Below the pieces are notes generated by a model. It saw nothing but the letters and a program-made list of their open reading frames with translations, made no database searches and was not told the DNA's origin. A stretch of 64,000 nt of DNA from Magnetospirillum sp. XM-1 (GTDB lineage: Bacteria > Pseudomonadota > Alphaproteobacteria > Rhodospirillales > Magnetospirillaceae): contig NZ_LN997848.1 of NCBI RefSeq assembly GCF_001511835.1, forward strand, positions 4,637,501 to 4,701,500. The letters run 5' to 3'. The position numbers were made by a program, and so were the translations under genes. Positions 1 through 64,000 of this stretch are shown one piece after another. Numbering within the stretch: position 1 is the stretch's first letter; the number at the start of each line of letters is the position of its first letter.

Positions 1-1265
1 CCGGCGCCCCCCTGGACTCGTCGCCGGCCACTTATGTTGATCTGGAGAACGAGGGCAGCGCCCAGCCGCTGCCCGAACTCACCGACGGCGAGCTGGAGGA
101 CCGCTCGCGCCGGCCCATCGACCATATGTTACAGGTGGGATCGGGCGAGACGCTGATGAGCCTGCTGGGCCGCGCCGGCATCGCCTCGGCCGAGGCCACC
201 CAGGTGGTCGACGCCCTGATCAAGGTGTTCGACCCCCGCGACCTCAAGGCCGGACAGAAGGTGACCGTCACCTTCGACCCCGCACCCTGGGGCTTCGGCC
301 AGGGCGAGTTCTCCCAGGTGGGGCTGGCCGCCGATCCCATTCGCGAGATCCAGGTGCGGCGCAACCCCAAGGGCGGCTTCCTGGGCCGCGAGGAAAAGCG
401 CCAGGTCAGCCGGCAGGTGGCCCACTACTCGGGCAAGATCAAGTCGAGCCTGTTCGAAAGCGCCACCGCCGCCGGCATTCCCGCCCAGGTGATCATCAAC
501 ATGATCCGGGTGCTGAGCTACGACGTCGACTTCCAGCGCGACATCCAGGCGGGCGACACCTTCGAGGTGCTGTTCGAGGGCTGGTACGACACCAAGGGCA
601 AGCTGGTCAAAAGCGGCGACATCCTCTTTGCCGGTCTGGACCTGTCGGGCGCCGAGATCACGCTGTACCGCTTCGAGGACGGCTCGGGGGCCTCGGACTT
701 CTTCAACGGCAAGGGCGAAAGCGCCAAGAAGGCCCTGCTGAAGACGCCGGTGGACGGCGCCAAGATCACCTCGGGCTTCGGCCTGCGCCACCACCCCATC
801 CTGGGCTTCTCCAAGATGCACAAGGGCGTCGATTTCGGCGTGCCGCCCGGCACCCCCATCATGGCGGCCGGCGACGGCTCGGTGGAGATGGCCGGCCCCA
901 ATGGCGCCTATGGCAATTACGTGCGCATCCGCCACGGCAACGGCTTCGCCACCGCCTACGCCCACATGCAGCGCATCGCCCAGGGCGTCCACACGGGGCG
1001 CCGCGTGATGCAGGGCCAGATCATCGGCTTCGTCGGCTCCACCGGCCGCTCCACCGGTCCGCACCTGCATTACGAGGTGCTGCAGGGCAATGCCCAGGTC
1101 AACCCGCTGTCCATCAAGGTGCCCACCGGCATCAAGCTGGCGGGGCGCGACATGGACCGCTATCAGACCCACAAGCGCGCCACCGACCTGCTGATGGCGC
1201 AGATTCCGTCGGGCGCCCACATCGCGCTCAATCCCGGCAAGCCGATTCAGGCCAAGGCCAATTAG
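1..1265 (+). CDS. M23 (LytM-type) peptidoglycan endopeptidase, 5' end outside the window
   Basis: The frame is open from base 3 with no stop before the first internal ATG at 126, so the gene starts upstream of the window; 126 is an internal Met, not a supported start. The N-terminal part of what is visible resembles the OapA/LysM-like region that precedes M23 domains (VGSGETLMSLLGRAG). The C-terminal half is a complete M23 domain with the zinc-binding pattern HKGVDF, the YAHM histidine and the HLHYE motif, so it should be catalytically competent. The expected role is cleavage of peptidoglycan cross-bridges in the periplasm during growth or division. The signal peptide cannot be seen because the N-terminus is missing. 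Confidence 0.9.
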   Translation, partial: GAPLDSSPATYVDLENEGSAQPLPELTDGELEDRSRRPIDHMLQVGSGETLMSLLGRAGIASAEATQVVDALIKVFDPRDLKAGQKVTVTFDPAPWGFGQGEFSQVGLAADPIREIQVRRNPKGGFLGREEKRQVSRQVAHYSGKIKSSLFESATAAGIPAQVIINMIRVLSYDVDFQRDIQAGDTFEVLFEGWYDTKGKLVKSGDILFAGLDLSGAEITLYRFEDGSGASDFFNGKGESAKKALLKTPVDGAKITSGFGLRHHPILGFSKMHKGVDFGVPPGTPIMAAGDGSVEMAGPNGAYGNYVRIRHGNGFATAYAHMQRIAQGVHTGRRVMQGQIIGFVGSTGRSTGPHLHYEVLQGNAQVNPLSIKVPTGIKLAGRDMDRYQTHKRATDLLMAQIPSGAHIALNPGKPIQAKAN

Positions 1266-1336
1266 GATCACTTGGGCTGCCGCCCAAACCCGCTCGGAGG
1301 CGAACCTCCCTTTATTGCGTGAAATGAAAAGAGGGT

Positions 1337-1356
1337 CCGGGAGGCCTGCCTCCCGG
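1337..1356. terminator. Hairpin between two convergent genes
   Basis: A GC-rich inverted repeat (CCGGGAGG paired with CCTCCCGG) lies in the 120-bp gap between the stop of the M23 peptidase and the stop of the convergent protease gene. There is no clear T-run, so the terminator role is inferred from position. Confidence 0.35.
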
Positions 1357-1387
1357 TCGGGGAGCGGGGCGGAAGCCCCGGCTTGAC

Positions 1388-2125
1388 TCAGGATCCCGCC
1401 CAGTCGGGATCGGGCAGCTGGGTGAACAGCTTGCGCAGCCCCTCGCCCCAGCTGCGGCGCAAGCCCAGGAAATAGGGGTCGTTATCCAGCACGCGATAGC
1501 GCACCGAGGCGCGGCAGAGGTCGGCGGGCACCAGGGTGACGTCCAAGGGCGGCGCCACCGAGATGTTGCTCTTGATGGTCGAGTCGAAGGACACCAGGGC
1601 GCATTTGGTCGCCTCCTCCAGCGAGGTGTCGACGTTGATCACCCGTTCGATGATCGGCTTGCCGTACTTGGTCTCGCCGATCTGGAAATAGGGGGTCTCG
1701 TCCGAGGCCTCGATGAAGTTGCCGGCGGCGTAGACGTTGAACAGCCGCATGCGCCGGCCCTGAATCTGTCCGCCGACGATCAGCGACGCCACGAAATCGG
1801 CGCCGTGGGATTTCAGATGCGCCCCGTCGGTGGCGTGGATTTCGCGCAGGGTGTCTCCCACCAGGCGGGCCACCTCGTACATGGATTTGACGCCGTAGAG
1901 CGAGCGGGTGCGGTCGGGGCCGTGCAGGCGCTCCTCCAGCAGGCTGATCACCGACTGGGTGATGGCCAGATTGCCGGCGGTGAGGATGACGACCACCCGG
2001 TCCTCGGCCCCGTCGAACACGAAGGACTTGCGGAAGGTGGCGACGCTGTCCACGCCGGCATTGGTCCTTGAATCGGAAACGAACACCATTCCGGCCTTCA
2101 GCCGGATGCCCAGGCAATAACTCAC
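1388..2125 (-). CDS. Proteasome-type (Ntn-hydrolase) protease
   Basis: This 245-residue protein matches the bacterial 20S-proteasome-like peptidase family seen in many proteobacteria, with features such as GMVFVSDSRTNAG near the N-terminus and VSLIVGGQ-like strands. The start is taken as GTG at 2125, giving VSYCLGIRL (read as Met). It is preceded by a very strong purine run (AGGGGGGG) and sits at the natural family N-terminus. The frame stays open upstream, but that part is not family-like. The protein is probably a cytoplasmic threonine/serine-type hydrolase of unknown substrate. It is convergent with the M23 gene and divergent from the EAL-like gene. Confidence 0.85.
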   Translation of the reverse strand: MSYCLGIRLKAGMVFVSDSRTNAGVDSVATFRKSFVFDGAEDRVVVILTAGNLAITQSVISLLEERLHGPDRTRSLYGVKSMYEVARLVGDTLREIHATDGAHLKSHGADFVASLIVGGQIQGRRMRLFNVYAAGNFIEASDETPYFQIGETKYGKPIIERVINVDTSLEEATKCALVSFDSTIKSNISVAPPLDVTLVPADLCRASVRYRVLDNDPYFLGLRRSWGEGLRKLFTQLPDPDWAGS

Positions 2126-2348
2126 GGTCTCCCCCCCTGGCAATCCATCGGACCAGGGGCGACGCAAAAGACGGGCCAGCCCCGGAAAGAGGGATTCTCC
2201 TGGCGCCGGGTGGCGGCGACGCCTATTTCCTGGGCAAAGGGTGCCCGCCGCCCAAGCAGTCCGGGGCCTATACATTAGTAGTGGGCCGTATTTTGTCGCC
2301 CGAAGCATTCCGGTATCATTGCGCGAAGGACATGGAAAGCCCCCCACC

Positions 2349-3503
2349 ATGACGGAACATTTCACCGATCGGGAAGCCTTCGAGGCCATCATCAGAACCA
2401 TGCTGGACCGTGGAGGCCACGGCAGCTTCGGCCGCATCCATCTGGTCAGCGTGCTGCCCGACGCCCAGGGTTCCGGCCTGGGCGCGGCGCTGCCCAAGGC
2501 CCTGTCCATCGCCGAGCACATCATCCAGCGCCGCCTGTCGCCGGAAGACGCCTGCGTTCCGCTGGAAACGGGCAAATACATGCTGGTGTTCCCCGGCCTC
2601 AGCGACACCGAGGGGATGATCAAGGCCACGGCCATCTCGCGCGAGATCAAGGAGCGCCTGTTCGGCCAGTCGTCGGACCATATCAACGTCACCGTCCAGG
2701 TCCTGCCGCTGGACCGTCTGAAGCATCGTCCGGCGGCCGCCGCCCTGCCCGCCATGGACATGGTCCTCGACACCCACGAGCGTCATGCCACAGTCAATCT
2801 GCAGGTGATATTCCAGCCGGTCTGGGACGCCGCGACCCAGGCGATCATCGGCAACCGCGCCATGACCCGGCGCCACTTCCAGGGCCACGAACTGCTGGAC
2901 GACGCGGTCCAGCTGGCGGGCGAGCAGGACCCGCTGGCCCGCGAGCGCAACGCCAATCTCCGGCACGCCGTGGCGGCCGCGCCCACCAACCAGGGCCTGG
3001 TGATCATGCCCCAGGCGCTGAACGACCACACCATGGCCGACTACCACGTGGTGACCACCGAGATCCGCCATCTGACCGCGTTCTGCCCCGGAGGGCTGAT
3101 GGTCGAACTGAGCGGGGCGGTGAATTCCGCCAGCCGGTCACGGCTGCGCGACGCCATTCGCGCCGTCCTGGCCGGAGGCGCCAGGGTGGGGGTGCGCATC
3201 TTCCCCGAACCCGAGATGGCGAAGTTCCTCAAGGAATGCGGCGTCAGCCATCTGTGCTTCAACGAAGCCCAGGCCAAGCAGGCGGCCTTCACCCATTCGG
3301 CGCTCTACGCCCTGTTGTCGGTGGTGGCCCACGAGGTGCGCGGCGTCGGGCTGGACCTGTGCCTGTGGAACACGTCGTCGGGCCAGGACATCAAGCGGGC
3401 GGCGTCGCTGGGCTTCGGCCTGTTTTCCGGCGCCCCCTTCGGCGCCAGCCGGCCGAATATGGTCCAGCCGCACGGCTGGCCGACCAGCAAGGTGTTCCTG
3501 TAG
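2349..3503 (+). CDS. Hypothetical protein with degenerate EAL-like C-terminal region
   Basis: A 384-residue cytoplasmic protein without signal peptide or membrane segment. From about residue 150 it has a faint likeness to EAL phosphodiesterase folds (FQPVWDAATQAIIGNRAM compares with the usual FQPIVD...GxEAL opening). The catalytic Glu of EAL and the metal-binding residues are not recognisable, so it is probably not an active c-di-GMP phosphodiesterase. The start ATG at 2349 follows a divergent promoter region shared with the protease gene. It is the last chromosomal gene before the island; its stop lies only 7 bp from the left attachment repeat. Confidence 0.75.
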   Translation: MTEHFTDREAFEAIIRTMLDRGGHGSFGRIHLVSVLPDAQGSGLGAALPKALSIAEHIIQRRLSPEDACVPLETGKYMLVFPGLSDTEGMIKATAISREIKERLFGQSSDHINVTVQVLPLDRLKHRPAAAALPAMDMVLDTHERHATVNLQVIFQPVWDAATQAIIGNRAMTRRHFQGHELLDDAVQLAGEQDPLARERNANLRHAVAAAPTNQGLVIMPQALNDHTMADYHVVTTEIRHLTAFCPGGLMVELSGAVNSASRSRLRDAIRAVLAGGARVGVRIFPEPEMAKFLKECGVSHLCFNEAQAKQAAFTHSALYALLSVVAHEVRGVGLDLCLWNTSSGQDIKRAASLGFGLFSGAPFGASRPNMVQPHGWPTSKVFL

Positions 3504-3510
3504 GAAAGAT

Positions 3511-3553
<43 letters not shown>

Positions 3554-3948
3554 TTTTAGACCCAAGCATAAATATAACACTCGGGAGCATCCCCAACGTA
3601 GCAACCTACCCGCATGCTAGCAACGATTGAGGTGAGACAGCGCGTACCCACCATACCTCTCGATTGGAGCTTTACCCTTCCCCGCCCTCAGCGCAAATAG
3701 AAGGCTTCTCGTTCTGATGTTGCGCTCGCTGGTGAACCTCGGAGCCGCGCAAGGACAGACGGCGACGGCGCGCGGAGAACGGAGGGGAGGCTCCGCGCCA
3801 CAGGCGTGGATGCCCCGGAGTTTGAGCACGGTGGCGCTGAATGGCCTGTAGCGGGCCGGGGTGAACCTGGGAAGCGCTGGGGTGAACGGCCCCAGGGGGG
3901 CCGAGAGGGGCGAAGCCCCTGGGGGCTTCAGCATTCGATCCTTCAAGA

Positions 3949-4287
3949 GCCAAACACCGCGGATCGCCGAATCTCGGCGCTGGTCGTCGACACCTCACCG
4001 ACGCGCTGGACGGCATTTCTGGTCTCTGCGATGGGTCATGGCCCGGGCCGCTCAGCGCCACGATCCAATGGCGGGCGTTTCGAGCCCTTACCGCAGATTA
4101 TCCAGATGATCTATCGAAGCGACTTGTCGATGTGGTCGACCAAGTGTTGGCCTTGCGGGAACGCCTCGCGCCCGAATTCCACATCTGGCGGCCGGACTCG
4201 CCTAGCGCGGTGCCAAGTCACTGGCGGAACCATGCTCCCACGGTTGGCGCTCTTCTGCTTGAATTTGAGGCGAGGCCTCGGCAGTAG
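3949..4287 (+). pseudogene. Remnant of an unidentified coding sequence inside attL
   Basis: Between the left attachment site and the truncated gene at 4397 there is no intact gene. One plus-strand frame reads like protein from about 3990 to a TAG at 4285-4287, for instance RLVDVVDQVLALRERLAPEF and then PTVGALLLEFEARPRQ. It has no ATG or ribosome binding site at its head. The function is not recognised. The likely reading is the 3' end of a gene cut by island rearrangement. The remaining bases from 3554 to about 3948 show nothing convincing. Confidence 0.35.
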
Positions 4288-4396
4288 CGCCGAAAAGAGG
4301 TGCAGTCCCTGCAAGCCGCTCTGCACTATCCTGGCAAGACAAGCCACCAAGCGCCATCAATTGCGTTGTGAGCGTGCGGGTGGCTCTGAGCCACGC

Positions 4397-5902
4397 TCAG
4401 GAATCACCTTTTGCTTCTTTCTCAGGTGAATCGTCATAGACCGCATCCATGAGAATGAACCTTAGGATAGGGCGTAAATCGCCCGCTATGTTCTGCAGAC
4501 GCTCAAAACTCCAGTTGCCCATATCGTTATGGGAATTCCAGTGCAGGTCTTTGAGCCAATGCGACGCGATGGTACCCGCTCGTTCGGAGAGCTTTTTGTT
4601 GTCCGGAAAGACGTCGGTGCGCGTACTCGCCATACCAACCAATTTTCCTATGGGGAAATGCTGGCCCTTGTCATCTCGGCACGGAAGCTTGATCTGATCG
4701 TAGTGGTAAACGAGGGCCCATTCCAGCAACGCCCGCATGAGCATGAACAAAGACAGCCTGAACGAGGTTAGGTTGTTTTTCCCCGCGCTGAGTTGCGCCA
4801 ATTCATAAGTCAGCTGCTCCAGCCGATCGTCGTCACGAAGGCACCGAATATCTTCGAGAAGCAAAAGCGGCTTGGGTTTTTGAACTGGTGGCATTTGAGA
4901 AGGCAAAGCCGTGTCCGGCTTTTCCGCGTCGGAGATATCCACAGAAGCCGACGTCAGCGATGTTTGATCCGCTGGCGGCGGGTGAGCCGATATCGCTGGG
5001 GGTGGCGTTTCTGGCTTCACGTGGTTGCCGTTCACGCTATCCTCGGGACCATCAAGTGGGATGTCCTTATGCGATGCCGGGGTTATCGGAAGCTCCGGTT
5101 GCCCGTCAAGCAGCTCAGCACTTGGGATCGGCTTCGGGTGGCGCTTTCCGCCGTCGACTTCCTTATTAGGCGGCGTGTACAGCGATGGGCCACCGGCCGG
5201 CCTGTTCAGGTCGAAGAGGTCCGGATCCTTTCCTGGACTCGGACCGACATCATTCACTCGCTCGCCAATTGGCCAGGTACGCCTGAGATAGTCCTCGATC
5301 GAATCTCCCTTGGAGAATTTATCGTCGGTTTCCCTGCGTTGGGCGATCAAGGTATGTCGGGCGACGACACCGACCATTTGGTCGAGATAGCCAAAGCCAA
5401 ATCGATTAGGTCGTCCGTCATCAAAGAACATGGGCTGCCCAAAATGGCGCTCTACGCTTTGTGAAAGCACGGCTCTGAGGAACGGTTCATGATCGACGTA
5501 ATCGTCACTGTATAGTATCGCCTTCTCATCCTCAGCCCACACATTTCCATGAATGGCGATGTGGAGCGCTTCTCTTCCTCGGAGAAGCTGCTTAACGGTC
5601 TTCAGGTCAATCTTAAGAGTCTTGGCGATTTCCTGCGGATTTTTGCTTTTCTTGAATTCCCGATGTACGTAACGCATGCGTGATACCAGGGACCACGCCC
5701 GTCTTTGAATGACGGCATGGATATTCGCAACGATCGGGTCGCCACGTTCCCGGTCGTAATCGAAGCAGACATCGACCTTGCTGATGTTGTTCCTGGTTTC
5801 GTCGTCGATGGCCGGAATCTGCCGAAACAGGTCGTGTGCCGCTTCGGGCAGTATCTCCGGGTTAAGCAATACCTTGGCCGCCTGCCATGCCCAAGGCGGC
5901 AT
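4397..5902 (-). pseudogene. 5'-truncated hypothetical gene, possibly ParB/HTH-like
   Basis: About 500 codons of convincing protein run from roughly 5890 down to a stop at 4397. The reading frame continues upstream only as the antisense of the next gene. The N-terminal part contains a helix-turn-helix-like stretch (NPQEIAKTLKIDLKTVKQLL), a middle region, a proline-rich linker and a C-terminal helical domain. ATGs at 5908 and 5902 exist but lack a ribosome binding site and overlap the start of the divergent zinc-finger gene. I therefore read it as beheaded when the right-hand cassette joined near 5895. Base composition is visibly lower in GC than the cassette to the right. The ParB-like guess rests only on the HTH position and overall layout. 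Confidence 0.5.
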
Positions 5903-6143
5903 GATCATGGACGACGCCGACCGCGCCACCCTGATCGCCGAATACCGCCTCGCCGACGCCATTGAACGGGCTCGGCGGACGTCCGAGGCCAGCGGCATCC
6001 CCAGCACCGGGATCTGCACCGAATGCGGTTTCGGGATCGAGGCCGGACGCCTGGAGATCATCCCCACCGCCCGCCTGTGCGGCGCCTGCGCCCGCGAGGC
6101 GGACGCGCAGGCCAGGCGATCCCGCATCAACGGAGAGGACTGA
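5901..6143 (+). CDS. DksA/TraR-type C4 zinc-finger protein
   Basis: An 80-residue protein with the C4 zinc-finger signature: GICTECG followed about 17 residues later by LCGACA. This is typical of TraR/DksA-family small proteins found on phages and mobile elements. Such proteins can bind the RNA polymerase secondary channel, although this one lacks a long coiled coil. The start is ATG 5901, with ATG 5907 as alternative; AAGGCGG just upstream can serve as ribosome binding site. It is the first gene of a tightly packed plus-strand cluster running to the integrase. Confidence 0.75.
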   Translation: MIMDDADRATLIAEYRLADAIERARRTSEASGIPSTGICTECGFGIEAGRLEIIPTARLCGACAREADAQARRSRINGED

Positions 6144-6144
6144 C

Positions 6145-6660
6145 ATGGACACCCCGTCTCAACGCGCCCTCAGCCGCAGGGACTGCCCCCAGACCCGCCG
6201 CGTCTCCTACGCCCAGTTCCAGGGTGAACTGGCCGCCCAGGGCATGCCCAACAGCAACCACTACGCCTTCAAGTGCCCCAGCTGCGGACATGTCCAGAGC
6301 ATGGCCAGCATGGTCGCGTTGTCGAAAGTTCCCACCGACAAGGTGGACGGCTACGTCTACTTCAGCTGCGAGGGCCGCTTCAACGCCGCGCGAGGCTGCG
6401 ACTGGACCCTGGGAGGGCTGCTCAAAATCCACGCCCTGGAGGTCGAAACCGGCGACGGCATCGTCCCCGCCTTCGAGCCCGCCTCGCCCGAAGAAGCGGC
6501 GGACCTGCTGGCCGAGGTCGAAGGCATGAACGTCACCACCGTCACCATGACCACCACCGTCACCATGAAGAAGACCCGCGCCATGGGAACGACCCAGGCG
6601 CAGGCGGCGAACGCGGTTCGCACCCTGGATGATGCTTCGGCGGAGGGTGCTGCGCGATGA
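6145..6660 (+). CDS. VVA0879-like phage/island protein with two CxxC/Cys clusters
   Basis: A 171-residue protein resembling the VVA0879 family of small phage-associated proteins. It has a leading SYAQFQGELAAQG segment, then FKCPSCGHVQSM, then FSCEGRFNAARGCDWTLGG. The cysteines suggest a zinc-ribbon fold. The C-terminal 40 residues are Thr/Met-rich and low complexity (repeated TVTM). The gene starts directly after the previous stop (1-bp gap) and its stop overlaps the methyltransferase start as ATGA, so it is translationally coupled. The biochemical role is unknown. Confidence 0.7.
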   Translation: MDTPSQRALSRRDCPQTRRVSYAQFQGELAAQGMPNSNHYAFKCPSCGHVQSMASMVALSKVPTDKVDGYVYFSCEGRFNAARGCDWTLGGLLKIHALEVETGDGIVPAFEPASPEEAADLLAEVEGMNVTTVTMTTTVTMKKTRAMGTTQAQAANAVRTLDDASAEGAAR

Positions 6661-8825
6661 ACCTCACCACCGCCGTGACGCAAGTCGAGATCCGCCACTA
6701 CCACGTCTGCTGCGGAGGCGGCCCTGGGGCTCGGGGCTTCAACATGGGCTCCGCCCGCGTCGGCAACCTGCTGGCCCGCATGCGCTGCATCGGCGGCGTC
6801 GATCACGACCCCCTGGCCATCACCGATTTCAACCGCTTGGCCGGGGTCAATGGCACCCTGCTCGACCTGTTCAGCGCCGAGCAATATCGCGCCTTCCACG
6901 GCAAGGAACCGCCGGCTGGATGGCGAGAGGCCACCCCGGACGATATCCGCCGCTCGGCCGGCGGCGAGTTCCCGCATATCGTCTTCACCTCCATGCCCTG
7001 CAAGGGCTTCAGCGGCCTGCTGGCGGAAAGCCGCAGCGCCAGCGCCAAGTATCAGGCGCTGAACGGCCTGACCCTGCGCGGCGTCTGGCTGACGCTGGAG
7101 GCCTTCAAGGACGATCCGCCCGAGTTGTGGATCTTCGAGAACGTCCCGCGCATCGCCAACAGGGGCCGCCACCTCCTCGACCAGATCAAGGCTCTGTTCC
7201 GCGCCCATGGCTACGCCGTCGAGGAGACCGCCCACGATTGCGGCGAGATCGGCGGCCTGTCGCAAAGCCGCAAGCGCTTCCTGATGGTCGCCCGCCACAT
7301 GGCGAAGGTGCCGCCCTTCCTGTACGAGCCGCCCAAGAAGCGGCTCAGGGGCGTGGGCGACGTGTTGGACCGCCTGCCCATGCCCGGCGATCCGTGCGCC
7401 GGCCCCATGCACCGCATTCCGTCCCTGCAGTGGAAGACCTGGGTCCGCCTCGCCTTCGTCCAGGCCGGCAAGGACTGGCGCAGCCTTAACCGCCTGGCCG
7501 TCGAGGACGGCATGCTGCGGGATTATGGCATCGTGCCCGAGCGCGAGTTTCGCAATGGCGCCTTCGGCGTGATGGGCTGGCCTACTGCCACCGGCGCGGT
7601 GTGCGGGGAATCGTTCCCCACCAACGGTCGCTTCGCCGTCGCCGATCCCCGGGCCGAAGAGGACTTGCGGCGGGGCGCCCTCGGCCTGTCGCGCTGGGCC
7701 GACACCGCCTGCACCGTCACCAGCCGGGGCTTTCCCCTCAACGGGGCGTTCAGCGTGGCGGACCCCCGCCCCACCGGCATGGCGGAATACTCGCAGCTCG
7801 GCATACGCCGGTGGGATGAACCGTCGGGGGCGGTCAGCAGCCAGTCGGCGGTGGGCGGCGGCAAGTACGCCGTGGCCGATCCTCGCGCGGGAATCGGCGC
7901 CGCCACCCATAACAATGTCTATCGCGTGGTCCGCTTCGATGATCACAGCAATGCGGTCACCGGCGGGCAGTCCCCATCCGCCGGCGGACTGGCGGTCGCC
8001 GACCCCAGGCCCATGGACAGCGGCCATTCCAAATACGCGGTGACGCCCTACGGCGAGGCCGCCCGCACCGTCATTTCCGGCAGCACTACCGGCCAGGGCG
8101 CCTTTGCCGTAGCGGATCCTCGGTGTGACTGGAACCCCAATGCTCACCGAAGCAAGCTGCGGGTGACGCCCTATGACGATCACGTCGGCGCCATCACCGG
8201 ATCGTCATCCGCCGGCCATGGCTTCACCTCCGGGGCCATGAGCGTAGCGGACCCCCGCCCGTCCTACCTCAAGGACGGCCGCGAGGCCTACTTGACCGCC
8301 GGCATGTACGGCGTGTTGCCCTACGAGGCCCCGGCCGGGTCGGTCAACGCCAATGCCTGCCACGACAACGGCAAGTGGTCGGTGGCCGACCCCCGCCTGC
8401 CGGCGCTGGACGAGCGCCTGGCCTGCGTCATCCTCGCCGAGGACAACACATGGCACCGGCCCTTCACCACCCTGGAACTGGCCGCGCTGCAGACCATGTT
8501 CGACCCGGACGAAGAGTTTGAGCCGGTCGAGACCGAGGGCGGCGCCAGGATCTGGCAGCGCCGCAAGCCCGAGCCCTGGATGCTGGCCGGCACCAGCGAT
8601 TCCCGCCACCGGGAATGCATCGGCAACGCCGTCCCCTCGGCCGCCGCCCAGGCCATCGCCAGCACCATGGCCCACACCCTGCTGCTGGCCTGGAGCGGTC
8701 ACACCTTCGTGCTGTCCAACACTCCCATCTGGGTGATGCCCCCGGCCGAACGCCTTCGGCACGAGCTGTCAATCGCCCTGTCCGTCAACAACCCCGTTCA
8801 CAACCAGGAGAGCAACCATGCCTGA
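6657..8825 (+). CDS. C5 DNA cytosine methyltransferase with seven internal VADPR repeats
   Basis: A 722-residue protein. The C5-methyltransferase motifs appear in order: motif I CCGGGPGARGFNMG near residue 16, the catalytic Pro-Cys in SMPCKGFSG near 114, motif VI FENVPR near 160, motif VIII QSRKRFLMV near 202, and the C-terminal motif X GNAVPSAAAQ near 656. All catalytic residues are present, so it should methylate cytosine at C5. Between motif VIII and the end, residues about 328-580 hold seven degenerate repeats of 38-46 residues, each ending VADPR; this is where target recognition normally sits. The gene overlaps the first DGR target by 8 bp, which suggests co-expression. Confidence 0.88.
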   Translation: MNLTTAVTQVEIRHYHVCCGGGPGARGFNMGSARVGNLLARMRCIGGVDHDPLAITDFNRLAGVNGTLLDLFSAEQYRAFHGKEPPAGWREATPDDIRRSAGGEFPHIVFTSMPCKGFSGLLAESRSASAKYQALNGLTLRGVWLTLEAFKDDPPELWIFENVPRIANRGRHLLDQIKALFRAHGYAVEETAHDCGEIGGLSQSRKRFLMVARHMAKVPPFLYEPPKKRLRGVGDVLDRLPMPGDPCAGPMHRIPSLQWKTWVRLAFVQAGKDWRSLNRLAVEDGMLRDYGIVPEREFRNGAFGVMGWPTATGAVCGESFPTNGRFAVADPRAEEDLRRGALGLSRWADTACTVTSRGFPLNGAFSVADPRPTGMAEYSQLGIRRWDEPSGAVSSQSAVGGGKYAVADPRAGIGAATHNNVYRVVRFDDHSNAVTGGQSPSAGGLAVADPRPMDSGHSKYAVTPYGEAARTVISGSTTGQGAFAVADPRCDWNPNAHRSKLRVTPYDDHVGAITGSSSAGHGFTSGAMSVADPRPSYLKDGREAYLTAGMYGVLPYEAPAGSVNANACHDNGKWSVADPRLPALDERLACVILAEDNTWHRPFTTLELAALQTMFDPDEEFEPVETEGGARIWQRRKPEPWMLAGTSDSRHRECIGNAVPSAAAQAIASTMAHTLLLAWSGHTFVLSNTPIWVMPPAERLRHELSIALSVNNPVHNQESNHA

Positions 8826-9369
8826 TACCGCGCCCATTTCCGGGCTCATCATCCCCGTTCCCGCCATCGGCACCCCCATGGCCGGTGGGTTCTTCGGCGG
8901 CGTGTCCCGCGACGGCGCGTGGATCATCGTGTCGCCCAAGGCCGAGGGCGAAGCCGTCCTGGCCTGGAAGACCACCATGACCGCCAGCCCCGGCGCGCTG
9001 TCGTTCGTCGACGGCCTCGCCAACACCCGCGACATCGCCGATGACGATCACCCGGCCGCCGCCTTCTGCGCCGCCCTGCGCATTGGCGGGTTTGACGACT
9101 GGCACCTGGGCAGCCTGGACGACATGCAGACCCTGATGCGCAACCTGATGCCGCTGTCCGGCGGCAATCCCGCACAGACGGCGGTCGAGGCGTTCCAGGA
9201 GGGCGGCGCCGAGGCCTTCGAGGCGGCGTGGCACTGGACCAGCACCCAGGACAGCCCCGGCTACGCCTGGCTGCAGACCTTCTACGACGGCACCCAGACC
9301 AACTACGGCCTCAAGGACAGCAGAGACCGGGTCCGAGCCGTCCGCAAATGCCTCCCCTTCACCCCCTGA
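8818..9369 (+). CDS. DGR target protein 1 (variable, DUF1566/C-type-lectin-like)
   Basis: A 183-residue protein whose last third resembles the DUF1566/Lcl C-type-lectin-like fold used by many DGR targets (HWTSTQ, GYAWLQ, RVRAVRKC). The variable region is at its C-terminus, as DGR homing requires. The start ATG 8818 has AGGAG eight bases upstream. No signal peptide, lipobox or membrane segment is visible, so the product appears cytoplasmic or is released by lysis. It is a paralogue of the next gene; both share an N-terminal AIGTPM-GGF motif. By family knowledge, variable residues decorate a ligand-binding surface; the ligand here is unknown. Confidence 0.9.
   Translation: MPDTAPISGLIIPVPAIGTPMAGGFFGGVSRDGAWIIVSPKAEGEAVLAWKTTMTASPGALSFVDGLANTRDIADDDHPAAAFCAALRIGGFDDWHLGSLDDMQTLMRNLMPLSGGNPAQTAVEAFQEGGAEAFEAAWHWTSTQDSPGYAWLQTFYDGTQTNYGLKDSRDRVRAVRKCLPFTP
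9257..9346 (+). repeat. Variable region VR1
   Basis: This segment aligns with the template 10582-10668. I count 12 base differences, all at template adenines, plus one extra codon (acc) relative to the template. The last 20 bases (9327-9346), which contain only two adenines, are identical to the template end and match the expected initiation-of-mutagenic-homing segment. Confidence 0.93.
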
Positions 9370-9377
9370 TCCTTTTA

Positions 9378-9397
9378 CCGGCCGCTCCGGCGGCCGG
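9378..9397 (+). promoter_or_regulatory. Hairpin/cruciform downstream of VR1
   Basis: A perfect 8-bp stem (CCGGCCGC with GCGGCCGG) closes a 4-nt loop TCCG, 31 bases after the end of VR1 and 8 bases after the stop. An identical stem follows VR2 and none follows the template. DGRs such as the Bordetella phage element use a short GC-rich hairpin downstream of the VR for target recognition. A transcription terminator is the alternative, but no T-run follows. Confidence 0.75.
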
Positions 9398-9426
9398 GCC
9401 TTCCCACACGCACCATGGAGATCCGA

Positions 9427-9972
9427 ATGAGCCTGATCACCCCCGCCATCATCACTCCCGCCATCGGAACGCCGATGGAAGGGGGATTCCTCGGAGCCCG
9501 GTATATCGACGAAAACGGCGCCCTGGCCGGTCTCGTCGTGTCGCGTGCTGAGGTTGGCGACTTCGACCCCGTTCCGTGGCTGAAGAAGCTCCGGGACGTG
9601 CCCGGCGCCTGCTCGCTGCTCGACGGCCTCGCCAATACCCGGGCGATGGCGGAAGCCGGCTCGGAGATCGCCCAGACGATCCTGGACCTCGAAATCGACG
9701 GCGTCGGCGGCTGGCACATCCCGGCGCTGGACCAGATGACCGGGCTGCGCGCCACCGCCATGCCCCGGGCCGGCATCACTCCGGCGCAGAGCCTGGCCGA
9801 GGTGTTCCAGGAGGGCAGCCCCGAAGCCTTCCGGCAGGAATGGTACTGGACCAGCACCCAGTACAGCTCCGGCTACGCCTGGCTGCAGGACTTCTTCAAC
9901 GGCGACCAGAGCCACGACAGCGGCAAGGGCATCAGTTACCGGGTCCGAGCCGTCCGCAAATGTCTTCTTTAG
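9427..9972 (+). CDS. DGR target protein 2 (variable, DUF1566/C-type-lectin-like)
   Basis: A 181-residue paralogue of target 1 with the same ending (YWTSTQ, GYAWLQ, RVRAVRKC) and a variable C-terminus. ATG 9427 is preferred over ATG 9415 because GGAG lies six bases before it. There is no export signal. It follows target 1 by 57 bp, and that gap contains the first hairpin. The N-terminal two thirds differ substantially from target 1 (for example EVGDFDPVPWLKKLRDVPGA), so this is an old duplication. The shared template can serve both genes, allowing two differently framed display proteins to diversify from one source. Confidence 0.9.
   Translation: MSLITPAIITPAIGTPMEGGFLGARYIDENGALAGLVVSRAEVGDFDPVPWLKKLRDVPGACSLLDGLANTRAMAEAGSEIAQTILDLEIDGVGGWHIPALDQMTGLRATAMPRAGITPAQSLAEVFQEGSPEAFRQEWYWTSTQYSSGYAWLQDFFNGDQSHDSGKGISYRVRAVRKCLL
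9868..9958 (+). repeat. Variable region VR2
   Basis: Aligned with the template, this copy shows 14 base differences, again all at template adenines, plus one extra codon (agc). Its final 20 bases (9939-9958) are identical to those of VR1 and the template. It shares one more base with the template on the left (t at 9868) than VR1 does. Confidence 0.93.
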
Positions 9973-9988
9973 CCCTTTAACCCTTTAT

Positions 9989-10008
9989 CCGGCCGCTTCG
10001 GCGGCCGG
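9989..10008 (+). promoter_or_regulatory. Hairpin/cruciform downstream of VR2
   Basis: It has the same 8-bp stem as the hairpin after VR1, with loop TTCG, and begins 30 bases after VR2. Stem identity with a changed loop, at nearly the same distance from both VRs, argues for a selected DNA or RNA structure in homing. A TTCG-capped terminator cannot be excluded; no T-run follows. Confidence 0.75.
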
Positions 10009-10031
10009 GTGATGCCTGGAGGAGGTTTTGC

Positions 10032-10385
10032 ATGGCGCTGGCCACTGAACTGCCCATCTACCGCGAGACATACGCCCTGGTCCAGCTTCTGGCGAAGCTG
10101 ACGGGACAGTATCCCCGCAACTACCGGCAGGTTCTGGCCCGCGAGATCCTGACCGAGGGCCAGCAGATGGCGGTGGAGATCTTCCGCGCCAACTGCGTCA
10201 CCGGCCCGGCCAAGGTGCCGCACATCGAGAGGATGCGCGAACACCTGGAGGTGCTGCGCTTGCAACTGCGCCTGTCCAAGGACCTTCACCTGATCTCCCC
10301 CAAGCAATTCGGGGACACGGTGGAACTGACGACCGGCGTCGGCAAGCAGGCGACGGCATGGCTGAAATACGCGAGGAGCGCCTGA
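10032..10385 (+). CDS. avd: DGR accessory variability determinant (Avd-like four-helix protein)
   Basis: A 117-residue, all-helical, basic protein lying between the targets and the template/reverse transcriptase, exactly where Avd is found in DGRs. Motifs such as LPIYRETYALVQLL near the start and LRLQLRLSKDLHLIS near residue 77 match the Avd/23S-insert four-helix-bundle family. By family knowledge it forms a pentameric ring that binds reverse transcriptase and template RNA and is needed for adenine mutagenesis. GGAGGAGG just before ATG 10032 is a strong ribosome binding site. Its stop ends 196 bp before the template; that spacer has no gene and probably belongs to the template RNA. Confidence 0.9.
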   Translation: MALATELPIYRETYALVQLLAKLTGQYPRNYRQVLAREILTEGQQMAVEIFRANCVTGPAKVPHIERMREHLEVLRLQLRLSKDLHLISPKQFGDTVELTTGVGKQATAWLKYARSA

Positions 10386-10581
10386 TGCCCGAAGGTCAAG
10401 GCCTTCGCGCCCGTGCGCATCATTTGGTCGGGGTAGCGGCCCCTCCCGATGCATACGGGGTCGCTCCAGGCGCCAATGGGATACGGCGGGTGCTCCCCCG
10501 CGCGTCCCGGCGCAGCTCGGCCGGCGTCGATGGGGAAGCCCAATCGCCGGCCCGGCCTATACACCCCCGACAGGACTTGGT

Positions 10582-10668
10582 CCGGCTACGCCTGGCTGCA
10601 GAACTTCAACAACGGCAACCAGAACAACAACAACAAGAACAACAGAAACCGGGTCCGAGCCGTCCGCA
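10582..10668 (+). repeat. DGR template repeat (TR), adenine-rich
   Basis: This 87-base segment has the same left anchor (GGCTACGCCTGGCTGCAG) and right anchor as both VRs. Its interior is dominated by 11 AAC codons plus one AAG and one AGA. AAC can mutate at its adenines to many amino acids but never to a stop codon. Read in the VR frame it encodes a GYAWLQ...RVRAVR segment and is open upstream, as if descended from a target gene. It is three bases shorter than both VRs, by one AAC unit. The TR-RNA is expected to include the upstream spacer 10386-10581 and the reverse transcriptase start region, since the RT start codon lies one base after the TR end. Confidence 0.95.
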
Positions 10669-10669
10669 C

Positions 10670-11797
10670 ATGATCACGCAACAGCCGTCAGACATCACCG
10701 TGTCCCAGCTTTTCGAGGCCTATTACGACTGCCGGCGCCACAAGCGCAACACGGCTTCCGCCCTGGACTTCGAGATGGCGCTGGAAAACAACCTGATGGA
10801 CCTGCTGGCCGAGCTGCAGGCCGGCACCTGGATGCCGGGACCGGCGACCGTCTTCGCCATCACCCGCCCCCGGCCGCGCGAGGTGTGGGCCGCCCAGTTC
10901 CGCGACCGCATCGTCCACCACCTGGTCTATCGCGCCGTCAACCCGCTGTTCGAGCCGGCGTTCATCGCCGATTCCTGCGCCTGCATCAAGGGACGCGGCA
11001 CGCTGTACGGCGCCGAGCGCCTGCACCGCCACCTACGCTCGGCCACCGAGAACTGGAGCAAGCCGGCCTTCTATCTGAAAGCCGACATCGCCAATTTCTT
11101 CGGCTCGATCCGCCACGCCGACCTGTTCGCCATGCTGGCCCTCCGGATCAAGGACACCACCATGCTGGAATTGTGCCGCAAGCTGGTGTTCCAGGACGTG
11201 CGCCGGGACGCCATCGTCAAGGACGGCGCCGGAACCCTGGCCCTGGTTCCGCCGCACAAAAGCCTGTTCCAGGCACCGCCCGGCATCGGCTTGCCCATCG
11301 GCAACCTGTCCAGCCAGTTCTTCGCCAACGTCTACCTGGACAGCCTGGATCAGATGATCAAGCGACGCCTCGGCATGCGCCACTACGTCCGCTACGTCGA
11401 TGACATGGTCCTGATCCACCCCGAGCCCAAGGCGCTGCTGGCCGCCGCAGATGCCATCCGGGACCACCTGTCCGGCATCGGCCTGCGGCTCGCCGAGCAC
11501 AAGACCTTCGTGGCGCCGGTCGCCAAGGGCGTCGATTTCGTCGGCCACGTCATCCGTCCGCACCGCCGCCAGGGCCGCCCCAGAACCCACCGCGCCGCCC
11601 TGCGCCGGCTGATGGAGATCCCGGCCGAGGACTTCATGCCGTCCTGCAACAGCTATCTCGGCCTGTTCCGCCACGGCGGCAGCCGCAACCAGATCATCGC
11701 GCTCGCCCGGATCGCGCTCCGGCGCCGCCACTGGGTGGCCGCCGACCTGACCAAGGTGGGCGCCCGCCACATCTCCACGCCGAGGACCGCGCCATGA
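10670..11797 (+). CDS. DGR reverse transcriptase
   Basis: A 375-residue reverse transcriptase related to group II intron enzymes. It has motif YLKADIANFF with catalytic Asp139, GLPIGNLSSQ at 207-216 (the DGR-type motif 4, IGxxxSQ), and YVDD at 242-245. No maturase or endonuclease domain follows, as expected for DGR enzymes. The start ATG 10670 lies one base after the template; its TGA-overlapping position (ATGA) ends the frame that reads through the template. A longer upstream frame exists but runs through the spacer and template and is not protein-like. The stop overlaps the next small gene by 4 bp. Confidence 0.95.
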   Translation: MITQQPSDITVSQLFEAYYDCRRHKRNTASALDFEMALENNLMDLLAELQAGTWMPGPATVFAITRPRPREVWAAQFRDRIVHHLVYRAVNPLFEPAFIADSCACIKGRGTLYGAERLHRHLRSATENWSKPAFYLKADIANFFGSIRHADLFAMLALRIKDTTMLELCRKLVFQDVRRDAIVKDGAGTLALVPPHKSLFQAPPGIGLPIGNLSSQFFANVYLDSLDQMIKRRLGMRHYVRYVDDMVLIHPEPKALLAAADAIRDHLSGIGLRLAEHKTFVAPVAKGVDFVGHVIRPHRRQGRPRTHRAALRRLMEIPAEDFMPSCNSYLGLFRHGGSRNQIIALARIALRRRHWVAADLTKVGARHISTPRTAP

Positions 11798-11949
11798 CCA
11801 CGCCCGAACAGCACGACGGCACCACTCCGCCGGCCGATCCGCCGCCTCAGTGCCGCGACTGTATCAACTCCACCGCCCGGGACCATGTCTGCCTGGATGG
11901 CCATCCGCAGACCGCCCCGTGCCCGCACCACGAACCACTGCCTTACTGA
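11794..11949 (+). CDS. Small Cys/His-rich hypothetical protein
   Basis: A 51-residue protein coupled to the reverse transcriptase by an ATGA overlap. Its core, CRDCINSTARDHVCLDGHP followed by CPHH, looks like a small zinc-binding fold seen in phage accessory proteins. Function is not recognised. Confidence 0.6.
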   Translation: MTTPEQHDGTTPPADPPPQCRDCINSTARDHVCLDGHPQTAPCPHHEPLPY

Positions 11950-11959
11950 GGATCAGACC

Positions 11960-12157
11960 ATGACCACCCAGACGCTTAAGCCTTGCCCGTTTTGCGGCAA
12001 CACCGCCCCAGTTATCCGGTCCAATGGGATCGGCGACTACTACGTCTATTGCGATGATGACGAAGAGGTCGGCGGATGCGGCGCCCACACCAGCGACCGC
12101 CGCGCCGAACAGAAATCCATTGCCGCGAAGCGGTGGAACCAGCGCACGGGCAACTGA
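11960..12157 (+). CDS. Lar-like restriction-alleviation zinc-ribbon protein
   Basis: A 65-residue protein with LKPCPFCGN at the N-terminus, a central VYCDDDEEVGGCG and a C-terminal AAKRWNQR. This is the standard layout of Lar-family proteins encoded by phages and mobile elements. Known Lar relieves type I restriction by modulating the host enzyme. That activity is inferred here from family likeness only. It lies 10 bp after the previous gene. Confidence 0.75.
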   Translation: MTTQTLKPCPFCGNTAPVIRSNGIGDYYVYCDDDEEVGGCGAHTSDRRAEQKSIAAKRWNQRTGN

Positions 12158-12170
12158 AGGAAACCGAGAC

Positions 12171-12389
12171 ATGACCCGCATCCTGTATGTCTGCGACCTC
12201 TGCGAACCCGAATACTGCGGCCACGATAACCGGACAGAACTAAGGGTTTATCCGGGCGATGATGACTTCGCCGAAACAACTATGTGCAACAACTGCTGGA
12301 GCGAATGGAAAAACTGGCACGGAAACATGGATGCCCGCCCGGATTGGGACACGATGCCCGCTCCTGCCGAACACTTGCCCCATACCTGA
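12171..12389 (+). CDS. Small Cys-rich hypothetical protein
   Basis: A 72-residue acidic protein with paired cysteines at both ends (VCDLCEPEYCG and CNNCWSEW), suggesting one zinc site. GAAGGAAACC upstream of ATG 12171 provides a ribosome binding site. No family is recognised. It sits in the run of short metal-binding proteins downstream of the reverse transcriptase. Confidence 0.6.
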   Translation: MTRILYVCDLCEPEYCGHDNRTELRVYPGDDDFAETTMCNNCWSEWKNWHGNMDARPDWDTMPAPAEHLPHT

Positions 12390-12406
12390 AGTTGAGGAGC
12401 AAGACC

Positions 12407-12892
12407 ATGCGCGCCATCACCCTGCACCAGCCCTGGGCCTCGCTGATCGCCATCGGCGCGAAGACGTTCGAGACGCGCAGCTTTCCACCGCCGGCCAAGT
12501 TGATCGGCCAGCGCATCGCCATCCACGCGGCGGTGCGCGATCCGGTCAAGATTTACATGGAGATGTACCGGGCCAACGACCCCGCATGGGAGCCGATCTG
12601 CAACGCTCTCGACGATGCCGGATTCGATGGCCTGAACTGGTCCCTTCTCCCGCTTGGCGCCGCCGTCGCCACCGCTGTGCTGACCGGGGCGTATCAACTC
12701 GGAGATGGCGGGCAGGTTGTCCAGCGGCGGGGCACCGGCCCGCAGTACTTGACCCTCAAGACCGACCACTTTGGAGATTACACCCCCGGCCGCTGGGCGT
12801 GGCTGCTGACCGATGTTCAGCCCTTGGCCACGCCGATCCCCGCCAAGGGGAAACAGGGCTGGTGGGAGTGGGATGAGATCCATGGCGGCTGA
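12407..12892 (+). CDS. ASCH-domain protein
   Basis: A 161-residue protein with the typical ASCH opening: RAITLHQPWASLIAIGAKTF, then ETRSFPP and IAIHAA. It ends with a WAWLLTDV strand. ASCH domains are PUA-like and are thought to bind RNA or modified nucleotides; some are N4-acetylcytidine amidohydrolases. The gene overlaps the next one by 11 bp, suggesting the two act together. Confidence 0.8.
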   Translation: MRAITLHQPWASLIAIGAKTFETRSFPPPAKLIGQRIAIHAAVRDPVKIYMEMYRANDPAWEPICNALDDAGFDGLNWSLLPLGAAVATAVLTGAYQLGDGGQVVQRRGTGPQYLTLKTDHFGDYTPGRWAWLLTDVQPLATPIPAKGKQGWWEWDEIHGG

Positions 12893-14135
12893 TCTCTTCG
12901 CCGGCAGCCAGCGGCTGCAGATGACCGAAAGCATCGAACTGACGGTGCAGTCGCTGCTGGCCTATGCCCATGATCATGACCACTGGGGCATGGCGTGGTC
13001 GGGCGGCAAGGATTCCAGCGCCACCGTGACGCTGATCTGCTGGCTGATCGACACCGGGAAGATTCCGGCGCCGATGTCGTTCACCGTGTTCTACGCCGAC
13101 ACCCGCATGGAACTGACGCCTCTGGCCATCGCCGCCCTGCAGATCATGGACGAGCTGCGGGACCGGGGAATCGAGGTCCATGTGGTCCGCGCCCCGCTCG
13201 ACAAGCGGTTCTTCGTCTACATCCTCGGCCGGGGCGTGCCGCCACCCAATAACAACACGCTGCGCTGGTGTACCCGCCAGATCAAGATCGACCCCATGGG
13301 CGAGGCAGTGGCGTGCAAGCTCGACGAGATCGAGCGAAACCATAACGGTGGTCCTGACCTGGACGGCGCCGCCGCCCCGAAGCCGTTCCTGATGATCACC
13401 GGCGTCCGCCAGGGCGAGTCCGCCATGCGTGATCGCCGCATCGAGATGAGCTGCAGCAAGGACGGCGCCGAGTGCGGCCAGGGCTGGTACCAGAAGACGC
13501 TCCCCGAGGCCAAGGGCGTACGGGGCCGCATCGCCACCCTGGCTCCGCTGCTCCACTGGAGGGTCTGCCATGTGTGGGAGTGGCTGAAGCACTGGGCACC
13601 CCAGCCGCAGTTCGGCGACTGGTCCACCGCCATGATCGCTGACGCCTATGGCGGAGACGAGGCGGAGGAGATCAACGCCCGCACCGGCTGCATCGGCTGC
13701 CCCCTGGCCGCCAAGGACATGGCGCTGGATACCATCCTGCATAATCCGTCATGGGCCTATCTGGCGCCGCTGAAGGGCCTGAAGCCGCTCTACCGTGAAC
13801 TGCGCATGGCCAGGAATCGCCTGCGCCAGCCGGGCGGCGAGCGCCGTCAGGACGGCACCCTGGCCAAGAACCAGCAGCGCATGGGTCCGCTGACCTTTCC
13901 GGCCCGCCTGATGGGCCTCGACCGCGTCTTGACCATCCAGGCCGAGGTAAACGCCGCCGCCGTCCGGCTCGGCCGCCCGCGCCTCGACCTGCTCGACGCC
14001 AAAGAGGAGGCCCGCATCCGCGAGCTGATCGCCGCCAAGACCTGGCCGGATGGCTGGGATGGCGACGAACCGACCGCCGACACCCCGCTGCCGGCGTACT
14101 TCGCCGACGGCACCATTCAACACCTGCTTGTTTAG
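12882..14135 (+). CDS. PAPS-reductase/DndC-like nucleotide-binding protein
   Basis: A 417-residue member of the PAPS-reductase/ATP-pyrophosphatase superfamily. It has the PP-loop SGGKDSS near residue 42, a YADTRMEL strand and later cysteines in LRWCTRQIK and CIGCPLAAKD, the latter suggesting an Fe-S or zinc site. Island-borne members of this family are often linked to DNA or nucleotide modification (for example DndC in phosphorothioation). No dndDE partners occur here, so the substrate is open. ATG 12882 is within the 3' end of the ASCH gene. Confidence 0.8.
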   Translation: MAADLFAGSQRLQMTESIELTVQSLLAYAHDHDHWGMAWSGGKDSSATVTLICWLIDTGKIPAPMSFTVFYADTRMELTPLAIAALQIMDELRDRGIEVHVVRAPLDKRFFVYILGRGVPPPNNNTLRWCTRQIKIDPMGEAVACKLDEIERNHNGGPDLDGAAAPKPFLMITGVRQGESAMRDRRIEMSCSKDGAECGQGWYQKTLPEAKGVRGRIATLAPLLHWRVCHVWEWLKHWAPQPQFGDWSTAMIADAYGGDEAEEINARTGCIGCPLAAKDMALDTILHNPSWAYLAPLKGLKPLYRELRMARNRLRQPGGERRQDGTLAKNQQRMGPLTFPARLMGLDRVLTIQAEVNAAAVRLGRPRLDLLDAKEEARIRELIAAKTWPDGWDGDEPTADTPLPAYFADGTIQHLLV

Positions 14136-14158
14136 ACAGATGAAATTGTGAGGAAATC

Positions 14159-14362
14159 ATGGGACATCCACCCCTGTATCGCATCCTGGGACCAGCCGAA
14201 CGGCTACGCCGAATCAAATCCCGCCGGGCAGCAGGGGAAGCGGTATCCGTCGAAGAAGTCGATTGGGAAATCGAAGCTCTGCTCGATGGCGCCGACCTCC
14301 TCCACCAGCGACCCGCTACGGCAAAGATGCTCGACAAGGCGGCGGACTGTCCTAACCCGTAA
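14159..14362 (+). CDS. Small hypothetical protein
   Basis: A 67-residue protein with a good ribosome binding site (GAGGAAATC before ATG 14159). It is helical and charged (ERLRRIKSRRAAGEAVSVEE). Not recognised. It lies between the PAPS-reductase-like gene and the excisionase-like gene, a common place for small phage regulators. Confidence 0.5.
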   Translation: MGHPPLYRILGPAERLRRIKSRRAAGEAVSVEEVDWEIEALLDGADLLHQRPATAKMLDKAADCPNP

Positions 14363-14403
14363 CCGCTTCACCTCTCCAACGCCAAATCTCTGACGATATC
14401 GCC

Positions 14404-14706
14404 ATGCCCAAGCCGCCTCGCAATTGGCCCGTAGCCGCGCTTCCCCGTCGAATGGACCGGGATATGGCCGCCTATTATTGCGGCTTGTCGCCCAACACCT
14501 TCGACGACAGGGTGAAGGCCGGGCAGTTCCCCCAGCCGCACCAGGACGGACGCCGGATGGTTTGGGATCTCCGCGAGTTGGACAAGGCGCTTGACGGTGA
14601 CGCCGTACACCATCTTGACGGCATGGCCTCCGCCGAGTCTCAATCACAACGTGACATCGCCGCCGCCGAGGCGATGGCGCTGGCCGCTATCCAGCAAAGC
14701 CGATGA
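14404..14706 (+). CDS. AlpA/excisionase-like helix-turn-helix protein
   Basis: A 100-residue protein with a MerR/AlpA-type helix-turn-helix: RRMDRDMAAYYCGLSPNTFD, then QFPQPHQDGRRMVWDLRELD. Proteins of this kind immediately upstream of a tyrosine integrase usually act as recombination directionality factor or integrase regulator. The stop overlaps the integrase start (ATGA), so the two should be co-translated. Confidence 0.65.
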   Translation: MPKPPRNWPVAALPRRMDRDMAAYYCGLSPNTFDDRVKAGQFPQPHQDGRRMVWDLRELDKALDGDAVHHLDGMASAESQSQRDIAAAEAMALAAIQQSR

Positions 14707-15800
14707 TGGAGACTACCGACATGGGGCGGATCGACCTGCCCTATCTTCACGCCTACCGGGACCGCCACGGCCGCATGCGCCACTACTATCGGCGCGACGG
14801 CCGGCGCCATCCGATCAAGGGCGAACCCGGTTCGGCCGAGTTTCTGGCCGAGTACCAGCGCCTGCACGAGGCGGCGGAGGTCAAGCCCACCCCGAAGCCC
14901 GGCGCCGATACCTTCGGCGCTCTGGTGGAAACCTACTACGTCTCGCCCGAGTTCAGCCATAACCTGCGGACCTCCACCAAGGCCGAGTACAGGCGCCATA
15001 TCGAGCCCATGCGCGAGAGGTGGCGCAACGTGCCGCTGATCGGGATCACCAAGAAGGTGGTTCGCTCCTATCGCGACAGCCTGGCCGCCCAGCCGGTGAA
15101 GGCCAATAGCGCCCTTCGGGTGCTCAAGACTCTGCTCGCCTTCGCCGTCGATACCGAGTTGCTGGCCGCCAACCCGGCCAGCAAGATCAAGCCGCTGAAG
15201 GTCGACTCCGATGGCTGGCTGCCGTGGCCGGAAGCCGCGCTGGAAAAGTTCTCCAACAAGAGCCGTGGCGCGGCACGCATCGCCTTCTTTCTGGCGCTGG
15301 AGACCGGACAGCGCCGTGCCGACGTGCTGTCCATGCGCTGGGACGCGCTGACCTCGGACGGCGGCATCATGGTCAAGCAGGCCAAGACCGGCGCCGAGCT
15401 GTGGCTGCCGATCTCCCCGGTCCTTCGCGTCGAACTGGAGCGCACCCGCAAGGAACAGGCCGCGCGCGTCGTCGAGCGGACCAAGCGCAAGCTGCAGGCG
15501 GCCACCCCCTTGACCATCGTCGCCCGCGAGAACGGCCAGCCCTACACCGAGGACGGCTTCGGCACGATCTGGAACCGCGAGCAGCACCGCGTCGAGTGCC
15601 CGCGCCTGCCCTTCCATGGCCTGCGCAAGAACGCCACCATTCGCCTAGTCGAGAACGGCCACAACCCGCAACAGGTCGCGGCGATCACCGGCCACAAGAC
15701 GCTGGAAATGATCGCCCATTACGGACGCCGGGCGGATCAGAAGCGGCTGGCCAAGGCGACGGCGCAAGCTACCGATGGTAGAAACGGGTCCGATCAGTGA
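14703..15800 (+). CDS. Tyrosine site-specific integrase of the island
   Basis: A 365-residue tyrosine recombinase. After an N-terminal arm-binding part (HAYRDRHGRMRHYYRRDG) and a core-binding domain, the catalytic residues are present: Arg in ETGQRRADVL, Lys in QAKTG, HxxR in FHGLRKN, His in TGHKT and the nucleophile Tyr in MIAHYGRR. It lies about 110 bp from the tRNA-Pro attachment site and points towards it, so it is the enzyme that inserted the island. ATG 14703 is coupled to the gene before. ATG 14721 has GGAG about ten bases upstream, begins the family-like segment, and is an equally good start. Confidence 0.92.
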   Translation: MMETTDMGRIDLPYLHAYRDRHGRMRHYYRRDGRRHPIKGEPGSAEFLAEYQRLHEAAEVKPTPKPGADTFGALVETYYVSPEFSHNLRTSTKAEYRRHIEPMRERWRNVPLIGITKKVVRSYRDSLAAQPVKANSALRVLKTLLAFAVDTELLAANPASKIKPLKVDSDGWLPWPEAALEKFSNKSRGAARIAFFLALETGQRRADVLSMRWDALTSDGGIMVKQAKTGAELWLPISPVLRVELERTRKEQAARVVERTKRKLQAATPLTIVARENGQPYTEDGFGTIWNREQHRVECPRLPFHGLRKNATIRLVENGHNPQQVAAITGHKTLEMIAHYGRRADQKRLAKATAQATDGRNGSDQ

Positions 15801-15905
15801 ACGGACGGCCACCGAACGAGTGGCTAACCTCCAGCTTGGAAGTGGCTAACCCTCCCGTTCCGCCGCCGTTCTTTCATAAAAAACCAAGGATTCCTGCGGC
15901 GTTCG

Positions 15906-15983
<78 letters not shown>

Positions 15984-16026
15984 ATGGCCGCGTTGTAAGA
16001 GGTTTGGGACCCGAGCGCAAGGCGAG

Positions 16027-16485
16027 TCAGCGCCCCCGTTCGAACATGGGATGGATCACCCGGTCTCCGGGCTTCAGCCCCAGCCGCCGGGCCGTGCCGG
16101 CGGGCAGTTCCAGCACGCCGAGCACCGGCTCGGCCGGGCCGCGCGGCTCCAGGCTGCCCGGAACCGCGTATTGCTCCACGTAAACAACCCGGCCGCCGCG
16201 GTCCATGAACAGCATGTCCAGCGGAATCAGGGTGTTCTTCATCCACATGGAGACCTGGCGGGGACTGCCGAAATCGAACAGCATTCCCGTGCCCGCCGGC
16301 AGGTCGCGGCGAAACATCAGGCCTTGGGACAATTGCTCGGGGGTCTCGGCCAGTTCCACGGCGAAGGCATGACGCTTGCCGCCTTCCGCCACCACTTCCA
16401 GCCGCGACGCGCCGAAGGTCACCGGGGCCGCCGACGCGGCGGTGCCGAGCAGGACGAAAATCACCGCCGCCAACACCCGAATCAT
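16027..16485 (-). CDS. DUF192 family exported protein
   Basis: A 152-residue protein with an N-terminal signal peptide (residues 1-20, VLAAVIFVLLGTAASAAP). Its DUF192 core is shown by FAVELAETPEQLSQGLMFR and by VSMWMKNTLIPLDMLF, followed by YVEQYAVP. The family is a small periplasmic beta-barrel of unknown biochemical role. The start ATG 16485 has GGGGGGAGAGG upstream; the longer frame to 16545 is not needed. Confidence 0.85.
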   Translation of the reverse strand: MIRVLAAVIFVLLGTAASAAPVTFGASRLEVVAEGGKRHAFAVELAETPEQLSQGLMFRRDLPAGTGMLFDFGSPRQVSMWMKNTLIPLDMLFMDRGGRVVYVEQYAVPGSLEPRGPAEPVLGVLELPAGTARRLGLKPGDRVIHPMFERGR

Positions 16486-17003
16486 GCCGCCTCTCCCCCC
16501 TCGTTGAATGACGGTTATGGTGCGCCTCCGCACACGGAGAGGCAATAGAGGACTATTTACCTAGCGCCATTTCCGGCGGCCAATCCGCCATCCCACCCCG
16601 CCTCCCGCCGCCACCTGGCAAAGACCCGCTTGAGGCCATTGCAACTACAAGGGATTCCGCAGCCCCACGGCATTTGTATAAAATTTTATCTAAATGTACT
16701 TTTAAATATCGGCATAGTTAACGCAACCATTGTTGCAAATTGAGGGGGTGATTTTCCTGTTTTCACCTTGCGAATACTTTGGTAGAGTTTGACTTGTGAG
16801 CTGGACAGAGGTGAAAGCCTCCGAAGGCCAGAACCGGAGATACTGCCCTGGGGGGCCTTCCCGCCCATCCCCACCCTCCTCGGCAGGGAAGCGTGACCGC
16901 ACAGTGTGACGTTTCCGCTTTCTGGTCGCACGAAGGGGCGCCGGTGCAAACCGGCGCCCCTTTCATTTGGCTCAGAGCAAATATTCGATACCGGAAGGAC
17001 CGG
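16486..17003. other. 518-bp intergenic region, AT-rich then structured
   Basis: No open frame here looks coding. Bases 16660-16760 are strongly AT-rich. They are followed by a segment at about 16780-16900 that can form several stems on the plus strand (around CCTCCGAAGG and GGGGGCC), then by the strong hairpin at 16935. A small RNA transcribed rightward is possible; I could not assign a family. The AT-rich block may hold promoters. Confidence 0.3.
16935..16960 (+). terminator. Strong rho-independent-type hairpin
   Basis: An 11-bp perfect stem (GGGGCGCCGGT with ACCGGCGCCCC) with a 4-base loop GCAA, followed on the plus strand by TTTCATTT. It could end a rightward small RNA starting in the AT-rich block, or the leftward regulator gene that stops at 17004. 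Confidence 0.6.
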
Positions 17004-17660
17004 TCAGGCGGTTTCCGGCTCGTCGTCGCCGTCATGGACCAGCCGCCCGGATTCCTCCAGCTCCAGCACCATCCGCACCAGAACGGACAGGCTGTCGGCC
17101 GCCATCTTCTCCATGACGCGGGCGCGGTGGATCTCGACGGTACGCACGCTGATCCCCAATTCGGCGGCGGCGGCCTTGTTGGACAGGCCCTGGGCCACCA
17201 GGATCATCACCTCGTACTCGCGGGGCGTCAGAGAATTGGCCCGTGCCTCGATGCCGTCGAGGCGGCGGCGCTCGACCCAGGCGCGCTGGCTGCCGAGCAG
17301 GGCCTTGTTCACCGCGGCCAGGAAGATGGCGTCGTCGAAGGGCTTCTCGATGAAATCGGAAGCCCCCTCCTTGAGGGCCTGGACGGCCATGCTGACATCG
17401 GCATGGCCGGTGATGACGATCAGCGGCAGGTCGATGTCGCGGTCCTGCAGTATCCGCAGCAGGTCGAGCCCGCTCAGGCCCGGCATGCGGACGTCGGCGA
17501 CCACGCAGCCGGGGCCGTTGCCGTTCAGCCCCGCCGCGATGAAGCTCTCCGCATCGGCATAGACCTTGACCGTGTGCCCGGAGGCCTCGAGCAGCATGCG
17601 AAGGGAATCGCGCACCGCGGGATCGTCATCCACCACGTGAATTTCGGGGGCCGCCGTCAT
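17004..17660 (-). CDS. FixJ-family response regulator
   Basis: A 218-residue two-domain regulator. The receiver domain (residues 5-120) has the acidic pair in VVDDDP, the phospho-acceptor Asp in VVADVRMPGL and the Lys in IEKPF. A LuxR-type HTH occupies about 150-200 (LTPREYEVMILVAQGLSNKA, then VRTVEIHRARVMEKM). ATG 17660 with AAAGG is preferred to a longer frame. No kinase is adjacent; the neighbour dctS-like kinase already has its own regulator in operon, so cross-talk or an unlinked partner is likely. Confidence 0.88.
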   Translation of the reverse strand: MTAAPEIHVVDDDPAVRDSLRMLLEASGHTVKVYADAESFIAAGLNGNGPGCVVADVRMPGLSGLDLLRILQDRDIDLPLIVITGHADVSMAVQALKEGASDFIEKPFDDAIFLAAVNKALLGSQRAWVERRRLDGIEARANSLTPREYEVMILVAQGLSNKAAAAELGISVRTVEIHRARVMEKMAADSLSVLVRMVLELEESGRLVHDGDDEPETA

Positions 17661-17761
17661 GACCGACCTTTCATCACAGAAGAAATTCAATCAATGATAG
17701 GGCTGATTTTCGCCCGATGAAAAGATGAACCACGGCAAGCCGCTTGTAAACCCACAGCGCC

Positions 17762-18364
17762 CTAACGCCGCGAAGAAAGAAGCTGGGCCAGTTCCACGGC
17801 GGTCTTCACTCCCATCTTCTCGAAAAGATGAGCGCGATGGACTTCGACGGTGCGCATGGTGATCCCCAGATCGTCGGCAATGACCTTGTTGAGCTTGCCG
17901 GCCAGGACCTTGTCCATCACCTGCCGCTCGCGCAGCGTCAGGTTTTCCAGGCGCTGCGCCAGGGATGCGGCGTCGGCGTCGCTGGCCAGGCGCTGGGACT
18001 CCCAGGCCAGGGCCTCGATCACCTTGTCCACCAGTTCATTGTCGTTGAACGGCTTCTCGACGAAGTCGCGGGCCCCCTTCTTCAGGGCGGACACCGCCAT
18101 GGGCACGTCGCCGTGGCCGGTCAGGAAGATCACCGGCAGCTTGGCGCCCATCTCGCACAGCCGGTCGAACAGTTCCAGCCCGGTCATGCCTTCCATGCGG
18201 ATATCCAGCACCAGACAGCCGCTGCATCCCGGGCTCCAGGCGGCCAGGAAGCCCTCGGCCGAAGAGAAGCATTCGGCGGTGACGCCGCGCGACTGGAACA
18301 GCCAGCCCAAGGCGTCGCGAATCGCCTCGTCGTCATCAACAATATAGACCACGCCCTTGGTCAT
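17762..18364 (-). CDS. dctR: Response regulator paired with the TRAP-linked sensor kinase (DctR-like)
   Basis: A 200-residue receiver plus LuxR-type HTH protein (VYIVDDDEAI, Asp in LVLDIRMEGM, FVEKPFNDNE, LTLRERQVMDKVLAGKLNKV). Its ATG overlaps the stop of the sensor kinase (ATGA), so the pair is one operon. The order kinase-regulator, divergent from dctPQM, is the same as dctSR/dctPQM of Rhodobacter capsulatus, from which the symbol is inferred. It should activate the TRAP genes in response to dicarboxylates. Confidence 0.82.
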   Translation of the reverse strand: MTKGVVYIVDDDEAIRDALGWLFQSRGVTAECFSSAEGFLAAWSPGCSGCLVLDIRMEGMTGLELFDRLCEMGAKLPVIFLTGHGDVPMAVSALKKGARDFVEKPFNDNELVDKVIEALAWESQRLASDADAASLAQRLENLTLRERQVMDKVLAGKLNKVIADDLGITMRTVEVHRAHLFEKMGVKTAVELAQLLSSRR

Positions 18365-20316
18365 CCGGTCATCTCCGGCAGGGTGAAGAAAAAGATGCTG
18401 CCGCCGTCCGGGTTCGGCTCGAACCACAAATGGCCGCGATGAGCTTCCACGATGGAGCGGCAGATGTTCAAGCCCATTCCCATGCCCGCCTCCTTGGTGG
18501 TGAAGAACGGGCTGAACAGGTTGGCCGCCGTCTCGGGCGCGATGCCGGTGCCCCGGTCGGCGATGCGGACCCGGGCCTGGCCGTCCTGGCTTTCCAGGGT
18601 GATGGACAGCGTGCGCTGCGGCCGGGGCGTGTGGCCCATGGCCTCGATGGCGTTGCGCACCAGATTGAGGATCACCTGCTCGATCAGAATGTGGTCGGCC
18701 TCGACCCTGGGCTTGGCGCCTTCCACGTCGAGGTCGATGCGGATGCCGCGCTTGCGGGCGTCGGGCTCCAGGAAGCCGACGGCGCCCTCGATGATCTCGT
18801 CGAGGAAGCAGGGCACCACCATGGGTTCGCTCTTTCGGACGAAATCATGGATGCGGCGGATGATCTGGCCGGCGCGCTGGGCCTGGGCGCCCAGCTTCGT
18901 GATGGGCGGCACCAGTTCCTCGGCCCTGGTGTCGCCGGCCGACAGCCGGTTGAGGCAGCCGGTGGCGTAAGACGCAATGGCCGACAGCGGCTGGTTCAGC
19001 TCGTGGGCGAGCGTCGAGGCCATCTCGCCCATGGTGATCAGCCGCGCCGTGTGTTGCAGCTTTTCCTGATGCTGGCGCGACAGCTCCTCGGACCGCTTGC
19101 GCTCGGTGACGTCCAGCACCGAGGCCATCCAGCCGGTATGGCGCCCGTCGGATTCGATCAGCGGCGCCTCGTAGACCAGGGCGTTGAAGCGCTCGCCGTT
19201 CTTGCGCCGGAACACCAGCTCGAAGCCTTCCGCCGGCGCCTCGCCGCGCAGCACCGCCCGGTGAATCTCGTAGGTATGCTCCAGATCCTCGGGCAGCCAG
19301 TACAGCATGGGCGGCACCGTGCCCACCAGTTCCTCGGCGGTCCAGCCCACCATGCGGCAAAAGGCGGGATTGACGTAGGTGATGCGGCCTTCCAGGTCGC
19401 GGGCCCGCATGCCCACGGTCAGCGAATCCTCCATGGCCTTCCTGAAGGCGTGCTCGGTCCGAAGCGCCTGCTCGGCCGCTAAGCGGCGGCGCACGTGACG
19501 CCGGAGCGCCCACAGGCTGGACACCGACAGCAGCGACAGGATGAAGATCGCCGCCGCCAGCACGTTGCGCAGCAATTGCGGGTCGCTGTGATACGAGATG
19601 GCCACCAGTTCCAGCCCGTGCCCGGGCGGCTCGAAGCGCAGCGTGTAGCTGGCACCGGGCTCGGACGGCGACAACTGCGACTTGGCGGCCAGCAAGGTGC
19701 CGTTGCCGTCCAGGATCTCCAGCCGGTAGGCCTGGGCGAACCACCAGGGCACGTGGTGGGCCAGCATGGAGTCCAGCGAGAACACTCCCGCCACCGTGCC
19801 GGCGAAATGACCATTGCGGAAGAAGGGAACCTGCGCCTCGAAGCGCGCCCCCTTGCCCTCGACCGTGAAGGGCGGGCCATAGACCGGGCGGCCAGAGGAA
19901 CGGGCCAGGGCCAGGGAGGACGACGCCTGGGGGTCGCCCCCCAGCGACGCCCCGGTTTCCACCGGCGGCAGGGACTGGATCACCGTCCCCTCGGCGTCGC
20001 GGACGATGATCCGCTCGATCTCGGGATCGGCCGAGAGCAGAACCCGGCTCTGCAGCGTGAACTCGGCTGCACGGGTGCCGTCACGCCCCGCCAGGTCGGC
20101 CAGCTGGCCCAGCCGCTCGACCCCCGAGGAGAGATGGAAATAAAGGTTCTGCTCCACCCACAGGATGTCCTGGATCAGAACCCGCTTTTCCTCCTCCACC
20201 TCGTTGCGGTGAAGCAGCCACAGCAGCACGCCCAGCAGCATGACCACGAGCCCCATGGCCACGACGGGCATGGCCTGGATCGCCTGGCGGTCCCTGAGGG
20301 CCTTGGGTGCGTTCAT
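18361..20316 (-). CDS. dctS: Membrane sensor histidine kinase of the TRAP dicarboxylate system (DctS-like)
   Basis: A 651-residue kinase. There is a membrane segment near residues 15-37 and another near 265-285, enclosing a periplasmic sensor domain. A PAS domain follows (about 310-425, ITYVNPAFCRMVGWTAEELV). The HisKA histidine is in STLAHELNQPLSAIASYATG and the ATP-binding N and G boxes are NLVRNAIEAM and GMGMGLNICRSIVEAH. ATG 20316 has AGGAAAGG upstream. It is divergent from dctP and joined to dctR. Confidence 0.85.
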   Translation of the reverse strand: MNAPKALRDRQAIQAMPVVAMGLVVMLLGVLLWLLHRNEVEEEKRVLIQDILWVEQNLYFHLSSGVERLGQLADLAGRDGTRAAEFTLQSRVLLSADPEIERIIVRDAEGTVIQSLPPVETGASLGGDPQASSSLALARSSGRPVYGPPFTVEGKGARFEAQVPFFRNGHFAGTVAGVFSLDSMLAHHVPWWFAQAYRLEILDGNGTLLAAKSQLSPSEPGASYTLRFEPPGHGLELVAISYHSDPQLLRNVLAAAIFILSLLSVSSLWALRRHVRRRLAAEQALRTEHAFRKAMEDSLTVGMRARDLEGRITYVNPAFCRMVGWTAEELVGTVPPMLYWLPEDLEHTYEIHRAVLRGEAPAEGFELVFRRKNGERFNALVYEAPLIESDGRHTGWMASVLDVTERKRSEELSRQHQEKLQHTARLITMGEMASTLAHELNQPLSAIASYATGCLNRLSAGDTRAEELVPPITKLGAQAQRAGQIIRRIHDFVRKSEPMVVPCFLDEIIEGAVGFLEPDARKRGIRIDLDVEGAKPRVEADHILIEQVILNLVRNAIEAMGHTPRPQRTLSITLESQDGQARVRIADRGTGIAPETAANLFSPFFTTKEAGMGMGLNICRSIVEAHRGHLWFEPNPDGGSIFFFTLPEMTG

Positions 20317-20329
20317 GGGTCCTTTCCTC

Positions 20330-20345
20330 TTGTGGATCACCACAA
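20330..20345. promoter_or_regulatory. Inverted repeat in the dctS-dctP intergenic region
   Basis: TTGTGG-ATCA-CCACAA lies in the 102-bp divergent promoter region, 14 bp upstream of the dctS start. Its dyad symmetry and position make it a candidate operator for the LuxR-type regulator. No binding evidence is available. Confidence 0.4.
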
Positions 20346-20418
20346 TGGCCGAGCCTTGGCCCGATTCCTATAGTAGTCTGGAATAGCCTGATCTACAGGC
20401 ATCTTGGGAGGAAATATC

Positions 20419-21432
20419 ATGAAGTTGGGAACCCTCATCGCGGGGGCCGTCGCCGCCTGCATGCTCGCCGGCACCGCCATGGCCCAGCAGGCTCAGCCGA
20501 TCGTCATCAAGTTCAGCCACGTCGTCGCCCCGGACACCCCCAAGGGCAAGGGGGCCGAGTACTTCAAGAAGCTGGCCGAGGAACGCACCAAGGGCCGCGT
20601 CAAGGTCGAGGTCTACCCCAACAGCCAGCTCTATAAGGACAAGGAAGAGATGGAGGCCCTGCAGCTGGGCGCCGTCCAGATGCTGGCGCCGTCGCTGGCC
20701 AAGTTCGGCCCGCTGGGCGTCAAGGAATTCGAGGTCTTCGACCTGCCCTACATCTTCCCCAGCAAGGACGTGCTGCGGTCCGTGACCGGCGGCCCGGTGG
20801 GCGCCGGCCTGCTGAAGAAGCTGGAAGGCAAGGGCATCATCGGCCTGGCCTACTGGGATAACGGCTTCAAGATCATGAGCGCCAACAAGCCCCTCATGAC
20901 CCCCGCCGACCTCAAGGGCGTCAAGATGCGCATCCAGTCCTCCAAGGTGCTGGACGCCGAGATGCGGGCGCTGGGCGCCCTGCCCCAGGTCATGGCCTTC
21001 TCGGAAGTCTACCAGGCGCTGCAGACCGGCGTGGTCGACGGCACCGAGAACCCGCCCAGCAACATGTACACCCAGAAGATGCACGAAGTGCAAAAGCACG
21101 CCACCATGACCAACCATGGCTATCTCGGCTATGCGGTGATCGTGAACAAGAAGTTCTGGGAAGGCCTGCCGGCCGACGTGCGCGCCACCCTGGAAGGCGC
21201 CATGAACGAAGCCACCGTCTTCGCCAACGCCATCGCCCAGACCGAGAACGATGACGCGGTGAAGGCCATGAAGGCCTCGGGCAAGACCGCCTTCCACGAT
21301 CCGACCCCGGCCGAGATCGACGCCTGGCGCAAGGCCCTGCTGCCCGTCCACAAGGACATGGAAGGCCGCGTCGGCAAGGATCTGATCGAGTCGTTCTACA
21401 AGGAAGCGGCCAAGTTCGGCTTCAAGAACTGA
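20419..21432 (+). CDS. dctP: TRAP transporter substrate-binding protein (DctP family)
   Basis: A 337-residue periplasmic binding protein with a clear signal peptide (residues 1-23 ending AMAQQ). Family hallmarks are IKFSHVVAPDTPKGKGAEYF, the conserved Arg segment MRIQSSKVLDAEMRALGA and the VDGTENPPSN motif. It captures C4-dicarboxylate-type acids for the membrane subunits that follow. ATG 20419 has GGGAGGAAA upstream. The hairpin after its stop probably lowers readthrough, giving excess binding protein. Confidence 0.92.
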   Translation: MKLGTLIAGAVAACMLAGTAMAQQAQPIVIKFSHVVAPDTPKGKGAEYFKKLAEERTKGRVKVEVYPNSQLYKDKEEMEALQLGAVQMLAPSLAKFGPLGVKEFEVFDLPYIFPSKDVLRSVTGGPVGAGLLKKLEGKGIIGLAYWDNGFKIMSANKPLMTPADLKGVKMRIQSSKVLDAEMRALGALPQVMAFSEVYQALQTGVVDGTENPPSNMYTQKMHEVQKHATMTNHGYLGYAVIVNKKFWEGLPADVRATLEGAMNEATVFANAIAQTENDDAVKAMKASGKTAFHDPTPAEIDAWRKALLPVHKDMEGRVGKDLIESFYKEAAKFGFKN

Positions 21433-21442
21433 TCACGGCCTT

Positions 21443-21467
21443 AAGGGGGCGCGTTGGGGCGCCCCCT
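21443..21467 (+). terminator. Intra-operon hairpin after dctP
   Basis: AAGGGGGCGC pairs with GCGCCCCCTT (a few bases between) directly after the dctP stop. The weak T content and the operon continuing suggest an attenuator or mRNA-stabilising hairpin rather than a full stop. Confidence 0.55.
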
Positions 21468-21510
21468 TCATCTCCGCCCGTTCATCCATCCGGCTTTCGT
21501 GGGAGGTCCC

Positions 21511-22212
21511 ATGCTGAGAGCCCTCGATCACCTTGAAGAATGGCTGATTGCCTTTCTCATGGGCACGGCGACGCTGATCATCTTCGTCGCCGTCATGCAA
21601 CGCTACGCGGCGGGCACCGACCTGCTGTACCCCGTCGTCGGGCACCTGGATTTCTCCTGGGCCCAGGAATTGTGCATCATCATGTTCGTCTGGATGGCCA
21701 AGTTCGGCGCGGCTTACGGCGTGCGCACCGGCATCCATGTGGGCGTCGACGTGGTGATCAACCGTCTGAGCCCCGACTGGCGGTCGAAGTTCATCGTGTT
21801 CGGCCTGCTGGCCGGCGCCACCTTCACCGGCATCATCTCGTACATGGGCGGCCATTTCGTCATGGAGAACGGCGCGCATTACGCCTTCCTCCACGCCTTC
21901 GGCCTGCCCACCGGCGACCTTTACGAAGGCCCGATCACGCCGGACATGGAGATGCCCACCTGGATCGTCTACTCAGCCATCCCGCTGGGCTCGGCCCTGA
22001 TGTGCTTCCGCTTCCTCCAGGTCTGCGTCGGCTACATCAAGACCGGCGAGTTGCCCCACCACGACCACGGCCACGTGGAGGGATTGGAGGAAGACACCAC
22101 CGATCCCCAGCGCGCCGCCCAGGACATCAACTGGTTCGAGATGTCCGACAACCTTCACCCCAAGGACGCCAAAGACGACAAGGGTGATAGCGACAAGGAG
22201 AAGCGGCCATGA
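21511..22212 (+). CDS. dctQ: TRAP transporter small permease (DctQ family)
   Basis: A 233-residue membrane protein with four predicted hydrophobic segments (near residues 11-31, 53-73, 95-115, 150-170) and family residues WAQELCIIMFVWMAKFGAAY. The C-terminal tail of about 50 residues is hydrophilic and acidic (ending KDDKGDSDKEKRP), longer than in many DctQ proteins. Its stop overlaps the dctM start (ATGA). Confidence 0.9.
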   Translation: MLRALDHLEEWLIAFLMGTATLIIFVAVMQRYAAGTDLLYPVVGHLDFSWAQELCIIMFVWMAKFGAAYGVRTGIHVGVDVVINRLSPDWRSKFIVFGLLAGATFTGIISYMGGHFVMENGAHYAFLHAFGLPTGDLYEGPITPDMEMPTWIVYSAIPLGSALMCFRFLQVCVGYIKTGELPHHDHGHVEGLEEDTTDPQRAAQDINWFEMSDNLHPKDAKDDKGDSDKEKRP

Positions 22213-23492
22213 ATTCCGCCGTCATCTTCGGGCTGCTGATCGCGTTGATGCTGACCGGCATGCCCATCTCCATCTCGCTGGGCCTCACCGTCCTGTCCTT
22301 CCTGTTCATGTTCACCCAGGTTCCCATCGAATCCGTGGCGCTGAAGCTGTTCACCGGCATCGAGAAGTTCGAGATCATGGCGATCCCGTTCTTCATCCTG
22401 GCCGGCAACTTCCTCACCCATGGCGGCGTGGCGCGGCGCATGATCAACTTCGCCACCGCCATGGTCGGCCACTGGCACGGCGGCCTGGGCCTGGCCGGCG
22501 TCATGGCCTGCGCCCTGTTCGCCGCCGTGTCGGGGTCCAGCCCCGCCACCGTGGTGGCCATCGGCTCCATCATCCTGCCGGCCATGGTCAAGCAGGGCTT
22601 TCCCAACAAGTTCGGCGCCGGCGTCATCACCACCTCGGGCGCGCTGGGCATCCTGATCCCACCGTCCCTGGTGATGGTCATGTACGCGGTGGCCACCAAC
22701 ACCTCGGTGGGCGCCCTGTTCATGGCCGGCGTCATTCCCGGCCTGGCACTGGCCACCGTGCTGGGCGCGGTGACCTGGTACATCGCCTGGAAGAACGACT
22801 ATCCCCGCTTGCCCCCCTCCACCTGGGGCCAGCGCCTCAAGACCCTGCGCGAAGCCATCTGGGGTCTGGCGCTGATCGTCATCGTCATCGGCGGCATCTA
22901 CACCGGCATCTTCACCCCCACCGAGGCGGCGGCCATGAGCGCGGTCTACGCCTTCTTCATCGCGGTATTCGTCTACAAGGACATGCCGCTGAAGGGGGTG
23001 GGCAAGATCCTGCTGTCGTCGGCCTCCATGTCGGCCATGCTGCTGTACATCATCACCAACGCGGTGCTGTTCAGCTTCGTGCTGGCCAACGAGAACATTC
23101 CCCACGCCATCGCCGACTGGATCGTCGGCAAGGAATTGGGGGTGATCGCCTTCCTGCTGGTGGTCAACGTGCTGCTGCTGATGGCCGGCAACTTCATGGA
23201 ACCGTCCTCCATCGTCCTGATCATGGCTCCCATCCTGTTCCCGGTGGCCATGAAGCTGGGCATCGACCCGGTGCATTTCGGCATCCTGATCGTGGTCAAC
23301 ATGGAGGTCGGCATGTGCCATCCCCCGGTGGGCCTCAATCTCTATGTGGCATCGGGCATCACCAAGATGGGCATCACGGACCTGACCGTGGCGGTCTGGC
23401 CCTGGCTGCTGGCCATGCTGGGCTTCCTGATCGTGGTGACCTACTGGCCGCCGCTGTCCATCTGGCTGCCCAAGGCGCTGGGGGTGATGTAG
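22209..23492 (+). CDS. dctM: TRAP transporter large permease (DctM family)
   Basis: A 427-residue protein of about twelve hydrophobic segments. Conserved family stretches include PFFILAGNFLTHGGVARRM, SGSSPATVVAIGSI, PPSLVMVMYAVATNTS and GMCHPPVGLNLYVASGI. It is the Na+-coupled transport channel that works with DctQ and DctP. Coupled to dctQ by a 4-bp overlap; a terminator follows. Confidence 0.93.
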   Translation: MNSAVIFGLLIALMLTGMPISISLGLTVLSFLFMFTQVPIESVALKLFTGIEKFEIMAIPFFILAGNFLTHGGVARRMINFATAMVGHWHGGLGLAGVMACALFAAVSGSSPATVVAIGSIILPAMVKQGFPNKFGAGVITTSGALGILIPPSLVMVMYAVATNTSVGALFMAGVIPGLALATVLGAVTWYIAWKNDYPRLPPSTWGQRLKTLREAIWGLALIVIVIGGIYTGIFTPTEAAAMSAVYAFFIAVFVYKDMPLKGVGKILLSSASMSAMLLYIITNAVLFSFVLANENIPHAIADWIVGKELGVIAFLLVVNVLLLMAGNFMEPSSIVLIMAPILFPVAMKLGIDPVHFGILIVVNMEVGMCHPPVGLNLYVASGITKMGITDLTVAVWPWLLAMLGFLIVVTYWPPLSIWLPKALGVM

Positions 23493-23510
23493 CCCCCACG
23501 TCCTCCTTGT

Positions 23511-23867
23511 TCAGGGGCAGGCCCGCAACCGGGTCTGCCCCTTTTCCTGGGCGAGGTCCAGGCAATGTCCCCCGACGCACAGGCGCCAGTCGTCGGTGAA
23601 GTCCGAACGGGCCAGGACGATCTCCTCCATCACGATCCCGGGATGCCACACCCAGCGTCCGTTGCGCAGGACGGCCTCGAGCGGCGGCTCCATGCCGGCG
23701 CCGCTGCCCATCACCGAGGCTTGGTCGAGGTGCAGGCGGCCGGCTTCCACCCGCCAGTCCTCGCGCCACTCCACCTTCTCCACCGAATGGGTCCAGGCCA
23801 GGGTGAAGTGATCCGCCGGCGTCACCACCGCCAATCCGGCCGCCAGCACCGCGCACAGACCGCTCAA
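23511..23867 (-). CDS. DUF1850 protein of the TAXI-TRAP operon
   Basis: A 118-residue small protein with a short hydrophobic N-terminus (LCAVLAAGLAVV), then LAWTHSVEKVEWREDW, the DUF1850 hallmark. These proteins are regularly encoded with fused TRAP permeases and TAXI binding proteins; their exact role is unknown. The start is taken as TTG 23867, which overlaps the permease stop (TTGA); a GTG a few codons later is the alternative. Confidence 0.75.
   Translation of the reverse strand: MSGLCAVLAAGLAVVTPADHFTLAWTHSVEKVEWREDWRVEAGRLHLDQASVMGSGAGMEPPLEAVLRNGRWVWHPGIVMEEIVLARSDFTDDWRLCVGGHCLDLAQEKGQTRLRACP
23513..23545 (+). terminator. Terminator of the dctPQM operon
   Basis: An inverted repeat (AGGGGCAGGCCCG with CGGGTCTGCCCCT, one G-T pair) is followed by TTTT on the plus strand, 20 bp after the dctM stop. 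It overlaps the last codons of the convergent DUF1850 gene. Confidence 0.75.
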
Positions 23868-25921
23868 GCCGCCACCGCCTTGCGCGACTGGAACCAATGC
23901 CAGGCGACGAAGGCCGCCGACAGGACGAAACCCACCTGATCGGTCCAGGGAATGGCCGCCACCAGCAAAGCGGCGGCGGCGAAGGCCACGGCCCGTTCCC
24001 ACCAGGCCAGGCGGGTGAACAGGAAGCCGATGGTCCCCGCCCCCCACAGCCCGATGGCCACCAGCGCCTTGACCACCATGTAGGCGGTGTCGAGCAGGGT
24101 GCCGCCCTCCAGCATCAGCGACGGATCGTAGACCGCCATGAACGGCACCACGAAGCCGGCCATGGCGACGCGCACCGACCACCAGCCGGTAGCCGAGGGA
24201 TCGGCCCGGGCGATGGAGGCGGCGGCAAAGGCGGCCAGGGCTACCGGCGGCGTCAAATCGGCCAGGATGCCGAAGTAGAACACGAACATGTGCGAGACGA
24301 TCAGCGGCACCCCCATCTTGTAGAGGATGGGCGCCACCAGCGAGGCGGTGATGATGTAGGTGGGAATGGTGGGGATGCCCATGCCGAGAATGAGCGAGGC
24401 CACCATGGTCAGCAGCAGGGCGAGGAACAGCGAATCCCCCGACAGGGCGATCAGCCCCTGGGTGAAGGTTCCCGCCACGCCGGTCAGGGTCATGGTGCCG
24501 ATCAGGGTGCCCACCAGGGTGCAGGCGACGCCCACCGGCACGGCGGAACGCGCCCCTTCCACCAGCCCGCGCACGCTCATGCGCAGGGTCTCGCGCCCGC
24601 CGCGCACGAAGAAGTTCACCGCCGCCAGCGCCGCGACGATGCCCACCACCACGTCGATGCCCAGCTTGAAGAAGGCCGAGGACGCCACGCCCAGCACCAG
24701 CCAGAACACCACGCGCCCGGCCATGCCGCCCATATTGGCGGCGATGGAGGAGCCCAGGATGACGATGGCGGTCAGCGCCAGCCCCACCGTGCCCGAATAC
24801 ATGGGGGTGAAGCCGGTCAGCAGCAGGTAGACCAGGGCGCCCAGCGGCACCATCAGGAACCATTGCCGCTTCAAGGCGCCCAGCGCGCTGGGGCACTGGT
24901 CCTTGGACATGCCGTGCAGCCCGGCGACACCCGCCTCCAGATGCACCATCCACAGCGCCGAGGCGTAGTAGAGCAGGGCGGGAATGGCCGCCGCCTTGCA
25001 CACCTCGGCATAGGAGATGTTGAGCGTCTCGGCCATGATGAAGGCCACCGCGCCCATGACGGGCGGCATGATCTGGCCGCCCATGCTGGCGGTGGCCTCG
25101 ACGGCGCCGGCGAATTCGGCGCGGTAGCCGAACCGCTTCATCAGCGGAATGGTCAGCGCCCCCGTGGTCACCACGTTGGCGATGCCAGAGCCGTTGATGG
25201 TGCCCATCAGGCCCGAGGTCACCACCGCCACCTTGGCGGGACCGCCCTTGGTGTGGCCGACGGTGCCCAGCGCCACGTCGGTGAACAGGCGGATCATCCC
25301 GGCCTGTTCGAGAAAGCTGCCGAACAGGATGAACAGGAAGATGTAGGTGGCCGAGACGTAGCAGGGGATGCCGTAGATCCCCTCGGTCCCCAGGAAGTAC
25401 TGGTTCACGATCTGGTCGAAGCCATAGCCGCGGTGGTCCAGCGGCGCCGGCAGATACTGGCCGAACGCCGCATAGGCGACGAAGCCCAGGCAGAGCGCCG
25501 GCAATTCCCAGCCCATCAGGCGCCGCGACGCCTCGAACACCAGGGCCACCACGATGGTCCCCACCGCCAGGTCGGCGGTGGACGGATCGCCCGAACGCTG
25601 GATCAGTTCGGCTTCGAAGACGAGGTGGTAGAGGGACAGGGCGAAGGACGCCGCCCCCAGCGCCCAATCGGCCGCCACCTTGAGCGGATTCTCCCGGTCG
25701 ATGACCGCGTAGAGGGCGAAGACCAGCAGCAGCAGGAAGCCCACGTGGATGGAGCGCACCGGCAGCGACGACAACGGCGAATAGGCCGCCGTGACGATCT
25801 GGAAGGTGGAAAAGGCGATGGCGATCCAGAAGATCGGCCGGGACTCGATGCCGTGGCCGAACACCTCGCCCTTGGTGTCGATCTCGGACGGATCGACACC
25901 ATTTCCGTCATGCTGGCTCAT
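23864..25921 (-). CDS. Fused TRAP transporter permease (DctQM-type, TAXI system)
   Basis: A 685-residue protein with a short hydrophilic N-terminus and many membrane segments; it combines small- and large-permease parts as is usual for TAXI-type TRAP systems. Recognisable stretches are SGLMGTINGSGIANVVTTGA, TASMGGQIMPPVMGAVAFIM and GMGIPTIPTYIITASLVAPI. It imports an unknown organic acid using an ion gradient. It is in one operon with the TAXI binding protein upstream and DUF1850 downstream. Confidence 0.9.
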   Translation of the reverse strand: MSQHDGNGVDPSEIDTKGEVFGHGIESRPIFWIAIAFSTFQIVTAAYSPLSSLPVRSIHVGFLLLLVFALYAVIDRENPLKVAADWALGAASFALSLYHLVFEAELIQRSGDPSTADLAVGTIVVALVFEASRRLMGWELPALCLGFVAYAAFGQYLPAPLDHRGYGFDQIVNQYFLGTEGIYGIPCYVSATYIFLFILFGSFLEQAGMIRLFTDVALGTVGHTKGGPAKVAVVTSGLMGTINGSGIANVVTTGALTIPLMKRFGYRAEFAGAVEATASMGGQIMPPVMGAVAFIMAETLNISYAEVCKAAAIPALLYYASALWMVHLEAGVAGLHGMSKDQCPSALGALKRQWFLMVPLGALVYLLLTGFTPMYSGTVGLALTAIVILGSSIAANMGGMAGRVVFWLVLGVASSAFFKLGIDVVVGIVAALAAVNFFVRGGRETLRMSVRGLVEGARSAVPVGVACTLVGTLIGTMTLTGVAGTFTQGLIALSGDSLFLALLLTMVASLILGMGIPTIPTYIITASLVAPILYKMGVPLIVSHMFVFYFGILADLTPPVALAAFAAASIARADPSATGWWSVRVAMAGFVVPFMAVYDPSLMLEGGTLLDTAYMVVKALVAIGLWGAGTIGFLFTRLAWWERAVAFAAAALLVAAIPWTDQVGFVLSAAFVAWHWFQSRKAVAA

Positions 25922-25943
25922 CGCCTTTCCCCCCTTCCGGCGT

Positions 25944-26882
25944 CTACTTCAACAGCCCTGCCTCGCGGTAATACTTCTCCGCCCCCGGATGCAGCGGAAT
26001 GGGCGACTTGGCCGCGGTGGCGGGGTCGATCTCGCGCGCCGCCGAATGGGCCGCCAGCAGGTCGGGCATGTTGGCGAACATGGATTTGGTCATGTTGTAG
26101 ACCAGATCGGCGGGCACGCCCTCGTGGGTGACCAGGAAGTTGCGCACGGCCGCCGTGGGCACGTCCACCGTCTGGCCGCGGTAGGTGTTGGCCGGCACCG
26201 TCGAGGCGATGTAGGCGGAATCGCCGGTCTTGGCGATCACCTCGGCCGAGACGGGCACGACGACGATGTCGTCGCCGGTGGCCAGGTCGCGCAGGGACGA
26301 GACGCCCAGCCCGGCTGATTGCAAGGTGGCGTCCAGCTGCTTGTTCTTCATCAGCTCGACCGATTCGCCGAAGGGCAGGTACTGCACCTTCATGTCGGAA
26401 TACGAAAGACCCGCCGCCTTGAAGATGGCGCGCGCGTTGAGCTCGGTGCCCGATTTGGGCGCGCCGACGCTGACCCGCTTGCCCTTGAGGTCGGCCAGGG
26501 TCTTGATCCCTGAATCCGCCGTGGCGACGATCTGGATGTAGTTGGGATAGATGGCCGCCATGGTGCGCAGCTTCTTCAAGGGCGCCTTGTAGCCGGCCTC
26601 CTCCACGCCTTCCCAGGCCTGGGTGAGCGAATCGCCGAGCGTGAAGGCCAGCTCGCCGCGACCCGCCTGCAGCAGGTTGAGGTTCTCCACCGAGGCCTTG
26701 GTGGCCTGGACGGTGACCCGGGCGCCGGGCAGGGTCTTGCCGTAGATGGACGAAAGGGCGTTGCCGAGCGGGTAGTAGACGCCGCTGGTGCCACCGGTAA
26801 GAATGTTGAGGAACTGGTCGGCGGCCAAGGCCGGCAACGCCAAGAACGAGGCCAGCACGGCCCCCGCGATAACCCTCTTCAT
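25944..26882 (-). CDS. TAXI family TRAP solute-binding protein
   Basis: A 312-residue periplasmic protein with a signal peptide (MKRVIAGAVLASFLALPALA). The TAXI signature is near the N-terminus (LNILTGGTSGVYYPLGNALS). Later motifs are LKGKRVSVGAPKSGTELNAR and VPANTYRGQ. It delivers the ligand to the fused permease encoded 22 bp downstream. GGGAGG precedes ATG 26882. Confidence 0.92.
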   Translation of the reverse strand: MKRVIAGAVLASFLALPALAADQFLNILTGGTSGVYYPLGNALSSIYGKTLPGARVTVQATKASVENLNLLQAGRGELAFTLGDSLTQAWEGVEEAGYKAPLKKLRTMAAIYPNYIQIVATADSGIKTLADLKGKRVSVGAPKSGTELNARAIFKAAGLSYSDMKVQYLPFGESVELMKNKQLDATLQSAGLGVSSLRDLATGDDIVVVPVSAEVIAKTGDSAYIASTVPANTYRGQTVDVPTAAVRNFLVTHEGVPADLVYNMTKSMFANMPDLLAAHSAAREIDPATAAKSPIPLHPGAEKYYREAGLLK

Positions 26883-26923
26883 GATGCCTCCCGAGCATTG
26901 GTGTTCTATTAGAAGGGTTTGGT

Positions 26924-27919
26924 ATGACCATAACGCAACCCCCCCGCCTTGACCAGATGACCCGAACGCTCGTTCGATTCATGACCATCGCCCTGTTCTG
27001 GGCCGCCCCCGCCTGGGCGGAACAGCCGCCACCACCCCAACTGCCCGCCGACCACCCACTGGCCGGCAAGGTCTGGGAGCCGGCCACCGGCAAGTGGCGC
27101 AGCCCGCAAGACGTGATCGACGCCACCCTGGCCGCCGGCATCGTCATGCTGGGCGAGACCCACGACAACGCCGACCACCATGCGCTGCAGGCCTGGGTGG
27201 TGCGCGAACTGGCCGCCGCCGGCCGCCGGCCGGTGGTGGCGCTGGAAATGGTGGACGCCGATCATCAGGGAGACATCGACCGCAACATCGGCGACACCGC
27301 CGCATTGGGCGCGGCGCTGGACTGGGAGAAGCGCGGCTGGCCCGACTGGGCGCTTTACCGCCCCATCGTCGAGGCCGCCCTGGCCGCAAGGGGCGAGGTC
27401 AAGGCCGCCAACTTGCCCCAGGAGCTGACCCGGCGCATCGCCAAGGGCGAACAGGGCGCCGAGGTGGACGGACGCTTCGGGCTGGACCAGCCCCTGCCCC
27501 CGGCCGACGAGAAGGCCCTTGCCGCCGACATCCGCGAAGGCCATTGCAACCTGCTGCCGGAAAAGGCGGTGGCGCCCATGGTCCGGGTGCAACGGGCCCG
27601 CGACGCCGCCATGGCCGAGGTGCTGGCCGACCAGGCCTCGCGGCCCGAGGCCGGGCCGGCGGTGCTGATCGCAGGCGCCGGCCATGTCCGCGCCGACCGG
27701 GGCGTGCCGGTCCGCCTGGGCGCCATGGTTCCCGGCATTCCCATGCTGACCATCGGCTTCATGGAGGTGGAAAGCGGCAAGACCAAGCCCGCCGCCTATG
27801 GCGAGGGCTTTGGCGCCAAAACGCCGCCCTTCGACCTGATCTGGTTCACCGGCCGCGCCCAGCGCGACGACCAGTGCGCCATGATGGAAAAGCACATGCA
27901 GAAGAAGGCGAAGCCGTAA
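26924..27919 (+). CDS. ChaN-like (heme-binding/Tiki superfamily) exported protein
   Basis: A 331-residue protein with an N-terminal hydrophobic export signal (about residues 16-34). The ChaN fold is indicated by GIVMLGETHDNADHHALQAW, RPVVALEMVDADHQ and later AGAGHVRADRGVPVRL. ChaN of Campylobacter binds heme at the outer membrane; an iron or heme role is inferred here. ATG 26924 has AGAAGG with good spacing; ATG 26957 is another possible start. It is divergent from the TAXI gene. Confidence 0.8.
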   Translation: MTITQPPRLDQMTRTLVRFMTIALFWAAPAWAEQPPPPQLPADHPLAGKVWEPATGKWRSPQDVIDATLAAGIVMLGETHDNADHHALQAWVVRELAAAGRRPVVALEMVDADHQGDIDRNIGDTAALGAALDWEKRGWPDWALYRPIVEAALAARGEVKAANLPQELTRRIAKGEQGAEVDGRFGLDQPLPPADEKALAADIREGHCNLLPEKAVAPMVRVQRARDAAMAEVLADQASRPEAGPAVLIAGAGHVRADRGVPVRLGAMVPGIPMLTIGFMEVESGKTKPAAYGEGFGAKTPPFDLIWFTGRAQRDDQCAMMEKHMQKKAKP

Positions 27920-27925
27920 AGCAAG

Positions 27926-27945
27926 AAGGCCCCCGAAGGGGCCTT
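27926..27945. terminator. Bidirectional terminator between the ChaN-like gene and guaA
   Basis: AAGGCCCC and GGGGCCTT flank loop CGAA, in the 33-bp gap between two converging genes. The A and T bases at the stem ends serve both strands. Confidence 0.7.
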
Positions 27946-27952
27946 CCGAAGC

Positions 27953-29509
27953 TTACTCCCACTCGATCGTCCCCGGCGGCTTCGAGGTGATGTCATAGGT
28001 CACCCGGTTGATGCCCTTGACCTCGTTGATGATGCGGTTCGCCACCCTTCCGATGAAGGCCATGTCGAAGGGGTAGAAATCTGCGGTCATGCCGTCAGTG
28101 GAGGTCACGGCGCGCAGCGCGCAGGCGTAGTCGTAGGACCTGGAATCACCCATGACGCCCACGGTGCGGACGGGCAGCAGCACGGCGAAGGCCTGCCAGA
28201 TCTCGTCGTAGAGGCCGGCCTTGCGGATCTCGTCGAGATAGATGGCATCGGCCTTGCGCAGGATATCCAGATTCTCGCGGGTCAGGGGCTGGCCGGGAAC
28301 GCGGATGGCCAGGCCCGGACCGGGGAAGGGATGGCGGCCGACCATGTCGGCGGGCAGGCCCAGTTCGCGGCCCAGCGCCCGGACCTCGTCCTTGAACAGC
28401 TCGCGCAGCGGCTCCACCAGCTTCATGTTCATGCGTTCGGGCAGGCCGCCCACGTTGTGGTGGCTCTTGATGGTGACGGACGGGCCACCGGTGAAGCTGA
28501 CGCTTTCGATCACGTCAGGATAGAGCGTGCCCTGGGCCAGGAAGTCGGCGCCGCCCACCGCCTTGGCCTCTTCCTCGAACACGTCGATGAAGGTGGCGCC
28601 GATGATCTTGCGCTTCTTCTCGGGGTCGGTCAGGCCGGCCAGCTTGTCCAGGAACAGGTCCGAGGCGTCCTTGTGGACCAGCTTGATGTTGAAGCGGTCG
28701 CGGAAAACGCTGACCACCTGCTCGGACTCGCCCGCCCGCATGAAGCCGGTGTCGACGAACACGCAGGTCAGCTGGTCGCCGATGGCTTCGTGCAGCAGGG
28801 CCGCGACCACGGAAGAATCGACGCCGCCCGACAGGCCGCAGATCACGCGGCCCTTGCCCACCTGGGCGCGGACCTTGGCGATTTCCTGCTCGCGGAAGGC
28901 CTTCATGGTCCAGTCGCCGGCGCAGCCGACGATCTTGTGGACGAAGTTGGACAGAAGCTGCTTGCCGATGGGGGTGTGGACCACCTCGGGATGGAACTGC
29001 ACGCCGTAGAAGCGCTTCTCGGCATTGGCGATGGCGGCGAACGGCGCGCCCTCGGAGGTGGCCACCACCTTGAAGCCGGCGGGAATGGCGGTCACCCGGT
29101 CGCCGTGGCTCATCCACACCTGGACCTCGTCGCCCTTTTGGGCGATGCCGTCGAACAGGGCGCAGGGCTCGCCCGAGACCTTGAGCATGGCGCGGCCGAA
29201 CTCGCGGTGGTCGCCGGGCTCGACCTTGCCGCCCAGCTGCTCGCACATGGTCTGCTGGCCGTAGCAGATGCCGAGGATGGGCAGGCCCATGTCGAACAGG
29301 CCCTGCGGCGCGCGCGGGCTGCCGAAATCAGCCACCGAGGCCGGACCGCCCGACAGGATCACGCCCTTGGGGCCGAAGTCGCGGATGCTGTCGACGCTCA
29401 CCCGGTTGAAGGGGTGGATTTCGCAGTAGACGCCGGCTTCGCGCACGCGGCGCGCGATCAGCTGGGTGACCTGCGAGCCGAAATCGACGATCAGGATGCG
29501 CTCGGACAT
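27953..29509 (-). CDS. guaA: GMP synthase (glutamine-hydrolysing)
   Basis: A 518-residue enzyme that converts XMP to GMP with glutamine and ATP. The N-terminal class I amidotransferase domain has the catalytic Cys in [10 protein letters not shown] and His/Glu in [10 protein letters not shown]. The ATP-pyrophosphatase PP-loop is SGGVDSSV near residue 228. The dimerisation domain ends with the family C-terminus [18 protein letters not shown] precedes ATG 29509. Length is normal for the family. Confidence 0.98.
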
Positions 29510-29645
29510 GACTTCCTCCGGGGGGCGTTCAAGGCGCGGACTTTAGCGATTCGTCCGAGACGGAACAAGTACTTGGCCGAGGTCAATTTCACACGCCATC
29601 CGACGATGGTAGGGTCCGGGCCAATTCAGCCGGAAGGACCCATCC

Positions 29646-30134
29646 ATGCGCCGTTTTGCCGCCCTGCTGCTGCTCCTGCTTCTGCCCGCCTGTTATCAGG
29701 TGGAGGGAGACACCGTCGCCGCGTCCGCCTCCGTCCGGGTGGACGGCGTCAAGGACGGCCGCTATCGCCGCCCCGACGGGGTCGAGGTCAGGGTGACGTG
29801 GAACGCGGCGGACAAGCATTACGACGTGGCGACCCCGGACGGCCCCACCGGCAAGGCCCGCGCCGCCCGCCTGGCCCCCGGCCTGTTCCTGGTGCAATAC
29901 GTGGACGCGGCGCGCCTGACCCTGATGGCGGCGCCCAAGGGCGACGACGTGGTGCTGTTCTTCGCCACCAAGGAGGCCGAGCCCCGGCTGCTGAAGGCCC
30001 ACGGCCTGGGACTGAAGCCCGGCCCCATCAACGCGCTCACCGGTCCGGCCCGGGGCGTGGCGGATTTCTTCAAGGACCTCGCCGTCTCGGGCGAGTTCAA
30101 GGAAGGCGAGAAGCTGGTATATTTGGGTTCCTAG
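29646..30134 (+). CDS. Hypothetical lipoprotein
   Basis: A 162-residue protein with a lipobox signal sequence (LLLLLLPAC, Cys about residue 16). The remainder is a soluble domain without recognised family. A ribosome binding site (GGAAGG) precedes ATG 29646. It is probably anchored in the envelope. Confidence 0.75.
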   Translation: MRRFAALLLLLLLPACYQVEGDTVAASASVRVDGVKDGRYRRPDGVEVRVTWNAADKHYDVATPDGPTGKARAARLAPGLFLVQYVDAARLTLMAAPKGDDVVLFFATKEAEPRLLKAHGLGLKPGPINALTGPARGVADFFKDLAVSGEFKEGEKLVYLGS

Positions 30135-30184
30135 CCCGGGGGCTCGTAAGGACGTTCCCCCTCGCGCCGCCAGGGGGATCCGCC

Positions 30185-30427
30185 ATGCCGGAAAATAATC
30201 GCCGGACCGTCTTCGGAAATGCAGTGCGCTATTTGGGGTGGGCCATCGTCGCCATCAACGGCGTCTACATGGCCTACGGCTTCGTGACCATCTATTCCGA
30301 CGTGTCGGTTCGGGCCTTCGCCCCGCTTGTCCTGATGGAAGGGGCCATGTACGTGGCGGTTGGCTTGCTGATCGTCGGCGTGGGCCGCCTGATCCGCGGC
30401 AAGCCGAGGGCAGTGCCCGCCGCCTGA
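30185..30427 (+). CDS. Small inner-membrane protein with two membrane segments
   Basis: An 80-residue protein with hydrophobic stretches at about 16-36 and 46-66 and a basic C-terminal tail. AGGGGGATCC before ATG 30185 can serve as ribosome binding site. Not recognised. Confidence 0.65.
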   Translation: MPENNRRTVFGNAVRYLGWAIVAINGVYMAYGFVTIYSDVSVRAFAPLVLMEGAMYVAVGLLIVGVGRLIRGKPRAVPAA

Positions 30428-30439
30428 CGAATATCCCCG

Positions 30440-31090
30440 TCAGCCCCGGGCGGCGTTTTCCTTGTCGTTGGCCTCGATCTTGCGCTGCAGGGCCTCCATC
30501 AGCGGTTCGATCTTGCCGCCCGACGAGCGCAGCACCGAGGCGAAATCGTCCTTCATGGCGCGGATCAGGCTGACCCCCTGGGCGGTCAGGTCCATGATCA
30601 CCGGCTTGCCCTCGGCGGTGGTGGCCACCTCCCACTCCACCGGAATGGGCTCGCCCGGCTGAGACGGCAGCGAGGCGGAGGACAGCACCCGGACGCGGGT
30701 CCCCAAATCCATCGCCTGAGTGATCCTGACCGTGGTGCCAGGCTCGGCGCGGCCCAGGATGCTCACATAGGACGTCACCAGATAGCGCACGAACAGCTCG
30801 GAGAAGGCGTTTTGCTCCGCCGGGCTGATCTTGCCCCAATAGCGGCCGAGGATGCTGGCCGACAGCATGGACGGGTCGACATAGCGGCGCAGCACGCCGT
30901 CCAGCAGGCGGGTCCGTTCCGGCAACGGATGCGTCTTGCCGACGAAGGTCGAAATCCCCTCGTCCACCGCGCTCTGCACGATCTGGCGGCCCTGCTCCAC
31001 GTCGGCGGCCAGCACGGGGCCGCAAGACAGGCAAACGCCAAGGGCAAACGTCACGGCCGCAGCGATCCGCCGCATGTAGGTCATAGCCAT
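30440..31090 (-). CDS. MlaC/Ttg2D-like periplasmic lipid-transport protein
   Basis: A 216-residue exported protein. The signal peptide covers residues 1-27 (ending VLAAD). The MlaC-like fold is suggested by VDEGISTFVG, then GRYWGKISPAEQNAFSELF, VRYLVTSYVSIL and VIMDLTAQGVSLIRAMKDDF. MlaC shuttles phospholipids between membranes; here no mlaABDEF genes are adjacent. The start could be ATG 31090 or the Met five codons later. Confidence 0.78.
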   Translation of the reverse strand: MAMTYMRRIAAAVTFALGVCLSCGPVLAADVEQGRQIVQSAVDEGISTFVGKTHPLPERTRLLDGVLRRYVDPSMLSASILGRYWGKISPAEQNAFSELFVRYLVTSYVSILGRAEPGTTVRITQAMDLGTRVRVLSSASLPSQPGEPIPVEWEVATTAEGKPVIMDLTAQGVSLIRAMKDDFASVLRSSGGKIEPLMEALQRKIEANDKENAARG

Positions 31091-31168
31091 GTCCGGACGC
31101 CCCCCTGTCAAAAGACCATATGCCGATGAGGAAATAGCGCAAAGCAGGCAGGCAGGGCAATACCCAGG

Positions 31169-31666
31169 CTATAGATCGACCAACAGGGGATGATGCCCGG
31201 TGTGTTCGAAGAATCGCACCAGCTCGGCCGGAGTGAGCGTGGTGGTCATGTCGTTGCGCAATGGGTGATAGTTGACCAGTTCCTGGGTCATCATCCACGA
31301 ATCCAGGACCACCGACACCCGTTGGCCGGGATCGTTGATCACCGCGAAGGGGGTCACCGACCCCGGCTCGATCCCCAGGACCTCGACCAGCAATTCCGCC
31401 GAGCCGAAGGACAGCCGCGCCGCGCCGATCCTGGCCGGCAGGGCCTTCAAGTCGACGCGGCGGTCAGCAGGCGCCACCACCAGCCATAACCGCCCCTTGC
31501 CGTCCTTGAGGAACAGGTTCTTGCAGTGAATCCCCGGGATGGAGCCCCAGACCCGATGGCCCTGCTCCACCGTGAAGGCGGGCTCGTGCCGGTGGGTGAC
31601 CGCCCGGATGTCCAGGCGGTCGAACAGGGCGAACAGATCGTCGGGCGTGGCGGGCGGCATGGGCAT
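31169..31666 (-). CDS. YbaK/ProX-type aminoacyl-tRNA deacylase
   Basis: A 165-residue protein of the YbaK/EbsC family, which hydrolyses mischarged aminoacyl-tRNA (ProX type clears Ala-tRNA-Pro). Typical stretches are AVTHRHEPAFTVEQG, GIHCKNLFLKDGKGRLWLVV and the GSVTPFAVINDP turn. ATG 31666 has GGAG at suitable distance. Substrate specificity (Ala-Pro or Cys-Pro) cannot be fixed from sequence alone. Confidence 0.85.
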   Translation of the reverse strand: MPMPPATPDDLFALFDRLDIRAVTHRHEPAFTVEQGHRVWGSIPGIHCKNLFLKDGKGRLWLVVAPADRRVDLKALPARIGAARLSFGSAELLVEVLGIEPGSVTPFAVINDPGQRVSVVLDSWMMTQELVNYHPLRNDMTTTLTPAELVRFFEHTGHHPLLVDL

Positions 31667-31740
31667 ATCACTCCGCTGCGATGCGGCCGGGACGGCCGCG
31701 CTCCAGGCATTTCGGAGCGCGGGCGTCCCGCCCGCCCCCG

Positions 31741-33780
31741 TCACAGCTTATGAATAGGCTTGGGCACCGCGATGTGGAAGCCCTGGCACAGGTTGATCCC
31801 CATCTTGCGCAGCAGCGCCATGGTGGCCTCGTCCTCGACGAACTCGGCGATGGTGGTCATGCCGAAGCGCCGGGCCATGGAGTGGATATGCTCCACCATG
31901 ATGCGGTCGCGCTCGTCGGTGACCACGTGGCGGATGAAGCTGCCCTCGATCTTGACGTAATCGACGGTGATGTATTTGAGGTACAGGAACGACGAGAAGC
32001 CCGAGCCGAAATCGTCCAGCGCGAAGCCCAGCCCGGTCGAGCGCAGCTCGTTGATCATGGCCACGATGTCGCCGAAATGGGGCAGCGCCTCGCGCTCGGT
32101 GATTTCCAGCACCACCCGCTCGGCGGCGACCCCGGCCTCGGCCAGGCGCCGCGGAATGGCCATCATCCGCTCGCGGTCGGTCAGGCTCTTGGCCGACAGG
32201 TTGACGAAGATCTTGGCGTCGCCCAAGCGGCCCGCCGCCATGGCGGCCAGAGCGCCGTCGAACACGGCGGCGTCGATCTCGCCGGCCAGACCCAGCTCCT
32301 CGGCGGATTCGATGAAGTCGCCGGCGCACACCGCCTGATCGCCGTCCACCACGCGGGCCAGCACCTCGTATGCGGCGACCGAGCCATCCTCGGCGGCGAC
32401 GATGGGCTGGAAGAACGGCACCAGCCGCCCCTCGGCCAGGGCCGAACGCACCATCTCGCCCTGGCTGAAGATGGCGACGGTGGCGTCCTCGCCCTCGCCG
32501 ATCACCGACACCTGATTCTTGCCCGAACGCTTGGCCTTGTAGATGGCCACGTCGGCGGCGATGGCCAGCTTCTGGGCGTCGTCGGCGTTTTCGGGATAGC
32601 TCACCAGGCCGATGGAGGCGGTGATGCGCACGCCGCCCACCGGCAGGCCCAGTTGGCAATCGGCCACCGCCTGGCGCAGCTTCTCGGCCGCCGCGATGCC
32701 TTCCTCCATGGTGGTTTCAGGCAGCAGCACGGCGAACTCGTCGGCGCCCACGCGGGCCACCACGTCGGTGCGCCGCACCTCGCGGTACAGAACGCTGGCC
32801 AGTTCCTTCAGCACCAGGTCGCCGATGGGATGGCCGAAGGTGTCGTTGATGTTCTTGAAGTCGTCCAGATCGATCTGGGCCAGGCAGAAGGGATGGCCGT
32901 GCCGCTGGGTGCGGTCGATCTCGTGGTCCAGGAATTCGTCGAACTTGCGGCGGTTGTACAGCCGGGTCAGCGGATCGCGGATGGACAGGTCTTCCAGCCG
33001 GTGCTGGTAGTCCTCCACCGTGCGCAGCAGCCTGTTGAAGTAGTCGGACAGGTCGGCCACTTCGGAGATGATGCCGTTGGTCTCCACCCGGCGCGACAGG
33101 TCGGTGTGCAAGATGATCTCCTGCATCAGCGAGACCATGTTGGTGATGGGCTTGGCGACGAAGATCTTCAGCTTGAAATACAGCGCCACCGACAGCAGCA
33201 GCAGGATGGCGAAGAAATAGGCCAGCACGGTGTTCAGCACGTAGTCGAGCGACACCTTCAGGGCATGCACCGGATAGACGATGTCGATGACGCCGTTGAT
33301 GTCGCCCACCTTGGCCATGGTGTGACAGGCCAGGCACTCTTCCTTGACGATCAGGGGATAGAGGTAGCGGATGCCGGTGGGACTGGGCAGCAGCGTCTCC
33401 TTGCCGGTGGAGAACACCTCGCGCAGCATGGGATCGATGCTGACCAGCCTGGCGTCGTTGCCGATCTCGCCGAACTGCTCGATCACCGGCTTGCCGCGGA
33501 TCACGTGAATCGACAGGTCCGGCAGCGCGTCCTGCAGACGGGTGATCACCTCGTTGATCTCGTCCTTGCTCCACCCCTTGCGCATGGCGGCGTAAAGGGT
33601 CTCGAACACCAGGGTCGAGGTCTGGCGCGCCTCGTCGCGGGCAAGGTCGTGCACCGACTTTTCGCGCACGTGTCCCGATATGAGGACGACCACCCCCAGC
33701 GCCAGCACGGTGGCCGTCAGAGACAGCAGAAACACCACGCGGGTGATGCTGATCCTGGCCTTGATTGTCACGTCGTCCAT
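31741..33780 (-). CDS. Heme-c-binding sensor with HAMP-like, GGDEF and EAL domains
   Basis: A 679-residue membrane protein. A membrane segment lies near 12-35. A periplasmic domain follows, containing one c-type heme motif CLACH (CxxCH, about residue 145). A second membrane segment is near 180-205, then a linker. The GGDEF domain has the active-site variant GADEF, and the EAL domain has EVL instead of EAL but keeps LEITE, DDFGSG and the QGF motif. It probably hydrolyses c-di-GMP, with cyclase activity uncertain, in response to redox or gas bound at the heme. ATG 33780 is preferred to GTG 33795. An FNR-type box lies 45 bp upstream. Confidence 0.88.
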   Translation of the reverse strand: MDDVTIKARISITRVVFLLSLTATVLALGVVVLISGHVREKSVHDLARDEARQTSTLVFETLYAAMRKGWSKDEINEVITRLQDALPDLSIHVIRGKPVIEQFGEIGNDARLVSIDPMLREVFSTGKETLLPSPTGIRYLYPLIVKEECLACHTMAKVGDINGVIDIVYPVHALKVSLDYVLNTVLAYFFAILLLLSVALYFKLKIFVAKPITNMVSLMQEIILHTDLSRRVETNGIISEVADLSDYFNRLLRTVEDYQHRLEDLSIRDPLTRLYNRRKFDEFLDHEIDRTQRHGHPFCLAQIDLDDFKNINDTFGHPIGDLVLKELASVLYREVRRTDVVARVGADEFAVLLPETTMEEGIAAAEKLRQAVADCQLGLPVGGVRITASIGLVSYPENADDAQKLAIAADVAIYKAKRSGKNQVSVIGEGEDATVAIFSQGEMVRSALAEGRLVPFFQPIVAAEDGSVAAYEVLARVVDGDQAVCAGDFIESAEELGLAGEIDAAVFDGALAAMAAGRLGDAKIFVNLSAKSLTDRERMMAIPRRLAEAGVAAERVVLEITEREALPHFGDIVAMINELRSTGLGFALDDFGSGFSSFLYLKYITVDYVKIEGSFIRHVVTDERDRIMVEHIHSMARRFGMTTIAEFVEDEATMALLRKMGINLCQGFHIAVPKPIHKL

Positions 33781-33824
33781 TTCCCCCCAGAACACATCAG
33801 GTCGACGCCCTATCCCCCGCGCTC

Positions 33825-33838
33825 TTGATACTCATCAA
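33825..33838. promoter_or_regulatory. FNR/Anr/FixK-type box
   Basis: TTGAT-ACTC-ATCAA is a perfect match to the FNR-family consensus. It lies 45 bp upstream of the heme-c GGDEF/EAL start, a position suited to activation at low oxygen. No other perfect copy was noticed in the window. Confidence 0.7.
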
Positions 33839-33888
33839 GACCGCGCATGTCCAACCTTTCCACAATTCGCGACGAAACGTGCCTGATT

Positions 33889-33916
33889 GGAGCGGAAACT
33901 GACGCTTTTCCGCTCC
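33889..33916 (-). terminator. Terminator of the PilZ chemoreceptor gene
   Basis: GGAGCGGAAA pairs with TTTCCGCTCC, just past the stop of the minus-strand chemoreceptor gene. It could also serve as a boundary before the FNR-controlled promoter. Confidence 0.5.
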
Positions 33917-33923
33917 GGCCCGA

Positions 33924-35930
33924 TCAGGCCGCGTCCCGAATGGGCCGGCGTCCGGCGATCAGGCGCTGGAACTCCTCCTGCCAGCGGCCTTCCACATCGG
34001 GGCTGAGTTCGAGATTGCCGTGCAGACGTCCGTTCTCGCATTCGCGACCGACCATGGACAGCGCCACCGAGCAGCCCTCGATGCGCACCTTGACCCGCAT
34101 GCCCTTGCCCACCGGACAGACGTCGCCCTGAATGGTCAGGCCCTGTTCGGACACCTCGTCGAACACCACCGGCACCTCCTGGCCGTCCATATCCACCGAC
34201 CCCTTGACGCCCAGGGCGTAGCGCGGGGAATTGCGGCGGTCGACCTCCTTGGTGGCGGTGCGCACCACCCGGACGATGACGCTTTTCAGCGCCTCGATGG
34301 AATGGGCCACGTCCAGCGAGATGGCGTTGACCCGGGCAGCGCGTTCGCCGGTGGCGCCCGCTTCCTCCGAGACTTCGGCGATACGCTGGGCCACCTCCTG
34401 GGCGGCGCGGGTGGTCTCGGTGATGTTGCGGGCGATTTCCTGGGTGGCGGCGTTCTGCTGGCGGATGGCTTCGGCCACGCTGACCGAGACTCCCTCCACC
34501 TCCTGGATGGCCCCGGTGATCTCGCCCACCGAGGCGACGGCCTCGGCGGTGCTGGCCTGGACCTCGCCGATCTGGGCCGAGATCTCCTCGGTGGCCTTGG
34601 CGGTCTGGTTGGCGAGGTTCTTGACCTCGTTGGCGACGACGGCGAAGCCCTTGCCCGCCTCGCCGGCCCGGGCCGCCTCGATGGTGGCGTTCAAGGCCAG
34701 CAGGTTGGTCTGCGACGCGATGCTCTGGATCAGGTTGGCGACCTCGCCGATGCGGTTCACCGCCGCCGACAGGCGGACGATGGTGTCCTGGGCCTTGTCG
34801 GCGGCGGCCACCGCCCCGCCGGTGACGCGGTTGGCGGTGGCGATCTGCTCGCCGATGCCATGGATGGAGGCCGACAATTGCTCGGCGGCGGCCGAGACCG
34901 TCTGGGCGTTGGACAGCGCCTGGGTGGCGGCGGCGGCGACGCTTTGGCTGCTGCCGCCCACCGCGCCGGCCGATTGCGCCATCTGGCCGGCGTTGTCGGC
35001 CATCAGCGAGGTCTGGCTGGCCACCTGCTCGACGGCGGCGCGGGTCTCCAGTTCCACCGTCTCGGCCATGTTCTGCAGCGCCGCGACGCGCTCGGCGAAG
35101 GCGGCGTCCCGCTCCTGCTCCTGGGCGGCGCGCAAGGCTTCCGCCTCGCGCATGGCGTCGCGGAACACCCGGACCGCGCGCGCCATCTCGCCCAGTTCGT
35201 CATGGGCCTCGACCGAGGGGATGTTGACCGAAAGATTCCCTCCGGCCAGGTCCCGCATGGTTTCAGTCAGGCGGTTGATGGGCTGCGACACCCGGCGGAA
35301 GGCGGTCCACGCCGCCCAGCCGATGCCGGCGGCCAGTCCCAGCACCGCCAGCCACACCATGGCCTGCAGGCGGCTTTCGTAGAAATCGTCCAGGCCCTTG
35401 ACCACTTCGACCACCCGGGCGGCGTTGGCGGAGGCCAGGATCTCGATCTGCTTGTTCAGCTCCTGGCGGTTGGCGCGGTTGGCGTCGTTGTCGCCGAAGA
35501 CCCGGGCCTGGGGCGCGCCGACCTCGCGCCCCAGGCGCACCAGTTCGGTGCGGAAGGCGGCGAACTGGGCGGCATGCTCGATCGCCGGCTTGAAGGCGCT
35601 TCGCTCCGCCTCGGGGACCAGGGCGGTCCACTCGGCCATCAGCCGGTTGATCTCGGCGACGTTCTTGAGGAGAGGCGGAGCGTATTTCTCCACTTCCTTG
35701 GCGTCCCGGCTCATGTAGATGCCGCGTGAATCCATCACCACGGCGTTGATCAGCCCGTTGACCCTCTCGCCGATCACCGCGCGCTGGGATGCGCCTTGCA
35801 TCTCCATCACATGCTGGTGATAGGTGGCCATGGAGCGGATGCCCACCAGGGCCATGGCGATGGCGGCGAGCCCGACCAGCCCGACGGCGGCGAAAATCCG
35901 GATCTTCAGCGACAGGCGAAACATGGGCAT
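33924..35930 (-). CDS. Methyl-accepting chemotaxis protein with C-terminal PilZ domain
   Basis: A 668-residue chemoreceptor. There are two membrane segments (about 10-30 and 190-212) around a helical ligand domain. HAMP follows (about 212-265), then the signalling coiled coil with the conserved tip [20 protein letters not shown]. Residues about 570-650 form a PilZ-like domain ([13 protein letters not shown], then a GLTIQGD segment), the usual c-di-GMP receptor. The Arg pair of PilZ RxxxR is present as RRNSPR. This fusion would couple c-di-GMP level to chemotaxis. ATG 35930 has GGAGGGGG. Confidence 0.9.
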
Positions 35931-36036
35931 GTCCCCCTCCCCGAATCGGGAAATCACTGAGGACAGGTAAGTCGCCCTATGGCTGAATCTCAGGTCATAG
36001 ACACTATGTCTTACGGTCTAAGGTATGAACCGGAGA

Positions 36037-36936
36037 TCAGCGTCCGATCACCAGGGTTGCCCAACCGTCGATGACGATCCGCTGCTTCAGGGTCAGGCCC
36101 TGGCGCTCGTGATTGGCCATGACCATGCGCTCCTGGCGCTCCAGCAAGCCCGACAGGATCGCCAGCCCGCCGGGCGCCAGATGGGTGGCGAGATCGGGGG
36201 CGAAGCGGCACAGCGGTCGCGCCAGGATGTTGGAGAAGATCAGGTCGTAGGGCTTGCCGCGCCCCACCACCGGATTGCGGTAGCCGTCGCTGACCACGGC
36301 GGTGACGAAGCGGGCCACACCGTTATTGGCGGCATTGCCGGCCAGGACCTTGACCGCCGAGGGGTCGATATCGGTGCAGACCACCATGGAGGCCCAGCAC
36401 TTGGCCGCCGCGATGCCGAGAATGCCCGAGCCGGAGCCCAGATCAAGCACGGCCCGGCGGCGGTGCTTCTTGACCAGGGAATCCAGGGCCAGCAGGCAGC
36501 CCCGCGTGGTGGCGTGCTCGCCCGAGCCGAAGGCGGTGCCGGCGTCGATCTCGATGCCGATGGAGCCCACCGGCGGCTTGCCGTCCCAGTGGGAGCCGTG
36601 GACGAAGAAGCGGCCGGCGGCGATGGGGGGGAAATCACGCAGGTTCTCCAGCACCCAATCCACGTTGGGCAGCATCTCGATGCCCAACGGCGGGACGTCG
36701 ATGCCGTTGGCGGCGGCCACGGCGGACAGGCCTGCGACGATGGCGGTCCGGTCGGGCGGCGTGCGCGAGAAGCCCTCCAGGAACCAGTCGCACTCGCCGT
36801 CCGAGATGCCCGAGCGGTCCTCCATGAACATGGTCACCGCCTCGGCGTGGCGCTCGAACACCTCCTCGAACACCGGAAGGGTCTCCATGGAAACGGTGAG
36901 GCGCAGGCGCCAGATGTCGGGGAAAACGGGGGGCAT
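36037..36936 (-). CDS. prmA: Ribosomal protein L11 methyltransferase
   Basis: A 299-residue AdoMet-dependent enzyme that trimethylates ribosomal protein L11. The substrate-binding N-terminal part is followed by the Rossmann domain: GTAFGSGEHATTRGCLLAL, VLDLGSGSGILGIAAAK and DLIFSNILARPL. ATG 36936 has GGAG eight bases upstream. It lies 19 bp after the helicase stop, so the two are probably co-transcribed. Confidence 0.92.
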   Translation of the reverse strand: MPPVFPDIWRLRLTVSMETLPVFEEVFERHAEAVTMFMEDRSGISDGECDWFLEGFSRTPPDRTAIVAGLSAVAAANGIDVPPLGIEMLPNVDWVLENLRDFPPIAAGRFFVHGSHWDGKPPVGSIGIEIDAGTAFGSGEHATTRGCLLALDSLVKKHRRRAVLDLGSGSGILGIAAAKCWASMVVCTDIDPSAVKVLAGNAANNGVARFVTAVVSDGYRNPVVGRGKPYDLIFSNILARPLCRFAPDLATHLAPGGLAILSGLLERQERMVMANHERQGLTLKQRIVIDGWATLVIGR

Positions 36937-36955
36937 CAAAATCACTCCGAAAGGA

Positions 36956-39238
36956 TCAAATCGCCGAAACGAAACTGTCGAGCACCTTCTTGGTTCCCGC
37001 CTTGTCGAAGGCGATCTCCAGCTTGTTGCCGTCCAGCGACAGCACGGTGCCGTTGCCGAACTTGTCGTGGAAGACCCGCTGGCCCGGTTTGAAGCCGCCT
37101 TCGCTCTGACGGGCCTTGGGCTGGCTCCAGGCGGTGGGCGCGGCGGCCGCACGGGGCTGGCCGAAGCGGGCACGGCTCCAGGCGGGATCGTTCCAGGCCG
37201 CCTTGGATTCCGCCAGCCCGCCGCCGTACAGCCCGCGCTCGCCCGAGCGTTCCACATGGGACTCGGGCAGTTCCTCGACGAAGCGGGACGGCAGCTGGGA
37301 TTTCCACTGGTTGTAGATGCGGCGGTTGGCGGCGAAGGTGACCAGCACCCGCTTGCGGGCCCGCGTCAGCCCCACATAGGCCAGGCGACGCTCCTCCTCC
37401 AGCCCGGAGGTGCCGGATTCGGACAGAGCGCGGATATGGGGGAAGACCTCCTCCTCCCAGCCGGGCAGGAACACCGAATCGAATTCCAGCCCCTTGGCCC
37501 CGTGCAGCGTCATGATCACCACGCTGTCGGCTTCGGCCTTGGAATCGTTTTCCATGACCAGGGCCACGTGTTCGAGGAAGCTGGGCAGCGAATCGTATTC
37601 CTCCAGCGCCGCCACCAGTTCCTTCAGGTTCTCCACCCGGCCCGGCGCGTCGGCCGACTTGTCGGCCTTCCACATGTCCACATAGCCGGATTCGTCCAAG
37701 ATCGTGGCGGCCAGCTCGGCGTGGGGCATGGAATCGAGCAGCGAGCGCCAGCGGTCCACATCCTCGACGAACTTGGCCAGGGCCTGACGCGGCTTGGGCT
37801 TCAACTCGTCGGTGCCGGTCAGCCGGCGGGCGGCCTCCAGCAGCGGCACCTGCTCGGCGCGGGCGGCAAGGTGGATGGTCTGGATGGCGGCCTCGCCCAG
37901 ACCGCGCTTGGGCGTGTTGACGATCCGCTCGAAGGCCAGCCCGTCCGAGGCCGAGACCACCAGGCGCAGATAGGCCATGGCGTCACGGATCTCGAGCCGC
38001 TCGTAGAAGCGCGGTCCGCCGATGACGCGATAGGGAATGCCGGTGGTGATCAGCCGTTCCTCGAACTCGCGGGTCTGGAAGCCGGCGCGCACTAAGATGG
38101 CCATGGAGGACAGCTTCTCGCCCTTGCGCTGCAGCGCCTCGATCTCCTCGACCACGAGGCGCGCCTCGGCCTCGCCGTCCCACACCGCCATGGTGCGGAT
38201 CTTCTCGATGGCGGAATCGTCATGGGCCAGACCGGGGCGCAGCGTCTTGCCCAGCCGCCCGGCATTGTTGGCGATCAGGGCCGAGGCCGCCGCCAGGATG
38301 TGGGGGGTCGAGCGGTAATTGCTTTCGAGGCGCACCACCTTGGCCCCGGGGAAGTCCTTCTCGAAGCGCAGGATGTTGCCCACCTCGGCGCCGCGCCAGG
38401 AATAGATGGACTGGTCGTCGTCGCCGACGCAGCAGATGTTGCGATGGGTCTGGGCCAACAGGCGCAGCCACAGATACTGGGCCACGTTGGTGTCCTGGTA
38501 TTCGTCCACCAGCAGGTAGCGGAAACGGCCCTGCCAGCGGGCCAGGGCTTCCGCGTCGGACAGGAACACGGTCAGCACATGCAGCAGCAGGTCGCCGAAA
38601 TCGCAGGCGTTGAGAGCCTTGAGCCGCTCCTGGTAGGCGCGGTACAGCGCCTTGGCCTGGCCCTCGGCGCCCCCGTCGGCCGCCGCCTTGTCGGGGGTGA
38701 CCGCGCGGTCCTTCCAGCGCTGGATGGTGGCCATCAGTCCCTGGGGTGGCGTGGCCTTGGCATCCACATGGGCGTCGGCCATCACCTGCTTTAAGACCCG
38801 CATCTGGTCGTCGGCGTCCAGCACGGTGAAATCGCCGGAAAGCCCGACCGCCTCGGCATGGGAGCGCAGGATGCGCAGGCACAGCGAATGGAAGGTGCCC
38901 AGCCAGATGCCGTCGGCCACCGGGCCGACCAGCTGGCCGACGCGCTCCTTCATCTCGCGCGCCGCGCGGTTGGTGAAGGTCACCGCCAGGCATTGCCAGG
39001 GCTGGGCCAGGCCCGACGCCAGGATGTGGGCCAGACGCGACGTCAGCACCTTGGTCTTGCCGGTGCCGGCCCCCGACAGCACCAGCACCGGCCCGTCGGT
39101 GGTGGTCACCGCCTGGAACTGCTCGGGGTTCAGCCCCTTCAGCCAAGGGGCGTCCAGCGGCACCGGCCGGGGACCGGATGCACGGGGGAAAGACAGCGCG
39201 GAGGGCGCCTCGTCGTCAAGGGCGAAGGGATCGGACAT
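36956..39238 (-). CDS. uvrD: UvrD/PcrA-family ATP-dependent DNA helicase
   Basis: A 760-residue superfamily 1A helicase. Walker A is GAGTGKTKVL (about residue 48), motif II DEYQDTN, motif III QSIYSWRGAE, motif V VIMTLHGAKGLEFD and motif VI VGLTRARKRVLV. The C-terminal about 50 residues form the Tudor-like RNA-polymerase-binding region (GQRVFHDKFGNGTVL). It acts in mismatch and excision repair and removes stalled polymerase. Whether the ortholog is uvrD or pcrA is a naming matter. Confidence 0.93.
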   Translation of the reverse strand: MSDPFALDDEAPSALSFPRASGPRPVPLDAPWLKGLNPEQFQAVTTTDGPVLVLSGAGTGKTKVLTSRLAHILASGLAQPWQCLAVTFTNRAAREMKERVGQLVGPVADGIWLGTFHSLCLRILRSHAEAVGLSGDFTVLDADDQMRVLKQVMADAHVDAKATPPQGLMATIQRWKDRAVTPDKAAADGGAEGQAKALYRAYQERLKALNACDFGDLLLHVLTVFLSDAEALARWQGRFRYLLVDEYQDTNVAQYLWLRLLAQTHRNICCVGDDDQSIYSWRGAEVGNILRFEKDFPGAKVVRLESNYRSTPHILAAASALIANNAGRLGKTLRPGLAHDDSAIEKIRTMAVWDGEAEARLVVEEIEALQRKGEKLSSMAILVRAGFQTREFEERLITTGIPYRVIGGPRFYERLEIRDAMAYLRLVVSASDGLAFERIVNTPKRGLGEAAIQTIHLAARAEQVPLLEAARRLTGTDELKPKPRQALAKFVEDVDRWRSLLDSMPHAELAATILDESGYVDMWKADKSADAPGRVENLKELVAALEEYDSLPSFLEHVALVMENDSKAEADSVVIMTLHGAKGLEFDSVFLPGWEEEVFPHIRALSESGTSGLEEERRLAYVGLTRARKRVLVTFAANRRIYNQWKSQLPSRFVEELPESHVERSGERGLYGGGLAESKAAWNDPAWSRARFGQPRAAAAPTAWSQPKARQSEGGFKPGQRVFHDKFGNGTVLSLDGNKLEIAFDKAGTKKVLDSFVSAI

Positions 39239-39392
39239 GGGGCGGAGTGTGGCCGAACCCACCGGGCGACGCAACGCCTGTCCCGCTATTCCTGCAATGC
39301 GGCTGTGTGAGGCGGTTCATTGAAGCGTGGGCGGCCAAGGCCCAGACTCGATCCATTAAGAGCGCGTTCCACCCAAGTCAGGGAGGTCCGCC

Positions 39393-39950
39393 ATGCGCAA
39401 ACGTCTTCTCCTCGCCGCCACCCTCGCCCTGACGGCCATCGCCTTGCCCGCCTGGGGCGGCGAATGGGCCATTCCGGCAGCTTCGCAGCCCGGCTGGTCC
39501 CCCAACACCACCGTGGCCCTCAAGATGGGGGTTCTGGTTCCCGATTCCTCCGTGGGCAGCGGCCTGGCCGGCGGCTTCGAGATCGCCATCGACGATCCGC
39601 TGATCCAGCTGCCCTATGGCAAGATCCGCGACCAGTTCAGCTACAACCGCTTCGATCATGGCGGACTTGAGCTCCAGACCCTGGAATTCAACCCCCACTA
39701 CATGATCCCCATCATCGACAACATGTGGATCGGCGGTGGACCGGGAATCGGCTGGGCCTTCACCCACAGCGATACGGGTCCCAGCCCCGACATGCTGACG
39801 GCCCAACTGGGCGCCAGCGCCTATTACACGGCGGGCCAGCTGATGATCGGCCTGGAAAGCCGCTATCAGTGGGCCGGCGACGAACGGGTGGGCGGCGCGT
39901 CGAGCGCCGACAACTGGCTGACCATGCTGAAGATCGGCTACGCCTACTGA
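39393..39950 (+). CDS. Outer-membrane beta-barrel protein
   Basis: A 185-residue protein with a signal peptide (residues 1-22, LPAWG) and alternating beta strands ending in an aromatic residue (IGYAY), as expected for a small outer-membrane barrel. GGGAGG precedes ATG 39393. No specific family is assigned. Confidence 0.75.
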   Translation: MRKRLLLAATLALTAIALPAWGGEWAIPAASQPGWSPNTTVALKMGVLVPDSSVGSGLAGGFEIAIDDPLIQLPYGKIRDQFSYNRFDHGGLELQTLEFNPHYMIPIIDNMWIGGGPGIGWAFTHSDTGPSPDMLTAQLGASAYYTAGQLMIGLESRYQWAGDERVGGASSADNWLTMLKIGYAY

Positions 39951-39973
39951 CCATGTCGTGACGGCGTGAGCAT

Positions 39974-40001
39974 CACCGGAGCGGTTCATGCCGCTCCGGT
40001 G
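39974..40001 (+). terminator. Hairpin after the outer-membrane protein gene
   Basis: CACCGGAGCGG pairs perfectly with CCGCTCCGGTG around TTCATG, 24 bp after the stop. T-run is lacking. Confidence 0.55.
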
Positions 40002-40130
40002 GAAGATGGTTCCTGCCATCAATCATCCCGGCAGCCATGCGGGTACACATTGTATCCCTGTATGACGTTTCTCGACAGAGTATGACCTCAACGCGCTTCC
40101 ACACCCTTCTAAGGAGGTGTATCTTTTGTC

Positions 40131-40169
40131 ATGCGCTCAACAATTTCAACTATGAGAATAGAGCTATGA
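40131..40169 (+). CDS. Possible 12-codon leader peptide
   Basis: A perfect AAGGAGG (40111-40117) is followed 13 bases later by ATG 40131, which opens MRSTISTMRIEL and stops with TGA overlapping the ATG of the CoA transferase (ATGA). Spacing is long for good initiation, so this is tentative. It would couple translation of the main gene. Confidence 0.3.
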   Translation: MRSTISTMRIEL

Positions 40170-41650
40170 AAGGTTGTTTTTCATCAGCCCAGATATCCAG
40201 GATCAGCCCTTCATCCAGCGCCGGCGCCCTCGATGAGCTTCTGACCCTGGGTGGGTTGGAGGAACGGCCCGGCGGCGCCATCGAGATCACCGGCAGCGAC
40301 CCGTATTTCCCCACCACCCATCGGGTGGGCGAGGCGGCGGCGGCGGTCCTGGCCGCCCATAGCGCGGCCATCGCCGAAATCTGGCGCCGCCGCAGCGGCC
40401 GCCGGCAACGGGTCACGGTCGATGCCGGAGCCGCCGCCATCTCCCTGGAATCCGTTCTGCTGATGACCCGGCGCGGCTATCCCGTGCCCTATACCGACAT
40501 CGCCTATCCCCTGACCAACTTTCACCCTTGCCGCGACGGCCGGGCCATTCACCTTCATGCCGGCTATCCCCATCTGCGCAACGGCCTGCTGGAACTGCTG
40601 GACTGTCCCAACTCCATCGAGAGTATCCGCACCCGGGTGGCCGAGTGGGATTCCTTCGCGCTGGAAGACGCCATCGCCGAACGCGGCCTGTGCGGGGCGG
40701 TGGGCCGCAGCCGCGAGGAATGGCAGGCCCATCCCCAGGGCGTCTGGCTGGCCACCCAGCCGCTGATCAGCGTCGAGCGCATCGGCGACAGCCCGCCCGA
40801 GCCGCTGCGTCCCGCCACGCGGCCGCTGTCGGGCATCCGCGTCATCGACCTGACCGACGTGCTGGCCGGGCCGACCGCCACCCGCACCCTGGCCGAGCAG
40901 GGCGCCTCGGTGCTGCGCATCCGCGCCCCGGAACGGCCGATCATTCCCGCCTTCATCCTCGATACCGGCCACGGCAAGCGGTCCACCGTGATGGACCTGA
41001 AGCGCGAGCCCGAAGCCCGGCGCATGCGCGCCCTGCTGGCCGAGGCAGACATCTTCGCCCAGAACTTCCGTCCCGGCGCCGTCGCCGGCCTGGGCTTCTC
41101 GGTGGAGGAAGCGGCGCGGCTGCGGCCCGGCATCATCTGCATGTCGCTCAGCTGCTATGGCGAGGGCGGGCCGTGGAGCGGCCGCCGTGGCTGGGAACAG
41201 CTGGCCCAGGCGGTCTCCGGCATGGCGGTGGCCGACGGCTCGGTCGCCGAGCCCAAGGTCAGCCCGGTGATTCCCAACGACTACATCACCGGATACCTGG
41301 CCGCCTACGGCATGGCGGTGGCGCTGCTGCGCCGGGCGACCGAAGGCGGCAGCTACCACGTCCGGGTCTCGCTGTCGCGCACCGCCATGTGGATTCAGTT
41401 CCTGGGCCGCATCAATCCCAAGCCGGAGGGTATCAGCGTGCCGCCGGAAACCATCCGCGCCATGGAACTGACCCGCGACACCGCCGACGGGCCGCTGCGT
41501 TTTCTGGGAGCGGTGGCCCGCTTCGAGGAAACCCGCGCCTATTGGGAATTGCCCAGCCCGCCCATGGCCGCCCACGACCCGGTCTGGCCCGAGCGGCCCG
41601 CCGAACCCGATGGACCGGCCTGCCCGGTGGATTTCTCCGTCCCGCGCTGA
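40166..41650 (+). CDS. Family III CoA transferase (CaiB/BaiF type)
   Basis: A 494-residue protein. The N-terminal third contains a degenerate duplicated half (THRVGEAAAAVLAAHSAAIA, then SLESVLLMTRRG). The canonical domain starts near residue 220 (GIRVIDLTDVLAGPTATRTL, then FAQNFRPGAVAGLGFS and CYGEGGPWSGRRGWEQLAQA). The Asp in IPNDYITG (residue 372) aligns with the catalytic aspartate. It would move CoA between acyl-CoA and a free acid. ATG 40166 is preferred; an in-frame ATG at 40082 is possible but its added residues are not family-like. Confidence 0.82.
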   Translation: MKGCFSSAQISRISPSSSAGALDELLTLGGLEERPGGAIEITGSDPYFPTTHRVGEAAAAVLAAHSAAIAEIWRRRSGRRQRVTVDAGAAAISLESVLLMTRRGYPVPYTDIAYPLTNFHPCRDGRAIHLHAGYPHLRNGLLELLDCPNSIESIRTRVAEWDSFALEDAIAERGLCGAVGRSREEWQAHPQGVWLATQPLISVERIGDSPPEPLRPATRPLSGIRVIDLTDVLAGPTATRTLAEQGASVLRIRAPERPIIPAFILDTGHGKRSTVMDLKREPEARRMRALLAEADIFAQNFRPGAVAGLGFSVEEAARLRPGIICMSLSCYGEGGPWSGRRGWEQLAQAVSGMAVADGSVAEPKVSPVIPNDYITGYLAAYGMAVALLRRATEGGSYHVRVSLSRTAMWIQFLGRINPKPEGISVPPETIRAMELTRDTADGPLRFLGAVARFEETRAYWELPSPPMAAHDPVWPERPAEPDGPACPVDFSVPR

Positions 41651-41653
41651 AGC

Positions 41654-41845
41654 CTACGTATTGCGGAGAACGGCGGCCAAGGCCTCGGGCGGCACCGGCG
41701 TGGCGGCAACGCCGCTGCGCTCGTAGCCGTGACAGCCGAGACAGGCCAGGGCCCACAGCGAACGGCCGGCAAAGGGCGATCCGCTCCGCTGGCATTGGCA
41801 ATCCTGGTAGTGGCGGCAGGCGCCGCAAGTGCCGGGAACGATCAT
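41654..41845 (-). CDS. Small cysteine-rich protein
   Basis: A 63-residue protein with seven cysteines in pairs (CGACRHYQDCQC and CLGCHGY), suggesting a metal or Fe-S site; one CxxCH pattern (CLGCH) is present but no signal peptide, so heme-c attachment is unlikely. ATG 41845 has GGAAGGG six bases upstream. Its 3' end lies 3 bp from the end of the converging CoA transferase. Confidence 0.6.
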   Translation of the reverse strand: MIVPGTCGACRHYQDCQCQRSGSPFAGRSLWALACLGCHGYERSGVAATPVPPEALAAVLRNT

Positions 41846-41947
41846 CGCACACCCTTCCAAATCACCCATCCTGGGCGGGGAGTATAGGGCCCGATGATGT
41901 CAGAATTTCCGTTCGCCATTGAACACGGCAACAACGGCGAAGCACCT

Positions 41948-42613
41948 TTATGACGAATTGCAACCGTTCGAGGTCGCCGCGCCGAACACCTCGGGGAAGG
42001 TGGCCATCAGGGCGCAATCCACGTCGTCCAGGGTGGGGGTGAGGCCCAGGTCCCACAGCGAGGTGACGCCATGCTCGCGGATGCCGCAGGGCACGATGCC
42101 CTCGAAGTGGGTAAGATCGGGGTCGACGTTGAGCGCGATGCCGTGGAAGGTCACCCAGTGGCGCACCCGCACGCCGATGGCGGCGATCTTGTCTTCGCGC
42201 CCGCCTCCCCTGTCCACCCAGATGCCGACGCGGCCCGGCCGGCGCTCGCCCTTGACCACGAAGCGCGCCAGGGTGCGGATGATCCACTCCTCGAGATTGC
42301 AGACATAGGCCCGGATGTCGGCGCCGCGCTTCTTCAGGTCGAGCAGCACATAGGCCACCCGCTGTCCCGGGCCGTGATAGGTGTACTGCCCGCCGCGCCC
42401 CGCCTCATAGACTGGAAAACGGTCGGGATCGACCAGATCCCGAGGGTCGGCGCTGGTGCCCGCCGTATAGAGCGGCGGATGCTCCAAAAGCCACACCAGT
42501 TCCGGCGCCGTGCCGGCCCGGATGGCGGCGACGCGCTCCTCCATGGCGGCGACCGCCTGGGGATAATCGACGGGAGAATCGGAAATCCGCCACTCGACGG
42601 GAGAATTCATCAT
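41948..42613 (-). CDS. lipB: Octanoyl-[ACP]:protein N-octanoyltransferase
   Basis: A 221-residue enzyme that transfers octanoyl from ACP to lipoyl domains, the first step of lipoic acid synthesis. The family motif [20 protein letters not shown], the catalytic Lys segment [20 protein letters not shown] and the catalytic Cys in GIVPCGI are all present. ATG 42613 (or 42610) is chosen over a GTG two codons earlier. lipA is not in the window. Confidence 0.93.
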
Positions 42614-42703
42614 GGACACCGGGAGACCGCGCTTGATTCGTCCGAGGTGATTTGGTATTCCCCTCTCTCCTCGTTGGCAAGCCCTTCGAGGCTACCGGAG
42701 AAC

Positions 42704-42790
42704 GCGGCCATGGCGGAACTGGTAGACGCGCAAGCTTGAGGTGCTTGTGGGGTAACACCCGTGGAAGTTCGAGTCTTCTTGGCCGCACCA
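42704..42790 (+). tRNA. tRNA-Leu (anticodon GAG)
   Basis: An 87-nt class II tRNA: acceptor GCGGCCA pairs with TGGCCGC, anticodon stem CAAGC/GCTTG encloses loop TTGAGGT (anticodon GAG), a long variable arm (GGGGTAACACCC) follows, and CCA is encoded. The second accessory region begins just after it. Confidence 0.95.
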
Positions 42791-42891
42791 ATTTTCAAGG
42801 TATTTTTCTTGTTTTTTTTCAACGTGTTGATCGGATAGGAAAGCAGCAGAAGTCATCAAAGAGTCAGTTAAGCTGCTGCAGGCCGAAACGA

Positions 42892-42920
42892 AAAAGCCCC
42901 GCCGGGATGGCGGGGCTTTT
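42892..42920. terminator. Bidirectional terminator
   Basis: AAAAGCCCCGCC pairs perfectly with GGCGGGGCTTTT around GGGAT. It ends the AlpA-like gene on the minus strand and could also end tRNA-Leu transcription. Confidence 0.85.
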
Positions 42921-42934
42921 GTTTGAGCGGACCG

Positions 42935-43117
42935 TCATCCCTGCTCAACCGGATGCTTTTCGATCCAAGCGTGAACGTCAATTTCCGCGTAGCGCACCCC
43001 CTTTCCACCCACCCGAAAAAACTTCGGTCCACGCCCAAGGGCACGGAGCCGTTCAATGGTCCTGGTGGACAACCGAGCCAAGGTGGCAACTTCCTTGGTC
43101 GTCAGATATCGCTTCAT
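42935..43117 (-). CDS. AlpA/MerR-like helix-turn-helix protein
   Basis: A 60-residue DNA-binding protein: YLTTKEVATLARLSTRTIER followed by GPKFFRVGGKGVRY and VHAWIE, the standard small excisionase/AlpA layout. It sits 145 bp from a tRNA, so it may be a remnant regulator of an element inserted there; no integrase is beside it. Confidence 0.75.
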   Translation of the reverse strand: MKRYLTTKEVATLARLSTRTIERLRALGRGPKFFRVGGKGVRYAEIDVHAWIEKHPVEQG

Positions 43118-43362
43118 TCTGCATCTCCACTGTCTGTCCTAATAGGTGGCAGCCCCATTCGGGGCTTCCATCAGATTCCAAGAGAACTTTTCGCACACGT
43201 ACCGCACTGCAACAGGGCGACAACAGCGACAGGAACGACCCTGTTCATTATCATCGAGATCGTGGTGATAGCGCTGCCACCGATCACTGCCCTTTAGCCT
43301 CCAGGGAAATTGGGGTTATCCCGTCGCCAATGTAAATCCGTTGGCTATGTTCGGGGAGAGCA

Positions 43363-43596
43363 TCAGGGGATGGGGGGCCACGAGCCAACGACGAAACCTC
43401 CGTCATCGACCTCGCCGCCATCGGCAAGAATCGTTGATGTGTAGAGCCGAAACCGAACCTGGGATGGCCTTTCCCGGTATATCGCAAGGGGCCACACCAT
43501 TAGATCAGCGGCGACATTACACACCTGTTCTGGGGTGTGATTGGCGACCAGGGCAAACTGGCGGCCAAAATCGTTATCGAAGTCATTGGAGTCCAT
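43363..43596 (-). CDS. Small hypothetical protein
   Basis: A 77-residue protein with GAGGAGG ten bases before ATG 43596. Its sequence (FGRQFALVANHTPEQVCNVA, then YTSTILADGGEVDDGGF) looks real but matches no family I know. Bases 43118-43362 and 43597-43816 around it hold nothing else convincing besides a small stem at 43151-43166. Confidence 0.45.
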   Translation of the reverse strand: MDSNDFDNDFGRQFALVANHTPEQVCNVAADLMVWPLAIYRERPSQVRFRLYTSTILADGGEVDDGGFVVGSWPPIP

Positions 43597-43816
43597 TGCA
43601 GACAAGCCTCCTCTGTTAGCGCCAGCAATCACCCGACGCGGTTGTAATACTAAGTTCTGATTGAGTTGTGAGCTTGAGCCGTGAGCGCCCTACGCCTTGA
43701 CATTGCTCCGCAGGACGAGAAGGGTAAGATCGGCTACCATGCTGCTGGTGGTCATTGTCGCTCCAGGTCCAGATGTCAGCGGTTCATTTGTCCGATCCGC
43801 GATGTCAGCATCTTAA

Positions 43817-44860
43817 ATGATGGAGCGAGCGATCCTATGTGAGAGCAGCTTTTGCAACAGAGGCCATATGTTTCCAGATTCCGCGATTGCGATCCGTGAC
43901 CCTGATTGGCAATACGCTGAATTTGACCGCGCCCGATACATCACAAATTGCTGCGGATTGCATCTGGGGCGGTCTTTCAATTCCACAGACGATGATGCAA
44001 TCATAAACTTCGTCATGAACGCCCTAAATGATCGCAATTACGTGGGGGTAATTTGGCTTCCATTTGTGCTAATCATTGACACTGATCTTGACATAGCTGA
44101 GCGGCTGAGACAAATCGCTCCGCTTAGACCTTTGCTTATGAACGAGCAGATTATATTCTGCACAACACGTTGCCTTGACGACTTTATCCCCCCAATAGAT
44201 TTGGCGGGACATCCAGTTTTGTTGGCACAGAATCGCCGCATGCTCATGCAATCCTATCTCGAACTGCATGCTCGCTTAATAAAAGGTGCAAAAGCAGAGC
44301 GCCCACATGCAATGCTATTCAAGCAGCATGTTGTCCTAACGATGGTTGAAATAGTTAATTCCCGCCGGGAGTGGCTGTCCAACGAACAGATTGCAAACGC
44401 GCTGGATAAGAAGGGGTACAAGCCCGCCCTGGTACTTGACATCACATCAGAGTGCATCCTTTGGAACAGCCGGGATAAGGCTGACTGCGATGAAATCGAC
44501 TTAACTTACCGGGAACACGCCGGATTTAACATTCCGCCCATTACACCAACATTAGATCAGGCAATAGAATTGGTCGGGGCCGCCTACGACCCTGTGGGTG
44601 ATCTGATCAGCCGTCGTCGCGCTGATCCACGACGTTGGCAATCGCTGAAACAGATCGTGAAAGATCGCGGCGTTGGCACCAGTGATGGCCTTGCCGCGTT
44701 CGACGCACCCACCATCAGCAAATTGCTGCGCGATACCGGCAAACGGCAGGTCTGGGAAAATGCACGAGGTAAATTCGGTTCACCAACTCGAACTACTCGC
44801 GAAAAGTCCGCAAGCGGCTCAAATAGAGGGGTGGATCCTGGGGGTAATGTGACTTCGTAG
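43817..44860 (+). CDS. Hypothetical protein of the AT-rich accessory region
   Basis: A 347-residue soluble protein with codon use and base composition unlike the chromosomal genes. The first two thirds are hydrophobic-patterned alpha/beta sequence (VGVIWLPFVLIIDTDLDIAE); the last third is basic and Ser/Thr-rich. No family is recognised. ATG 43817 has no good ribosome binding site; ATG 43868, with AGAGG before it, is a plausible alternative. Confidence 0.6.
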   Translation: MMERAILCESSFCNRGHMFPDSAIAIRDPDWQYAEFDRARYITNCCGLHLGRSFNSTDDDAIINFVMNALNDRNYVGVIWLPFVLIIDTDLDIAERLRQIAPLRPLLMNEQIIFCTTRCLDDFIPPIDLAGHPVLLAQNRRMLMQSYLELHARLIKGAKAERPHAMLFKQHVVLTMVEIVNSRREWLSNEQIANALDKKGYKPALVLDITSECILWNSRDKADCDEIDLTYREHAGFNIPPITPTLDQAIELVGAAYDPVGDLISRRRADPRRWQSLKQIVKDRGVGTSDGLAAFDAPTISKLLRDTGKRQVWENARGKFGSPTRTTREKSASGSNRGVDPGGNVTS

Positions 44861-44970
44861 CGTCCATTATCCAAATCTAGACAGAACCCAACACCTTCGC
44901 CGATATGCTCTCGGCCCGTCACCCATTTGGCTTGGCCCATCTTGAAGCAGGATAAGTGTGGGGTGCCTTC

Positions 44971-45399
44971 TCACTCCTCCGCGTCGGCGGCAGCATTTTT
45001 CGCAACAGTCGTCTTGGGTTTCCGCCCAAGGCCAATCTTAATGGCCATCTCCGAGCGCTTTTTGGCGTAGCTTGGGGCGGCCATGGGGTAATCGGCTGGT
45101 AAAGACCATTTGGCCCGATATTCCTCGACAGAGAGGCCATGCGCGGTCGCCAAATGGCGCCTAAGCATCTTCTGCTTCTTGGCACACTCAAGGCAGCTGA
45201 CAAAATCGCGCGTTATGGACTTTTTGATAGGTACTGCCGGGATAGGACGATCCGCTTCGAGCGGGGATGACGCTTCGGCTCCGACCAAAGCTGCGTAGGT
45301 AGCCTTGATGAGCTCAGGGAGATCGGTGATGGGGATCTCGTGATTTCGCAAATAGGCCGCCACGATGCGAGCAGCAAAAGATACCTTTTGATCAACCAC
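44971..45399 (-). CDS. MucR/Ros family zinc-finger transcriptional regulator
   Basis: A 142-residue regulator. The zinc finger lies in SCLECAKKQKMLRRHLATAH (Cys2-His2 type), followed by GLSVEEYRAKWSLPADYPM and a Lys-rich tail. MucR proteins silence AT-rich DNA in alphaproteobacteria, which fits its place in an AT-rich region. GTG 45399 with AAGGAGG six bases away is the chosen start. The tail KIGLGRKPKTTVAKNAAADA is typical. Confidence 0.88.
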   Translation of the reverse strand: MVDQKVSFAARIVAAYLRNHEIPITDLPELIKATYAALVGAEASSPLEADRPIPAVPIKKSITRDFVSCLECAKKQKMLRRHLATAHGLSVEEYRAKWSLPADYPMAAPSYAKKRSEMAIKIGLGRKPKTTVAKNAAADAEE

Positions 45400-45435
45400 T
45401 ACATTCCTCCTTGAGATGCCAAGCAAATTACCGCG

Positions 45436-46266
45436 TCATAACGACGTTGCGACCGCCTGCCTTATCATATCCATAAGCATCTGAGATTTCTTTGCACTAA
45501 CCTTGTCATCGTCTATCTTCCCCCGAACATGATCTGCAACATTGATGCCAACATCACTCAATATTTGAAGTACATTATCGATATAATGCCCTGACTTAGC
45601 AAAACATGATAACTCCGCCACGATTAACTCTGCATTTTTTGTCTCAATGTAACTCCTTACTGCCTGCCGTAAGTCTAACGCATGATGGCGCCGATTCACG
45701 GTCGCCCACTTTTTAACTTCACCCCATATTTTCAGCATAACCAATCGAAGTCCACCATCCGCGGCGTCCCGCCTCGCCTGCTCCTCCTCGGAATAAATTG
45801 GGCCACGCCGGACCCTTCCGGCACTTTGAACGCGGCTGCGCATCTTAGCGCGGTCTATTATGCCATGCGGCTTGAATGGCTCTAAGTCGCTCTCGGGGTA
45901 TTTTAGGCGGAATCGTACAGCATCACGTTTCGATTCAAACGACAAAAGCCAATAATCACACCATACTTTGCAATAAGTAGGCGCGACGCCAAAGCGACCT
46001 GATAAATGGCGTAATATTTCCCATTTTTCAACGTGTGCAATTCCGACGTATATTTTTAACTTTGTAATTAAATTGCAAACAAGATGATAGTTATCGCCCC
46101 CATCCTCATACAGTGGGATTGCCAGAAGCACTCTTCCACTAGCTTGCATATTAATCACGTCATGCATAAATATGCGACCAAGATCTTTAATAAAACACCC
46201 GCAATTCTCCTGCACACGCCCCACTACATCATGACTTATATTTCGCCAACTCACATAGTCATTCAT
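45436..46266 (-). CDS. Hypothetical protein
   Basis: A 276-residue soluble protein, AT-rich codons, no recognised domain. The C-terminal half is helical and basic (WGEVKKWATVNRRHHALDLR). AGGGTGATAA precedes ATG 46266. It is 9 bp downstream of the next gene, so the two form an operon. Confidence 0.6.
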   Translation of the reverse strand: MNDYVSWRNISHDVVGRVQENCGCFIKDLGRIFMHDVINMQASGRVLLAIPLYEDGGDNYHLVCNLITKLKIYVGIAHVEKWEILRHLSGRFGVAPTYCKVWCDYWLLSFESKRDAVRFRLKYPESDLEPFKPHGIIDRAKMRSRVQSAGRVRRGPIYSEEEQARRDAADGGLRLVMLKIWGEVKKWATVNRRHHALDLRQAVRSYIETKNAELIVAELSCFAKSGHYIDNVLQILSDVGINVADHVRGKIDDDKVSAKKSQMLMDMIRQAVATSL

Positions 46267-46275
46267 TTTATCACC

Positions 46276-46605
46276 CTATAGCTTTATTATATTGTCAGAA
46301 ATTGTCTTCCCAATCGCAGCCAATTCACTTCTACGCCCTGGATTAGCGGTGATCAGACAGACATCCTCAACGGCGCCCATCCACCGCTGACCGGTGCACG
46401 CCCGCCGGATGACATCTCCGCGGCGACGGACCGACCGAAGCAATTCGGCCGCAGCATCATTGCTAAGTCGCAAAATAATAACATCAAGCCCCTCAAAGAT
46501 TGGCGGAGAGGCCAATGAAAATAGCTCTGAATCAAGCGTCGCCATTGCGTAATTAGCAGAGCACAGCTTTGCCATATAGTTTCCAACTACATTTGTAACA
46601 CTCAT
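46276..46605 (-). CDS. Hypothetical protein
   Basis: A 109-residue protein with a strong ribosome binding site (AAGGAGATAATC before ATG 46605). It looks globular (LDVIILRLSNDAAAELLRSV). Not recognised. First gene of the two-gene unit. Confidence 0.6.
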   Translation of the reverse strand: MSVTNVVGNYMAKLCSANYAMATLDSELFSLASPPIFEGLDVIILRLSNDAAAELLRSVRRRGDVIRRACTGQRWMGAVEDVCLITANPGRRSELAAIGKTISDNIIKL

Positions 46606-47577
46606 GATTATCTCCTTGTGCGATTGGGCATGAACTGACGATATGCCCGCCCCGCACTTTTTTCATTAATTCATTTCATCATGTATACAAAAGTAATCGC
46701 GATGCCTCACCATTCCATTGGGCGGCACCTTTCAGTATTTATCAATTCAGCGGTGCCAAATATGACCTAAAACAGCCGCGCCTGAGATTGATTACTGGTG
46801 GCGCAGTCCGCCATGGAAGTTTAGGTATTGCTCTTGGACGTTAATCATGCTGTCGGCTATCAACAAATACACAGCACTACAAAGACACATGAATATGAGC
46901 AATTCGTCTGGTCTGGCTATCACATAAATTGTCATTTGCGAGGGTATTTGGTATTTTGTATAAATACAAAAGACACGGTGGGTTTGCGAACTGTTCCATG
47001 TCGATCCGTGATGACGGATTTGTTGAGTTCGCAGCAAGTCGAAGGGTTAATGACGTTATGGTCGCCCGAATCGATAAAGCAAAATAAGGTGGCATGTTGT
47101 TTATTCTCACCTAGCCTGCGATGGCAAATCAATAACAAGGCGTCGTGATTCTGGACGTTTATAATAAACAGAATGGTCTGCGGGAGAACTTCACCTGTGA
47201 AAAACAGAGCTTCCGATCCCCCGAATGGTTTTTATCGATCTGAGGGAAAACTTAGGCAAAGTGTACGGTGAGAAATAGTGGCCTCCACTGCCATAGTGTG
47301 GAACCGGGACTGAGATTGGCACTCAGGGTTATCTTTTAAAGAGATAGCAGATCAAAGGCACCTAAGCTATACGCGGACTTAATAGGTAAACTGGGACTTG
47401 TCAGAATCCGATATAGGCAAGTTGCAAGACGTGTTTTTTGGGATCAGATTTTAGATTCCAATAACTAAAGCATCGTCTTACCGGGCAAGCGGAAGGGGAA
47501 GCTTTGCCTACAGAATGCAGCTGCATCAGGGAGATGACACCACACATGGCCACGCCCGGATCCCGTCGGTGACCAGC
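46606..47577. other. 972-bp AT-rich region without a supported gene
   Basis: No frame here looks coding beyond a 29-codon stretch at 46998-47087 (ISRDDGFVEF-like), which may be a gene relic. The clearest structure is a perfect palindrome at 46954-46971 (TTTTGTAT-AA-ATACAAAA). The TTTTGTAT octamer also occurs at 46685-46692 (reverse). The right part, 47160-47500, shows nothing. Confidence 0.5.
46954..46971. promoter_or_regulatory. Perfect 18-bp AT palindrome, possible operator
   Basis: TTTTGTAT, AA, ATACAAAA. The same octamer is seen in three other gene-free spots of this accessory region (46685, 54686, 57823). It may be a regulator site or simply contain a TATAAAT promoter element. Confidence 0.4.
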
Positions 47578-47973
47578 CTATCGAGATGCTTCTGCCATGA
47601 CCTTGGCGATGCCAATGTTCAACTGCTTAAGCGAGAACGGCTTGCCCATGAACAAATTCGCTCCTGCTGCGTAAGCAGCCTCTTTCGCCTCCTCACTGAC
47701 CATCGCTGTGAGCAGAATGATAGGAAGCTTGGGATCGACCCCATCAATGCCCGCACGGATTTGGCGAGTGCACTCCATGCCGTCCATTACGTCCATTTGC
47801 CAATCCATGATGACAATGTTTGCGCCATGTGCCTTCAACGCTGAAATAGCCTCTGCCCCATTCTCAGCCTCAATACAGTGACTAATTCCAAGGGATTCTA
47901 ATGCCAGTTTGATCAGATGTCGCATCGGCTGCGAATCTTCCACCACTACGCCATATTTCTTGTTGCTGCTCAT
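47578..47973 (-). CDS. CheY-like single-domain response regulator
   Basis: A 131-residue receiver protein: VVVEDSQPMRHLI, phospho-acceptor Asp in NIVIMDWQMDVMDGME, Thr in LLTAMV and Lys in MGKPFSLK. It ends the phosphorelay operon and lacks an output domain, so it probably acts on a motor or another kinase. ATG 47973 begins the family-like part. Confidence 0.85.
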   Translation of the reverse strand: MSSNKKYGVVVEDSQPMRHLIKLALESLGISHCIEAENGAEAISALKAHGANIVIMDWQMDVMDGMECTRQIRAGIDGVDPKLPIILLTAMVSEEAKEAAYAAGANLFMGKPFSLKQLNIGIAKVMAEASR

Positions 47974-47983
47974 AATCCATCCC

Positions 47984-49135
47984 TTACGGATTTGGAGTTT
48001 CTGTCTGGCTGCCATCGACTGGAAGCCTAATTGTAAAAACGGAACCTTCTGCTGGGCCATCTTTCACTGAGATGGTCCCTCCCAGTTTGGTGATGGTGTC
48101 GTACACAATAGCCAAACCCAATCCCTGCCCGAATCCAACATCGCGGGTTGTGAAAAATGGATCAAAAATATGGTCTCGAATCTCTGGCGGTATACCTGCG
48201 CCGTTGTCCATGACATGGATTTCTGCCCAGTCTCCGTGGCGCTTGGTCAAGATACGAATATCGCCATTACGCTCCGGGAGAACAGCCTGAACGGCGTTCT
48301 GAATCAAACTCATAATAACTTCACTCATCCTACCAGGGTGGCAGGAAATTGGCGGCAGATCTGAATCAAGGCACACGTCTAGGTGATGATTATTTCCAAT
48401 TAATCTGACGCCAATCAACAGAACATTATTGATTAAATTGTTTATGTCTACGTATTGCATCTCAGCATCATTCTGCGAACAAAAATCTTTTGTTGCCAAA
48501 ACAATGTCAGATATCCGGGAAACACCGCGCCTTAAATCAATGATTGCCTCTTGCAGCTCCGATTCCGCGCAGGCGGCTTGCAAGTCTATTAATTTGCCTT
48601 CCTTAATCGCATTAATTAATTCACTTACCTCATTTTGAATATATATAATATTTGAAGCAATATATTGAAGGGGCGTATTGATTTCGTGTGCAATGCCTGC
48701 TGCCAACTGGCCCGCAGCTGCAAATCGGGCTGCCCGTATCGCATCAAACCGCGCTTGCTTGAGTCGGACATGGGTCTGTAGCCGACTTCGAACTATGGGG
48801 AGTGAATAGGGCTTTGTGATATAATCAACAGCCCCAAGCTCCAGGCCCTTAATCTCATCAGTTAACTGGACCATTGCGGACATAAAAATAATAGGAATAT
48901 TCGTAGTAGCTTTATCTGCCTTTAGTCTCCGGCAAACCTCATAGCCGTCCATGTCAGGCATCATAATATCGAGCAATATTGCATCAGGCTGCGGTATCGC
49001 GTTTGCTCGGAAAAGCGACCCCTCTCCATTGGTGGCTGCAATGATACGAAATTCATTTTTGAGGAATTCAGATAGAACTCTGATATTTTGAATCTCATCA
49101 TCAACAATGAGTATCGTCGGCTTTTCCAAGGTCAT
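47984..49135 (-). CDS. Receiver-histidine kinase hybrid
   Basis: A 383-residue protein. An N-terminal receiver (residues 8-125: ILIVDDEIQNIRVLS, Asp in ILLDIMMPDMDGYE) is joined to a kinase whose His lies in GQLAAGIAHEINTPLQYIAS. N and G boxes are MSLIQNAVQAVLPE and GFGQGLGLAIVYDTITKLG. There is no membrane part. ATG 49135 has AAGGA upstream; a TTG at 49144 overlaps the previous stop. Confidence 0.88.
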   Translation of the reverse strand: MTLEKPTILIVDDEIQNIRVLSEFLKNEFRIIAATNGEGSLFRANAIPQPDAILLDIMMPDMDGYEVCRRLKADKATTNIPIIFMSAMVQLTDEIKGLELGAVDYITKPYSLPIVRSRLQTHVRLKQARFDAIRAARFAAAGQLAAGIAHEINTPLQYIASNIIYIQNEVSELINAIKEGKLIDLQAACAESELQEAIIDLRRGVSRISDIVLATKDFCSQNDAEMQYVDINNLINNVLLIGVRLIGNNHHLDVCLDSDLPPISCHPGRMSEVIMSLIQNAVQAVLPERNGDIRILTKRHGDWAEIHVMDNGAGIPPEIRDHIFDPFFTTRDVGFGQGLGLAIVYDTITKLGGTISVKDGPAEGSVFTIRLPVDGSQTETPNP

Positions 49136-49140
49136 ATCGA

Positions 49141-52100
49141 TCAATCCTTGGTGTGCAAAATTTTATCAAGAATGTTATCAATTATTTTTTCTGCTTTCTT
49201 GAAATCAAAGCATTTAATAGAACGGTCAAGCTCTTCGCACATGCCTAATAAATCAGATTCATCCAATATGCTTGTCAGATCATCTATCGCTTCGAGGGCG
49301 CCGGTGTCAGCTTGACAAATCAGCTGCTTCAGCTTTGATGCCTTTTCTAAGGCGGAGTCGAGGTTTATGTCCGTATGAAATGCAGTGTTTTCACTGCAAC
49401 AATCAGTATCAATAGGCTCGTTATTTTTAGCTCTGACATTTTTGCTTGTGTGCACTAATATGGACCCAATTAGTGGTGCAAGTGCAGCATCTAACTTGTC
49501 CAGTAGCGCCAAGCCAGCCTCTACATCACTGTTGGAAAAAGCGGCTTCAACGTATTCGGCATGTTTCTGCACATCGTAAGCATCAATGATCCCGGCGAGC
49601 CCCTTCAGGGTATGGGCATCCCGTTCAGCCCTTTTGACGTCGCCTTCACTAAGGGCTACGCGGATTCGAGAGACTGAATCGCCTTGCTGTTCAGCGAAGC
49701 TCCGAAGGGTATTGAGGTAAAGCCCCTTCATCCCTGCAACCCGGCGTAAACCTGCACGGATGTCTAAGCCAGGAATCTGGCCCGGCAACTGAATGTCGCC
49801 GTCATCGAAGTTAAGCGCACCAAACATCTCGGCGTCGCTCTCCCCCGTTACCCACTTCCATATGGTCCGGAATAAATCGGCTGGGTTGAATGGCTTGCTG
49901 ATGAAATCGTTCATCCCCGCGTCGATGCATTGAGCCCGATGCTCAGCCATGGCGTTTGCGGTCATGGCGATAATCGGAAGATCGGCATACTTTTCGTGTT
50001 CGCGAATTTTCCTGGTGGCAGTCAGCCCATCCATGACTGGCATCTGCAAATCCATCAGGATGATTTCGTAATCGTTCACTTCAATTTTTGAAATGGCCTC
50101 AGCGCCATTGCCTGCGATGTCGACGGATATTCCGCCGGCACCTAGGATGCCCAACGCAACCTTTTGATTAACGTCGTTGTCCTCCACCAGTAGCAGGCGC
50201 GTCCCTCTCAGAATCTCGTAGTTCTGGGCACTTTTGGCGCCAGAACGCTTGGGGCGGTTTTCCTCATGTTTTCCACCTCCAGTGGCGGAACGCCTGAGAT
50301 TCACAGTGAAATGGAATGTGCTGCCTTTGCCGAGTGCGCTCTCAACGCTGACATACCCTCCCATCAACTCAGCCAATTCCTTGCAGATCGATAATCCTAG
50401 CCCAGTGCCGCCATATCGTCGGGATATAGAGGATTCCGCTTGGACGAACGGCGAAAACAGCATGGCCTTCTGTTCGTCACTCAACCCGATGCCGGTATCC
50501 GATACCGAGACAGTTAGAGCCAGATCGTCATCTCCGGCGGATGCCTGCGAAACCTTGACCACGACGGAGCCCGTATCGGTGAACTTGATGGCGTTGCCGA
50601 GATAGTTCATGACGATCTGGCCAATTCTGAACGGGTCGCCGATCAGAATCGGCGGGATGTCATTGTCAATTTCGACGGCAAGATTGATCCCCTTGGCGTC
50701 GGCAGCGTGATTAACCAGTGCGAGTTGATCTTGGATCAGTGTGCGGATATCGAACGGTTCCGTCTCAATCGAAAGTCCTCCCGCCTGGATTTTGGAGAAA
50801 TCAAGAATGTCGTTTACGACGCCCAGCAGGCGCTTGGTGGACTGCTCTATGGTCTCTATATGGTTATGCACATCCTTTGGCAGATCTTGGCTGAGTGCGA
50901 GATGTGCCATGCCCAATATCCCGTTCATTGGAGTTCGTAACTCGTGGCTCATATTGGCGAGAAAATGTGATTTGAACTGGTTTGCTTTTTCGGCATCAAG
51001 GCGCGCTAGTTGAAGGTCGGTGACGTCCACCCGAACGCCGACGATATAATTTTGCGGCGTGATCCGTTCTTCAATTCGAATGTATCTTCCGTTGCCAAGT
51101 TTCTGGATGATGCGCTTTCCACCACGTCGATGGGCATCAAGACGCTCTTGCACCCATTCATCGATGCGTCCTTCCGCTTCAGCGTACTGGCCGCGTTCGG
51201 CCCCGGTCCGGATAATCTCCTCGAACGTCGTCCCGGCCTGAAACAGATCGGCTGATTCAGCATAAATCTCACGGTACTTCTCGTTGCACATCAGCAATCT
51301 GTCTTGATCATCATAGATTACGAACCCTTCACCAATCGCATCGATTGCCGCGTTCAGGATCTCGGTCGCATTCTTATGCCTCTCGGCGACATATTCATTA
51401 ACTTGAAAAAGCTCGGCGTTGAGTATCAGTGTTTCTCTGAACTTCTCGATGTTGCGCGTAATTTCTCCGATCTCATTTGGGTGACTGGAAACAGTGATAT
51501 TCTGATCAAGTTTCCCACTTGCTAAAGCCTGCATGTCTCTGCTGATGGTGGCAAGAGACTTGGATAAAGAGAGGGATTGCCGTAACGCAATCACGACGGC
51601 AGTGGTGATTAAAATGCCCATGACCGTGAGGTCAAGTATGATGGAGATCAAGTTGTCCCTGATCAACGTCCCGGCATGCGACCGCAGATCGTTCTCAAGG
51701 ATAGTCTCGACGTCACGCAGAAGGGCTATCCGTTCGGAGGTCGCCTTGATCCATTCATCTGCATTGACAGAGCCTGTGTCTTTATTCAGACGATCGGTCA
51801 TCTGATTTATGGTGGCCGACAGGCTCTTGAACTCGCTGCTTTTCATCTGAGATGCGAGCGGCTTGATGCCCTGATGTCTGGCGAATGTCTCCAGCACAGA
51901 AATGGCATCTTCCCCTTTGCGCGCCAGTGTCAGCGCATCTCTTCTCCTTTCTTCCGAACTACCCTTGCCCCAAAAGGCATTAACCCCCGTACCCCGAGAC
52001 CTTCCAAGTGTCTCGGTTACATCGGCTATCAGGAACAGAGCAGACAAATCCAATGCAGACTGCGCATCCGCCGCGTAGATCCTGCCGATCGATGACAACG

Positions 52101-52650
52101 ACATGAGTCCTGAAATGATGTTGGTATAATTGGCAAATGCCGTGGTGTGGTCGATGCGGGTATCCTCCGACAAGTCTCGGAGGGTGCCCACGGCGGCGGA
52201 CAAACCGTCGATGAAGGCATAATTTGAGCTCAGATCGTCTGTGAACAGAAGACTTTGCTTGCTGCGATCGACAGCCGATTGCAGCGCCTTGATTGTAGAG
52301 GAAGTCTTCTCCCGCTGATCCTCTAACCGCACCTTAGCATTCTGAAAATCTTGTGATCCCTTAGCGACAGTGAGGCCACGCTCTAGTTGAAGCTCGTGAA
52401 TGGTGTCAGTGACGAGATTAGAGATGTCGATAAATTTTTCAAAGTTCAAAGTAGATCGTATTGAACTAATCCGATGCAACGAATCATGAATCGCATAGAC
52501 AGCAATGCCAAAGATTGGAAGAATCAGAATCAGTGCAATTTGTTGTTTTATCTTAAGGCCGGACAGCACGTCATCGTTCCCATAAATTAGTATTGGCCCA
52601 AGCTTTGGCCTGTAGCCTGAAAATAAGGAGGATCGCTCGACACTTAACAT
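49141..52650 (-). CDS. NIT-domain hybrid sensor kinase with PAS, receiver and Hpt domains
   Basis: An about 1169-residue membrane kinase. First membrane segment near 25-45; a NIT-type (nitrate/nitrite-sensing-like) helical sensor (about 60-310: [20 protein letters not shown]); second membrane segment near 325-350; HAMP; PAS (about 420-535). HisKA His is in [20 protein letters not shown]; HATPase has [18 protein letters not shown]. The receiver Asp lies in [13 protein letters not shown] and the Hpt His in [11 protein letters not shown] (about 1050). It can run a full internal phosphorelay. Start uncertain: ATG 52650, or GTG 52569, which begins just before the first membrane segment and has GGGAA. 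Confidence 0.87.
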
Positions 52651-52885
52651 GTAGGGCGTCTGCTCCTTATAATGTGCCAGCACGCAGTGCCACTACCCCC
52701 AAATGGGATGGGGCAAATTCATGGATATTATCTGGCCTCATTGGGTCATGGGACCCCGGCTACACGCCGCCGATAGTCAGGCAGCCTGATCAAAGTATCC
52801 TTCACCTGCGGAGCTCATCGGGCTCACCGGATGCTGACAAAAAACCGCCAAATGGCGGCTTTTCCGAGACGCTTGCGAACATGCC

Positions 52886-54568
52886 TCACCCAGTACGGAC
52901 ACTTCTCAGGAACGTCTGAACCTCTTTCTGAAGGTTATTAGCTTGAAGAGCCAGTTCGGATGCGGACTCATTGATCTGCTCGGCAGCTCCGCCAGTTTCC
53001 CGAGCCGCTCCCTCGACCATGCCAATGTTGCGAGACACCTCCTGAGTACCAAGCGAGGCTTGATCAACGTTTCGGGCGATTTCTCCCGTGGCAGCAGTCT
53101 GTTCCTGGACGGCAGCTGCAACCGTCGATCCAATGGAATTGATCTCGGTGATCACATGAGTGATTGAAGCAATTGCCTTCACCGCTTCTTGGGTGCCGGA
53201 TTGGATCTGGGAAATTTTGGCGGTGATCTCATCCGTTGCCTTGCCAGTCTGATTTGCCAGGGTCTTGACCTCATTGGCAACAACGGCAAAGCCCTTACCA
53301 GCATCTCCAGCACGGGCAGCTTCGATAGTGGCGTTAAGCGCCAGCAGGTTGGTTTGCGAAGCGATGTCGGTGATCAAGCCTACAATGGCACCGATGCTGG
53401 CAACGCTCTCAGCCAGATTGTTGATAAGTTGAGAGGTTTGTCGAGCTTCGGAATCAGCTTGGGAGGCAACCACTTGGCTACGCTCCATCTGACCGGCTAT
53501 TTCGTTGCTGGATGCAGTGAGTTCCTCAGTAGCAGAGGCTACCGTTGCCACGTTGCTAGAGGCTTCTTCCGCAGCTCCAGCGACCGTGGTTGCCTGTGAA
53601 CTGGTTTCGGTCGCAGTGGCGGCAAGCTGCTTCGAGGACGCCTGGAGTTGAACGATGGCAGCAGTGACGGCGTTGATCACCCCCCCAACCTTGGCTTCAA
53701 AGCTGTCAGCCATGGCTCTCATGGCAGCTTTCTGCTCAAGCTCAGCTCGCTTCTTGCTTTCTTCCTGCTCCGCTCGAAGCCGCTTATTGTCGAGCCCTGC
53801 CTGCTTGAAGACCTGAACGGCAGCAGCCATCCGACCAAGCTCGTCACCTCGTCCGACTCCGGGAATATCTACGGTCAGGTTGTCGGCAGCCAGTTGATCC
53901 ATCGATCCAGAAAGGCTGAGAATCGGTGAAACAATTCCCCGCTGTGCAATAAAATATGCAGCAATTAAGGCAAAAATTATGCCAGCTGCTATCGATGCAT
54001 AAACAGTTAATATGATAGTCTTCGTCTCATCTTCCAGTCTATCAGCCTGCCTCTCTGTTGAATCAATAATTTTGTTATTGATACTAAAAAAAGACGATCT
54101 CAATGCTGTTAGGGCTGGCTCGAGTTTATTGACTGTCATATCAATTGACGCATCCGTACTTCCAGCCATGCTTATTTTGGCAATACCTTTATATATTTCA
54201 TAAGCAGAGCTATACTGGCTTTGTATCGCTAACAAGGCATCCTTATGGGCAGGAAGGCTCTCAATCCCAGTATTTGAGAACTTAAAAAATTCTTCCCTTA
54301 CCTTTTCTATTTCTTTAGTTATTGACTCCTTCTTCGACATGTCTTTTTCAGTAACAAGTTTAAATGTATAAAAACCAAGGGCAACAGTGCGCTGATTGGC
54401 TCGGGCAAGAGCTATGGAGCCCTTCGAGTCATTATCTATTAAGTCGTTATATCCCTTACCTACGACCCTGATCTCCATTCCAGCGAAAAGAGCAGCACCA
54501 GCCGCTACCAATGCCAGAAGACCAACCGCCAGAAGAATCTTGTTTAGAATTTTTATATTGGTCAGCAT
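52886..54568 (-). CDS. Methyl-accepting chemotaxis protein (4HB type)
   Basis: A 560-residue chemoreceptor. Membrane segments near 8-30 and 190-212 enclose a four-helix-bundle-type sensor domain. HAMP follows, then the signalling hairpin with [20 protein letters not shown]. The C-terminus ([11 protein letters not shown]) has no CheR-binding pentapeptide. ATG 54568 starts [20 protein letters not shown]. The neighbours downstream are the phosphorelay genes, so the receptor may feed a local pathway. Confidence 0.92.
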
Positions 54569-54903
54569 CCCACACCTCAAGGCGAACGCCAGATCGGCTG
54601 CGACCAACAAGATCGTGTCGCAACGCGATTACGGATCAGGCAATACCGTACACCTCAATTGAGATGAGGTTAATACATTAGAGATATACAAAATGTGACA
54701 AATTGGTCGGTTCAGCAGACTTGCTGGTCAGGAGCCTTGTTAAAAGGCAATCCCCTAAACGATGCAATCATGCGCCGGTCACAGCCAGCAGATGCGAAGC
54801 TCTTGGCCATCAGGCGGTTAAGGCGAACGCCTCAGGATGCGACGACCACGAATCGCCACCCCAGATGACCCGCCTCGGTATAACTGACGTGGTGGCGGAG
54901 CTC

Positions 54904-55147
54904 TTACTTAGTTGGATGCTCCGCAAACCCCAGCAATTCCGCCATTTTCGCGGAACTCCATGGCTACTAAGTAAACTAAGTAGGTAGATTCAAGAGCTCC
55001 GCATAAAACAGAAAATAATATTTTTCATTTCTATAAATGGTTTTTCTCTTACTTAGTTTACTTAGTTACTAAATTCGAAATTATCATTATAAATCAACAG
55101 CTTGCACTTAGTAATCACTAAGTAAATGGATTGGCCATTTACTTAGT
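54904..55147. repeat. Cluster of eight TTACTTAGT-type repeats (iteron/resolution-site-like)
   Basis: Copies of TTACTTAGT or its complement ACTAAGTAA (one only 7 bases, one with a terminal mismatch) occur at 54904, 54966, 54975, 55049, 55058, 55106, 55117 and 55139. Two are exact 9-bp tandems in opposite orientation (54966-54983 and 55049-55066). The last two form a perfect 13-bp inverted repeat (arms 55117-55129 and 55135-55147). The block is non-coding, AT-rich and ends 58 bp before the serine recombinase stop. It could be a recombination site, an iteron origin or a partition site. Confidence 0.8.
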
Positions 55148-55205
55148 GTGGCCTTAACCGGCTCCCTGGGCACCAGCCTAATCCGCGAGCACAGCCACCA
55201 CCACA

Positions 55206-55793
55206 TCAGCCCGCAGGTCGAAGATCCAGGCCACCACCACCACGCCCACCAGGCAGGTGGCGATACAAAGTGGCCGTCGAAACATTGAGGCGCCGGGCCA
55301 CCTCCTCAACAGTAATCACCGGGGAAGCCAACATGGCTCGCGCCGCCACCACATCCTGATCAGACAGGGAGCGAGGCCGACCACCAACTCTGCCTATCTT
55401 GCGGGCCGCCTCCAATCCGGCCTTGGTCCGCTCGATGATCAAACTTCTCTCGAACTCCCCGAGCGCCGCAAAAACGTGGAAGATCAATTTCCCCCCGGCG
55501 GTGGTGGTGTCGATCGCTTCGGTCAAAGACCGTAAACCGATCCCACGCCCGTCGAGCATATCGACAGTCTCGATCAACTGCCGGGTCGATCGAGCCAACC
55601 GATCCAGCTTCCACACCACCACCGTGTCGCCGTTGCGAGCGAAGTCCAAGGCGGCCTTCAACTCGGGGCGATCGGCGCGGGCGCCGGAGGCATGTTCGGA
55701 AAAAATCCGCTCACAACCGGCACCACCAAGGGCGTCGAGTTGCAGTTGCGGCGACTGGTCCTGGGTCGAAACTCTGGCGTAACCGACAAACAT
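55206..55793 (-). CDS. Serine recombinase (resolvase/invertase type)
   Basis: A 195-residue small serine recombinase. The catalytic Ser is in VGYARVSTQDQSPQLQLDAL. Further family motifs are ADRPELKAALDFARNGDTVV, KLDRLARSTRQLIE and FHVFAALGEFERSLIIERT. The C-terminal HTH is EEVARRLNVSTATLYRHLPG. GAAGGAGGGGGG precedes ATG 55793. It could resolve or invert DNA of the element; the neighbouring repeat array lies beyond its 3' end rather than upstream of its promoter. Confidence 0.92.
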   Translation of the reverse strand: MFVGYARVSTQDQSPQLQLDALGGAGCERIFSEHASGARADRPELKAALDFARNGDTVVVWKLDRLARSTRQLIETVDMLDGRGIGLRSLTEAIDTTTAGGKLIFHVFAALGEFERSLIIERTKAGLEAARKIGRVGGRPRSLSDQDVVAARAMLASPVITVEEVARRLNVSTATLYRHLPGGRGGGGLDLRPAG

Positions 55794-56009
55794 CCCCCCC
55801 TCCTTCTCAATACTCATTCAATTACCGACGAATTGAGATGCATGTTTTGAGAGACAGTTTTGATATAATAACACCTCCGTTAATCACGCAAAAGACCACG
55901 ACACAAATATTTTCTCACAAACGAACGTTTTTGCGATGCCGCTGTTCTGCGGCATTCGTCAGTGGCGTCAATAGATAAATACCTGCACACACAGCCAAGG
56001 AGGAATGTG

Positions 56010-56342
56010 ATGCGGGATTTACGAAGCCTTTACAACGAATGCCGCGACCTGGGGGTTGTCTCTGACCAGAGGTCGTTTAGCCGACTATTTAGCCGACAGG
56101 CGTCATGGTGCAGCTCGACTCTGTCCAGGGGTCGTCAGCCTACGCCCGCAGCCCTGGTCACATTCATGTTGCAGCTGGAAAAGATAGCCAAGGCGACCGA
56201 GGAGGAAATTGTAGCGACCATGGACCAGGAGGAAATCGATGCCCTCCGAGGTGGGCTCGACGAGATCACCAGAATGCGATCGGAAATCTGGATCGAGATC
56301 CAGGAACAATCAAAATCCGATGGCCTTGGCCACTCGGATTGA
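56010..56342 (+). CDS. Small hypothetical protein with DUF6626-like HTH region
   Basis: A 110-residue protein with AAGGAGGAATGTG before ATG 56010. The N-terminal half (YNECRDLGVVSDQRSFSRLF, then GRQPTPAALVTFMLQLEKIA) resembles small HTH-like plasmid proteins; the family link is weak. The rest is acidic and helical. Confidence 0.55.
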   Translation: MRDLRSLYNECRDLGVVSDQRSFSRLFSRQASWCSSTLSRGRQPTPAALVTFMLQLEKIAKATEEEIVATMDQEEIDALRGGLDEITRMRSEIWIEIQEQSKSDGLGHSD

Positions 56343-56493
56343 CGCCGAGCTATGGCTGCTCGAACATGGACCCATGACGATCTTGCGACCCAGGCCATCC
56401 CGCATTCAGCAGCAGCGCGCCCGCCGAAATCGGCTGGCACTGATGGTTCTGTTCGTGGGAATCGCCTTCGTGATCGCCGTTGTGAAAATGTGA
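56320..56493 (+). CDS. Small single-pass membrane protein
   Basis: A 57-residue protein overlapping the previous gene by 23 bp. It has a basic stretch (RPSRIQQQRARRNRL) followed by one membrane segment (ALMVLFVGIAFVIAVV). Function unknown. Confidence 0.45.
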   Translation: MALATRIDAELWLLEHGPMTILRPRPSRIQQQRARRNRLALMVLFVGIAFVIAVVKM

Positions 56494-56497
56494 CCAA

Positions 56498-57244
56498 TCA
56501 GGCCGCCTTCAGATTGGGCTCCGAATCGGTTAGCTCCCCCTGCCACCATTCGGCCGACCCGAGGACAATCCCCAACCCAGCCAGACGTCGGGCTTCAGCC
56601 CGAATGATGTCGAGAACCAGCGGCGGCATCTTGGTGCGGCCCGCCAACCATCCATAAACCGTTCCCTTTGATCGCGGCAAGCCTCGATGGTTCAACAGAT
56701 TCCACAGAGAAGCTTTCCAACCGGAACAGATCTTCATACATCCCCGCAATTCCCGTTTGACGGCAGCCGTGTTGACGCCGTCTTCGCTTCTATAGGCCTC
56801 CAACTCTGCCCTTTCATTGGCGTCCATGGCGGAGCCCATTGGCGTCGGCCGCTTTGCAGATAGGCTATCGACTTCGCTCCGCAACCCAGTGATTTCGGCC
56901 TTTTGCTTGACCATCTCGGCCTGCTGCTTGGCGATCTGACGATCCGTGGCTGCCGCCGCCGCCTTGAGGTCTTTAACCTCATCTCGGAGGCAGGCGATCT
57001 CCTCGAGATACGCCTCTATATCCGCCAGGTACCCGTCGATCTCCTGGTCCTTCATATTCATCATGCTGGCGACAAAATCGTCTTCGTCGCCATAGACGTT
57101 CAGGTGGACGTCGTCCGGATGCACGTTATTCCGCTGAAAGTGTTCAACCAATTTACGTGATGCTTCGGCATGTTCATATTCATTGGCGGAAAACATCAGT
57201 CCGAAGATCTTTTCTGATGTCTCTTTCTTGGTGCTCTTGGCCAT
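56498..57244 (-). CDS. Hypothetical coiled-coil protein
   Basis: A 248-residue protein. Residues about 70-130 form a coiled coil (IEAYLEEIACLRDEVKDLKA, then AEMVKQKAEITGLRSEV). A C-terminal domain contains NHRGLPRSKGTVYGWLAGRT, which looks like a DNA-binding helix. ATG 57244 begins MAKSTKKETSEKIFG. Possibly a plasmid-type regulator or partition accessory; not recognised. Confidence 0.6.
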   Translation of the reverse strand: MAKSTKKETSEKIFGLMFSANEYEHAEASRKLVEHFQRNNVHPDDVHLNVYGDEDDFVASMMNMKDQEIDGYLADIEAYLEEIACLRDEVKDLKAAAAATDRQIAKQQAEMVKQKAEITGLRSEVDSLSAKRPTPMGSAMDANERAELEAYRSEDGVNTAAVKRELRGCMKICSGWKASLWNLLNHRGLPRSKGTVYGWLAGRTKMPPLVLDIIRAEARRLAGLGIVLGSAEWWQGELTDSEPNLKAA

Positions 57245-57575
57245 AGCCGTATCCCGATCCAGATTTTGAAGCCTGTATCGGTGATAACGCCGCCACCACA
57301 AACGCGTCAATTTTCCAAAATCACAGTAATTGTAGTAACAATCTTCGGTTATCAAAGATTAGTATGGGTAAGAAACATGTTGTTTCTGTGGTTGATGGGG
57401 GGCATGATGCGATAATTCCATAATGCATATCTCCATTCCTGGTCGCACTCTGGGAGTGATATACATGACTGCGGTGGATAATACGTGATCTTTGGCACAT
57501 ACATCTCTGAGCAGCATCGACAACAACTAGAAATAACCCGCCTGGGTCTTTCCAGCCGGGCTGGCGATATGCCAT
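57245..57575. other. 331-bp region without a supported gene
   Basis: No coding frame is convincing. A small dyad, AGAAACA-TGT-TGTTTCT (57371-57387), lies about 130 bp upstream of the coiled-coil gene start and could be an operator. Confidence 0.35.
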
Positions 57576-57803
57576 CTACCGCTCGACAACCCTGATTCCG
57601 ACGGAAAGTTGCGAATCGGCCAGCTTCTGCTCCGTTTGGTCGATCAATCGTTCGACCCGCGCCAGGCACTGGCGCATCGCGTCAAATGCCTTGTTGACGT
57701 CGTACATCAAAGTTGGGTGCTGATCATTGGCATTGCCAACATCTATACCCTCCGAAGGAGGGATGAAGTCATCATAAGAACCATCAAAGTCATTAAGTCT
57801 CAT
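57576..57803 (-). CDS. Small hypothetical protein
   Basis: A 75-residue acidic protein with GCAGGAG six bases before ATG 57803. It has a helical part (FDAMRQCLARVERLIDQTEQ). Divergent from the next gene, sharing a 38-bp promoter region. Not recognised. Confidence 0.55.
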   Translation of the reverse strand: MRLNDFDGSYDDFIPPSEGIDVGNANDQHPTLMYDVNKAFDAMRQCLARVERLIDQTEQKLADSQLSVGIRVVER

Positions 57804-57827
57804 TGTGTCTCCTGCGTTTATGTTTTG

Positions 57828-57834
57828 TATAAAT
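57828..57834 (+). promoter_or_regulatory. Promoter -10 element of a possibly leaderless gene
   Basis: TATAAAT ends 7 bases before ATG 57842, and no ribosome binding site is present between them. A transcript starting at or next to the A of ATG would be leaderless. Confidence 0.4.
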
Positions 57835-57841
57835 ATTTATC

Positions 57842-58243
57842 ATGAGAGCAAAAGATTTACATCCACACACATATGGAGCGTTCGTCATCTATTTCCACGC
57901 CTCCGGATGCGTCAAAAAGATCGACGGTCCGGACACGGATCCAATCATTACCGTCGGCGGAAAGAAGATTGAGGACGCAGTGTTTCAGTTGACCGGCGAC
58001 GGTGACGGGAAGTTCCAGGGAGTAAAGTTCCGCGGAAGCGCGGTTATCTATCTCCCGCTTCGCGACGGCTTCGGGCCAGTCTGCGCGAAATTCATCAATT
58101 CAGAAATCGTCGTCCAGGCGGGCCATCTGCTTGGCCGCCTACGCCAACGGAACGTCGAGATTAAACGGGTGGTGATGGTGGATCCGATCTCCGGTCGGAC
58201 GGCCATAGGGGATTTCACGGTTCCAACTTCAACAGCCTATTGA
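57842..58243 (+). CDS. Hypothetical protein
   Basis: A 133-residue soluble beta-rich protein (GAFVIYFHASGCVKKIDGPD, later AVIYLPLRDGFGPVCAKFIN). No family recognised. It lacks a Shine-Dalgarno sequence, see the promoter entry. Bases 58244-58385 after it hold no gene. Confidence 0.6.
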   Translation: MRAKDLHPHTYGAFVIYFHASGCVKKIDGPDTDPIITVGGKKIEDAVFQLTGDGDGKFQGVKFRGSAVIYLPLRDGFGPVCAKFINSEIVVQAGHLLGRLRQRNVEIKRVVMVDPISGRTAIGDFTVPTSTAY

Positions 58244-58385
58244 CGGGCCAATTGAAATTGGTATCCAGTCTGGTCACCCGCTCCACGTTTTAGTCAGCAC
58301 TTTTTTACTATATTTTGTTGTGGGTGCGTATTTTTGGGTTCCAAAGAGGAGGTTTAGGCCATTTTGGAATCCAGAGATCGGCCCC

Positions 58386-58805
58386 TTATCCTGAGAGTTT
58401 GATCTGGCCCTTCATTTTTAGATCGACCTTCAAGATATGATCAACCAACCAGCGACGAAGAAATTCGGTCATCTTGTCGGTAGCCACCTTGCCGGGCCCC
58501 AGCTTTCCTTCGCCAAATCTCACGATGAAGTCATTGAGGCTGTCCAGCAGCAAGACGTGCTGAATTCGATTTTCTGCCATCCCGGCATATTGAGCCTTAC
58601 CCTGCATTTTCTCTTCGCGGGCAAAGTGATCTCGGGCGTATTGCTGCAATCGCCGCAAGGTCGAGCGCATATTCTCATCCGGCACTTGCCCACCGCCTCG
58701 TTGGGCTGAATTCTCAAAATCGTTAATAATATCGATCAGTCGGCGGTGGTCGTTGTCCACCTCCTCTATGCCAACACTCATCTGCTCTCGCCATGTGATC
58801 GGCAT
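58386..58805 (-). CDS. Bacteriohemerythrin-like protein
   Basis: A 139-residue four-helix protein. Iron-ligand motifs are the His in VDNDHRRL, DHFAREEKM (HxxxE) and DHILKVD (H-x4-D). The HxxxH pair of the third helix reads NRIQH: the first His is replaced by Asn. It may therefore bind the di-iron site with altered oxygen affinity or not at all. The gene is in a cluster with a hemerythrin-containing chemoreceptor. ATG 58805 is preceded by TTGAGG. Confidence 0.85.
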   Translation of the reverse strand: MPITWREQMSVGIEEVDNDHRRLIDIINDFENSAQRGGGQVPDENMRSTLRRLQQYARDHFAREEKMQGKAQYAGMAENRIQHVLLLDSLNDFIVRFGEGKLGPGKVATDKMTEFLRRWLVDHILKVDLKMKGQIKLSG

Positions 58806-58828
58806 GGTAACAACCTCAAGCTAAAAGA

Positions 58829-59171
58829 GATCAAGCTGGATCAGGCTTGGCTGTCTTTAGCCGGCCTGATTATTGGTCGGCCGGATCAGAAGAGCTCGAC
58901 CGGGCGCGACAACCGGATGTTTGTCGAAGGTGCGCTGTGGATCGTGCGGACTGGGTCGCCCTGGCGGGATTTGCCCGAAGCCTTTGGCGAGTGGAACAGC
59001 GTTTTCTGACGCTTCAGCCGATGGAGCCAGAAACGGGTCTGGTGGCGGATATTCGAGGCCATGTCTGACGATCCCGACTTCGAATACGCCGCCACTGGCC
59101 CTCAATTCACCATGCCCGTCGATACAACTCAATCTGACGTCCGTTGCCACCATCTGCACCATTTGGCGTGA
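58829..59171 (+). pseudogene. IS5-family transposase fragment with an in-frame stop
   Basis: The frame reads GRDNRMFVEGALWIVRTGSP, then WRDLPEAFGEWNSVF, stop (TGA at 59007), and continues in the same frame RFSRWSQKRVWWRIFEAMSD, DPDFEY. This is the N-terminus of an IS5-type transposase. A single CGA to TGA change explains the stop. After DFEY the sequence no longer resembles a transposase, and no inverted repeats are seen, so only a 5' relic remains. Confidence 0.8.
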
Positions 59172-59459
59172 TTAGGCCGCAAGGAGAAAGGGGCCACTTG
59201 CCCCCCGAAGCGCCAGAGTCGTTCCGAGTGCGTCGCGGGCCAGGCACAGCATGCCCAGCCCAACGCAATCCACCGTTGATACCTTGCTGACATCGAAGAC
59301 AACACGGTCGGAAGCGATCTGCCGCAGGTCATCGATCAGCCCTGACATCAGATTCCAGGCGGTATAGTCCAGTCTCCCGTCCAGGGCGACGATCAACGAG
59401 CAATCGGCGTGCCTCATCGAAACCCTCATAGAATTAACCCCTATCAAAGGACGAGCCAT
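59172..59459 (-). CDS. STAS-domain protein
   Basis: A 95-residue anti-sigma-factor-antagonist-like protein. ALDGRLDYTAW opens the STAS fold; the phospho-acceptor position is in VFDVSKVSTVDCVGLGML, where Ser/Thr residues are present. The C-terminus abuts the transposase relic and may be slightly altered. It is 37 bp after the chemoreceptor stop and probably in the same operon. Partner switch kinase is not in the window. Confidence 0.75.
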   Translation of the reverse strand: MARPLIGVNSMRVSMRHADCSLIVALDGRLDYTAWNLMSGLIDDLRQIASDRVVFDVSKVSTVDCVGLGMLCLARDALGTTLALRGASGPFLLAA

Positions 59460-59496
59460 GGCGGAAACGTCCTGCCATGGCTCAATTGCCAGATCA

Positions 59497-61932
59497 TCAG
59501 GCGGCGCGGATTTCCGACAGGAACCCTTCCACCTCGGCCCGGATCATCTCGGAACGCTGGGACACGTCACCGGCAGCCTGGAGAACCTGGGTGGCGGCAG
59601 CACCCGTCTGATTGGCGCCTTCCGAGACGGTGACGATGTTGTCATTGACGTCATCCACCGCCTTAGCCGCCTGCTGGACGTTGCGACTGATTTCCGAGGT
59701 CGCGGCGCTTTGCTGCTCGACCGCGCTGGCGATGGCGGTGGAGATGCCATTGATGTCGCGTATGGTGCCGCCGATATGGCGGATGGCCTCAACCGATTCC
59801 CGCGTGGCTTCCTGGATCGCCTTGATCTGGTCGCCGATTTCGCTAGTGGCCTTGGCGGTCTGGGTGGCCAGATGCTTGACTTCGTTGGCGACGACGGCGA
59901 AGCCCTTGCCTGCCTCGCCCGCCCTTGCCGCCTCGATGGTAGCGTTGAGCGCCAGAAGATTGGTCTGGCTGGCGATATCGTTGATCAGGTTGACGATCTC
60001 GCCGATCTTCTGGGCGGCTTCGGCCAAGCCGGCAACGGTCATATCGGTTTTATCGGCCTCGCTCACCGCGTCAGCCGACATGTGGGCGGAGTGGCTAACC
60101 TGACGAGTGATCTCGCCCACCGACGCCGCCAGTTCCTCAACGGCAGCCGCCACAGTCTGGATGTTGGCACTGGTCTGCTCGGAAGCTGCGGCCACGGTGG
60201 AGGACCGCTCAGTGGTATCGCCGGCCACGCGGGTCATTTCGTGGGCGGTGGCCACCAATTCGGTCGAAGATGAAGCCAGTACCCCGACGAACTGGGATAC
60301 CTTCTGATCAAAATTCCTTGTCAGGTCCTCACGGCGGCGGATGCGGGTTTCGTTGAAGGCCCGCTCCAGTGCCTGTTCAGCCTGCATGGAATCATTGGTA
60401 AGCAGGGCCGAGCGGAACGCCATGACAGTCCGCGCCATATCGCCGATCTCATCCTTGCGGTCGGTCCCCAGGACCAGGGTATCCTTCTCCCCGTCGCCGA
60501 TGCGGCGGATTGTCTCGGCCAGGGAGAGGAAGGGGTTTACGACGCTACGCACGATCACGGCGGTGAGCAGTAGCGCCAGGATAATCAAAATCCCCATTAA
60601 GGTGGAGATGGCGACCAGGGCCCGCTTGGCGGCATCACCGATCTGATCGGCCGCGCCCTTCAGGTCACCTGCAGCTTCGTCTTCCAATGCCTTCAGCGCG
60701 TCAAGGCGCTTGGACGCCGCGATGAACCACTTCTTGGGATCAACCACACCGGCCGGCAGTTCTAGCCGGGCGGTGGTGCGAATATCCTCGAATTCCTTCA
60801 TGGCGGGTCCTTCGATCACGTCACGGAACGCCTTCTGACGATCCGGAGAGGTGAAGGAAAGGTAGGTGTTGAAATAGGCTCTCTCCTGGGCGGCCCGCTG
60901 GATGAAGCGGACATAGCGCCAGTCAGAGAAGCTCTCGGCGAAACCGGCGGCCCCGACGGCCCTCTCCTGTCCGGCCCGCTCCTTACCCTGGGCTAGGCTG
61001 AGATAGGCGGTCAGGCGGTTGGTGACCCGCGCGCTGTCAAGGCCGAGGGCGATCTCGCCTAGGCCGTTCAATTGCTTGACAATAATGGATGTGTAGCCGT
61101 CCACGATTTCCGGCGTGGTCATGGAATGGTTGCCGGCGGCGGCACGCAGACGCTCTATATCGGCCATTCCGGCGGCTGTGGCAACTCCCATGGGAGACGC
61201 GGAGATCATCTGGCGTTGACGATCGACCTTGTCACGCTGGGCGGGAAGTTCAGCCCTGGCCGCGTTGTCGCCCGAAAGAGTCAGGGCCGTAATGCCGCGT
61301 TCGCTCTGGATGTCGTGGATCAGATTGCCGACATTGATAGCGTGCGCCGCCAGCGCCTGAACCTTCTCCATCTCTTTCAAGAGACCATATTTTTCGCTGA
61401 TCAGAAGACCAGTAACGGCGATGGCCAGCACGGTGGGGATCAGGGCGGCGGTCAGGATACGGGTCCGTACCTTGAACCGGGCAAGAAACAGGTCCAGCCG
61501 CGCGACAAATCCGAGTTTTGTCTGTGACTTGGCCAGTCCGCCAGTATGGTAGGCTCCCTTGAGCTGGAGATCCTGGCCAACCACATGGTCGAAGAACCAG
61601 CGGGCCAGGAAAGCCACCACCGCCTCGACCACCGGACCGGATGTGTCCTTTCGCACCCGTTCGGTCAGTTGGGCGATACGCTCCTTGACCTTGCGGTGTT
61701 CCTGGGCGTGCTCCTCCAGGCCGGCGAAGTGGATCTTGCGCATCGCCGCTTCCTCGCGGGCGCAATGCTGGTCAAAGTAGTGGCCCAACTGGCCCATGGT
61801 CTCGGGAACCTCAGTCAGCCGACCATCGGCTAAGGCTCCTTCCAGTCCATTGATCATGTCGGCGAGCTTGCGGTGATCGCTGTCCACGAAATCGACGCCT
61901 GTTTCGTAGATGGCTTTCCACTGGATCAGCAT
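59497..61932 (-). CDS. Chemoreceptor with N-terminal hemerythrin and NIT-type sensor domains
   Basis: An 811-residue protein. Residues 1-130 are a complete hemerythrin domain ([41 protein letters not shown]) facing the cytoplasm. A membrane segment near 155-175 leads to a NIT-like periplasmic helical domain ([20 protein letters not shown]). A second membrane segment near 445-470, HAMP and the chemoreceptor hairpin ([20 protein letters not shown]) follow. It should combine an oxygen or diiron signal inside with a second cue outside. ATG 61932 has GGAGGTTCCC. Confidence 0.9.
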
Positions 61933-62087
61933 GGGAACCTCCGGGAAAACGTGAAGATCGTCCTCCCCACACCATACCGACGATATGTTTGGGTAATATT
62001 TGCTATCCATGCCTAAGCCTAACATTCCCCTAACAATGGTCTGTTCTAATGCGAACGGATAGGGTGCGCCGGGCTCAGGAGGATGTG

Positions 62088-63059
62088 ATGGGAGCTGTGA
62101 AAATCCCTGCGACCGATGATATCGGCCCGTCGTTGAGGTCCACCGTTCTCGTCGCGGGCAGCCCGCTTGCAGCCGAAGTCATCCGGGGGCACGGACTGAC
62201 GGTCATCGAGGTGTCCACCGTGCAGGAGGCCATGGCCGCCCTGTGGGCCGACCCCATCATCACCGCTGTTATTTCCGCCAGATCCTTGCCGGGAGGAGGC
62301 GGTGAACGTCTGGCCGCCATGGCCACCGCCGCCTTGGGAAGAAAAATAGACGTGGTTGTAATGCCCTCCGCCGGTTCCGCCCATGAAGACCCGTCGGGCA
62401 CCTTGGCGTCGCTTCTGCCAAGAATGTCGATGACCAGACAACCTCCACCCTCCACGGAGTTGGACAGTCTGTTCGAGTGTCTGGCTGTAGCTGCCGAACA
62501 CAAGGACAACGAAACAGGTCAGCATAATCGGCGACTGGGGCGCTATGCCGGCTTGCTTGCCCGGACCATAGGGTGGTCGCATCAACGTTGCCGTATCATT
62601 GAACTGGCGGCGTCACTGCACGACATTGGAAAAATCGGTATTCCGGACAGCATCCTATTTAAGCCGTCCCCCCTGACGATCGAGGAACGAGCCCAGATGG
62701 AACACCACACCATTGCCGGGCATCAGATTCTATCGGCGGCCACATCGCCGGTCCTTGCCTGTGCAGCGAATATTGCCCGCCATCATCATGAGCGCTGGAG
62801 CGGTGGCGGCTATCCCTTCGGACTGCACGGCGCCGCCATTCCGCTGGAGGCCCGGATCGTCAGTCTCTGCGATGTCTATGACGCACTTCGTTCGGAACGC
62901 CCCTATAAAGCCGGCCTCTCACACCAAGACGCGGCAAGAGTTCTGCTGGAAGGGGACGAGCGGACATCGCCAGATCACTTCGACCCCCATGTATTGGCGG
63001 CATTCCGACAGATACAGAAGAAATTTGACGACACATTCACCCTTCTGACAGGAGAGTGA
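62088..63059 (+). CDS. HD-GYP domain c-di-GMP phosphodiesterase
   Basis: A 323-residue protein. The N-terminal about 115 residues are receiver-like but degenerate, with no phospho-acceptor Asp in the usual place. The HD-GYP domain has [16 protein letters not shown] and [17 protein letters not shown], with all metal ligands visible. It should degrade c-di-GMP. CAGGAGGATGTG precedes ATG 62088; an upstream ATG at 62049 lacks support. Divergent from the hemerythrin chemoreceptor. Confidence 0.88.
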
Positions 63060-63062
63060 GCC

Positions 63063-64000
63063 ATGCATCTTCCCCCCCGACCGGAACAGCGCGTCGGCGA
63101 AGGTCGCCGTCGATGGGCGGTTTACAGCCTTATTCCGATGGCGGTTCTGGTATGGAGCATTATCGGGGCGGTGCTTCTCTGGTCTCAGGAAAGAGATGCC
63201 GAGCGCCTGCGCGAGAAGAAGGCATTCTCCCATCAGTCGGAACGAATTCAATCAATGATTGAGGTGCAGATCAAGCGTGTTGAAGATCTTTTACGTGCAG
63301 CAATGGCAGAATTCAGCGCCCCACAGGGAATATCGAGAATACGCTGGGAGCATTTCGTAAAAAAAATAGAAGTTGATAGGAATTATACCGGCATCATTGG
63401 CATAGGATATGTTGCCTACGTAAGACGAGGAGAGTTATCACTGTTTATGGAAGAGCGGAGAATGGAAAGCCATGACTTCAATGTATATCCTTCTGATGAC
63501 ATAGAAGATCATATGATAAATACATATCTTGAGCCATCAGCTCCCCTGGCCAAAGCTATCGGCTACGACGTGGGCAGTGAACCGGCTCGGCGACAGACCT
63601 TGGAGCGGGCCCGCGATGAAGGGCGGCTGGCCATAAGTCCCAAGCTTGATCTGCTCACCGCCGGAAACGTTCTCCTATACCTTCCCATATACCGGCACGA
63701 TGCATCCGTCCACACGGTAGAGGCGCGTCGTGCCGCCATACAGGGATGGGCTGTGGCATCCTTGGTGGTTGCCGATCTGCTGGCCGGCATCGTCAGATCA
63801 AATGAAAATCTTGATGTGGAACTGTTCGATGGCGAACCGTCATTGAACACATTACTGCTGGATTCTGATCAGAACCCAGCGGGGATCTCAGCGATAGCCC
63901 AGTATCCTGACGCCATTTGGTCAAACTTGCGAGTTGGAGGGCAAACATGGCGCCTCTACATCGCCAATACGACGCCATCCCGACCTGTATTTGGGCGCTC
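63063..64000 (+). CDS. CHASE-domain sensor protein, 3' end outside the window
   Basis: The frame is open from ATG 63063 to the window end (about 312 codons) and begins 3 bp after the HD-GYP stop. A membrane segment lies at about 20-42. A CHASE-type extracellular domain follows (IIGIGYVAYVRR, LAKAIGYDVGSEPARRQTLE, RARDEGRLAISPKL). The output domain, likely a GGDEF or histidine kinase, is not visible. Codons become AT-richer around 63340-63520. Confidence 0.85.
   Translation, partial: MHLPPRPEQRVGEGRRRWAVYSLIPMAVLVWSIIGAVLLWSQERDAERLREKKAFSHQSERIQSMIEVQIKRVEDLLRAAMAEFSAPQGISRIRWEHFVKKIEVDRNYTGIIGIGYVAYVRRGELSLFMEERRMESHDFNVYPSDDIEDHMINTYLEPSAPLAKAIGYDVGSEPARRQTLERARDEGRLAISPKLDLLTAGNVLLYLPIYRHDASVHTVEARRAAIQGWAVASLVVADLLAGIVRSNENLDVELFDGEPSLNTLLLDSDQNPAGISAIAQYPDAIWSNLRVGGQTWRLYIANTTPSRPVFGR

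Follow-up and report, generated by a model that had tools for sequence, protein, structure and literature searches.

A diversity-generating retroelement of a Magnetospirillum-like bacterium with an RT-15 leader probably pairing with the end of its template repeat

A complete diversity-generating retroelement (DGR) was found on the + strand of the window, the whole 64,000-nt stretch of DNA analysed here, and covariation supports a template RNA built as a unit of an RT-15 leader and the template repeat (TR), in which a leader segment would pair with the 3′ boundary of the TR. DGRs are the strongest targeted protein diversifiers known, and BPP-1 is, to our knowledge, the only one whose cDNA priming has been worked out in detail. 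The identity of the cassette as a DGR is practically certain, and the leader:TR helix is highly probable to be real and to belong to the template RNA; jointly, these two propositions were assigned a probability of about 0.83. This template-RNA architecture is the unusual part of the system and was absent from a first-pass annotation of the same DNA. The cassette itself is less unusual, because two DGRs with two variable repeats (VRs) each were already listed for M. magneticum AMB-1 in DiGReF in 2012 (PMC3521204); two targets per cassette are common in the clade.

Organization of the cassette and its host element

As summarized in Table 1, the parts of the DGR (8818–11797) lie in the order VR1 gene, VR2 gene, avd, TR, and reverse transcriptase (RT) gene, as the first-pass annotation had described, and all reading frames of the cassette are intact. 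A TR/VR pair with differences at adenine sites, an RT of the DGR clade, an Avd, and a coding target with its VR at the 3′ end were all present; judged by its sequence, the cassette is a working-type DGR carried by an integrative element of 12.4 kb in a Magnetospirillum-like bacterium. The element is inserted in tRNA-Pro between exact 43-bp direct repeats, and its flanks are adjacent in two relatives (G011 and G009) having the empty site, which substantiated the tRNA island suspected earlier. No virion or packaging gene, a tail gene included, was recognised with PHROGs among the 16 ORFs of the element that were scanned, so that it does not qualify as a complete prophage.

Table 1. Features of the DGR cassette and of the element that carries it
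Feature	Position	Strand	Basis
Left att repeat, 43-bp copy of tRNA-Pro 3′ end	3511..3553	.	exact direct repeat
DksA/TraR-like zinc-finger protein, start approximate	5862..6143	+	
DNA cytosine methyltransferase-like protein, phage type	6657..8825	+	PF00145, phrog_32684
Target gene 1 (Lcl_C/DUF1566-like)	8818..9369	+	ORF, Pfam and PHROG profile searches
Variable repeat 1 (VR1)	9257..9350	+	TR/VR alignment
8-bp GC-rich hairpin with TCCG loop, 27 nt 3′ of VR1	9378..9397	+	
Target gene 2 (Lcl_C/DUF1566-like)	9415..9972	+	ORF, profile searches, structure model
Variable repeat 2 (VR2)	9868..9962	+	TR/VR alignment
8-bp GC-rich hairpin with TTCG loop, 26 nt 3′ of VR2	9989..10008	+	
Avd	10032..10385	+	Pfam, PHROG profiles
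RT-15 RNA (RF03018), proposed 5′ leader of template RNA	10376..10577	+	105.6 bits, gathering cut-off 82, full length
Leader strand of putative long-range helix, AUCAUUUG	10419..10426	+	alignment, covariation, folding
Invariant G beside helix, candidate priming nucleotide	10427	+	G in 78/78 aligned rows with a letter
Template repeat (TR)	10581..10672	+	TR/VR alignment
TR-side strand of putative long-range helix, CACAUGAU, one mismatch	10667..10674	+	
DGR reverse transcriptase (RT), ATG 10670	10670..11797	+	PHROG, structure search, tree
Lar-like restriction alleviation protein	11963..12157	+	PF14354
PAPS-reductase-like protein	12813..14135	+	phrog_12882
Excisionase-like DNA-binding protein	14404..14706	+	phrog_66, phrog_9834, phrog_25900
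Tyrosine integrase	14703..15800	+	PF00589, phrog_1
Right att repeat, inside tRNA-Pro (15907–15983, − strand)	15907..15949	.	

Reverse transcriptase and Avd

The RT was matched by phrog_1423 'Reverse transcriptase' (E = 2e-103), and its best solved structure was 8ub7 (E = 1.9e-40), the aligned letters of which are those of BPP-1 brt. In a tree of 48 rows, it grouped with BPP-1 brt and other RTs accompanied by TR/VR pairs (100/99), apart from six other RVT_1 proteins, and against the retron St85 model it scored 55 bits (cut-off 235), outside the retron clade. An RT of the group II intron or retron type was thus ruled out by the tree and the profiles, in agreement with the DGR-type RT assigned beforehand. 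The Avd-like gene was likewise supported by PF22296 (bAvd; 46.6 bits, cut-off 40) and phrog_3206 'Avd protein of DGR' (E = 6e-26), whereas its 54.8 bits did not reach the cut-off of 80 of the NCBIfam Avd model.

The RT frame is also open from an ATG at 10385 overlapping the avd stop (10385–11797). Of 75 cassettes, 65 have such an overlap of the avd stop with a start codon, and in 42 of them the start codon is in the RT frame; the frame remains open to the RT in 39 of the 42, compared with 6 of the 23 overlaps in other frames. Production of the RT as a fusion that reads through the TR is suggested.

Adenine-specific variation in the two variable repeats

A single TR faces both VRs, consistent with the earlier proposal of one template for two targets. 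Relative to the TR, VR1 is changed at 11 of 32 adenines and 1 of 59 other sites, and VR2 at 13 of 32 adenines and 1 of 60 other sites. Because the TR/VR scoring forgives adenine changes, the unbiased check is the comparison with G009, a genome of the same genus that we take to be M. magneticum AMB-1. It carries two DGR RTs, each with two VRs, and one of them is 96% identical to the RT of the window and has an identical TR, although its cassette sits elsewhere in the genome, surrounded by phage genes (terminase, tail, endolysin), and its VRs are as long as the TR. Between the two genomes, VR1 differs at 16 of 32 template adenines and none of 60 other sites, VR2 at 10 of 32 and 1 of 60, and the target sequence flanking the VRs at 11/357 and 5/368 sites. 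The strain variation at template adenines that had been anticipated was thus observed, and this genome pair, with the same TR but different VRs, preserves a clean natural trace of adenine-specific rewriting that covers both targets. VR1 and VR2 bear different changes and nothing shows joint writing, so the 'coordinated diversification' of the first-pass annotation was not retained. Retrohoming of mutagenised cDNA would be visible in the sequence only as its outcome, and the DGR has apparently been active recently.

Around each RT start, the interval searched for a TR/VR pair reached 450 nt upstream and 60 nt downstream; 40 of the 155 loci with an RT match yielded none there and were excluded. 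The count over 180 VRs of 95 cassettes (2221 of 5389 adenines and 81 of 12701 other sites changed) was rejected as proof, since the search scoring and the filter forgive adenine changes.

A decayed prophage with a non-functional DGR would accord with the lack of recognised virion genes and with VR lengths that differ from that of the present TR. This explanation was considered very unlikely in view of the intact frames and of VRs that have diverged from those of G009 at adenines, next to flanking target sequence that has hardly changed.

Target proteins and repeat boundaries

The two targets had been called DUF1566/C-lectin-like. The VR1 protein exceeded the Lcl_C (Pfam) cut-off of 34.9 with 36.2 bits, while the VR2 protein (32.7 bits) stayed below it; the model of the latter (pLDDT 93.7), however, had as its best solved match 8q4e, the Lcl C-terminal domain (E = 8e-5, TM by target 0.72), classical C-type lectins matching only at E = 1.1 or more. 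The modelled VR2 protein is thus of the Lcl C-terminal-domain fold. The further designation as display proteins found no backing, as no export signal was seen in the targets by eye, a strongly hydrophobic N-terminus occurred, by a crude measure, in 6 of 115 target ORFs of the clade, and the scanned ORFs held no recognised tail gene.

The VR starts given previously (9257–9346 and 9868–9958) were reproduced, and both ends were moved 4 nt further 3′. Each VR is one codon longer than the TR, with five AAC units versus four. Such a length difference was rejected as a novelty: a 3-nt difference was found in 10 of 180 VRs (VR longer in 9, TR longer in 1), and slippage at AAC repeats has been posited earlier (PMC12875486, citing Wu 2018). 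Within the shared 3′ end of VRs and TR, one internal base differs, the TR having C where both VRs have A, before the sequences diverge, so that IMH differs from IMH*. No further VR was detected in the genome, where the 18-base TR 3′ end occurs exactly only in VR1, VR2, and the TR (three copies); allowing two mismatches gave 4 copies, against 7 for a reversed control pattern. A protein search of the genome likewise returned the two targets and the TR itself and no other VR.

Proposed RT-15 leader and absence of a 3′ spacer

No spacer of the BPP-1 type follows the TR, the end of which already contains the RT start codon, and the gap between avd and TR is filled by the RT-15 match. Among 34 loci scanned for RT-15, 24 reached the cut-off, L024, L028, and L037 scored below it, and seven had none, with L105, L106, L107, and L109 being scanned at the cut-off only. 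The 3′ end of RT-15 lies at most 8 nt from the TR start in 24 of the 25 compared, the exception being L024 (82 nt off). The TR-to-RT spacing is about 0 in 21/21 DGRs whose RT is at least 60% identical and in 61/62 at 45–60% identity, and is 111–144 nt in 7 of 12 more distant ones; in the RT tree, the clade of zero-spacer DGRs had weak support (82/15). Leader, TR, and helix are kept in L055 even though its RT begins 312 nt further on, and a terminator-like hairpin is located there within about 20 nt 3′ of the TR. A phage record, Cruim01, has an annotated RT-15 feature between an Avd homologue and the RT. Our literature search, of partial coverage, retrieved no paper tying RT-15 to DGRs, and an earlier description is possible.

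Covariation of the probable leader:TR helix

A conserved, unpaired segment of RT-15 was found to pair, with covariation, with the 3′ boundary of the TR, and the invariant G stands next to it. An anchored helix count, in which two positions were fixed by construction, was replaced by a shuffle test. For nine pairs in 79 cassettes, 87.9% of the cells were paired versus 76.3 ± 1.0 in shuffles (0/500 as high), and changes on both sides were seen in 82 cells versus 35.9 ± 3.8 (0/500), this test being run on the same sequences in which the helix was discovered. Sliding the register by 1–3 lowered the paired fraction to 30–49%. Two weak measures, pairs with double-sided change (6 versus 5.0; 17/500 as high) and further pair types (17 versus 16.1; 186/500), were close to the shuffles. 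On a tree of 73 RTs, at least 28 Watson–Crick pair-type changes were counted, rows without such a pair being omitted.

Outside the discovery set, L055 (skipped in helix discovery), L139, L140, and L141 form helices of 8, 8, 8, and 14 bp at the corresponding position, with a G following in every case, and L106 and L143 have 5 bp only; L105, L107, and L109 were outside alignment A5, in which the leader segment of L036 is blank. Helices of at least 8 bp appeared in 0 of 25 shuffles of the five distant cassettes among these six and in 2 of 174 VR controls. When the register was left free, the longest helix reached 8 bp in 12/82 cassettes versus 15/410 shuffled, a modest excess. In the copy of the window, the helix contains a U·C mismatch, free folding favours the structure lacking the helix by 0.7 kcal/mol, and the pair probability is 0.22–0.27.

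A helix that merely reflects common descent and conservation of the primary sequence would fit the relatedness of the sequences and the two of five shuffle-test measures barely above the shuffles. The fixed register, the repeated pair-type changes along the RT tree, and L139, L140, and L141, which pair alike with different sequences, render this reading highly improbable. RT-15 and the helix could instead form a translational switch for the RT outside the template RNA, as the helix covers ATG 10670 in the window and the avd stop so often overlaps a start codon, frequently in the RT frame. This is quite doubtful, since L055 keeps the helix far from its RT, the helix tracks the TR boundary and has no constant position within the RT gene, and RT-15 ends at the TR start in nearly all cases compared.

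Proposed priming of cDNA synthesis

With the helix taken as a part of the template RNA, the RT together with Avd would bind the leader, the leader strand of which would anneal just 3′ of the TR and present the invariant G 10427 or a neighbour. Synthesis of the cDNA back across the TR could then start from the 2′-OH of that nucleotide, as it does in retrons, or from a 3′ end produced by nicking; adenines would be miscopied, and the cDNA would replace VR1 or VR2. On the present sequence evidence, we give slightly less than an even chance to the leader supplying the primer. More tentatively, a widespread DGR branch may prime in the fashion of retrons, its 5′ leader pairing with the template end and its own invariant G priming; equally tentatively, the leaders concerned may comprise RT-15 and also unlike ones in Treponema, Desulfovibrionaceae, and Succinivibrio MAGs.

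Priming might otherwise resemble that of BPP-1, which starts at an adenine of a structured spacer 3′ of the TR (PMC12875486), with an Sp-like structured element hidden in the early RT frame and RT-15 merely aiding folding or binding; sequence 3′ of the TR would indeed be present in any read-through transcript. In 76 RTs, however, the start of the RT showed no rise in synonymous codon identity (observed/expected ratio 1.13 in codons 1–15 and 1.15 in codons 16–30; 0.93–1.24 in the other 15-codon bins), and a codon-level RNA element was rejected there for want of excess conservation. In L055, moreover, the hairpin stands shortly past the TR and the RT is remote. BPP-1-like priming thus appears unlikely.

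Comparison with known systems and implications

The cassette shares with BPP-1 the order target–avd–TR–RT, adenine-specific change, and a GC-rich hairpin 3′ of the VR with a loop of 4 nt, although the loop is given as GRNA for BPP-1 (PMC3240598) and is TCCG or TTCG here. BPP-1 has an avd–TR gap of 0 and a TR–brt spacer of 144 nt, whereas a 195-nt leader, no spacer, and two targets were found here. The Rfam entry of RT-15 (RF03018) is described only as 'RT-15 RNA', and its model lacks the leader:TR pairing. The order of structured leader, template, and RT is that of retrons (msr-msd-RT), a likeness of layout known here from sequence; in retrons, too, a conserved G adjoins the paired 5′ and 3′ termini of the RNA (PMC6868368). 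The RT, the Avd, and the TR/VR pairs, however, are of the DGR type, and the retron AGC motif is absent from this place (letters GGTCG). DiGReF group 3 comprises DGRs whose TR overlaps an end of the RT ORF, and here the RT start likewise falls within the 3′ end of the TR; component order was deemed irrelevant to mechanism in that paper (PMC3521204), while here the overlap accompanies a different RNA architecture. We thus regard the system as a machine of known kind, the template RNA of which seems reversed relative to BPP-1, with a layout resembling that of retrons.

If the proposed priming is true, the textbook 3′ spacer would be unneeded and the template unit self-contained; a compact version such as that of L055, some 320 nt long, is directly testable. 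RT-15 of Rfam would gain a function, and the RNA architectures of DGRs and retrons would be linked. Should a large branch of DGRs use a 5′ leader, there would be two solutions to template presentation.

Carrier element and family of the cassette

The coordinates of the diversity-generating retroelement (DGR) and of the other features discussed are summarized in the table. The source genome is complete (4,825,187 + 167,290 bases). Since both flanks of the element bounded by the tRNA-Pro copies joined exactly in the relative G011 and in the same-genus genome G009, which we take to be M. magneticum AMB-1, the insert was determined to be 12,396 bp, and it was found to encode an integrase of its own together with an excisionase-like protein. 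Only the DGR part was common to this element and G009, and SO-1 (G010, taken as Paramagnetospirillum caucaseum SO-1) shared the DGR part together with a further stretch in pieces; the cassettes of both genomes were surrounded by terminase, head, tail or Mu-type genes. This limited sharing amid differing neighbours shows that the DGR cassette passes from one mobile element to another. Terminase genes were present at two other places in the genome, and therefore a helper phage for the element is possible. The tRNA-Pro site was occupied by other DNA of ~5.8 kb in G010 (C23, about 48354–54175) and ~1.9 kb in the relative G013 (C141, about 6485–8425), with sizes taken from hit coordinates, so that the site would be an insertion hot spot, judging from the sequences compared.

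Features of the DGR, its carrier element and the remainder of the window
Feature	Position	Remark
tRNA-Pro 3' end copy, 43 bp	3511–3553	matches 15907–15949
Long ORF, left part of element	4400–6130 (−)	Pfam, none; weak PHROG match of unknown function
Part shared with G009	about 8806–11952	
DGR cassette	8818–11797	two targets, Avd, TR and RT, in order
VR1	9257–9350	
VR2	9868–9962	
Avd	10032–10385	
Leader segment of helix	10419–10426	
TR	10581–10672	
TR 3' boundary in helix	10667–10674	
RT	10670–11797	
Part shared with SO-1 in pieces	12397–14135	
ARAGORN tRNA call	47299–47377	stop anticodon (tta); probably false
Resolvase	55209–55817	
Gene cluster	58389–62025	hemerythrin; nitrate/nitrite-sensing (NIT) chemoreceptor and kinase

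Among 95 distinct cassettes, the 21 with an RT at least 60% identical carried two VRs in 15 cases, three in one and one in five (some contigs being cut), and the 62 with an RT 45–60% identical carried two in 48, three in seven, four in one and one in six; two targets per cassette are therefore the norm in the family. DiGReF likewise records two DGRs of the two-VR type in AMB-1 (PMC3521204). Stem-loops (stem at least 7 bp, loop 3–6 nt) were present 3' of 59/180 VRs; the corresponding count for the TR was 4/180. Of the 38 VRs in cassettes whose RT was at least 60% identical, 35 had such a stem-loop. Burkholderia phage Magia (L250, 1010–3589) also contained a related cassette, in which Avd was preceded by two genes; it lay near the integrase, annotated tail genes not lying alongside in the stretch seen.

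For the model of the VR2 protein (pLDDT 93.7), the best match in solved structures was the C-terminal domain of Legionella Lcl; in viral models, the best matches were C-terminal domains of the DUF1566 or tail-fibre type. The target domain stood alone, and no anchor was recognised.

Adenine-specific variation

The first-pass annotation had called for a test of strain variation at the template adenines, and the comparison with G009, which concerns two genomes and not one population, supplies it: VR1 was changed at 16/32 adenine sites and 0/60 others, and VR2 at 10/32 and 1/60, while the target sequence upstream differed at 11/357 and 5/368 sites, respectively, and the 95 nt around the TR at none. 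At non-adenine sites, the TR and VRs were identical except for one. Each VR was one codon longer than the TR, with five AAC-derived codons in both window VRs and four in the TR and in the VRs of G009; therefore, a unit disappeared from the TR once the VRs had been written, or else slippage occurred in cDNA synthesis. Among 180 VRs, the VR was 3 nt longer than its TR in nine and shorter in one.

RNA leader and its possible role in priming

The avd–TR gap was occupied by RT-15 (RF03018), the proposed 5' leader of the template RNA, whose 3' end fell at the TR start, to within 8 nt, in 24/25 cassettes compared. The spacing between TR and RT divides the DGRs seen: it was near 0 in 87/95 and 111–144 nt in 7/95 (two of the seven having identical RTs), with 144 in BPP-1 and 312 in the related locus L055. 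The RT may start either at 10670 or at ATG 10385, which overlaps the avd stop (TGATG) and from which the frame is open through RT-15 and the TR. Such an upstream-open frame from an ATG over the avd stop was common to many relatives; over the stretch that begins 150 nt 5' of the TR and ends at the RT, this frame was open in 57/82 cassettes, and the other two in 14 and 16.

With 82 leaders, each joined to its TR end, as input, RNAalifold proposed a helix in which the TR end pairs with the AUCUG/AUUUG segment of RT-15, which is conserved and unpaired in that RNA. In a fixed-register count over 79 aligned cassettes, three of five measures favoured the helix, as did the comparison with slid registers; along the RT tree, its pairs changed type at least 28 times, and the two Gs closing the leader segment (columns 105 and 106) were G in 78/78 rows with letters. 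Outside the discovery set, 8, 8 and 14 bp were found at the same place in L139, L140 and L141, where an RT-15 match was absent, and 8 bp in L055, whose RT is displaced; L106 and L143 gave only 5 bp. The window copy contained one mismatch and was about as stable as its alternatives.

In BPP-1, a structured spacer 3' of the TR both recruits RT-Avd and acts in priming (PMC12875486), whereas the structured RNA part here lies 5' of the TR. The arrangement instead resembles retrons, in which a stem formed by pairing of the 5' and 3' RNA ends, together with a conserved G that carries a 2'-5' bond, serves in this role (PMC6868368): here too, a paired strand and a G would stand beside the template end. 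The leader strand would pair beside the TR end with its 3' side facing the first template base for copying, and a G would lie next to the helix. From this geometry and the covariation, we infer that cDNA synthesis may be primed by the leader.
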